From the NCBI GenBank assembly GCA_007693685.1, contig REDB01000117.1, positions 1 to 34,483 of the forward strand: a DNA stretch of 34,483 nt, written 5' to 3'. Source of the stretch: Oceanospirillales bacterium. GTDB lineage: Bacteria > Pseudomonadota > Gammaproteobacteria > Pseudomonadales > Balneatricaceae. This document shows positions 1 through 34,483 of this stretch, piece after piece (the first letter of the stretch is position 1; each line of letters starts with the position of its first letter). A model generated the notes under the pieces. That model was not told where the DNA came from and ran no database searches. It worked only from the letters and a program-made list of their open reading frames with translations. Position numbers and translations under genes: made by a program.

Positions 1-428
1 GCTTGATTGATCTGCTCTAGGGTCATGCCATAGTTCAACTGGACAGCACCAATGTTGGCAATCAGAACCGTTGTGGGAGCTAGTTTTCGTAACGCGAAGC
101 TCTCTTTTGCTTCTGGTGAACTAAACATAACACGCTGAGAACCCACGCCCATGGCAACTTGGCAATGCTCTGCGGCAACCGCTAAATTATGGTTAATAGT
201 TCTAACCAGTTGATGATCGCCACCTGTCATGGACGAGATGAGTAACGGAAACCTCAGTTTTTTATTAAGAAACTCACAACTTGGGTCTATCTCATCTAAC
301 CCAACCTCAGGCAAAGCTCGATGAGTTAACCGTATTTCATCAAACCAGTTTCCCTGACGATCAGTCAGAGCATCTTTTTCGATAGCTTGAATATGTTCAA
401 TCTTACGATTATTGGTTTGATCGCTCAT
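1..428 (-). CDS. fni: Type 2 isopentenyl-diphosphate delta-isomerase (Idi-2), N-terminal part, cut by window edge
   Basis: Translating the minus strand from the ATG at 428 gives 142 residues that run off the left edge. The segment has the N-terminal hallmarks of the FMN-dependent type 2 IPP isomerase: an early R-K-x-x-H-I stretch, the block LTHRALPE, then FPLLISSMTGG and VGSQR, which belong to the flavin and substrate sites of the TIM barrel. The family interconverts isopentenyl and dimethylallyl diphosphate using reduced FMN. The start overlaps the stop of the HMG-CoA reductase gene as ATGA, so the two are surely translated together. This family is unrelated to the Nudix-type Idi-1 of E. coli and often travels with mevalonate-pathway genes. 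The C-terminal half is not visible, so intactness cannot be judged. Confidence 0.9.
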   Translation of the reverse strand, partial: MSDQTNNRKIEHIQAIEKDALTDRQGNWFDEIRLTHRALPEVGLDEIDPSCEFLNKKLRFPLLISSMTGGDHQLVRTINHNLAVAAEHCQVAMGVGSQRVMFSSPEAKESFALRKLAPTTVLIANIGAVQLNYGMTLEQINQ

Positions 429-1462
429 GACCGTTCCAGTCGAATATGTGCTTCCATGAGTTCACCTGGATTGGTTTGAGCGCTCAGCAATGAAAGCTCT
501 CCACATAATACGGTAGCCGCACAAATTGCCGCCAAGCGGCGAGCATTGGCACCCGGCTCGCGATCTTCACGGCATCCTAAACGGCGCAGGTTTTCTTCAA
601 CAAAGTCGATGCCTTTGCCATTACCTACACTACCTACAATAAGGTTAGGCAAGGTGCAGGAAAAATATAGGTCATCACCACGCACTTCAGCGTGCACAAC
701 ACCTTGTGAGCCTTCAATAATATTTGCCGCGTCCTGCCCTGTTGCCAAATAAAAACCTAGCAACATATTGGCATAATGAGCATTCGCACTGCGAATACCG
801 CCAGCAATCAGTGTTCCAATCAAATTTTTTCGCACATTCAACTCAACTACTTTTTCAGGGGTGGTGTTGAGTTTACGTTCACATAGGTCTCGTGAGATCA
901 GTATTTCACTAACAACATATTTACCACGACCCAAAATGCCGTTCACGGCGGTCGCTTTTTTATCTGAACAATAGTTAGCGGAAATAGAGCTATAGCGCAG
1001 CTGCGGATATTGCTGCAGTATCCAAGGGATAATTTTATCCGCTGCGTTGGTGACCATATTATGCCCCGATGCATCACCAGTAGTGAATTCCAGGCGCAAA
1101 TAGATCAAGTTTCCAACAATTTGGCTGTGCATATCAATCAAGCGCGCGAAACGACTTGAAGTAGCAACAACTTGATTGAGTTCAACGTCACGTAGCTTTA
1201 ACGACTGTAATGCCAGATGGGCTTCCATGGCATTATCAGCTTCAAGCAGAATGGAGCGCGTCATACGCTCATCAATCACGCTGGTCAGAATGCCATCAGT
1301 TAACACAGAGACACGTGCACCACGGCCTACTGAATGCCATAACGGCGTTTCATAGGTAGCCAAAGGCACACTGACTTTTTCATTCAGAGTCTGGCCGGTG
1401 ATTTTAAGCGGTCCTACCCAACGCATGGGAATCGGAGCTTGTAAAATTTTATGAGATTTCAT
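425..1462 (-). CDS. 3-hydroxy-3-methylglutaryl-CoA reductase (class I-like)
   Basis: This enzyme reduces HMG-CoA to mevalonate with two NAD(P)H, the committing step of the mevalonate pathway. Visible motifs, numbered from the upstream TTG at 1477, are the catalytic Glu43 in YETPLWHSVGRG, FTTGDASGHNM at 131-141, NYCSDKK at 168-174 with the catalytic Lys, GQDAAN at 247-252 with the catalytic Asp, and a C-terminal His344 in EAHIRLERS. The pattern TTGDA, DKK and the long C-terminal tail resembles class I (archaeal and eukaryotic) enzymes more than the class II type of Pseudomonas mevalonii. There is no membrane anchor, as usual for prokaryotes. The ATG at 1462 is chosen; the TTG at 1477 is possible, and neither has a good Shine-Dalgarno. 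The gene lies 47 bases after the regulator gene stop and overlaps the isomerase start by 4 bases. Confidence 0.95.
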   Translation of the reverse strand: MKSHKILQAPIPMRWVGPLKITGQTLNEKVSVPLATYETPLWHSVGRGARVSVLTDGILTSVIDERMTRSILLEADNAMEAHLALQSLKLRDVELNQVVATSSRFARLIDMHSQIVGNLIYLRLEFTTGDASGHNMVTNAADKIIPWILQQYPQLRYSSISANYCSDKKATAVNGILGRGKYVVSEILISRDLCERKLNTTPEKVVELNVRKNLIGTLIAGGIRSANAHYANMLLGFYLATGQDAANIIEGSQGVVHAEVRGDDLYFSCTLPNLIVGSVGNGKGIDFVEENLRRLGCREDREPGANARRLAAICAATVLCGELSLLSAQTNPGELMEAHIRLERS

Positions 1463-1509
1463 AGATACCCGAACCAAAGAAACGCGGAATTTTAGCTATC
1501 TGAGCCAGC

Positions 1510-3084
1510 TTATGCAATCTCTGCCTCTTTGATCAGCTCACCAAAACGCTCACTTAATAACTGATAACGCTGCTGCTGCTTGCCACTTAACGCACCATAA
1601 TGCAATTCACTGACAATTTCAGCACAACGCTTTACCACCTGCGGCTGGGCTACAGCTCGCCTTAAAGATTCGATGCCGGTTTGTAATAGGTTCAACCCTA
1701 CACCCGGATTTCCTGGATCGGCTTGCCAAGCTCGTTCAAACTCTAGAAAGGCATCCTCTATCGCTTTTTGTCTGAAAGAAAGCATCCCTTTTAGATTACA
1801 TTTACCCCATTCCACTGACGCCATCAATCGAGATACCTGCTGCTTTAACTCAAGAGCTTCTGCTGAAAAGCGTGTTGACTCTAAACCATCTGCCAACAGA
1901 TCAACCACACTCAGTTGAGCATGAAGCGGAATTTTCCGAAATTGCGCTAAGGCATCACCAGCGGCAAAATCAGCATTTTGATGCTCGCCATTTTGACGAT
2001 ATATTTCGGCAGCAATTAAGCGTGCACGAAATCGTATTTGTGGATCATCCATGCAATCATGTACGACAGATTCTAAAACACGAATCGCTTCTGCAATAAA
2101 GTCAGCATTACGATCTGGCTTATCGGCGATCATCTGCTGAATGACTCTGACTAAACCAAAATAATACTCGGGGTTTTGCAGTGATGTATGACGCGAATGC
2201 AGAACCGCTTGGCGAAAACCATCCACAGCAACACTTAACTCTTCAGAAAATGCCGCGCGATTACCTAACTCTCCCTGAAGTACGGGCATAGTCGGTTGCA
2301 ACATCACTGATTTTCTTAGTAGTGTGACACACTGGCTTCGCTCACCACTCAACCAATGGATTCTCGCCATAATTAAATAGGCTTCTTGGCAGACTTGCTG
2401 CTCTTCAATCACTTGAGACATCTCTTGACGAGCACGTTGGTAATCGGTCATCACAAAAGCTGTCATACCTAACGCAACATGTACCCAAGGCTTATCATGA
2501 GCTTGCCGGATACGCTCAAACACAGCTAAGGCTTTTTGGTATTGTTGCTGCTCTAAATAAATAAGACCTTTGATTCTAAAAATCAAAACACCCAATGCTG
2601 GGAACTGTTTTTGAATTCGTTCACATTCAGAGAGTGCTTCATCCCAAGCCTTTTCATCGCGAAATCGTTCAATTTGAGCGATACATCGTTTAATGCGCAA
2701 CTGCTTTTCTAACTGCGCACGTATTTTAAGTTGATCATAAGGCTTAGCAAGATAACCATCTGCGGATAATTCCGGTGATCCCATCAGCAAGTTTAGCTTC
2801 TCAGGATCAACTACCAGCAAAAAACAGGTCGAAAAGATCGGCTTACCCGCCGCTTTGAGTTGTTGTAGAACTTGTAGACCATTTTGTTCATAACGGCCCA
2901 TGTCATACACCAAGAAACACAGGTCAATTTTGACTTCTGATAACAGGCTAGCAGCCATATTAACTGACGAGGCCACTTCAATTTTCTGAAAGCCAATAGT
3001 TGTCAGAATCTGCCTGAGCTGCTCTAGCTCTTCCAGATTCTTTTCTACGATAAGGACTGTCTGATCAGAGAAAAGTGCTGTCAT
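1510..3084 (-). CDS. Response-regulator receiver domain fused to TPR repeats
   Basis: The 524-residue protein begins with a CheY-like domain (about 8-130). Asp61 in VYDMG is the likely phospho-acceptor, placed eight residues before the conserved Gly, and a conserved Lys lies in GYLAKPYD. The usual N-terminal acidic pair is reduced to Glu-Lys (VEKN), so metal binding and phosphorylation may be altered. From about 135 to the end there are repeated helix pairs typical of TPRs, for example RDEKAWDEALSECERI and QQQYQKALAVFERI. There is no DNA-binding or enzymatic output domain, which suggests signalling through protein contacts. No cognate kinase is in the window. It is the first gene of a probable operon with HMG-CoA reductase and the isomerase, but a functional link to isoprenoids is only an inference from position. 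Confidence 0.85.
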   Translation of the reverse strand: MTALFSDQTVLIVEKNLEELEQLRQILTTIGFQKIEVASSVNMAASLLSEVKIDLCFLVYDMGRYEQNGLQVLQQLKAAGKPIFSTCFLLVVDPEKLNLLMGSPELSADGYLAKPYDQLKIRAQLEKQLRIKRCIAQIERFRDEKAWDEALSECERIQKQFPALGVLIFRIKGLIYLEQQQYQKALAVFERIRQAHDKPWVHVALGMTAFVMTDYQRARQEMSQVIEEQQVCQEAYLIMARIHWLSGERSQCVTLLRKSVMLQPTMPVLQGELGNRAAFSEELSVAVDGFRQAVLHSRHTSLQNPEYYFGLVRVIQQMIADKPDRNADFIAEAIRVLESVVHDCMDDPQIRFRARLIAAEIYRQNGEHQNADFAAGDALAQFRKIPLHAQLSVVDLLADGLESTRFSAEALELKQQVSRLMASVEWGKCNLKGMLSFRQKAIEDAFLEFERAWQADPGNPGVGLNLLQTGIESLRRAVAQPQVVKRCAEIVSELHYGALSGKQQQRYQLLSERFGELIKEAEIA

Positions 3085-3232
3085 GGCCCATAATTCTTAT
3101 TAACCATCTGAAAAATAGCATGAATTTGAGCCATATTACTACTCTCAAGCCCTTTCAATCAGATGAACAGGTCATCAAGCCTTTGATAGCCTTGTTAGTG
3201 GACGAGCAAAATGGGTAGAAGCTTTGGGAAAT

Positions 3233-3261
3233 TACAAAACTGGGCGGTAGTTAACCGCCCA
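3233..3261 (-). terminator. Rho-independent terminator after argG
   Basis: On the minus strand a perfect 8-bp stem (TGGGCGGT, loop TAACT, ACCGCCCA) is followed by GTTTTGT. It lies 29 bases beyond the argG stop and separates argG from the regulator-mevalonate operon, which must then have its own promoter between 3085 and 3232. No convincing -35/-10 pair was recognised there. Confidence 0.8.
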
Positions 3262-3289
3262 AGCAATGTAAATGTATCTGCATGAAAAA

Positions 3290-4507
3290 TCAGAACTTAC
3301 GGCCCTTACTGGCAGCAATACGCATACGTAATGCATTCAACTTGATAAAGCCTTCTGCATCTTTCTGATTATAGGAGCCTGCATCATCTTCAAATGTCGC
3401 AATGCTTTCGTCGAACAAACTATCAACTGAACGACGACCCACAACACTAACCGCACCCTTATAAAGCTTCACGCGAACATCGCCGTTTACGTGACGCTGA
3501 GAGTAGTCGATCATCTGCTGAAGCATTTTACGCTCTTCAGACCACCAGAAACCGTTGTAAATCAACTTAGCATAACGTGGCATCAACTCATCTTTTAAAT
3601 GAGCGGCTTCACGATCTAGCGTCAGTGATTCAATACCGCGATGCGCCTTAAGCATGATGGTACCGCCTGGTGTTTCATAACAACCGCGGGACTTCATACC
3701 GACAAAACGGTTTTCAACCACATCTAAACGACCGATACCATTAGCACCACCGATTTTATTCAGTGTTTCCAGTACGGTTGCTGGACTCATTCGCTCGCCA
3801 TTAATAGCGACGATATCACCCTGCTCATAGGTTAATTCTAAATAAGTCGGCTGATCAGGTGCAGCTTCAGGGCTGACACTCCAACGCCACATCTCTTCTT
3901 CAGCTTCGGTCCAAGGATTTTCCAACATATCGCCTTCATAAGAGATATGCAGAAGGTTTGCATCCATGGAATAAGGTGATTTCTTTTTCTTGCTGCTGAA
4001 ATCAACAGGAATATTTCGCTCTTCGCAATACTTCATCAGCGTTTCACGAGAGGTTAAATCCCACTCACGCCAAGGAGCGATCACTTTAACACCAGGTTTT
4101 AATGCATAAGCACCTAGCTCAAAACGAACTTGGTCATTACCTTTACCGGTGGCTCCGTGAGAAATAGCATCGGCACCTGTTTCATTGGCGATCTCGATCA
4201 AGCGCTTAGCGATCAGAGGACGCGCAATAGATGTACCTAGCAGGTATTCACCTTCATAAATAGCATTAGCACGAAACATCGGGAAGACATAGTCACGTAC
4301 GAATTCTTCACGCAGATCTTCAATATAGATCTCTTTAACACCCAGTGCTTGTGCTTTCACACGCGCTGGCTCTACTTCTTCACCTTGGCCAAGATCAGCA
4401 GTAAAAGTTACCACTTCACACTGATAAGTATCCTGCAACCAACGCACAATCACAGAGGTATCCAAGCCACCTGAGTAAGCTAGAACAACCTTGTTGATGT
4501 CGGACAT
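3290..4507 (-). CDS. argG: Argininosuccinate synthase
   Basis: This enzyme condenses citrulline and aspartate with ATP to argininosuccinate, the penultimate step of arginine synthesis, in the cytosol. The 405-residue length fits the short-type ArgG family. The PP-loop ATP pyrophosphatase motif [10 protein letters not shown] is at residues 9-18, and the substrate-binding blocks [15 protein letters not shown] and [10 protein letters not shown] are present. The ATG at 4507 is preceded by GGGAG with a 7-base gap. The gene lies downstream of motY on the same strand, 146 bases away. With argD and argF a few kilobases to the right it makes an arginine gene neighbourhood. No recognisable E. coli-type ARG box was found in its leader. 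Confidence 0.98.
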
Positions 4508-4558
4508 ATTGACGCTCCCGAGTAAACGAACTGCGGTTATCTAAACCGAAGTACACCT

Positions 4559-4583
4559 AAGATTAAAAACGAAGATTAAAAAC
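4559..4583. repeat. Tandem 12-bp direct repeat in the argG leader
   Basis: AAGATTAAAAAC occurs twice with a one-base spacer (period 13), about 50-75 bases upstream of the argG start. It may be a regulator site or just an AT-rich duplication. It does not match the ARG-box consensus. Confidence 0.6.
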
Positions 4584-4653
4584 AAAGGCACATAATAGCA
4601 GATTGGCAAATTTTCTGCCTAGCCAGCCAAACTACCAAATCACAGATTAGCGC

Positions 4654-5514
4654 TTAATCACGCTCTAAACGTATGGTCACACGACGATTTCGTTGTCTGT
4701 TTTGTGGTGTATCATTTTCTACAACGGGATAACGATCACCATGAAAGCGCGTGACAATCATGGATTCTTCAACCCCTTTTGACACGAGATAGCGAGTAAC
4801 CTCTTCAGCGCGGCGTTGAGAGAGATCGCGCAACAGCAGTCGACGACCATCATTATCCGTATGTCCATCAACAAATATCTGCTGCACTGTTTCATCGGTC
4901 AATACATACTGAGCTATCAGATCCAATCTAGCACGAGTCGCATCTGAAAGCTGATGCTCGGCCGTTGGAAAGAGCACAGCGGTTCGTGCAATTTGACGAT
5001 AATTTACTGGAAGCAACTCTACTAAACATTCCAGAAAGTCGGCATAAGCTGCTTGGAAATTAACGGCCAGTACATTAACGGTAACGGATTGATTACTGCC
5101 ATACCAGTTATCACCACTAAAGGTTGGCATGAGTCCTTGATGCAGTGCCGCCAGAACACTGGCAGCATGTTCGCCTTGCACTCGAACTCTTCCTTGTTGA
5201 GCTTGAACATCGGTAATTCGTCTTGGTGCTATACCGGGCGCCCAAGGCGCTGCTTCTGCAATTAGACGCACACGACCATTCAGTTGCTGCGTTTGAGCAG
5301 GAAGAAGCATAAACTCGACATTCTCACCCGCTTCTTGCTCAAACAGCGCCTCACCAAAGGATGGAATTGGATGAATGAGCTGACAAACGAAGGGCGAGCC
5401 TTCCACGCTCCATTCAACACCATCAATTGGTGCGCGAAAGGTAACGGAATGGGCCAGTTGCATAGGCAAAAGTAATGATAAAATAAACAGTGCACGGCCA
5501 AACATAGGACGCAT
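4654..5514 (-). CDS. motY: Flagellar T-ring protein MotY (OmpA-like peptidoglycan-binding domain)
   Basis: MotY surrounds the base of sodium-driven flagellar motors and anchors the PomAB/MotAB-type stator to peptidoglycan. From the ATG at 5514 (286 residues) the protein starts with a signal peptide (MRPMFGRALF, a hydrophobic core, then a cleavage-like LAHS). An N-terminal MotY domain contains W-x-V-E-G-S-P-F-x-C and HPIPSFGEA. A C-terminal OmpA-like domain has FVDGHTDNDG, LSQRRAEEV and NRRVTIRLERD, which bind diaminopimelate. Longer starts (a GTG at 5559, an ATG at 5544) would put extra residues before the signal peptide and are less likely. It is transcribed toward argG. In Pseudomonas, from memory, argG, motY, pyrC and rnt are neighbours; pyrC is absent here. 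Confidence 0.9.
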   Translation of the reverse strand: MRPMFGRALFILSLLLPMQLAHSVTFRAPIDGVEWSVEGSPFVCQLIHPIPSFGEALFEQEAGENVEFMLLPAQTQQLNGRVRLIAEAAPWAPGIAPRRITDVQAQQGRVRVQGEHAASVLAALHQGLMPTFSGDNWYGSNQSVTVNVLAVNFQAAYADFLECLVELLPVNYRQIARTAVLFPTAEHQLSDATRARLDLIAQYVLTDETVQQIFVDGHTDNDGRRLLLRDLSQRRAEEVTRYLVSKGVEESMIVTRFHGDRYPVVENDTPQNRQRNRRVTIRLERD

Positions 5515-5648
5515 AACCTTGGGATTACAAAGAAATAGACTCATTAAGATGTCGGCCACTCAACACAAAGCTTGATCAAGATTTCACTCAGCAACATACG
5601 ACTGATAGAATAGTCTAACATTAACAGGAAAGCACCTAAGGATATTCT

Positions 5649-6293
5649 TTGAACCATCCTAATGAAAAGAGTTTGATGGCAGACCGCTTCCGCGGATATC
5701 TCCCCGTTGTCATCGATGTAGAAACAGCAGGCTTTAATTCGCAAACAGACGCCTTACTGGAAATCGCTGCTGTCATCCTGACGATGGATGAGAATGGGTA
5801 TTTGATGCCTGAGCGAAGATTCAGTGCAAACGTCACCCCTTTTGAAGGTGCTAACCTAGAGGCGTCCGCACTGGCATTTACCGGTATCGACCCTTGGTCA
5901 CCCGAACGCAAATCTATTTCGGAAGCGGATGCACTGGAACTGATCTTCAAGCCGATCCGCAAAGCGATGAAATCACAGGGGTGCAAGCGTGCTATTTTGG
6001 TAGGACATAACGCAACATTTGATCATCGATTTGTCAGTGCTGCCGCTGAACGAAATGGCATCAAACGCAATCCCTTCCACCCTTTCTCTACCTTTGATAC
6101 CGCTACACTTGCTGGGCTTGCTTGCGGACACACTGTCCTTGCTAAGGCCTGCGAAGTCGCCGGTATTAAGTTTGAAAATCGTAAAGCGCATTCAGCCATT
6201 TACGATACAGAAAAAACGGCTGAGCTCTTTTGCATGATCGTCAACCGTTGGAAAGATATGGGCGGATGGGACTTGGTGTTACAGACGCGTTAG
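5649..6293 (+). CDS. rnt: Ribonuclease T, DEDD-family 3'-5' exoribonuclease
   Basis: RNase T trims the 3' ends of tRNA (removing the terminal A of CCA) and of 23S, 5S and other small stable RNAs. The 214-residue product carries the DEDDh exonuclease motifs: VVIDVETAG near residue 20 (Asp and Glu), [12 protein letters not shown] (Asp), and [10 protein letters not shown] (His and Asp). The start is TTG at 5649. AAGGA stands six bases before it, and this start gives the same N-terminal length before DRFRG as E. coli Rnt. An in-frame ATG at 5676 is the alternative. It is divergent from motY, and its stop overlaps that of grxD by four bases in convergent orientation, an arrangement without room for a terminator. 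Confidence 0.96.
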
Positions 6294-6646
6294 TTAGCGT
6301 CTGTACCTTCTGCAGGTGTCGCAGGCGCTACTTTAGCAGCCGCTTCTTTGACCAGGGTCTCAAGTTCACCAGTGGCTGCCATTTCGCAAATAATGTCACA
6401 TCCACCGACTAACTCACCGTTGATCCACAATTGTGGAAACGTTGGCCAATTAGCGTATTTAGGCAGTTCACTACGGATATCTGGGTTTTCCAGAATATTC
6501 ACGAATGCAAAACGCTCGCCGCAACCCATCAATGCTTCAGTTGCTCGCGCAGAAAAACCACACTGAGGGAAACGCGGCGTACCTTTCATGTAAAGCAGAA
6601 TAGCGTTAGATTCGATCTGCTCTTTGATAACATCTTCTACACTCAT
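6290..6646 (-). CDS. grxD: Monothiol glutaredoxin, Grx4 type
   Basis: Monothiol glutaredoxins bind a bridging [2Fe-2S] cluster with glutathione and, with BolA partners, carry iron-sulfur clusters. The protein (118 residues) has the signature active site CGFS after KGTPRFPQ, the cis-Pro block WPTFPQLWI, and the GSH-binding GGCDI. The ATG at 6646 follows AAAGGTG at the right distance, so the in-frame extension back to 6679 is not used. The C-terminal tail after EAAAKV is Ala/Pro rich ([12 protein letters not shown]) and slightly longer than in E. coli. Transcription probably starts near 6690 from the promoter described at 6698-6726. Confidence 0.97.
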
Positions 6647-6683
6647 TGAAGCACCTTTTGATAGTTTGACTAAAACCAATGAA

Positions 6684-6697
6684 GTTTACTGGTAAAC
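6684..6697. promoter_or_regulatory. Operator-like palindrome at the grxD transcription start
   Basis: GTTTAC-TG-GTAAAC is a perfect 6-bp dyad directly downstream of the predicted -10 box of grxD, where a bound repressor would block initiation. No matching regulator is encoded nearby and the regulator family is unknown. Confidence 0.45.
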
Positions 6698-6726
6698 ATT
6701 ATACCCTACTAAAATAGTCAGGTAAA
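6698..6726 (-). promoter_or_regulatory. Sigma70-type promoter of grxD
   Basis: On the minus strand TTTACC (6726-6721) and a perfect TATAAT (6703-6698) are separated by 17 bases and preceded by GGG. The -10 box is about 52 bases upstream of the grxD ATG, which would give a leader of about 45 bases. Confidence 0.65.
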
Positions 6727-6851
6727 ACGATTAATATTTCTTAGAATATAGGGGATGCTGCTGTAATTTCAATGCGTCACAGACAATTTACACGGAAACT
6801 TAAACCAGTGATCAAAAAAGTCAATTGCCAAACCGATCACTTAAGCCTAGA

Positions 6852-6908
6852 ATGACTCCTTTTTTGGCAGCTCTGGCTGCCTTTTTGCGTTGTAGGGAGA
6901 TAAGCTGA
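6852..6908 (+). CDS. Possible 18-codon leader ORF of argD
   Basis: An ATG at 6852 opens an 18-codon frame (MTPFLAALAAFLRCREIS) whose TGA directly abuts the argD ATG. It spans the whole terminator hairpin and has Arg codons CGT and AGG just past the hairpin and T run. It also reads through the argD Shine-Dalgarno. No good Shine-Dalgarno precedes it, so it may be fortuitous; if translated it would couple argD translation and antitermination. Confidence 0.25.
   Translation: MTPFLAALAAFLRCREIS
6866..6886 (+). terminator. Terminator or attenuator hairpin in the argD leader
   Basis: GGCAGC-TCTG-GCTGCC followed by five T forms a textbook intrinsic terminator only 22 bases before the argD start codon. 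The argD Shine-Dalgarno (AGGGAGA, 6894-6900) lies after it. It either ends a short upstream transcript or attenuates argD. Transcripts starting upstream of it must read through to express argD unless a promoter is hidden in the last 20 bases, which is too short. Confidence 0.75.
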
Positions 6909-8102
6909 ATGGCCATACAACCTCTGATGAATACTTACAATCGTCTGTCTGTAGCCTTTGATTATGGTCAAGGGGCGTGGATCTATGACACGGACGGTAA
7001 CAAATATTTAGATGCACTGAGTGGTATCGCAGTGACTGGACTGGGCCATGCACACCCAGCCGTAACTGAAGCGATCTGTCATCAGGCTGGAAAACTTATT
7101 CATTGCTCAAACCTCTATACTATTCCGCTGCAACAACAACTTGCTGAAAAATTGACGCAAGTATCTGGAATGGACAACGTATTTTTTGGTAACTCCGGTG
7201 CAGAAGCCAACGAAGCAGCCATAAAAATCGCACGTCGTTATGGTCATAGCCGTGATATTGATAAGCCTGCCATCATCGTGATGGAAAGTGCCTTCCACGG
7301 TCGTACATTGGCAACACTGAGTGCAACAGGCAACCGCTCATCTCAAGCAGGCTTTGAACCTCTGGTGAGTGGTTTTATTCGCGCTCCGTTTAATGATCTT
7401 GATGCGGTCAAAAATATTTTGCGTCACAACAACAATGTTGTCGCAATTTTTGTAGAACCGATTCAAGGTGAAGGCGGTATCAATGTGCCTAGCAACAATT
7501 ACCTTGAAGGCCTTCGCGAAATCTGTGACCAACACGAATTATTGTTAATGCTTGATGAAGTTCAGTCAGGTAATGGTCGTACTGGACGTTATTTTGCGTA
7601 TCAACACACAGCGATCATGCCCGATGTTGTCACTACAGCTAAAGGTTTAGGTAATGGATTTCCAATTGGCGCATGTCTAGCACGTGGCAAAGCGGCTGCA
7701 GTATTTGGTCCAGGCACGCACGGAACCACCTATGGGGGAAATCCTTTGGCCTGTGCAGCTGCATTAGCCGTGGTGAACACCATTGAGAAAGACAATTTAT
7801 GCCAACACGCTGAATCATTGGGCCAATATATTTTGGATAGCTTTCACATTCAGCTAGCTGACAAGCCCTATATTAAAGAGATTCGCGGTAAAGGCTTAAT
7901 GATTGGTATTGAGCTAACTGATGCTGGTACAGAGCTTGCTGTCTTAGCCAAGGTTAAAGGCGTGTTACTGAACATTACCGGTGGTGGTCGCGTAGTACGT
8001 ATGCTTCCACCTTTAATTATGAATCAAAATGAAGCGGATCTTCTGGTGAATACGGTCTCCAGTTTGATTCGTGTTTATGCCGGTGAAGACACGGCTAGCT
8101 AA
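6909..8102 (+). CDS. argD: Acetylornithine aminotransferase
   Basis: This PLP-dependent class III aminotransferase converts N-acetylglutamate semialdehyde to N-acetylornithine, and in many bacteria also serves lysine synthesis as succinyl-DAP aminotransferase. In the 397 residues one sees the phosphate-binding GNSGAEANE at 94-102, the cofactor Asp216 in [12 protein letters not shown], and the Schiff-base Lys245 in [13 protein letters not shown]. The N-terminal NTYNRL and D-x-x-G-x-x-YLD pattern is typical of ArgD. The start follows AGGGAGA by 8 bases. It is followed by argF after 62 bases, probably one operon. Its leader holds a terminator hairpin and a possible leader ORF. Confidence 0.96.
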
Positions 8103-8137
8103 ACATTAATCCATATAATAAAACCGACTCAGGAATT

Positions 8138-8152
8138 GGCAGTGAAGCTGCC
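8138..8152 (+). promoter_or_regulatory. Small hairpin in the argD-argF spacer
   Basis: GGCAG-TGAAG-CTGCC (plus one possible wobble pair) stands between AGGAA (8131-8135) and the argF start, so the only purine-rich ribosome site is separated from the ATG by a stem. It resembles the argD leader hairpin (TTGGCAG and GCTGCCTT are shared) but lacks the T run. Confidence 0.4.
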
Positions 8153-8164
8153 TTAAATCACATG

Positions 8165-9082
8165 ATGAGTACACGACATTTTCTGACACTGCTTGATCTA
8201 TCACCCGATGAGCTGAAACAGCTCATCCATCGTGCGATTGAGCTCAAACAGATGCGTAATCAAGGGGTGATTTACGAGCCTTTTAAAAACCGCGTCATGG
8301 CGATGATCTTTGAAAAAGCATCTACCCGTACGCGTGTTTCCTTTGAAGCTGGCATGGCGCAATTCGGTGGTCATGCTATGTTTTTATCTCCACGAGATAC
8401 TCAGCTAGGTCGTGGAGAGCCGGTTGAAGATAGCGCTCGAGTTATCTCATCGATGGTAGACATCGTGATGATCCGTACCTTCAGCCATGAATTGGTTGAA
8501 AAATTTGCGGCCTACTCTAGCGTACCTGTTATTAATGCACTGACAGATGATTTCCACCCCTGTCAACTGCTAGCAGACATGCAAACCTTCCAAGAGTTTC
8601 GCGGTGATATTCGTGGAAGCACGGTCGCTTGGATAGGCGATGGCAACAATATGTGCCATTCCTACATCAATGCTTCGCGTCAGTTTGATTTCAAACTAAA
8701 TATTGCCTGCCCTGAAGGATTTGAGCCTAATTCTGATTTAGTTGCACGGAATGCTGATCGCGTTTCCGTTATGGAAGCACCTGAAGATGCCGTTGCAGGT
8801 GTGGATCTAGTGGTTACTGATGTTTGGGCATCTATGGGTCAAGAAAATGAACAGCGCCAGCGTATGCGTGAGTTTCGTGGCTACCAAGTCAACCCTGAGC
8901 TGATGGATCTTGCTAACAAGGATGCACTGTTTATGCATTGCTTACCGGCTCACCGAGGTGAAGAAGTAAGCGACACTATGATGAATGACCCACGCTGCGT
9001 TGCCTTCCCTGAAGCAGAAAATCGATTACATGCTCAAAAGGCTCTAATTGAGTTTTTACTTAATCATTTAATCGTTAATTAA
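8165..9082 (+). CDS. argF: Ornithine carbamoyltransferase, anabolic type
   Basis: It joins ornithine and carbamoyl phosphate to citrulline, feeding ArgG encoded at 3290-4507. The protein has the carbamoyl-phosphate motif STRTR within [14 protein letters not shown] near residue 55, the HPCQLLAD block, and the ornithine-binding [11 protein letters not shown] near the C-terminus. Length (305 residues) fits. Two ATGs are in tandem at 8162 and 8165; the second gives MSTRHFLTL, which matches the usual N-terminus. There is no close Shine-Dalgarno; AGGAA lies about 30 bases upstream, beyond a small hairpin. It is probably cotranscribed with argD. Confidence 0.97.
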
Positions 9083-9107
9083 AACAGAATTGACCATCAT
9101 CAGCAAA

Positions 9108-9137
9108 AGCGGCTAGAGCTATTCTTGTCTAGCCGCT
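9108..9137. terminator. Hairpin between argF and metR, probable terminator
   Basis: AGCGGCTAG and CTAGCCGCT form a perfect 9-bp stem with a 12-base loop, 26 bases after the argF stop. On the plus strand only scattered T follow (ATACTCTGCTTTG). On the minus strand the stem is followed by TTTTG. It could end argF transcription weakly or be bidirectional. Confidence 0.5.
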
Positions 9138-9156
9138 ATACTCTGCTTTGAAGTTA

Positions 9157-9181
9157 ATCGGTTTATCATTATTGAACCGAT
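9157..9181. promoter_or_regulatory. LysR-type operator (T-N11-A dyad) before metR
   Basis: ATCGGTT and AACCGAT form a perfect 7-bp dyad separated by exactly 11 bases, so the central T-N11-A of LysR-family sites is present. It ends 26 bases before the metR start and suggests autoregulation. It does not match the E. coli MetR consensus TGAA-N5-TTCA. Confidence 0.45.
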
Positions 9182-9206
9182 GGCATTTCCTAGAATGGAG
9201 CTGGGT

Positions 9207-10121
9207 ATGGTTGAAATTCGTCACCTTAAAACACTCACCGCACTGCGCGATGCAGGTAGCCTTGTCGAAGCTGCAGATCGCATTCACCTTACTCAATCAG
9301 CCCTATCACACCAGCTAAAAGATTTAGAAGAACGTTTAAATTGCTCACTTTTTATTCGTAAAACCAAACCTATCTCTTTCACAGCAGCTGGAAAGCGTTT
9401 ATTAACTCTTGCAGATGAACTGATGCCTATGATCCGCAATGCGGAGCGAGATATTCTTCGTTTGGCTGGCGGTGAAACTGGGCGGCTCAATATCTGTATT
9501 GAATGTCATAGCTGCTTCGACTGGCTGATGCCAACCATTGACCACTTCCGCCAAAACTGGCCAGAAGTAGAAATTGACCTAAGTACCGGTTTTAGTTTTC
9601 TTCCCATACCAGCACTTGTCCGAGGGGATCTTGATTTAGTTGTCACTTCCGATCCGGAGCCACGACAAGGCATTACCTACCTACCTCTATTTAGTTATGA
9701 ATCTGTATTGGCGATGTCAAAGCAACACCCTCTAACAAAAAACAAACAGATTCAACCGCAAGATTTGGCTCGGGAAACGCTGATAACCTATCCAGTCGAT
9801 CATGGTCGACTAGATGTCTTTAGTCGCTTTCTTGATCCAGCAGGTATAGAACCTGCCAGCACTCGCACCAGTGAACTGACCGTAATGATTTTACAATTAG
9901 TCGCCAGCGGAAGAGGTGTTTCTGCTTTACCAAACTGGGCTATTCACGAACATTTAGAGCGAGGTTTTATAACTTCTCGTCCACTGGGTGAAAAAGGCTT
10001 ATGGTGCACGCTTTATGCTGCTGTTCGAACAGAGCAAGCAGAGGCAGAGTTCATAGTCGACTTCCTTCATACTGCTCAAGAGATCACCTTCCGCAATCTT
10101 AGCGGAATTAAAAATGCGTAA
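9207..10121 (+). CDS. metR: LysR-family regulator MetR
   Basis: MetR activates methionine genes such as metE and metH, with homocysteine as co-regulator. The product (304 residues from the ATG at 9207) has the LysR winged helix-turn-helix at about 2-60 (IRHLKTLTALRDAGSL, TQSALSHQLKDLEERL). Its effector domain shows the MetR-typical ECHSCFDWLMPTI, DLDLVVTSD, ETLITYPVD, RLDVF and EKGLWCTLYAAVR blocks. GGAG six bases before 9207 fixes the start; ATGs at 9180 and 9195 lack ribosome sites. The gene is not divergent from a met gene, unlike the E. coli metR-metE pair. Confidence 0.93.
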   Translation: MVEIRHLKTLTALRDAGSLVEAADRIHLTQSALSHQLKDLEERLNCSLFIRKTKPISFTAAGKRLLTLADELMPMIRNAERDILRLAGGETGRLNICIECHSCFDWLMPTIDHFRQNWPEVEIDLSTGFSFLPIPALVRGDLDLVVTSDPEPRQGITYLPLFSYESVLAMSKQHPLTKNKQIQPQDLARETLITYPVDHGRLDVFSRFLDPAGIEPASTRTSELTVMILQLVASGRGVSALPNWAIHEHLERGFITSRPLGEKGLWCTLYAAVRTEQAEAEFIVDFLHTAQEITFRNLSGIKNA

Positions 10122-10149
10122 TGCTTGTTTCTCTGCGCTAAAACCTTAA

Positions 10150-10207
10150 ACTCTTCTGTTTATTTAACAGAATCACGCGCCTAAGCGCGTCTAATGAACA
10201 GAAGAGT
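10150..10207 (+). promoter_or_regulatory. Structured leader of the DAHP synthase gene with mutually exclusive hairpins
   Basis: Two overlapping pairings are possible. TTCTGTT (10154-10160) pairs with AACAGAA (10166-10172) over a 5-base loop. The same strand in the longer form ACTCTTCTGTT (10150-10160) pairs perfectly over 11 bp with AACAGAAGAGT (10197-10207), which contains the Shine-Dalgarno AGAAGAG (10200-10206). A third hairpin, ACGCGC-CTAA-GCGCGT (10175-10190), lies between. One fold frees and the other hides the ribosome site. There is no T run, so the control would be translational. Confidence 0.55.
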
Positions 10208-10211
10208 ATTT

Positions 10212-11561
10212 ATGGAAAACTGGAGCCCCGAGAGCTGGAGAAGCAAACCCATTGTTCAGCAACCCGTCTACCCTGATGCCGATGCCCTAGCAGCTGTAGA
10301 AAAACAACTGAGCTCTTTCCCTCCCTTAGTTTTTGCTGGTGAAATCCGATCTCTGACGCGCTCACTTGCAAAAGTATCTGCTGGTGAAGCCTTTTTATTA
10401 CAAGGCGGTGATTGTGCAGAGAGTTTTGCAGAGTTCAGCGCCAATAAAATTCGCAACACTTTTCAAGTACTGCTGCAAATGGCTGTCGTCATGACCTTTG
10501 CCGGCAGTTGCCCTGTGGTAAAAATTGGCCGAATTGCTGGTCAATTTGCGAAGCCTCGTTCCGCTGGAACAGAGATTATTGATGGCGTTGAATTGCCTAG
10601 CTATCGTGGTGATAATATCAATGATATTGCTTTTACCGCAGAAGCACGCACACCCGACCCACAACGTCTGATTGCCGCCTACCATCAGTCAGTCGCAACG
10701 CTCAACTTATTGCGCGCTTTTGCTAGCGGTGGATTTGCAGATCTACATAAAGTACATCGTTGGAATCGTGGCTTTATCGATAAAAGTCCTCAAGGTGAAA
10801 AATACCAGCACTTAGCCGATCAAATCACTCAAACACTGGCGTTTATGGATGCCTGTGGTATCAATTCTCAAAATACGCCTCAGCTTCATGAAACCTCACT
10901 CTATACTTCTCATGAAGCCTTACTGCTGAACTACGAACAAGCTTTAACACGCCAAGATAGCTTAACTGGCGACTGGTATGACTGTTCAGCTCATATGCTT
11001 TGGATCGGTGATCGTACTCGTCAGCCAGATCATGCACATGTTGAGTTTTTACGCGGTGTTCACAACCCAATCGGCATTAAAATAGGTCCTAGCACCAAGC
11101 TACCTGATCTTCTGCGCTTGTTGGACTTACTCAACCCTGCAAGAACACCCGGACGTATAACCTTGATCGCTCGCATGGGTGCTGACCAAATCACAGAACT
11201 CTTACCTCCGATTGTTCGTGAAGTGAAGGCTTCTGGTCATCCTGTGGTATGGAGCTCTGATCCTATGCATGGCAACATCATGAAAGCTTCCAGTGGTTAC
11301 AAGACTCGAAGCGTCGAAGCCATTCTGAAAGAGATGAAAGGTTTCTTTGAAGTTCATCGTGCTGAAGGAACACATGCAGGTGGTGTGCACTTCGAAATGA
11401 CCGGTGATGATGTGACCGAGTGTATTGGTGGCGCATTCCAGATCTCTGAAGAAGACCTAAGAGATCGCTATCATACGCATTGCGATCCACGCTTGAATGC
11501 TGACCAATCACTGGAGCTCGCCTTCCTGATCGCAGATACCTTGAAAGCCGCTAGGAATTAA
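10212..11561 (+). CDS. 3-deoxy-7-phosphoheptulonate (DAHP) synthase, type II (plant-like)
   Basis: It condenses phosphoenolpyruvate with erythrose 4-phosphate, the first step of the shikimate pathway. The 449-residue protein is of the class II type, unrelated in length and motifs to E. coli AroF/G/H. Visible blocks are [11 protein letters not shown] (metal-ligand Cys), [42 protein letters not shown] (His ligand), [12 protein letters not shown] (Glu ligand) and [10 protein letters not shown] (Asp ligand). The ATG at 10212 is chosen because AGAAGAG precedes it by five bases; the ATG at 10194 has no ribosome site. A DUF3549-like gene starts one base after its stop. The leader can fold in two ways over the ribosome site. 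Confidence 0.95.
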
Positions 11562-11562
11562 T

Positions 11563-12633
11563 ATGGAAAAGCTCCTCGTTGACCTTCTTCAGCATCAAGA
11601 TAATCGCCTACGTATCTTTGATATGGGGCGACGTATTGAAAAGCTATCCATTGACCAGTTTACTCAGATTGAGAAAGCGGAAATTCCCTACCCTAGCCCT
11701 TTCCTGCATCATGCGTGGATAGGCTTGTTAATTTGGAGTCCGGCTGCAAAAGAGCAAAACCTGATCTGGTTTTTGAAGCTACCATTAGATGAGCAAGGCT
11801 ACTTAGTACAGGCAGCTAGAGACGATATCGTTAACCGTCTGCTACAAAACGTTATTAATCCTGAGTCGACAGAGGATGCGTTAAAGGATAATCCTTTTTC
11901 TTTTACTCCTGACCCTGAAAAAATGGCCTGTTTTCATGCCAAAGCTAGCCGTATTCTGCATACACCAGCATCTCGTTACTACGAGGAAGTGCAGCAGTAT
12001 ATGGCAGGTCAGCATCCGCTTGAGCATTGGAGTCATTTAGGGCTACAAGGCATTGCAGATTATGTGATGCGCTTAGATCAAGGGCAGAATAATCAGCAGC
12101 TTTGTGACATCTTAAACCGTTTGCCAGACCCTTTATTAATGACACTCTGTCGAATGCTGGAGCATGTTCAGATAGATCATCGTCTGCAAACGGCCTTGAG
12201 TAAACTGCTATCAAGTCAGTTAGCGACTAAAGATACTGCATCTGAAACGCTAATAGAAAATCTACCAGAAACACTGGCTGCTTGTATCCGTGGTCTTTCT
12301 AATAGTATTGATATTGCAGGTCGGGATAGGGTACTAGATCAAGTACTGCAAACACCCTATGCCTTTGAAGCAGAGGTCATTGCAGCCTTGGCAACGCGTT
12401 GTCACGATAGCTTGATGACGCCTGCTAGGCTACTGCACTTTTTGGAATGTCTAGCTAAAGGAAAAGCAGGGCAACAAGGGTTTAATCGTATTCTAAGTGA
12501 CTTAATGTTTTTGCCCGATATGCGCCTGCAAATTCTCGCAGCATTCAGAAATCCAGCACGCAGCGCATTATTAAGCCAAGCGATCGAGGAGATGCTTGGC
12601 TCTAGACTTGCAAGTTCAGGACAAACTCACTGA
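11563..12633 (+). CDS. DUF3549-family protein, function unknown
   Basis: The 356-residue soluble protein has an N-terminal block typical of DUF3549 as I recall it: RIFDMGRRIEKLSIDQF, PYPSPFLHHAWIGLLIW and IWFLKLPLDEQGYLVQAARD. The rest is helical with no recognised catalytic motif, signal peptide or membrane segment. The start follows AGGA by six bases and lies one base after the DAHP synthase stop, so the two are translationally coupled. Its 3' end overlaps the convergent dopE-like gene by 18 bases. No role is established that I know of; its coupling to DAHP synthase is only positional. Confidence 0.8.
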   Translation: MEKLLVDLLQHQDNRLRIFDMGRRIEKLSIDQFTQIEKAEIPYPSPFLHHAWIGLLIWSPAAKEQNLIWFLKLPLDEQGYLVQAARDDIVNRLLQNVINPESTEDALKDNPFSFTPDPEKMACFHAKASRILHTPASRYYEEVQQYMAGQHPLEHWSHLGLQGIADYVMRLDQGQNNQQLCDILNRLPDPLLMTLCRMLEHVQIDHRLQTALSKLLSSQLATKDTASETLIENLPETLAACIRGLSNSIDIAGRDRVLDQVLQTPYAFEAEVIAALATRCHDSLMTPARLLHFLECLAKGKAGQQGFNRILSDLMFLPDMRLQILAAFRNPARSALLSQAIEEMLGSRLASSGQTH

Positions 12634-13410
12634 GGTATCTTCTGGCAATTGCAGCTTGAAGCCCTGTGCATCAAGCTGCAATTGAGCCTGAGCCCTTAGT
12701 CTTTCACGTATCTGTGTTCCTTTCGGTTTAGTCAGATAGTAAAGCAGATCTTCCGTGATACCCTTCTGCTTAGCAAACTCTAATATAAATTGAGCCGTGG
12801 TATTGTCCTGCTGATCTTGAATTCCCTTGACGACGGGCTTGTGTAACGACTCACCTCTTCTTACGCGCTGGCATAACTGCTCATAAGCATAACAAAAAAC
12901 AGGCTGAACCTGATTTGCTTCCTCACTACGCAATCTAAACCATCCCACTTCACGACCTGCAAGATAGACAGCGATGTGACTCCATTGATGGGAGGCTGGA
13001 TCGCCTGCCTTGTGACAAGCTTCATGGTAAGCTGCCGTATCACTAGGCAAACCAAAATCACCCTGTAGGTCACGCAAAATGGCTAGAAACTCAGACACGG
13101 TTGGCATCCACGCCAGCGTTTCTTTACAACGATTAACTGCTGCGACTAAGGCAGATTCACTATAACCTTCAAGACTCAGCGCCCATTCACGCTTGGCAAG
13201 ACGGATTTCATTTTCAGTTTCAAAGCAACTCTTAAATTTATGACCGTAAATAGCCATAAATCGAGCAAATATCATGTTGACGTGGGCTTTGGTCGCAACC
13301 GAGATTTCGCGGTGAGGCTGTGAATCCTCACCAGTTGGTATCCTCGATGTCCATGATGGACGCGGTAACCCGTTTTCGGTTTTCGCGAGTATCTCTTCGG
13401 GTGTTTTCAT
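12616..13410 (-). CDS. dopE: Lambda P-like replication protein, DopE-type helicase loader candidate
   Basis: The 264-residue product resembles phage replication protein P: a helical segment FARFMAIYGHKFKSCF, then EWALSLEGYS, a region similar to P-family proteins (CKETLAWMPTVSEFLAILRD) and YHEACHKAGDP. Lambda P carries the host replicative helicase to the origin. A chromosomal pair derived from lambda O and P has been described as DopC and DopE, proposed to replace DciA or DnaC in some gammaproteobacteria; this pair fits that description. No other phage gene is nearby. The ATG at 13410 follows AGGT by seven bases and lies inside dopC, giving an 83-base overlap. The next in-frame ATG (13275) would lose 45 residues. 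Confidence 0.7.
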   Translation of the reverse strand: MKTPEEILAKTENGLPRPSWTSRIPTGEDSQPHREISVATKAHVNMIFARFMAIYGHKFKSCFETENEIRLAKREWALSLEGYSESALVAAVNRCKETLAWMPTVSEFLAILRDLQGDFGLPSDTAAYHEACHKAGDPASHQWSHIAVYLAGREVGWFRLRSEEANQVQPVFCYAYEQLCQRVRRGESLHKPVVKGIQDQQDNTTAQFILEFAKQKGITEDLLYYLTKPKGTQIRERLRAQAQLQLDAQGFKLQLPEDTSVSLS

Positions 13411-14206
13411 TGCTTTGACCTAGCGGTTGTTTTTCATTTGTGCGACTTGAGGCTTCTCGCGACTGTTTATGGACCCATTCACGCTTAACCCAAGCTAAAA
13501 ATTTTTGATCCCAATTAGTTTCTTTACGATCTTTATCTAAATAATAAAGAATAAACTCATCCAAACACTGTTCTGCAAACGCAGGTGTAATAGATTGGCG
13601 TGACAGCATATCAAAGAAGGCTGCACTGGGTTTCCAGCCTAACTCCATAGGGACTAGACGCTGATTGCGCTCTTCATGACGGTCAAATATTTGTTGCAAC
13701 TCATCTTTACCACGTCGCCATCCAGCATTACCGCCAAAGGTTGGTGCTGCAGATCGCTTCGGGCGCATTTCTCTAGAGGGTGGTGGCGAGTCATAAACTG
13801 GCAGAGAGTTAGCAGGTGGCTCAGGTCTAAAGTCAGCTCTATGCTGTGCTATAGGTTCTGATAAATGCTCGCCGATAGAAGCGTTTGCAGACTGATGAGA
13901 TTGAGCCGCTTTATGTGATTTAAATCGATATAACTTTAAAGTTCCATTCTGACCTTTAATCGCCTGCAACAAACCTTGTTGCTCCAAACTTTGGAGCGTT
14001 TCTGAAACCACTTCTGAGGTCCAAAAAGGTGTTAATCTAGACAACTGACCCGGAGCAAGCAGAAGCATCTCACCCTTATCATCCGCAGCAGCATGCTGAC
14101 GAAACAGGTCATCAAGAATACTTAACAACAGTGCTTCATCAGCACCATAACGCAGCGCTAAAGAAGGATAAAATAGTATCGGTCTTTCTGGAAACAACTC
14201 ACTCAT
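13328..14206 (-). CDS. dopC: DnaT/lambda O-like primosomal protein, DopC-type
   Basis: The product (292 residues from the ATG at 14206) has an N-terminal winged-helix-like half (ELFPERPILFYPSLALRYGADEALLL, then TLQSLEQQGLLQAI). A long polar linker (about 95-165) follows. The C-terminal DnaT-type domain reads LGWKPSAAFFDML, ITPAFAEQCLDEFILYYLD, NWDQKFLAWVKREWVH, and the tail is basic. DnaT domains bind single-stranded DNA and partner with helicase loaders. GGA six bases before 14206 supports this start over the ATG at 14212. The gene follows the CBS-domain gene by about 50 bases and overlaps dopE by 83 bases. The DopC name rests on the gene pair and domain type, not on a search. Confidence 0.7.
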   Translation of the reverse strand: MSELFPERPILFYPSLALRYGADEALLLSILDDLFRQHAAADDKGEMLLLAPGQLSRLTPFWTSEVVSETLQSLEQQGLLQAIKGQNGTLKLYRFKSHKAAQSHQSANASIGEHLSEPIAQHRADFRPEPPANSLPVYDSPPPSREMRPKRSAAPTFGGNAGWRRGKDELQQIFDRHEERNQRLVPMELGWKPSAAFFDMLSRQSITPAFAEQCLDEFILYYLDKDRKETNWDQKFLAWVKREWVHKQSREASSRTNEKQPLGQSNENTRRDTRENRKRVTASIMDIEDTNW

Positions 14207-14210
14207 TATC

Positions 14211-14257
14211 ATTCCAAGGTTTACTTAACAAATAACAGGGATGTGAACGCTTGGAAT
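14211..14257 (-). promoter_or_regulatory. Stem pairing the dopC ribosome site with the end of the CBS gene
   Basis: ATTCCAAG, starting at the last base of the CBS-gene stop codon, and CTTGGAAT, which contains the GGA ribosome site of dopC, form a perfect 8-bp stem with a 31-base loop. A ribosome finishing the CBS gene would melt it, which suggests translational coupling. Confidence 0.4.
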
Positions 14258-14670
14258 TAACCATCATTAGCAAAGTCTTCAACCGCACGAAGTACATCAG
14301 CGCGTGAAATCATGCCCACTAGTTTGCCTGACTTAACGACGGGTAAACAGCGACGACCTTTATCAATAAAGATTTGAGATACGGCAATAATATCGGCATC
14401 ATGATTGACGGTATCCACTTTTTTAGCCATGTAATCTTCAACTTTACCACCACTGCCCATCTCTTCTTCGTGATAGGTTTGACTTAGTATTGCTCTTAAT
14501 CCATCAACTTCAGATAGTAAACCTACCAAATCACCTTCATCATTGACGACAGGTGCAGCTGACAATTTATATTCGCGCAACATCATCAGTGCTCTGAACA
14601 GATCCTTATCCGGAGTAAAAGTAACCAACTTACTGGCCATGTAATCTTGTGCTTTTACTGATCTTAGCAT
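14257..14670 (-). CDS. Small protein with two CBS domains
   Basis: The 137 residues are essentially a tandem CBS pair: AQDYMASKLVTFTPDKDLFRA to LLSEVDGLRAI (about 7-62) and VEDYMAKKVDTVNHDADI to MISRADVLRAV (about 77-131). Such Bateman modules bind adenine nucleotides and sense energy state; no enzyme or channel domain is attached, so the partner is unknown. The start follows AGAGGAT by about six bases. It lies just upstream of the dopC/dopE-like pair on the same strand and may share a transcript with it, which makes a nucleotide-sensing role in replication conceivable but unproven. Confidence 0.9.
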   Translation of the reverse strand: MLRSVKAQDYMASKLVTFTPDKDLFRALMMLREYKLSAAPVVNDEGDLVGLLSEVDGLRAILSQTYHEEEMGSGGKVEDYMAKKVDTVNHDADIIAVSQIFIDKGRRCLPVVKSGKLVGMISRADVLRAVEDFANDG

Positions 14671-14688
14671 CTTTTTATCCTCTGATTG

Positions 14689-14727
14689 TCACTAGCGTTA
14701 GCCACTAAGACTAGTCACTAACACTAT
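14689..14727. repeat. Three imperfect 13-bp tandem repeats upstream of the CBS gene
   Basis: Units TCACTAGCGTTAG, CCACTAAGACTAG and TCACTAACACTAT follow each other without a gap, with CACTA at an exact period of 13. They lie 19-57 bases upstream of the CBS-gene start. They could bind a regulator along one and a quarter helical turns per unit, or be a simple duplication. Confidence 0.5.
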
Positions 14728-14801
14728 CCCTCACTTATAAAATTATTCTACATTTTTAGTGTAGCCCAATTTTTCTGTTTGCTCTGCTTATTCGAGATTA
14801 A

Positions 14802-15656
14802 TCAAGCAAATACAATGGTTTTATTACCATGTACTAATACACGATCTTCTAGGTGCCAACGCAAACCACGCGCCAATACTTGTTTTTCGACATCACGACC
14901 TAAACGCACCATATCTTCTGGATGGTCTCGATGACTGATACGAGTTACATCTTGGTCGATAATAGGACCTGCGTCCAGATCTTCTGTCACGTAATGGCAG
15001 GTTGCACCTATCAGCTTTACTCCTCGCTCATGCGCTTGGTGATAAGGTCTAGCGCCAGCAAACGAAGGTAAGAAGCTATGGTGTATATTGATAATTCGAT
15101 GTGGAAAATGATCACACATACCCGCCGGCAAGATCTGCATATATCGTGCTAAGACTACCGCATCAGCACTATGTTCCAAGATCAACTCCTCTACTTTATC
15201 AAAGTGAGCCTGTTTATTATCGGGATCAACCGGCACATGGAAGTAAGGAATGCCATGCCATTCAACCATACTTCGTAACTTTTCATGGTTAGATATAACA
15301 CAAGGAATTTCACAGAAGAGTTCTTCACTGTGATAACGATAGAGTAAGTCAGCAAGACAGTGTGATTCCTTACTGGCCATCAGAACGACTCGTTTAGGTC
15401 GGTTTGAATCATGAATTTCCCAATCCATTGAGAAAGAGTTAGCGATAGGAGCAAAGGCTTCTCTTAATGCTTCTAACGAGAAAGGGAGGGTCTTGGCTTC
15501 GATTTCCACGCGCATAAAGAAATAGCCAGAAGTCGGATCTGAATGCTGATTGGCGTCCGCAATTGAACCTCCATGACTAGAGATAAAATTACTTACCATT
15601 GAGACGATTCCTACCCGATCAGGGCATGACAGCACGAGTCGAAAGCGGCGTTCCAT
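14802..15656 (-). CDS. purU: Formyltetrahydrofolate deformylase
   Basis: PurU hydrolyses 10-formyl-THF to formate and THF, supplying formate for PurT and balancing the one-carbon pool. The 284-residue protein starts with an ACT-like sensor domain (RLVLSCPDRVGIVSMVSNFI, about 5-85). A formyltransferase-type catalytic domain follows, with LASKESHCLADLL-like and NHEKL segments, the VLARYMQIL block, INIHHSFLPSFAGARPYHQA with the catalytic His pair region, GATCHYVTEDLDAGPIIDQD and the catalytic Asp. The ATG at 15656 has only a distant AGGA. Neighbours on the same strand are phhB upstream and the CBS gene downstream. Confidence 0.95.
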   Translation of the reverse strand: MERRFRLVLSCPDRVGIVSMVSNFISSHGGSIADANQHSDPTSGYFFMRVEIEAKTLPFSLEALREAFAPIANSFSMDWEIHDSNRPKRVVLMASKESHCLADLLYRYHSEELFCEIPCVISNHEKLRSMVEWHGIPYFHVPVDPDNKQAHFDKVEELILEHSADAVVLARYMQILPAGMCDHFPHRIINIHHSFLPSFAGARPYHQAHERGVKLIGATCHYVTEDLDAGPIIDQDVTRISHRDHPEDMVRLGRDVEKQVLARGLRWHLEDRVLVHGNKTIVFA

Positions 15657-15746
15657 AATTCAGTTTCTTTCCTGTTATCTAGAGACATTATTTTTACGAG
15701 TCACTATCTTAACAGGAAGGTAGACATCAGCGAACCGCTGTCGAGA

Positions 15747-16103
15747 CTAATTACTGTTCATTTTCGAATAGAGCAGTTCCGTCTCGATGGCACACAGAAA
15801 ATCACCCTGCTGAACACCCCCTATTTTATGGGTATACCAAGTGACAGTCACACTTCCCCAGCGCGTCAACAGATCAGGATGATGTCCTATTGACTCGGCA
15901 AATTCGCCAACCTTATTGGTAAACGCCAAAGCTTTTTCAAAATTTGGAAATGCAAAAACACGGCTTAAACGTGTCGTATTATCAACTTCTTCTGCTTGCC
16001 AGTCAGGGACCACACTAAGCTCTTGTCGAATCTGCTCGGCACTCAACTTAGTGGCATCCGCTCGGCAAAAGTTACATTCTTGATTCACTTTAGGCTTATC
16101 CAT
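15747..16103 (-). CDS. phhB: Pterin-4a-carbinolamine dehydratase
   Basis: PhhB dehydrates 4a-hydroxytetrahydropterin so that the cofactor of phenylalanine hydroxylase can be recycled. The fold signature is clear: ESIGHHPDLLTRWGSVTVTWYTHKIGG holds the catalytic histidines, preceded by FAFPNFEKALAFTNKVGEFA. The 118-residue start at 16103 has a strong GAGGTG ribosome site six bases upstream; the in-frame extension to 16154 has none. A Cys pair near the N-terminus (ECNFCRAD) is present. No phhA is in the window, so the hydroxylase partner is elsewhere or the protein acts on another pterin or as a moonlighting regulator. Confidence 0.93.
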   Translation of the reverse strand: MDKPKVNQECNFCRADATKLSAEQIRQELSVVPDWQAEEVDNTTRLSRVFAFPNFEKALAFTNKVGEFAESIGHHPDLLTRWGSVTVTWYTHKIGGVQQGDFLCAIETELLYSKMNSN

Positions 16104-16212
16104 TTCGATCACCTCATTGCCAACCCGCTTAGGGTCAGCTTTAATTAGAAACATAATAACGTCAGTTTGATCACGCTAGTTAGTTTTAAAACTCTAGCTG
16201 AAATACTGCAGG

Positions 16213-17817
16213 TTGTCTGACTATTTGACGACCATCAACCTTAAAGGTAAGTGCCTCTGTATGAATTTTATACCTGAACGCATGGCGCCATTAAGAGCAA
16301 GGCGAATGGGTATCGATACCCATCATGAGCCAACGCTCTACTTACGTGCCGAAAGTCCTGTTTGCCGTTCTGAAGGCTTTGAAAGTCTTTCTCGCATTCT
16401 TGCTACCAGTCATGGTGATAAGTCTATCGTTGCTTCACTCAATATTATTACCAGTGATTTAATCGCGGATGATGAGGTAGGTTTTTCTGAAGCTGCATGG
16501 CGTCGATTAAAAATTGAACCTGACGCACCGGTATGGCTCTCTCATCCTCGCCCAGTTCAGTCACTGTCGCATGTTCGTTCTAAAGTGTACGGGCACACCT
16601 TAGATCAAGATCAATTTAAAGAGATCATCAACGATATCGTTGCCGGACAATATGCTGAAGTTCATCTTGCCGCTTTTATTACCGCTTGTGGTGATGAAAA
16701 ATTAAACGATGATGAAATCACCTCATTGACCCGCGCCATGGTTGAATCCGGTAGTCGCATCGATTGGCAACTACCTGTGGTATTGGATAAGCATTGTGTT
16801 GGCGGACTTCCGGGTAATCGAACCACGCCCATTGTCATCTCGATCTTAACGGCATGCGGTATCACCATTCCAAAAACCTCATCACGCGCTATTACCTCAC
16901 CGGCGGGTACTGCTGACACCATGGAAACCCTGACAGAGGTGAGCTTGTCTTTAGAGGAGATGAGAAAAGTCGTGGGTCAAGTTGGTGGATGCCTTGCTTG
17001 GGGTGGCTCAGTAAAACTGAGTCCTGCTGATGATCTATTGATACAGGTAGAGCGAGCACTGGATATTGATAGCGAAGGACAGTTGATTGCTTCGGTGTTA
17101 TCAAAAAAAATCGCCGCTGGGGCAACGCATGTCTTAATCGATATTCCCGTAGGCCCAACCGCTAAGGTTCGTAGCCAAGAAGCAGCGGAAAAATTAGCTG
17201 CTAGTTTTCGTTCAGTTGCCGAGCAGCTAAATCTGAATATTCGCATCCTGTTTACCGACGGTTCTCAACCCGTAGGTCGTGGAATCGGCCCTGCGTTAGA
17301 AGCTAGAGATATTCTAGCCGTGTTGCAAAACCAACCTGACGCTCCCAATGACCTTCGCGATCGTGCTGCCTTAATTGCGGGCGAGATGCTAGAAATGGTG
17401 CAGGAGATGAAACCTGGGGAAGGCAAAGCGACTGCCCTAAAAGTGCTGGAATCAGGTGCTGCATGGAATAAATTTATGGCCATTTGTGCAGCTCAAGGTG
17501 GCATGAAGTCGCCCCCCATTGCCCCCTACCGCTATGCACTTATCTGCAAACAAGACGGTATTATCAGCAATATCGACAACCGAAAGTTATCTAAGGTTGC
17601 CAAACTAGCGGGCGCTCCTGCCGATCCAGCAGCAGGTGTTGAGATGCATGTCCATTTGCAACAACTGGTTACCAAAGGCACTCCTCTAATGACGATTCAT
17701 GCAGAAAGTGTAGGTGAGCTGAACTATGCCGTGGATTACTTGAGCGAACATACCGATGTTATTTCACTTTCACCTGCTGAATGCATCGACGACAACGTTA
17801 AATATAAGGAAGCATGA
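16213..17817 (+). CDS. AMP phosphorylase-like / thymidine phosphorylase family protein, type 2
   Basis: The 534-residue protein has the archaeal-type layout. An N-terminal beta domain of about 80 residues is followed by the nucleoside phosphorylase core with DKHCVGGLPGNRTTPIV (192-208), PKTSSRAITSPAGTADTMETL (220-240) and GQVGGCLAWGGSVKLSPADD. A C-terminal lipoyl-like domain closes it. Archaeal relatives phosphorolyse nucleoside monophosphates to base plus ribose 1,5-bisphosphate; bacterial members are usually annotated putative thymidine phosphorylase. The TTG at 16213 gives the full N-terminal domain but only a weak ribosome site; ATG at 16261 is an alternative. Its stop overlaps the start of the PRPP synthetase gene, implying a joint salvage role. 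Confidence 0.85.
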   Translation: MSDYLTTINLKGKCLCMNFIPERMAPLRARRMGIDTHHEPTLYLRAESPVCRSEGFESLSRILATSHGDKSIVASLNIITSDLIADDEVGFSEAAWRRLKIEPDAPVWLSHPRPVQSLSHVRSKVYGHTLDQDQFKEIINDIVAGQYAEVHLAAFITACGDEKLNDDEITSLTRAMVESGSRIDWQLPVVLDKHCVGGLPGNRTTPIVISILTACGITIPKTSSRAITSPAGTADTMETLTEVSLSLEEMRKVVGQVGGCLAWGGSVKLSPADDLLIQVERALDIDSEGQLIASVLSKKIAAGATHVLIDIPVGPTAKVRSQEAAEKLAASFRSVAEQLNLNIRILFTDGSQPVGRGIGPALEARDILAVLQNQPDAPNDLRDRAALIAGEMLEMVQEMKPGEGKATALKVLESGAAWNKFMAICAAQGGMKSPPIAPYRYALICKQDGIISNIDNRKLSKVAKLAGAPADPAAGVEMHVHLQQLVTKGTPLMTIHAESVGELNYAVDYLSEHTDVISLSPAECIDDNVKYKEA

Positions 17818-18704
17818 TGAGCACACTTTTCTACAATCTAGATTCTGATACAGCCCTCGCAGCTCATATTTGCCGTACACTTGAGGCTGAGGCAGGCACT
17901 TTAGAAGTTCGACACTTTCCTGATGGTGAAAGCTACTTACGTATTCATGATGCATGCAAAGATCGCAAGTGCGTCATTTTTTGCAACCTGTTTCAACCCG
18001 ACAAGAAAACCCTCAGATTAATTTTCTTAGCCGATACACTTCGCGAGTTAGGGGCTAGTCAGGTGTTATTGGTTACACCCTACTTAGCTTATATGCGGCA
18101 AGACAAGCGCTTCCATGAGGGTGAATGTGTTAGCTCCAAACCTTTCGCACGGCTACTATCCCAAGCAGTTGATGGCTTAATTACCATTGATCCTCACCTG
18201 CATCGCTATCACTCATTATCGGAAATTTACTCAATTCCCACTCTTGTGGTTCAAGCAGCTCCCTTAATTTCTGACTGGATCGCCAAAAATATTCAATACC
18301 CTGTATTAATTGGACCGGACAGCGAAAGCGAGCAATGGGTATCTGAAGTGGCGCGTTTAGCCAATGCACCTTTCCAAATTTTAGAGAAACAACGTTTTGG
18401 AGACTATCAAGTATCGGTGTCCATACCAGAACTGGAACCTTACAAAAACCATTCTCCTGTATTGGTCGATGATATTATTTCCAGCGGTAGAACCATGCTA
18501 GAGACCATTGCACATTTAGATCATGCTGGGTTAAGCCGCACAACTGCCATAGGCGTACATGGTATTTTCGCTGGTAGCGCCTATACACAACTGAGTGAAA
18601 AGGCTAATGTGGTGACCACCGATTGCATTCCTCATATCAGTAATAAAATTGAGACAGGGTCAGCACTCGCAGATGCCGTGCGTAAACTTCAGCTAAGAGG
18701 CTGA
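17817..18704 (+). CDS. Ribose-phosphate pyrophosphokinase, archaeal-like (class III) type
   Basis: PRPP synthetases transfer pyrophosphate from ATP to ribose 5-phosphate. The 295-residue protein is shorter than the housekeeping enzyme (about 315). It shows RHFPDGESYLRI, TPYLAYMRQDKRF, IDPHLHRY, the flexible loop EKQRFGD, and the PRPP-binding VLVDDIISSGRTM. The loop sequence and the KRFHEGE segment look like archaeal class III enzymes rather than E. coli Prs with KRRPRANVS. Two ATGs overlap at 17814 and 17817; the second has AAGGA at six bases and overlaps the upstream stop as TGATG. It is likely a second PRPP synthetase dedicated to the upstream phosphorylase; a housekeeping prs should exist elsewhere. 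Confidence 0.88.
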   Translation: MSTLFYNLDSDTALAAHICRTLEAEAGTLEVRHFPDGESYLRIHDACKDRKCVIFCNLFQPDKKTLRLIFLADTLRELGASQVLLVTPYLAYMRQDKRFHEGECVSSKPFARLLSQAVDGLITIDPHLHRYHSLSEIYSIPTLVVQAAPLISDWIAKNIQYPVLIGPDSESEQWVSEVARLANAPFQILEKQRFGDYQVSVSIPELEPYKNHSPVLVDDIISSGRTMLETIAHLDHAGLSRTTAIGVHGIFAGSAYTQLSEKANVVTTDCIPHISNKIETGSALADAVRKLQLRG

Positions 18705-18747
18705 GCAGCCTAGCTTAAAACCTGACACAGATAGGAAAATATTCAAC

Positions 18748-19488
18748 ATGACACAAGACGTTCTTGCACTCTTGAAACAGCATCGTTCTATCCGCAAGTT
18801 TACCGATCGCCCCGTATCACCCGCTTGTATTGAAAGCTTAGTCGAAGCAGGCCAAGCCGCTGCTACTTCTAGTTTTATTCAAGCCTGTACTGTCATACAA
18901 GTGACTGATCCAGCTAAACGCGCCGCATTGGCAGAATGCGCGGGTAACCAAACTTATGTTGAGACTGCTCCCGTATTTTTGGTGTTTTGCGCAGATATGC
19001 AGCGTCACAAACAGATGTGTGATTTGCATGAAAGTGAGATGCTCAGTGGTTTTACAGAGCAGTTCATCACTGCCACCGTAGACTGTGCGTTATTTGCACA
19101 AAACGCCACCATTGCCGCAGAGTCGATAGGCTTGGGAATATGCTATATCGGCGGTCTACGTAATCAGATCGCTCGAGTAACCGAAATCTTAGAACTTCCA
19201 CATCTCGTCTATCCGGTATTTGGTATGTGCATAGGTTATCCAGATCAAGATCCTGAAGTGAAACCACGCCTTCCTTTATCAGTCATTCTAAAACAAGATC
19301 GCTATGATGATAGTGGAGACATTGAGGCCATCAAAGAATACGATAAAGAAGTTTCAGACTACTACCAAACCCGCACTGGCGGTAACAAAGTAATGGGTTG
19401 GAGTGATCAAATAGCTGGAATGCTAGTCAAAGAAGCTCGTCCGCACATGCTTGATTACCTGCAAAAACAAGGCTTCTTAAAGCGCTAG
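18748..19488 (+). CDS. nfsA: Oxygen-insensitive NADPH nitroreductase, NfsA type
   Basis: The 246-residue FMN flavoprotein family reduces nitroaromatics, quinones and similar acceptors by two-electron steps. The sequence has the nitroreductase N-terminal LKQHRSIRKFTDRPV, AAATSSFIQACTVIQV, ATVDCALFAQNATIAAESIGLGICYIGGLRN, and the NfsA-specific C-terminal half with GMCIGYPD, VKPRLPLSVI and a helical lid ending LDYLQKQGFLKR. It lies 43 bases after the PRPP synthetase gene with a distant AGGA and ends before a strong terminator at 19519-19553, so it is probably the last gene of that transcript. A functional link with the two salvage genes is not evident. Confidence 0.93.
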   Translation: MTQDVLALLKQHRSIRKFTDRPVSPACIESLVEAGQAAATSSFIQACTVIQVTDPAKRAALAECAGNQTYVETAPVFLVFCADMQRHKQMCDLHESEMLSGFTEQFITATVDCALFAQNATIAAESIGLGICYIGGLRNQIARVTEILELPHLVYPVFGMCIGYPDQDPEVKPRLPLSVILKQDRYDDSGDIEAIKEYDKEVSDYYQTRTGGNKVMGWSDQIAGMLVKEARPHMLDYLQKQGFLKR

Positions 19489-19518
19489 TGCGCAAGTTCA
19501 AAAGAAATTTCTAGTACC

Positions 19519-19553
19519 GCTAGGCTTTGACGACAGCAGAGCCTAGCTTATTT
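19519..19553 (+). terminator. Rho-independent terminator after nfsA
   Basis: GCTAGGCTTTG and CAGAGCCTAGC pair over 11 positions with one wobble around a 7-base loop, followed by TTATTT. It is 30 bases past the nfsA stop. Confidence 0.75.
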
Positions 19554-19599
19554 GAAAAATATAATATGAATGCTGTAAAAGAATAGCTTTAGCGGTTAG

Positions 19600-20046
19600 C
19601 TAGATCGCTTTCATCCACTCACGCATCCATTCAATTGCTGTACCTTCAGGGTCTGCGGTTTCGCAAGCATCGATATACAACACTTCGCCTATGCGTTTAG
19701 CTTGAAGCTCTTGGAGTAACTCGTCTACTTGACGACCGGCATCCGCAAAGGTTTCGTAGGAACTATCGCCTAAGGCTATGACACCATAACGACGATCAGG
19801 CATTAATGGAAAGCTTTCACGTAACTCATTCACTAGGGGATAGATATTATCGGGAATTTCACCCTGCCCTGTTGTAGAGGTACAGACGAGCAACACCGAA
19901 TCAGGACGGACTTTAAGATCATTTAAGGATGCATTAGAGAGAATATCTGCTTCATGCCCTGCACTGCGCAACAACTCAGCACATTCTTCTGCAACTGAAG
20001 AGCTATTACCATATACAGAACCCACTACCAGTAACACACTCGCCAT
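19600..20046 (-). CDS. Flavodoxin, MioC/YqcA-like
   Basis: The 148-residue single-domain protein begins VLLVVGSVYGNSSSVAEE, the FMN-phosphate loop of flavodoxins. It continues with LLVCTSTTGQGEIPDN and YGVIALGDSSYETF, the two flavin-flanking loops. It is a short-chain electron carrier; the closest E. coli types by eye are MioC and YqcA, but the sequence alone does not decide. The ATG at 20046 has GGAGG four bases upstream; an in-frame extension to 20076 lacks a ribosome site. It is convergent with nfsA and separated from it by the nfsA terminator. Partners are unknown. Confidence 0.9.
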   Translation of the reverse strand: MASVLLVVGSVYGNSSSVAEECAELLRSAGHEADILSNASLNDLKVRPDSVLLVCTSTTGQGEIPDNIYPLVNELRESFPLMPDRRYGVIALGDSSYETFADAGRQVDELLQELQAKRIGEVLYIDACETADPEGTAIEWMREWMKAI

Positions 20047-20152
20047 AACCCCTCCAAAATTCGCTAATACAATCATTTATGATAAACGATTCAGCCTTGG
20101 GGGAACACGGTTGATTACTATGGGCTTTTTAAAACGGGGGAGTATGAGGGGG

Positions 20153-20183
20153 AAAATAAAACGGCGGACACATGGTCCGCCGT
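20153..20183 (-). terminator. Rho-independent terminator after the cold-shock gene
   Basis: On the minus strand ACGGCGGAC, loop CATGT and GTCCGCCGT form a perfect GC-rich 9-bp stem followed by TTTATTTT. It starts about 25 bases after the cold-shock gene stop. Confidence 0.9.
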
Positions 20184-20207
20184 CTGTAACCAGATCTAAT
20201 GTATTAA

Positions 20208-20417
20208 TTAGACTAGAGTTACGTTCTCAGCCTGAGGACCTTTCTGGCCCTGAGTCACTTCGAACATGACTTGCTGGTTTTCATGAAGTGTACGACGACC
20301 TGTGCCATTGATTGCACGGAAGTGTACGAATACATCCGGACCGTTTTCCTGTTGGATAAAACCAAATCCTTTTTCATCGTTGAACCACTTTACGGTACCG
20401 GTAACTTGCTGTGACAT
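20208..20417 (-). CDS. Cold-shock domain protein, CspA family
   Basis: The 69-residue protein is a single cold-shock domain with RNP1 (KGFGFIQQ) and RNP2 (DVFVHF) and the opening [11 protein letters not shown]. Such proteins bind single-stranded RNA and DNA and act as RNA chaperones. The ATG at 20417 is preceded by AGAGG at six bases. It is a stand-alone gene with its own terminator and a hairpin-rich leader. The family member cannot be assigned (CspA, CspD and others) from the sequence; cold induction is not proven. Confidence 0.96.
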
Positions 20418-20487
20418 GTCTTGCCTCTTTCTTTTACATAATTGCCATTAAATTGGCATTTTTTTCAAAAGATTGGATTATCCAATC
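20418..20487 (-). promoter_or_regulatory. Structured 5' leader of the cold-shock gene
   Basis: On the minus strand GATTGGA-TAA-TCCAATC (20487-20471), followed by TTTTG, and TGCCA-ATTTAA-TGGCA (20458-20443) lie before the AGAGG ribosome site. The layout resembles the long folded leaders of cspA-type genes. No cold-box consensus was recognised. The first hairpin with its T run might also attenuate transcription. Confidence 0.5.
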
Positions 20488-20934
20488 TCGTTTCTGTTCC
20501 TGTTACCAGATCAATCTGATAACACTGAACTCTGTGGTGAAGTGAAGGCTATACAGCCGCCTCTTCAAAATTCATTTCTTGAAAAACTGTTTGATGCTGA
20601 ATATTAGGCAAAGTCGTGCTCACAGAAGCTACTGTCAAATTCATTGATTTTGAACAAAAGGTCTGATTAATCGTAAGAGGTGTATTCAAACGAGAGGTTG
20701 TACGAAGAAGCCTGATTGGCTTAGTGCCTGTATCTAATGTAGATAGCTGGGTGTTTCTGCTATCTTGTGCAAACCGCAGTTTGCTTGTGTGTAAGTGCAT
20801 CAAAATATCTTTTACTCTAACGCCAGCGAAAATGCTGGAAGCCCAGTCAAAACATAGAAAGTAAAACTTTATCAGTTAAACAATCAATCTAAACACAAGG
20901 GCCTGCTGGGAAACCACTTGATACATTCACTATA
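20488..20934. other. Intergenic stretch between the cold-shock gene and ygiQ
   Basis: About 450 bases hold no gene I can support. A minus-strand frame of 84 codons (20549-20803) lacks a ribosome site and resembles no family. Small inverted repeats are present, for example CCAGC-GAAAAT-GCTGG near 20825. The cold-shock promoter should lie here on the minus strand, but no clear -35/-10 pair was found. Confidence 0.4.
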
Positions 20935-20969
20935 CACCTGTTTTACTGAATTACAATGCAAAACAGGTG
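20935..20969. terminator. Inverted repeat downstream of ygiQ, possible terminator
   Basis: CACCTGTTTT and AAAACAGGTG form a perfect 10-bp dyad with a 15-base spacer, starting 27 bases past the ygiQ stop. There is no T run outside the stem on either strand, so its role as terminator is uncertain. Confidence 0.4.
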
Positions 20970-20995
20970 AATATTTAACAATCTATGCAAATAAA

Positions 20996-23224
20996 TCAGC
21001 CGCGCTGCCCTTTCTTAATCGAATTGGGCTTAGGTTTACTTGCATGAGGTCGTTTAATGCCCCCCTTCGATCTTGGCGGCAACCCAGTGTGCTGTGTTAA
21101 TAAACGCCCTTTTTGAACGCCAGCTTTATTGGCATATCGCTTGGTACTGCGCTCATCAACTTCTTCCGCTGGAATTAACTGCATATCACCTGATCCAATT
21201 AAGGCTTCTTGCCCCATCTCTTTTAGCGCTTCACGCAACAAAGGCCAATTTTCAGGATCATGCCAACGCAAAAAAGCCTTATGTAAACGTCGCTGACGCT
21301 CACCTTTGGCTGTTTCGACTTTTTCCGCACTCTTTTTATAGGACAAGCGGCGCAGAGGGTTACGACCGGTATGATACATGGCTGTTGCAGTCGCCATGGG
21401 CGATGGATAGAAGGCTTGAACTTGATCTGCCTTAAAGCCGTTACGCTTTAGCCAAAGTGCCAAATTCAACATATCCTCATCCGTTGTTCCGGGATGAGCT
21501 GCGATAAAATAGGGAATTAAAAACTGATCCTTACCAGCTTCTTTAGAAAAGCGTTCAAACATTTTCTTAAACGCATCATAACTTCCAATACCTGGCTTCA
21601 TCATTTTATCGAGCGGTCCCCGCTCTGTATGCTCAGGTGCTATTTTTAAGTAGCCACCTACATGATGAGTCACTAGCTCCCTGACATACTCTGGATCTTC
21701 AACCGCAAGGTCATAGCGCAAACCAGAAGCGATCAATATTTTCTTAACACCTTTTAACTGTCGTGCTTCACGATATAACTGTGTTAGAGCTGAGTGATCA
21801 GTATTTAGGTTCGGACAGATACCTGGATAAACACAGGAAGGTTTGCGGCAGGCTGCTTCTATCTCACTTGTTTTACAGGCGATGCGATACATATTTGCCG
21901 TTGGGCCGCCCAAGTCGGATATCACACCGGTAAAACCTGGAACCTTATCTCGAATCGTTTCGATTTCACGCAGAATAGAACCCTGCGAGCGGTTTTGAAT
22001 AATGCGCCCTTCATGCTCGGTAATGGAGCAAAACGTACAACCTCCAAAGCAACCACGCATAATATTCACTGAAAAGCGGATCATCTTATAGGCAGGAATC
22101 TCTTCTTTACCATACTCAGGATGCGGCACTCTCGCATAGGGCAAATCAAAAACGGCATCCATCTCTTCGGTGGTTAAGGGTATTGGCGGTGGGTTTAACC
22201 AAACTTCTTGATCACCATGAAGCTGAACTAGGGCACGAGCGTTTCCTGGATTAGTCTCTAAATGAAGAACACGGCTAGCGTGGGCATAAAGCACAGGATC
22301 TTTACTGACTTTTTCGTAGGAAGGAATTCTAATGACCGTTTTGCTTCGATCTAGACGAACCCGTGGTTCGATATGAAGAATTTGCACTTCATCCTCTGCA
22401 TCCATCTCTACAGTCTCGCCTGACGAAGCGTTTGACTGTTCAATCTCACACTGAGGAAGATCACGAGTGTTTACATAAGGATTGATAATCTTATCAACTT
22501 TTCCAGGTCGATCAATTCGAGTTGAATCTATCTCCATCCAGCCTTCTGGCGTATCTTTTCTTACAAAAGCGGTACCACGAATATCGCGAATCTTATCAAC
22601 AGGTTCACCAGCATCTAACCGCTTTGCTAATTCCACTATGGCGCGCTCAGCATTGCCATAAAGCAATAGATCGGCTCGTGCATCTAACAAGATGGATCGT
22701 CTGACTTTATCTTGCCAATAATCATAATGCGCAATACGTCGTAATGAAGCTTCAATCCCACCTAATATCAGCGGAACATCTTTGTAGGCTTCTCGACAGC
22801 GCTGGCTATAGACAATGCTGGCTCGATCCGGACGTTTACCCGCTTTATTCCCAGGTGTGTAAGCATCATCCGAACGAATCTTCCGATCCGCCGTATAGCG
22901 GTTGATCATGGAATCCATGTTGCCAGCAGCAATACCAAAAAACAGTCTGGGCTTACCTAAGACTTTAAAAGGTTCAGCGCTTTGCCAATCCGGCTGAGCA
23001 ATGATACCCACCTTAAAGCCTTGCGACTCAAGTAATCGCCCGATGATTGCCATACCAAAAGAAGGGTGATCGACATAGGCATCACCTGTCACTATGATGA
23101 TATCGCACTGATCCCACCCCAACTGACGCATTTCTTTGCGGCTCATGGGTAAAAAAGGTGCTGCCAGATGGTTGGATTGTGTGGTGATTGGCGTAACAGA
23201 CTGCGCGTGACTGGAATGAATCAT
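20996..23224 (-). CDS. ygiQ: YgiQ-family radical SAM protein
   Basis: The 742-residue protein has the YgiQ N-terminal domain ([54 protein letters not shown]). A radical SAM core follows, with the cluster motif GCFGGCTFC (Cys392, 396 and 399), then ITEHEGR and [15 protein letters not shown]. The C-terminus is a basic low-complexity tail. Members bind a [4Fe-4S] cluster and S-adenosylmethionine; the substrate of the family is not established. The ATG at 23224 matches the family N-terminus, yet no ribosome site precedes it, only a hairpin ending 7 bases away. An insertion rich in Glu and Ser lies around residues 258-285. Confidence 0.93.
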
Positions 23225-23231
23225 GAAAAGG

Positions 23232-23264
23232 ATAATGCCTATGGGTTAAGTCATAGGCATTATA
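23232..23264 (-). promoter_or_regulatory. ygiQ -10 box overlapped by a perfect 12-bp inverted repeat
   Basis: ATAATGCCTATG and CATAGGCATTAT form a perfect 12-bp dyad with an 8-base spacer. On the minus strand a consensus TATAAT (23264-23259) overlaps the first arm; the -35 is weak (TTATCC at an 18-base spacing). The dyad would cover the -10 box and start site as DNA, or form a hairpin directly before the ygiQ ATG if the transcript starts farther upstream. Confidence 0.5.
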
Positions 23265-23298
23265 GCGAACTTCGGTGTTAAGGGATAACCTATCCAGC

Positions 23299-23320
23299 AA
23301 AAATGGTTATTAAGTAACCA
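23299..23320 (-). terminator. Weak terminator after the DHH gene
   Basis: On the minus strand TGGTTA-CTTAA-TAACCA is followed by five T, 11 bases past the stop of the DHH gene. The stem is short and AT rich, so termination may be partial. Confidence 0.5.
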
Positions 23321-23330
23321 ATAAAAACCA

Positions 23331-24260
23331 TTATCCGTCTTGATTGATCTGCGCAACTAATTCTGCCAAAACTGCTTCAGCTCGATCATTAGTCACCTGA
23401 CAAGTACCCGCTGCATGATGACCGCCACCGCCATACTTCAGCATCAATTCACCAACGTTAGTTTTCGAACTACGATCAAAAATAGATTTACCTGTCGCAA
23501 AAACAGTATTTTGCTGTTTCAGACCCCACAAAACGTGAATAGAAATATTACATTCTGGGTACATGGCATAGATCATAAAGCGGTTACCGGCATAAATGGT
23601 TTCTTCGTTGCGAAGATCCAATACCACCAGATTTTTATGCACCGTAGCACAACGCTTAATCTGATCTTTAAACAGCTCTTCATGTTCAAAATACAGATCT
23701 ACACGTTCTTTAACATCGGGAAGTTCCAAAATCTTTTCGATGGTATGATTTTTACAGTAATCAATCAGCTCCATCATTAGATTATAGTTAGAAATTCTAA
23801 ACTCACGGAAACGTCCCAACCCTGTTCGAGCATCCATCAAGAAATTCAGCAATGGCCACCCAGTAGGATTTAACACTTCTTCTGGTGAGAACTGCGCGGA
23901 ATCACCCTTATCCACAGCATCCATCATCTCATCCCACTCAGCCGGAAATGCATCATGGCCGCCGTAGTATTTCCAAACAACACGTGCAGCAGAAGGCGCA
24001 TCTGGATCAATGATGTGATTATCGCGCTTTTCATTCCGAATCGTTTCAGACAAGTGGTGATCAAAGGCTAAATGAACACCTTCAACAAAGGGTAAGTTGG
24101 TTGAAATATCATTTCCCGTAATATCGACCGTACCATCTTGCATATCTTTGGGATGCACAAATTTGATGTCATCAATCAAGTTCAGATGTTTCAGTAACAC
24201 GGCACAGACTAAGCCATCAAAGTCGCTGCGCGTGACAAGGCGGAAGGTTTGCACGGACAT
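23331..24260 (-). CDS. DHH/DHHA1-family phosphoesterase
   Basis: The 309-residue protein has the metal-binding SDFDG at 12-16, the DHH motif at 67-69 (AFDHHLSE) and a C-terminal DHHA1 motif GGGGHHAAG at 277-285. This superfamily includes exopolyphosphatases, RecJ, nano-RNases and cyclic-di-nucleotide phosphodiesterases; no extra sensor domain is attached. Databases often label such proteins exopolyphosphatase-related. The substrate cannot be told from sequence. The start at 24260 has GGAGG ten bases upstream. It is divergent from the first RND operon and upstream of ygiQ on the same strand, with a weak terminator between. Confidence 0.85.
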   Translation of the reverse strand: MSVQTFRLVTRSDFDGLVCAVLLKHLNLIDDIKFVHPKDMQDGTVDITGNDISTNLPFVEGVHLAFDHHLSETIRNEKRDNHIIDPDAPSAARVVWKYYGGHDAFPAEWDEMMDAVDKGDSAQFSPEEVLNPTGWPLLNFLMDARTGLGRFREFRISNYNLMMELIDYCKNHTIEKILELPDVKERVDLYFEHEELFKDQIKRCATVHKNLVVLDLRNEETIYAGNRFMIYAMYPECNISIHVLWGLKQQNTVFATGKSIFDRSSKTNVGELMLKYGGGGHHAAGTCQVTNDRAEAVLAELVAQINQDG

Positions 24261-24437
24261 AGGAATTGAACCTCCAAATTAATCTTTTTTGTTAGTTAAA
24301 ACATACCCTCAAACGTTTTGAATAGAAACCCTTTATCTAGACAAACCTCTCTGAAATTGATTTTGAAACGCTTGGTTAACTGATAAGCTTAAGATATCGA
24401 CCTAAATGGACTATTAGATAGACTAAGGAAAACTGCT

Positions 24438-25562
24438 ATGAAGCCGTTCTCAGTCTCAAACAAAATTAACCTATCCGTTATTCTAGCTCTAATTTTAACC
24501 GGCGTAATGATTGCATGGGTTATAAGTGGATCTATCTATACCTCAGCGACCGATCAACCTGATTTTGCTCCGGACCCTGAGCAAACCTCTCTTCCTAAAG
24601 TTGAAACTCAATATATAGATGCCCAACGCTTTCAGCCCAGCATTAAGCTTCAAGGACAGTTAGAACCGATTCAACAAACTCAAGTGACAAGCCGGATTCA
24701 AAGTTATATTGAAACCCAGCATGTGAAGCTTGGAGAATATGTTGATCAAGGAACCCTGCTGATTACACTGGATGCGGAAAACCGCTTATCACAACTCACT
24801 CGGGCCGAAGCAGAACTTCGTGTTGCACAAGCTAATCAGAGAGCTACAGAAAGACTAATTCAGCAAAATCTTGGTTCTGAAACTGAGCTATTGCGACAAC
24901 AAGCGGCAACCGCAGCTGCTTTAGCGGAACGTGATCGTTTGAGGCTAGAATTAAAACACACTGAAATCAGAGCACCGTTTTCAGGTTTCATTGAAGAACT
25001 ACCCTATGAAACAGGTAGTAGTATTCAAGCGGGCGATCATCTTGTTCACTTGGTCAACACACAACAACTGAAAATGACGGGGCAAGTTCCTCAACAGCAG
25101 GTTAAGCTGCTTTCCACAGGCTTACCCGTTGAGGCGACTCTGTTAGATGGACGCAAACTCGGGGGGCAAGTAAGTTTTGTTGCTTCGTTGGCAGAACCCC
25201 AAACACGCAGTTTTCGAGTTGAAGCCCTTGTCGATAATGCAGAAAAACTGCGGCTAGCAGGAGCTAGTGCCACACTGAGCATTCAATTACCTGATCAATT
25301 AGCACATCGTTTCTCTCCTGCTCATCTTAGCTTAAACAATCAAGGTAGAACCGGTATTAGAATCATCGATTCCGACAGCAAAATTGTCTTTCATGAAGTA
25401 GAAATTTTGAGTTTAGACACTAATGGTGTATGGGTTTCAGGTTTGCCGGATAGGATTGAACTGGTGACACAGGGGGCTGGCTTTGTTGAATTAGGGCAGC
25501 AAGTTGAAGCGGTTAGAATAGAGGCACATAAGGTGGAACCTCCTTATGTGGAGCTAAGGTAA
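24438..25562 (+). CDS. RND efflux periplasmic adaptor (membrane fusion protein), system 1
   Basis: The 374-residue protein has one N-terminal membrane segment (about 12-31, ILALILTGVMIAWVISG) and the usual adaptor order. Lipoyl halves flank a short alpha hairpin (GQLEPIQQTQVTSRI; LGEYVDQGTLLITLD; hairpin about 115-165; TEIRAPFSGFIEELPYETGSSI). A beta-barrel (VEATLLDGRKLGGQVSFV) and a membrane-proximal domain follow. It links an inner-membrane RND pump to an outer-membrane channel. AAGGA lies eight bases before the ATG. The permease gene begins one base after its stop. There is no lipobox, in contrast to the adaptor of system 2, and no outer-membrane factor gene nearby. Confidence 0.9.
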   Translation: MKPFSVSNKINLSVILALILTGVMIAWVISGSIYTSATDQPDFAPDPEQTSLPKVETQYIDAQRFQPSIKLQGQLEPIQQTQVTSRIQSYIETQHVKLGEYVDQGTLLITLDAENRLSQLTRAEAELRVAQANQRATERLIQQNLGSETELLRQQAATAAALAERDRLRLELKHTEIRAPFSGFIEELPYETGSSIQAGDHLVHLVNTQQLKMTGQVPQQQVKLLSTGLPVEATLLDGRKLGGQVSFVASLAEPQTRSFRVEALVDNAEKLRLAGASATLSIQLPDQLAHRFSPAHLSLNNQGRTGIRIIDSDSKIVFHEVEILSLDTNGVWVSGLPDRIELVTQGAGFVELGQQVEAVRIEAHKVEPPYVELR

Positions 25563-25563
25563 T

Positions 25564-28500
25564 ATGGAAACCTTGATCCGAGCAGCTATGCTTCGAAGTC
25601 GAGCAACTCTAACGCTTTTTGTATTTCTGTTAGTGGGTGGTATGGCAGCCTATCAAGCCATTCCCAAAGAAGCTAACCCTGACGTTGTCATTCCGATGAT
25701 GTATATCTCCATGAGTTTAGAGGGAATTAGCCCTGAAGACGGAGAAAGGTTATTAGTTCGCCCCATGGAACAAGAGCTGAGAGCGCTTGAAGGGATAAAG
25801 AAAATGACCTCTATCAGCAGCGAAGGTCATGCCTCGGTGATGTTAGAGTTTGATGCAGGCTTCGACCCACAAAGTGCTTTGCAAAATGTTAGAGAAAAAG
25901 TAGATTCGGCAAGATCAAAACTTCCAGCAGAAGCCGATGAACCGAGAGTCAACGAGATCAATGTCGCCCTCTTTCCCGTTTTATCAGTCGCCCTTTCAGG
26001 ACCCGTAACTGAATCTGAATTAGTCTATCTAGCAAGACGCTTAAAAGAAGCCATTGAAGGTATTCCTGAAGTACTTGAGGTTGATATTGGTGGAGATAGA
26101 GAAGACCTGTTAGAGATCATCGTTGATCCTCAAGTGCTAGACAGTTATCAAATTGACTATGCTCAGCTGTTTAGCCTAGTTTCCAACAATAACCGCTTAG
26201 TGGCTGCAGGCAGCCTTGATACCGGGGCGGGTCGAATGCCGATGAAAGTACCCGGAGTGATCGAAACACTGGAAGATGTCCTAAGCATCCCCGTGAAAGT
26301 CTATGGCGACACAGTGATCACATTTGGTGATATTGCGATTTTGCAACGCACTTTTAAAGAACCCACTGGATTTGCTCGAATCAATGGACAACCTGGTATC
26401 GTCCTTGAAATCAGTAAACGTGCCGGTGCTAATATTATTGATACTAACGCACAAGTCAGGCAGGTCATTGAAAGCGCTCGCAGCTTGATGCCCGAAAGCA
26501 TTCAAATCAATTACATCATGGATCAATCTGATGATGTAAACATGATGTTGGATGAACTGCTAAACAACGTGCTGACCGCTGTTGTACTGGTATTGATCTT
26601 AATCATTGCGACCATGGGGCTGAAATCGGCATTGATGGTCGGCCTGACGATTCCCGGCGCTTTTTTAACGGGTATCTTGCTAGTCTGGGCAGTCGGTTAC
26701 ACCCTTAATATTATTGTGCTTTTTTCCTTAATTCTGGTTGCTGGAATGCTGGTCGACGGTGCGATCGTCGTGAGCGAGTTAGCTGATCGCTATTTACGAG
26801 AAGGTCTATCTCCCTCTGAAGCTTGGTTAAAGGCAGCCAGTCGAATGAGCTGGCCAATTATTGCCTCGACTGCAACGACGCTATCCGTTTTTATTCCACT
26901 ACTATTCTGGCCAGGTGTTGTCGGTGAGTTTATGAAATACTTACCCGCCACGGTGATTTTGTGTTTATTAGCTTCTTTAGCCATGGCCTTAGTGTTCTTG
27001 CCCACCATGGGTAGTGTGCTGTCAACGCAACATACTCAGAAGGAGTTTTCTGCTGGGCTCTTTACTCAAGCATATCGCTCCCTTCTAGCCAAACTCTTAA
27101 AAGCACCTTGGCTAACTCTGCTAGGGATGATGCTACTGATTATGTTGATCTATAGCGCTTATGGTCGATTCAATCATGGTGTGGAGTTTTTCCCAGATAT
27201 CGAGCCAGACACCCTGCAATTGCAGGTAAGAGCCAGAGGTGACCTTTCCGTTTATGAAAAAGATAGGCTTTTACAGCGTATTGAAGCACGACTGAATCAC
27301 TATCCTGAAATCGAGTCTATGTATGCCAGAAGCTTTGCCATGCCATCCATGCAAATGGGTAGTGATGTTATCGGTATTTTACAATTTCGGCTGATTGATT
27401 GGCACGAGCGTCGTGATAGTAGTGCGATTATTCAAACGATGCGTGATTTAACGGCAGACATTCACGGTATCGAGCTTGAATTTAGGGCACAAGACATGGG
27501 ACCTGGACAAGGCAAACCCGTTGAACTGCTGGTCAGTGCTGACCGTCCTGAATTAGCAGAACAAGCAGTAGAACTGATTCGACAACAGATGCTAGATATC
27601 GGTGGATTTAGTGATATTGAAGATGATCGAACCTTGCCTGGTATAGAGTGGCGATTAGAAGTCGATAGAGAAGCGGCTGCTCGTTTTGGTGCAGATGTCT
27701 TAAGTGTAGGGAACGCGGTTCAACTCATTACCAACGGTTTAATGCTAGCAACCTACCGCCCTGAAGATGCGACAGATGAAGTCGATATTCGCGTGCGTGT
27801 TCCACAAAATTGGCGTTCAATTGATCAACTCAGCCAAATGACCATTAATACCTCACGTGGACAAGTCCCCCTGAGTCACTTTGTGACCCTTCAACCGACT
27901 CCTCGTGTAGGTAATCTTCATCGTGTTGATGGTGTGCGCACCATTACTCTTCAAGCAGAGATTGCTGAGGGATATCGTCTTGATGAACGACTCAATGAAC
28001 TCAGCTTATCTTTTGATCAACTTCCTGAAGGTGTGGTTATACGGACGGGTGGTGAAGATGCAGAGCAACGCGAAGCCGCTGCTTTTCTAACCACCGCATT
28101 CATCATTGCCATTTTCTTAATGTTGTTTGTGCTACTGATACAATTCAACAGCTTCTTTCAAACCGCATTGGTTTTATCTGCCGTGGTTTTTTCAACCGCA
28201 GGTGTACTGCTAGGTTTACTGATTAACGGTCAATCGTTTGGCATCGTCATGGTAGGCATGGGAATCATTGCACTAGCGGGGATTGTTGTTAACAACAACA
28301 TTATCTTGATTGATACCTACAACCAGATGCGTCTTGAAGGACTTTCACCTTATGATGCTGCTCTTGAAACCGGAGCACTTCGTCTTAGACCTGTACTTTT
28401 GACCGCTATCACCACGATACTAGGTCTACTGCCAATGGTTTTAGGGATCAATGTTAACTTAATGGAGCCGAGTTTGGGGGTTGGTGCGCCCTCCACACAA

Positions 28501-28614
28501 TGGTGGACTCAGTTATCCAGCGCTATCGCGGGAGGGCTGGCTTTCGCTACCTTTTTAACGCTTTTATTAACTCCTTGTATGCTGCTGATTGGCACGAAAG
28601 TGCTGAAGCGTTAA
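25564..28614 (+). CDS. RND-family efflux permease, system 1
   Basis: The 1016-residue proton-driven pump has the two-fold RND layout: membrane segment 1 near 12-30, a large periplasmic loop (GRMPMKVPG, ISKRAGANIIDTNAQVR), segments 2-6 between about 335 and 490, a second loop (PDIEPDTLQLQVRARG, QDMGPGQGKPVELLVSAD, AARFGADVLSVGNAVQLITNG) and segments 8-12 from about 840. In segment 4 the reading is GMLVDGAIVVSE, so the first Asp of the AcrB Asp407/Asp408 pair is kept and the second is Gly, as in some RND subfamilies. Substrate is unknown. The gene is coupled to the adaptor and overlaps the stop codon of the convergent system 2 pump. Confidence 0.93.
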   Translation: METLIRAAMLRSRATLTLFVFLLVGGMAAYQAIPKEANPDVVIPMMYISMSLEGISPEDGERLLVRPMEQELRALEGIKKMTSISSEGHASVMLEFDAGFDPQSALQNVREKVDSARSKLPAEADEPRVNEINVALFPVLSVALSGPVTESELVYLARRLKEAIEGIPEVLEVDIGGDREDLLEIIVDPQVLDSYQIDYAQLFSLVSNNNRLVAAGSLDTGAGRMPMKVPGVIETLEDVLSIPVKVYGDTVITFGDIAILQRTFKEPTGFARINGQPGIVLEISKRAGANIIDTNAQVRQVIESARSLMPESIQINYIMDQSDDVNMMLDELLNNVLTAVVLVLILIIATMGLKSALMVGLTIPGAFLTGILLVWAVGYTLNIIVLFSLILVAGMLVDGAIVVSELADRYLREGLSPSEAWLKAASRMSWPIIASTATTLSVFIPLLFWPGVVGEFMKYLPATVILCLLASLAMALVFLPTMGSVLSTQHTQKEFSAGLFTQAYRSLLAKLLKAPWLTLLGMMLLIMLIYSAYGRFNHGVEFFPDIEPDTLQLQVRARGDLSVYEKDRLLQRIEARLNHYPEIESMYARSFAMPSMQMGSDVIGILQFRLIDWHERRDSSAIIQTMRDLTADIHGIELEFRAQDMGPGQGKPVELLVSADRPELAEQAVELIRQQMLDIGGFSDIEDDRTLPGIEWRLEVDREAAARFGADVLSVGNAVQLITNGLMLATYRPEDATDEVDIRVRVPQNWRSIDQLSQMTINTSRGQVPLSHFVTLQPTPRVGNLHRVDGVRTITLQAEIAEGYRLDERLNELSLSFDQLPEGVVIRTGGEDAEQREAAAFLTTAFIIAIFLMLFVLLIQFNSFFQTALVLSAVVFSTAGVLLGLLINGQSFGIVMVGMGIIALAGIVVNNNIILIDTYNQMRLEGLSPYDAALETGALRLRPVLLTAITTILGLLPMVLGINVNLMEPSLGVGAPSTQWWTQLSSAIAGGLAFATFLTLLLTPCMLLIGTKVLKR

Positions 28615-31600
28615 CTTTGCTGTTCACTAGTGACCTTGATATGAAAAAACACACTATACAAAGCCGGAACTGCCAGTAAGGTTAGCAAGGTGGCAAATGC
28701 CAACCCACTCATGATGGTGACCGCCATATCGGCAAAGAACACATCAAAGGCTAAGGGCAGCATCCCTAAAATGGTGGTAACGGCTGCTAACACCACCGGT
28801 CTCAATCTGGAAACACTACCCTCCACTAACGCATTTAAAGGACTTTCACCCTGAAGAATACGTTGATCGATTTCATCAACCAGAACGATTGCGTTCTTAA
28901 TCAACATTCCAGATAAACTTAGCATACCCAACAGCGCCATAAAGCCAAATGACATATTGGTTAAGAGTAGCCCCCAAGTAACACCGCAAATAGCCATAGG
29001 CACACATAGCCAGATGATCAGTGGTTGTTTTATTCGAGCAAACAATAATACCGAAATTACTACCATAGCTAGCAGGCTCAGTGGCAATTGAGTCGCTAAG
29101 GCTTTTTGCGCATCACCCGAACTCTCGTACTCACCGCCCCACTCTAAACGGTATCCATGTGGTAGCGGGATCGCTTCAATAACCGGTCGCATGTCCGCAA
29201 AAACCGTGGCTATATTAACGCCTTTCAAGGGATCAGCGCTGACAGTCAGGGTGCGCATCATATTGCGCCGTAAAATCAGTGCTTCTTCATGGCTAAACTC
29301 AAATTGATCTACCACTTCACTGGCGGGTACAAACTCACCCGTCGCTTGACTCCAAATCATACGATCTTTTAACTGGGTTGCACGCCCTCTTTCGTTAATA
29401 GGTGCCCTTAACAGTAAGGGTATTAAGCGATCCTCTTCACGATATAATCCGATGGTTTGACCTGTGGTAACCATAGACAAGGACTTTGCCAAGTCCTGTC
29501 TACTGACACCCAATACACTGGCTCGATCTTCAGCCAAATGAGGGATAATGACCCGCTCGGGTTGACGCCAATCGATACGCAAGTGTGTTAAGCGCTCACT
29601 CTCTCTGAACAACTGCTTAGTCGTTTCAGCTAGTTGTCGTAGAACTTCTGGATCATCTCCTTGGAAACGTGCCTGTATAGGCGCTCCTTTTCCAGGTCCT
29701 AAACGGATTCTTTCCACCCAAGCCTGAGCTTGAGGATACTGCTCCAATTCAGTGGTAATCTGAGCAGCCAGTTGGTCAATCAGCTCGGTAGATTCTGCGG
29801 TGATGATCAACTGACCAAAGGCTGAATTGGTTCTTTCCGGTTGATAAACCAACATCATCCGTGCAGCACCCATCCCTGCAACACTGGTCACTTGCTCAAC
29901 ACCCTCTAACTGCATAACGAACTGACTTAGCGCATGTAGATCACGATCTGTAGCGCGTATATCAGCACCCTGCTCTCGCCAGTAGTTAACATAAAACACT
30001 TCTGTTTGAGCGTTAGGGAAGAACATTTGCGGTACCTGTTTGAAGGCGACAAGACTGATACCAGTGAACAGTAATAAACCGACTAAAGTGAGTTGACGAT
30101 GTTTGAGTACCGCTTGTAACACTCCACGATAATGGCGCGACAAGATAGATTCGTGCTGTGCGCTGTTGTTAGCAGAGATTTCGAAAGGATTTTCAGATGG
30201 CTTTGCAGATGAGTTTTCAGAAAGATTGTTAGCGCTGGTTTTGACAGACACGAATAGAAAACTCGCCAGTAAAGGCACAACCGTAATTGCCAAAATCCAA
30301 CTCAACAATAGCGATAAACCTATCACGACAAAGAGTGAAAAGGTGTATTCCCCTGTTACATCTTGTGATAATCCGATACCTGAAAAAGCCAAAATACCGA
30401 TCACTGTTGCAGCTAACAGCGGCACTTGTGTTTGCGATGCGATACCCGTCGCTGCTTCCCTAGCGGTTTTGCCCTTCTGCATACGAACTAACATGCCTTC
30501 AGCAATCACAATCGCATTATCGACCAGCATCCCCATCGCAATAATCAGCGCACCTAATGACACTCGCTGCATCTGCAGCCCCGTAACCTTCATTAAGAAC
30601 AGTGAGCCTGTGACCGTCAGCAAAAGCGCAGCTCCGACCACCACACCAGCGCGCCATCCCATAAAGAGACACAAGACTATAATAACGATGGAAACTGAGA
30701 TCACTAGATTCACTAAGAAATCATTTAATGCCCGCTCAACAATCTGATGTTGTTGATAGATAGGCTTTAATTGCACACCTAGCGGTAGTTCAGACATGTG
30801 CGCCTGTAACGCTTGTTCCACCGCATGACCAACATCAACAATATTACTATCGCCTGTTGCCGCAATACCTAACGTGACTGCCTCGATACCTGCGTAACGA
30901 ATTAATTGCCGAGGTTGTTCATGATATTCTCTCGTAATAACGGCCACATCACCTAAGCGTAAGGTATCTCCAGAGGGGGTCGTGATATACAGATTACGAA
31001 TATGATCAAGGCTATTTAAATGCCCAGTGGGTGAAACACGAATGGAAAGATCATCTAAGGATTTTCGCCCAGCATCAATCACTGCATTCTGTAGCTGTAA
31101 CCTACCTGCTAGCTGCTCTGGACTTAAACCTAACTGAATCAGCACAGACTGAGGAATTTCAATCAGAATTCGCTCGTCATATTCGCCATTAATAATAACC
31201 TTTGCTACGCCAGGAACTCTAAGGGCTACTCGTCGTAACTCTCTGGCAAAATCACGCAATTCTGCCACCTCAAAACCAGGCGCAACGACAGCATAAAACA
31301 AACCAAAAACATCACCAAAACTATCATTAACTCTGGATGGCCCAGCACCTGGCGGCAGCATAGGTTGTGTATCTTGGACTTTACGACGTAACTCATCCCA
31401 TACTTGAGGTAAGGTATCAGAACGATATTTATCCTTAATTTCTACCGTGATTTCGGATAAACCCGGCATAGATCTGGAAGTTACACGCTTCAGCTGTGAC
31501 ATCTCTTGCAAGGCTATTTCTAGCTGCTCAGTCACTTCTAACTCCACCTCTTTGGCTGATGCGCCAGAGTATGGAGTGATAATAATCGCTTCTTTGATGG

Positions 31601-31724
31601 TAAACTCAGGATCTTCTAGTTGGGGCAAGGTTAATAATGCCCACAAACCTCCCAGTAAACACACCAACACCAGCAGCCAGGTATTGACTGGCTTATCAAT
31701 GGACGCACGAGCAATATCCATCAA
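28611..31724 (-). CDS. RND-family efflux permease, system 2
   Basis: The 1037-residue pump opens with IDKPVNTWLLVLVCLLGGLWALL (segment 1) and the porter-domain motif TPYSGASAKEVELEVTEQLE. It carries MGMLVDNAIVIAEGM in segment 4 (Asp-Asn at the proton-relay pair) and ends with SGMLIKNAIVLVDEID and a C-terminal segment. The cytoplasmic linker between segments 6 and 7 has a 40-residue Ser/Asn-rich insert (TSANNLSENSSAKPSEN and so on), a low-complexity addition. The sequence is only distantly like system 1, so this is not a recent duplication. Its start overlaps the adaptor stop by 4 bases (ATGA). No outer-membrane factor is encoded next to it. Confidence 0.93.
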   Translation of the reverse strand: MMDIARASIDKPVNTWLLVLVCLLGGLWALLTLPQLEDPEFTIKEAIIITPYSGASAKEVELEVTEQLEIALQEMSQLKRVTSRSMPGLSEITVEIKDKYRSDTLPQVWDELRRKVQDTQPMLPPGAGPSRVNDSFGDVFGLFYAVVAPGFEVAELRDFARELRRVALRVPGVAKVIINGEYDERILIEIPQSVLIQLGLSPEQLAGRLQLQNAVIDAGRKSLDDLSIRVSPTGHLNSLDHIRNLYITTPSGDTLRLGDVAVITREYHEQPRQLIRYAGIEAVTLGIAATGDSNIVDVGHAVEQALQAHMSELPLGVQLKPIYQQHQIVERALNDFLVNLVISVSIVIIVLCLFMGWRAGVVVGAALLLTVTGSLFLMKVTGLQMQRVSLGALIIAMGMLVDNAIVIAEGMLVRMQKGKTAREAATGIASQTQVPLLAATVIGILAFSGIGLSQDVTGEYTFSLFVVIGLSLLLSWILAITVVPLLASFLFVSVKTSANNLSENSSAKPSENPFEISANNSAQHESILSRHYRGVLQAVLKHRQLTLVGLLLFTGISLVAFKQVPQMFFPNAQTEVFYVNYWREQGADIRATDRDLHALSQFVMQLEGVEQVTSVAGMGAARMMLVYQPERTNSAFGQLIITAESTELIDQLAAQITTELEQYPQAQAWVERIRLGPGKGAPIQARFQGDDPEVLRQLAETTKQLFRESERLTHLRIDWRQPERVIIPHLAEDRASVLGVSRQDLAKSLSMVTTGQTIGLYREEDRLIPLLLRAPINERGRATQLKDRMIWSQATGEFVPASEVVDQFEFSHEEALILRRNMMRTLTVSADPLKGVNIATVFADMRPVIEAIPLPHGYRLEWGGEYESSGDAQKALATQLPLSLLAMVVISVLLFARIKQPLIIWLCVPMAICGVTWGLLLTNMSFGFMALLGMLSLSGMLIKNAIVLVDEIDQRILQGESPLNALVEGSVSRLRPVVLAAVTTILGMLPLAFDVFFADMAVTIMSGLAFATLLTLLAVPALYSVFFHIKVTSEQQS

Positions 31725-32797
31725 CGCAACTCCTGAACGCTCATGTCTGGTCTTACCTGCATACCATCACTTAAAAAACCGACACCGGCTGCAACCACCT
31801 GCTCACCAGCCTCAATACCTGATAAAATCTCGACTCCCTGACCTGTTAATCTGCCTGTCGTGACCTGACGCCTCTCCACTTTTTGTGTATCAGGATGATA
31901 GACAAATACTTGAGCATCATCTCCCTCACCCACAACAGCATGAAACGGTAATACAGGCAGCGGAAATTCGTCATTGAGTAAAGCGATCCGAACGGTGGCA
32001 CTCATCCCCGGCAAGAGTCGCAAATCTTCTGGATTCTCCATATCAAAAGTAACACGGTAAGTGCGAGACCTAGGATCGGGTTCGGTGGCAAATTCTTTAA
32101 AGGTCAACTCAAAAGTCCGCTCGGCAACAGAGGGTAACGTCGCTGTTACAGTAAATGCATAAGGGTCTTGCACTTGTGGAAGTAATATTTCCGGAACAGC
32201 AATTTCTACTTCGATTCGGCTAAGATCGTGAATGCGAACAATCGGAGTCCCTGCAGATACTTGAGAAAAATTCTCAACAGTACGATCTGCAATGACCGCA
32301 TCAAAAGGTGCGAATATTTCTGTGTAGATTAAATGCTGACGCGCTCTATTTAGCTCAACCTCAGCTCTATCTCGTGCTGTTTTAGCTTCATCTAACTGAG
32401 CTTGAGATACATGATTTTGACTTCGCAGTTGCTGCAAGCGTTGCAAATCCCGCTGTGTTTGCTCGAAAGCAACTCTCGCAGCAGATACATTTAATTCGTA
32501 ATCTGTTTGATCTAGACGCGCTATCAATTCACCTTTAGCAATTTGATCGCCTTTAATCACAGGAAAATGAACTAGCTTTCCAGCAACTTGAAAAGATAGG
32601 TTAGCTGCTTGAGACGCTTCTAATCTTGCAGGGAAATAACGTTCTGAAACAACAGGTTGTGCGTCCACTTGAAGTAATCTAACCACAGGAGGTAGCGCAA
32701 CTTCAGGCGATTCAGCTTTAGGCTGGCATCCGATTAAAACAATGATTGAGATGAATAGAAAAAATCGAGCGAAAATCTTAAGCCCTGTAACATTCAT
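31721..32797 (-). CDS. RND efflux periplasmic adaptor lipoprotein, system 2
   Basis: The 358-residue adaptor starts with a lipoprotein signal (FARFFLFISIIVLIGC, lipobox L-I-G-C with Cys at about 24). It then shows lipoyl and hairpin segments (GQIAKGELIARLDQTDYEL after GKLVHFPVIKGD; coiled coil with ARVAFEQTQRDLQRLQQLRS; IYTEIFAPFDAVIADRTVENFSQVSAGTPIVRI), a beta-barrel (PSVAERTFELTFKEFATEPDPRSRTYRVTF) and a closing membrane-proximal domain. It sits in the periplasm on the inner membrane and pairs with the permease that follows with a 4-base overlap. A promoter with a palindromic operator is predicted upstream. Confidence 0.92.
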   Translation of the reverse strand: MNVTGLKIFARFFLFISIIVLIGCQPKAESPEVALPPVVRLLQVDAQPVVSERYFPARLEASQAANLSFQVAGKLVHFPVIKGDQIAKGELIARLDQTDYELNVSAARVAFEQTQRDLQRLQQLRSQNHVSQAQLDEAKTARDRAEVELNRARQHLIYTEIFAPFDAVIADRTVENFSQVSAGTPIVRIHDLSRIEVEIAVPEILLPQVQDPYAFTVTATLPSVAERTFELTFKEFATEPDPRSRTYRVTFDMENPEDLRLLPGMSATVRIALLNDEFPLPVLPFHAVVGEGDDAQVFVYHPDTQKVERRQVTTGRLTGQGVEILSGIEAGEQVVAAGVGFLSDGMQVRPDMSVQELR

Positions 32798-32813
32798 TAG
32801 AAAATCCTGTAAT

Positions 32814-32828
32814 ATACTTAGTAAGTAT
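32814..32828. promoter_or_regulatory. Operator-like palindrome at the promoter of RND system 2
   Basis: ATACTTA-G-TAAGTAT is a perfect 7-bp dyad with a one-base centre. It overlaps the end of the predicted -10 box and covers the start site. The sequence is of the kind bound by TetR-family repressors of efflux pumps, but no such regulator is in the window. Confidence 0.55.
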
Positions 32829-32854
32829 TATCCCTTAATTATGAAGTGTTTTAA
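32827..32854 (-). promoter_or_regulatory. Promoter of RND system 2
   Basis: On the minus strand TTAAAA (32854-32849), a 16-base spacer and GATAAT (32832-32827) make a fair sigma70 promoter. The -10 box is about 30 bases upstream of the adaptor ATG, leaving a leader of roughly 20-25 bases. Confidence 0.5.
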
Positions 32855-32939
32855 CGTGTCTTCAATGACATATCCTGTCAATCTTTGCTATTTTTAACAA
32901 TGATTGAATTGATCTGTCAGCATTCACTAGGAGAATTAA

Positions 32940-33377
32940 ATGAGCCAAACTAAAACAATGGGTGTTCAAGCTGAGTTAAACGAAGGCTTTGCCGTCACCG
33001 CTCAACTTGGTGAGCACAAAGTCATCATCGATCAACCTGTAGCTGCTCGTGGAACCGGCCTTGGTCCAACCCCCCTCGAATACTTTTTGTTTTCAGTCGC
33101 TGGATGCATTGGCACTATAGGTCGAATCGCTGCCATGCAGAAAAAAATTGATCTACGTGGTATGAAAATTTCAGTTGAAGGTGACTACAACCCTGCAGGC
33201 TTGTTGGGCAAACCAACAGAAGATCGCACTGGCTTCCAGCAAATTCGTATTCAAGCAGAAATTGATGCGGATATGACTGATGAAGAGAAGAAAGCCTTTC
33301 TTGACGAAGTCTGTCACCGTTGCCCGCTACACGACAACACTCGATTAGAAACTGAAGTTGTGCACAGCTTAGTTTAA
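32940..33377 (+). CDS. OsmC/Ohr-family protein
   Basis: The 145-residue protein has the OsmC fold features: GLGPTPLEYFLFSVAGCIGT with Cys56, the long central helix, and CHRCPLHDN with Cys125 and Cys128. Classical Ohr/OsmC peroxidases use two Cys about 60-70 residues apart to reduce organic hydroperoxides; here Cys56 and Cys125 or Cys128 fit that spacing. The extra Cys makes a CxxC pair, which is seen in the YhfA-like branch whose role is less clear. AGGAG stands seven bases before the ATG. It is divergent from RND system 2. Confidence 0.88.
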   Translation: MSQTKTMGVQAELNEGFAVTAQLGEHKVIIDQPVAARGTGLGPTPLEYFLFSVAGCIGTIGRIAAMQKKIDLRGMKISVEGDYNPAGLLGKPTEDRTGFQQIRIQAEIDADMTDEEKKAFLDEVCHRCPLHDNTRLETEVVHSLV

Positions 33378-33425
33378 AGAATTAGTCTGACTAAAGTCAC
33401 AACTTAAGCTTTTCGCTAAAACCTG

Positions 33426-33507
33426 ACTTCACTCCGCTTTTGCTGATGATGAGAATCAGTGATAATAGCCATCCTTAAAATTTGATGTCGTTAATGCGGA
33501 GTGAAGT
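33426..33507 (+). promoter_or_regulatory. 12-bp inverted repeat around the leader of the channel gene
   Basis: ACTTCACTCCGC (33426-33437) and GCGGAGTGAAGT (33496-33507) pair perfectly; 58 bases lie between. The right arm holds GGAG, the only ribosome site of the channel gene that starts at 33513. If the transcript includes both arms, the stem would hide it. A -10-like GATAAT near 33461 could instead start the transcript between the arms. Confidence 0.45.
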
Positions 33508-33512
33508 AAATC

Positions 33513-34373
33513 ATGAAAATCTATTGGGGTCGCTTACAAGATAGACTAGAGCGATTAAGAGCCAACAAGATTTTTGAAACCTTTGTCATCTTTGTCATCA
33601 TCGCTTCAGCCTTGCTGATCGGTGCCAAAACCTACGAAGAAACTTCTCGCTTTGATATCGTTATGCGCTGGTTAGATCTTGGCATAACGCTGTTCTTCCT
33701 GTTTGAAATTTGTATCCGCTTAGCCGCCGAAAAGCGCACGCTCGACTTTTTCAAAAAAGGTTGGAATATTTTCGACTTTTTAATCGTGACCGCCAGTTTG
33801 ATCCCGATTGACGACTCTGAAATGGTACTGATTGCGCGCCTGCTTCGAATTTTCCGAGTACTGCGTTTAGTGTCCATGATACCTGAACTACGCATGCTGC
33901 TGGCCGCCTTAATTAAATCCATTCCACGAATGGGTTACGTTGCGCTGCTGATGTTTATCATCTTCTACATTTATGCAGCCGTTGGTAGTTTCTTGTTTGA
34001 AAGCGTCGATGAAAAGCTCTGGGGAAATATCTCTTTAGCGATGCTGACACTTTTCCAAGTAGCCACATTTGAAAGCTGGGCGACTGCGGTACTCTACCCA
34101 ACCATGGAGCAATACCCTTATAGCTGGATTTTCTTCCTAACGTTCATCTTCTTAAATGCCTTCATCTTCCTAAATATGATGATTGGTATTGTGCTAGATG
34201 TGATGCAGAAAGAGAGTGCGGCGGAGCAACTTGAATCAGGCGAAGGTGAAGTTGCCGAGATTCATTGGATGCGCGAACAGATGGTATTGATGTCTGAGCA
34301 GCTTAGTCGGATGGAAGCGATGATTGAAGCGTCTAATAAAGATTCTAACAAAGACCCAAAAACTGACGCTTAG
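33513..34373 (+). CDS. One-domain voltage-gated sodium channel homologue (NaChBac/NavAb family)
   Basis: The 286-residue protein has six membrane segments: S1 about 21-38, S2 54-72, S3 83-97, S4 104-122 with Arg109, 112, 115 and 118 at every third position, S5 140-164, and S6 204-231. The pore helix and filter read TLFQVATFESWAT (178-191); the Glu187-Ser-Trp of bacterial Nav filters is present but the canonical Leu before it is Phe. A coiled coil follows S6 (about 245-275, MREQMVLMSEQLSRMEAMI), as in tetrameric BacNav channels. It should assemble as a tetramer in the inner membrane. The leader holds an inverted repeat over the ribosome site. Confidence 0.93.
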   Translation: MKIYWGRLQDRLERLRANKIFETFVIFVIIASALLIGAKTYEETSRFDIVMRWLDLGITLFFLFEICIRLAAEKRTLDFFKKGWNIFDFLIVTASLIPIDDSEMVLIARLLRIFRVLRLVSMIPELRMLLAALIKSIPRMGYVALLMFIIFYIYAAVGSFLFESVDEKLWGNISLAMLTLFQVATFESWATAVLYPTMEQYPYSWIFFLTFIFLNAFIFLNMMIGIVLDVMQKESAAEQLESGEGEVAEIHWMREQMVLMSEQLSRMEAMIEASNKDSNKDPKTDA

Positions 34374-34390
34374 ATTGACACAGAGATAGA

Positions 34391-34430
34391 TATGAGTGCC
34401 GCCAACAGAGGCACTCATACCTCTTTTATT
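34391..34430. terminator. Terminator between convergent genes
   Basis: TATGAGTGCC and GGCACTCATA pair perfectly over 10 bp with a 9-base loop, followed on the plus strand by CCTCTTTTATT. It ends the channel transcript and may also serve the minus-strand gene entering from the right. Confidence 0.8.
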
Positions 34431-34483
34431 AAAACTTCAACTTACCCACAATCAACTTCAACTGATCCGCATGCTCGGCAATA
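34429..34483 (-). CDS. C-terminal end of a probable methyl-accepting chemotaxis protein, cut by window edge
   Basis: Reading the minus strand from the right edge gives 17 codons and a TAA: IAEHADQLKLIVGKLKF. Chemotaxis receptors commonly end with an E-x-A-x-x-L-x-x-x-V-x-x-F pattern like this. The stretch is too short for certainty. It shares the terminator at 34391-34430 with the convergent channel gene. Confidence 0.55.
   Translation of the reverse strand, partial: IAEHADQLKLIVGKLKF

Follow-up and report, generated by a model that had tools for sequence, protein, structure and literature searches.

Does a gammaproteobacterium that carries mevalonate genes use them in place of the MEP pathway or beside it? 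The question is raised by the first genes of a 34,483-nucleotide stretch of DNA (the window), which is one end of contig C25 in a Nitrincola genome of 2.85 Mb (276 contigs, 92% complete). Its relevant features are the following, the enzyme names being predictions from model matches.

1..428 (match 3..428), minus strand: type 2 isopentenyl-diphosphate isomerase, first 142 codons, the rest on contig C27 (TIGR02151)
1..55, no strand: assembly overlap with contig C27 (locus L005), where the operon continues (exact 55-base identity)
425..1462, minus strand: short-form class I HMG-CoA reductase of 345 aa lacking the N-terminal domain (PF00368, TIGR00533, E-K-D-H)
1510..3084, minus strand: response regulator receiver and TPR protein (PF00072 and TPR families)
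3240..3262, minus strand: terminator-like hairpin after argG (consensus match only; 5 in the stretch against 3.1 expected)

The reductase matches PF00368 on the minus strand with an E-value of 1.2e-81. Residues E43, K173/K174, D249 and H344 (P0001 numbering), which we take to be the catalytic residues, are invariant in 19 aligned reductases, and the E, DKK, GQD and C-terminal H stretches of two solved reductases, presumably of class I, align with them. The original prediction of a class I-like reductase with an E-K-D-H set is borne out in this respect, and the ATGA overlap that it described between the reductase and the type 2 IPP isomerase is present in the sequence. Its extent of the gene to position 1477 holds in that the reading frame is open to a TTG there (425..1477, in an open frame of 356 aa, with up to 11 codons ahead of the ATG); conservation, however, places the start at the ATG at 1462, where the relatives begin. 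Against TIGR00533 the protein scores 270.7 bits, under the cut-off of 441.8. PF00368 is matched from position 40 of its 368, and the best three solved chains only from residue 92 to 112, which indicates that the N-terminal domain is lacking; neither this domain nor the ENVIG motif ahead of the catalytic core, both of them class I features, is seen in the profile and solved-chain alignments. The enzyme appears to be a short variant of class I that is common to many genomes, and not a typical member of the class. Its predicted structure was poor (mean pLDDT 58) and was set aside.

The response regulator/TPR gene shares the strand of the reductase, whose ATG it precedes by 47 bases; 6 of 19 representative loci have it directly ahead of the reductase, and it stands outside the pathway. 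The hairpin at 3240..3262 is a possible upstream border of the transcript. Elsewhere in the window, overlapping lambda replication protein P-like and DnaT-domain frames lie among ordinary chromosomal genes (12616-14212, minus strand), a pyrimidine nucleoside phosphorylase-like protein of 534 aa has a four-base overlap with a ribose-phosphate pyrophosphokinase-like protein (16213-18704, plus strand), and two RND efflux pairs, each of a membrane fusion protein and an AcrB-type transporter, stand in opposite orientation with the transporters tail to tail at about 28611 (24438-32797).

The isomerase reaches 137.8 bits over the first 136 of the 338 model positions of TIGR02151, short of the cut-off of 281.3, as the gene is truncated by the end of the contig. 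Contig C27 opens with 55 bases that are identical to the window's first 55 bases read on the opposite strand; joining the two gives an isomerase of 343 aa. The genes that follow on C27 are listed by their positions in L005.

675-1880: mvaS, HMG-CoA synthase (TIGR01835)
1880-2872: GHMP1, a GHMP kinase
2850-3818: GHMP2, a GHMP kinase
3845-4840: mvaD, diphosphomevalonate decarboxylase (TIGR01240)
4827-7169: polB, DNA polymerase II (NCBIfam match over the cut-off)

The synthase (527.8 bits) and the decarboxylase (311.7 bits) both exceed the cut-offs of their models. Beyond polB, C27 continues with genes read as rimK and a succinylglutamate desuccinylase-like gene, and one N. schmidtii contig (L096) has the identical order from argG to the desuccinylase-like gene; therefore, the join of C25 and C27 is not an assembly accident. 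A search of the genome for GHMP proteins gave three matches, all on C27, so that GHMP kinases occur only in the operon. The further mevalonate genes that the original prediction suggested looking for are accordingly at hand as a synthase, two GHMP kinases and a decarboxylase; five steps of the pathway are assigned, and the phosphomevalonate kinase step falls to GHMP2 by elimination only.

The assignment of the two kinases depends on which evidence is followed. Mevalonate kinase models match both proteins best: TIGR00549 gives 142.9 bits for GHMP1 and 150.3 bits for GHMP2, both under the cut-off of 163.05; GHMP2 reaches 151.1 bits against PRK03926 (cut-off 403), and TIGR01220 (phosphomevalonate kinase) gives 62.9 bits for GHMP2 and 31.2 bits for GHMP1, both under the cut-off of 165.7. 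No curated model calls either protein a phosphomevalonate kinase. The residues are more discriminating. K9, E157 and D168 of GHMP1 are invariant in 12 aligned sequences. Among the named loci, which are the best 80 of at least 562 relatives, the motif Lys of GHMP1 is present in 63 of 64 (one unreadable) and its Glu stands 11 residues before the Asp in all 52 readable cases (12 unreadable). In the GHMP2 proteins of the same best 80 of at least 562, the place of the Lys is taken by Ser (54), Asn (7), Thr (4) or Cys (1), with no Lys in any of the 66 readable sequences (three unreadable), and that of the Glu by His, Val, Ile or Met in all 64 readable sequences of 69 (five unreadable). This Lys and Glu are catalytic residues of mevalonate kinase. 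Since they are kept in GHMP1 and gone in GHMP2, the best reading is that GHMP1 would be the mevalonate kinase and GHMP2, by elimination, the phosphomevalonate kinase.

Swapped roles, with GHMP2 as the mevalonate kinase and GHMP1 as the phosphomevalonate kinase, are unlikely but keep some weight from similarity: GHMP2 is nearer to the solved mevalonate kinases (116.6 bits to 4hac, against a best match of 68.9 bits for GHMP1), and its model, made for the N. schmidtii protein (pLDDT 92.7), superposes on archaeal mevalonate kinases with Z of 34 to 37. The structures do not tell mevalonate kinase, phosphomevalonate kinase and galactokinase apart, and so do not settle the substrate: Z is 36.6 for MKbur (8teb), which we read as an archaeal mevalonate kinase, 36.1 for human galactokinase, 35.9 for Listeria Lin0012 and 31.9 for the pneumococcal phosphomevalonate kinase (3gon). 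Against the swap stands the motif itself, with Lys and Glu in GHMP1 and both missing from every readable GHMP2 among the best 80 of at least 562 loci. If GHMP2 is indeed the phosphomevalonate kinase, automated surveys may score such gammaproteobacterial pathways as lacking this enzyme. A 2026 review reports that none of the Legionella analysed has a canonical phosphomevalonate kinase and raises the question of alternative enzymes (PMC13001223); GHMP2 would be a candidate type of such an alternative.

The operon is not confined to this genome. By the named-genome scan, the reductase is 99% identical to that of N. schmidtii and 96% to that of N. lacisaponensis, and its next relatives among the best 80 of at least 562 belong to Marinobacterium, Neptunomonas, Neptuniibacter, Amphritea, Motiliproteus, Balneatrix and Pokkaliibacter; from these names the family is read as Nitrincolaceae. 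PF00368 was found in all 116 family genomes searched, in a few as fragments, and 97 of the 116 reach a completeness of 90% or more with contamination of 5% or less. The 80 named loci (best 80 of at least 562) are all colinear in gene order: all six genes are present in 69, 60 of these with polB in addition, while nine lack the downstream genes, probably at contig ends, and two are Labedella loci with reductase and synthase alone. The representative loci, which cover all 16 genera of the family (three loci for Nitrincola) and one genome of another family of the order (G225), have the six genes in order in 18 of 19. In L088 the decarboxylase is missing from the stretch taken, L085 is broken by stops or frameshifts, and in L077, from a congener (G365), about 3.3 kb separate GHMP2 (ending at 8198) from the decarboxylase (starting at 11496). 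Chance is excluded by the E-values, the matches in 116 of 116 family genomes and the colinear order in 80 of 80 of those best named loci. The original prediction of mevalonate-pathway genes in a gammaproteobacterium is confirmed. Five family members (G356, G396, G390, G394 and G393; L036-L040) have an extra long-form reductase beside the short copy.

Outside the family, PF00368 was found in the order in 88 of 293 genomes, 76 of them belonging to other families, and in the class in 73 of 369 genomes, 72 over the cut-off. In other orders, at least 14 families have members with the short reductase form. Twenty class loci of other orders (13 families) always show the order reductase, isomerase, synthase, GHMP1, GHMP2, decarboxylase, with some genes missing; both kinases are present in 16 of the 20 (12 families) and all six genes in five, and L226 has the reductase alone. 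Judged by these matches, the predicted operon type is spread over the class and is not an oddity of the window.

The origin of the genes was sought in the reductase, which is 66 to 93% identical across representatives of the family and order and 50 to 70% identical to the short forms of other gammaproteobacterial orders. Reductase trees were built with 74, 49 and 29 rows, drawn from sequences other than named archaeal or eukaryotic ones; the 49-row tree leaves out L225, L212, 17 of the 25 long forms and six other actinomycete forms, and the 29 rows were drawn from those 49. The 49-row and 29-row trees join the family with Endozoicomonadaceae and G225 of the same order with moderate support; in the 74-row tree, the smallest supported set that contains the family and Endozoicomonadaceae also includes three sequences of other orders. 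GC and GC3 of the gene are within the range of its neighbours. By this composition and the two trees that join Nitrincolaceae, Endozoicomonadaceae and G225, the gene looks resident in the family, which it follows. An older transfer into an ancestor is likely, since DXR is kept in 26 of the 33 reductase-positive genomes that were tested in the order's other families.

A recent transfer from an archaeon or a eukaryote into this lineage is highly improbable. The best solved structures for the reductase by sequence are the archaeal 6hr7 (222.7 bits), followed by the human 2q1l and 1dq8 (about 208 bits each), and this ranking is the evidence in favour; the identities within the class, the placement with Endozoicomonadaceae and G225, the neighbour-like GC and GC3 and a decarboxylase nearest to solved bacterial mevalonate diphosphate decarboxylases all argue against it. 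The suggestion that archaeal- or eukaryote-like motifs point to transfer is not upheld, as the nearest relatives found are gammaproteobacteria and the gene appears to follow the family; the reductase tree that had been proposed as a check agrees on the latter point within its sampling, which omits named archaeal and eukaryotic sequences, and is model-dependent in its placement of actinomycetes.

In all three reductase trees, four actinomycete short forms nest with L080 and L091, read as Balneatrix and Pokkaliibacter. AU tests were run on groups picked once a tree had been seen. Under LG+F+R4 with 29 rows they rejected a gammaproteobacterial clade without actinomycetes (p 0.018) and a Nitrincolaceae clade without actinomycetes (p 0.040); under a mixture model with 74 rows neither clade was rejected (p 0.856 and 0.633), and the constrained trees were likelier than the free one. 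The nesting of actinomycete reductases by Nitrincolaceae thus appears to depend on the model. An HMG-CoA synthase tree (27 rows, midpoint root) places Labedella next to Pokkaliibacter and the two remaining actinomycetes next to a different Nitrincolaceae genus, with bootstrap values of 39 to 42. A joint reading of kinases and trees, which we hold to be about evenly balanced, is that GHMP2 founds an unrecognised lineage of phosphomevalonate kinases, as an archaeal-type mevalonate kinase paralogue from which the motif Lys and Glu disappeared and which came to carry out the second phosphorylation, and that the actinomycete clusters may owe their reductase and HMG-CoA synthase to a Balneatrix/Pokkaliibacter-like Nitrincolaceae donor.

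Whether mevalonate replaces or supplements the MEP pathway, the point that the original prediction had left open, was addressed through the MEP genes. DXR (PF02670) gave no match and IspH and IspE were not detected in the genome itself, the latter in the GHMP kinase search, and DXS is present at C204 in a 595-aa frame. In an assembly of 276 contigs and 92% completeness these absences are weak singly, and it is the family-wide absence that carries the argument. IspH was found in 0 of 116 family genomes. For DXR, the family yielded marginal partial matches in 11 of 116 genomes (E-values of 2e-4 to 9e-4); three of these 11 were scanned, and all three are homoserine dehydrogenases. As a yardstick, 33 of 40 genomes of the order outside the family, seven of seven reductase-negative controls among them, gave E-values of 5.6e-40 to 1.4e-49 with the same model. 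DXS was matched in 114 of 116 family genomes, in 108 better than 1e-30; the other eight, with weak or no DXS match, are assemblies of 50 to 950 contigs. Its product DXP also feeds thiamine and pyridoxal phosphate synthesis, which would explain why DXS is retained, and DXS without DXR is what a mevalonate user might be expected to keep.

Beyond the family, 33 of the 76 reductase-positive genomes of the order were tested for DXR, and the seven without it are G225, G209 and five of family f39. G225 has the short reductase and no DXR, whereas in G005 of that family DXR is present and the reductase absent, so that routes differ within one family. Two members of family f16 (G209 and G288; single-contig genomes of 5.2 to 5.3 Mb) carry the reductase in a 436-aa frame and no DXR, and may be another mevalonate user in the order. 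DXR gave no match in 8 of 8 named gammaproteobacterial genomes with the operon and was missing from 25 of the 26 short-form genomes of other orders tested (14 families), G688 being the one that has it; the short-form genomes G445, G614 and G647 stand outside the 26 scored. G453 and G525, in which the form of the reductase is unclear and which were not counted as short, are also without DXR. The earlier view that mevalonate genes are known from few gammaproteobacteria was therefore an understatement, given PF00368 in 73 of 369 class genomes and the absence of DXR from 25 of 26 short-form genomes outside the order.

Frames of about 750 to 1000 aa with a reductase domain were also seen in other class members and in f39. 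DXR was missing from all five f39 genomes tested (of 10 reductase-positive) and from seven of eight class genomes with frames of 753 to 797 aa, and this long-frame group is perhaps a second, separate replacement of the MEP pathway. In G513, a 762-aa frame (L190:409-2697, minus strand) fuses a full-length reductase domain (residues 26-399), which we read as probably class II, to GHMP N and C domains (524-752) that look like a mevalonate kinase. In G633, a long-form reductase is fused to a C-terminal APH-type phosphotransferase domain (L188:1291-3831, plus strand), and that genome keeps DXR.

With the reductase in 116 of 116 genomes, IspH in none, no convincing DXR and DXS kept, mevalonate is the predicted replacement of MEP in the family; convincing DXR and IspH are absent from both the genome and the family and IspE is undetected in the genome, so the choice between replacing and supplementing falls on the former. 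That the operon is a supplementary or secondary-metabolism route beside a working MEP pathway, for which one could cite the dual mevalonate and MEP routes of bacteria such as some Streptomyces and Mycobacterium marinum (PMC13001223), the retained DXS and the DXR kept by 26 of 33 reductase-positive genomes in other families, is extremely improbable and largely refuted by the loss of IspH and of convincing DXR across all 116 genomes, 97 of them of the completeness and contamination given above, and by the undetected IspE.

It is thus very probable that the six-gene operon, whose 5' end is in the window, is the sole predicted route to IPP in this Nitrincola genome and in Nitrincolaceae. In the proposed scheme, acetoacetyl-CoA, supplied by a putative thiolase encoded elsewhere, would be converted to HMG-CoA by the synthase and then to mevalonate by the reductase; GHMP1 would form mevalonate 5-phosphate and GHMP2 the 5-diphosphate, from which the decarboxylase would yield IPP, and the type 2 isomerase would convert IPP to DMAPP. 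DXS would be kept to supply DXP for thiamine and pyridoxal phosphate. The pathway was probably gained before the family split, after which MEP would have been displaced and the operon passed on within the family. A whole bacterial family has apparently given up the standard gammaproteobacterial route to isoprenoids for the mevalonate pathway, with which animals make their isoprenoid building blocks, and has kept DXS, which makes it a natural case where DXS may serve vitamin synthesis only. Under this scheme the bacteria should be insensitive to fosmidomycin and other MEP inhibitors and sensitive to statins.

The mevalonate pathway with no or incomplete MEP genes was reported for 541 of 4,400 species (PMC10663253); the pathway was reported in Wenzhouxiangella (PMC7691419) and as absent in Venatorbacter (PMC8560859). 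Nitrincola or its family was not named in connection with mevalonate among the literature matches listed, a set in which subscription journals are mostly not covered; the family may well stand in the species tables of PMC13001223 or PMC10663253. Actinomycete mevalonate clusters, known as the Streptomyces CL190 type, are another near system: G843 and G1039, of the class of Labedella, and Labedella itself have the same short reductase (62 to 69% identity) beside HMG-CoA synthase (50 to 58%). For the remaining mevalonate genes of G843 and G1039 identity is only 24 to 44%, and their order differs. The short form is rare in that class (3 of 296 genomes, including Labedella, on which the search was centred), and the two Labedella genomes have DXR matches.

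The same chemistry and gene set are found in Staphylococcus, Streptococcus and Enterococcus, with which the synthase (TIGR01835) and decarboxylase (TIGR01240) model types agree. These cocci have a class II reductase and a recognised phosphomevalonate kinase; here, by contrast, the reductase is of the class I short form and GHMP2 matches TIGR01220 weakly (62.9 bits, cut-off 165.7). With about 240 bits for 6e2s and 5v2l against 99.7 bits for 3lto, presumably the Legionella enzyme, the decarboxylase stands much nearer to the first two. Coxiella and Legionella are, like this family, gammaproteobacteria: they are described as having mevalonate and not MEP genes (PMC9803151), and most mevalonate-pathway genes of Coxiella as essential by transposon sequencing (PMC9997736). 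They are intracellular, whereas the family studied here is represented mostly by isolates and metagenome bins, one record being an Osedax symbiont (by titles). The kind of system is already known, and what would be notable in Nitrincolaceae is the family-wide replacement, the conserved short-reductase operon and the second kinase.
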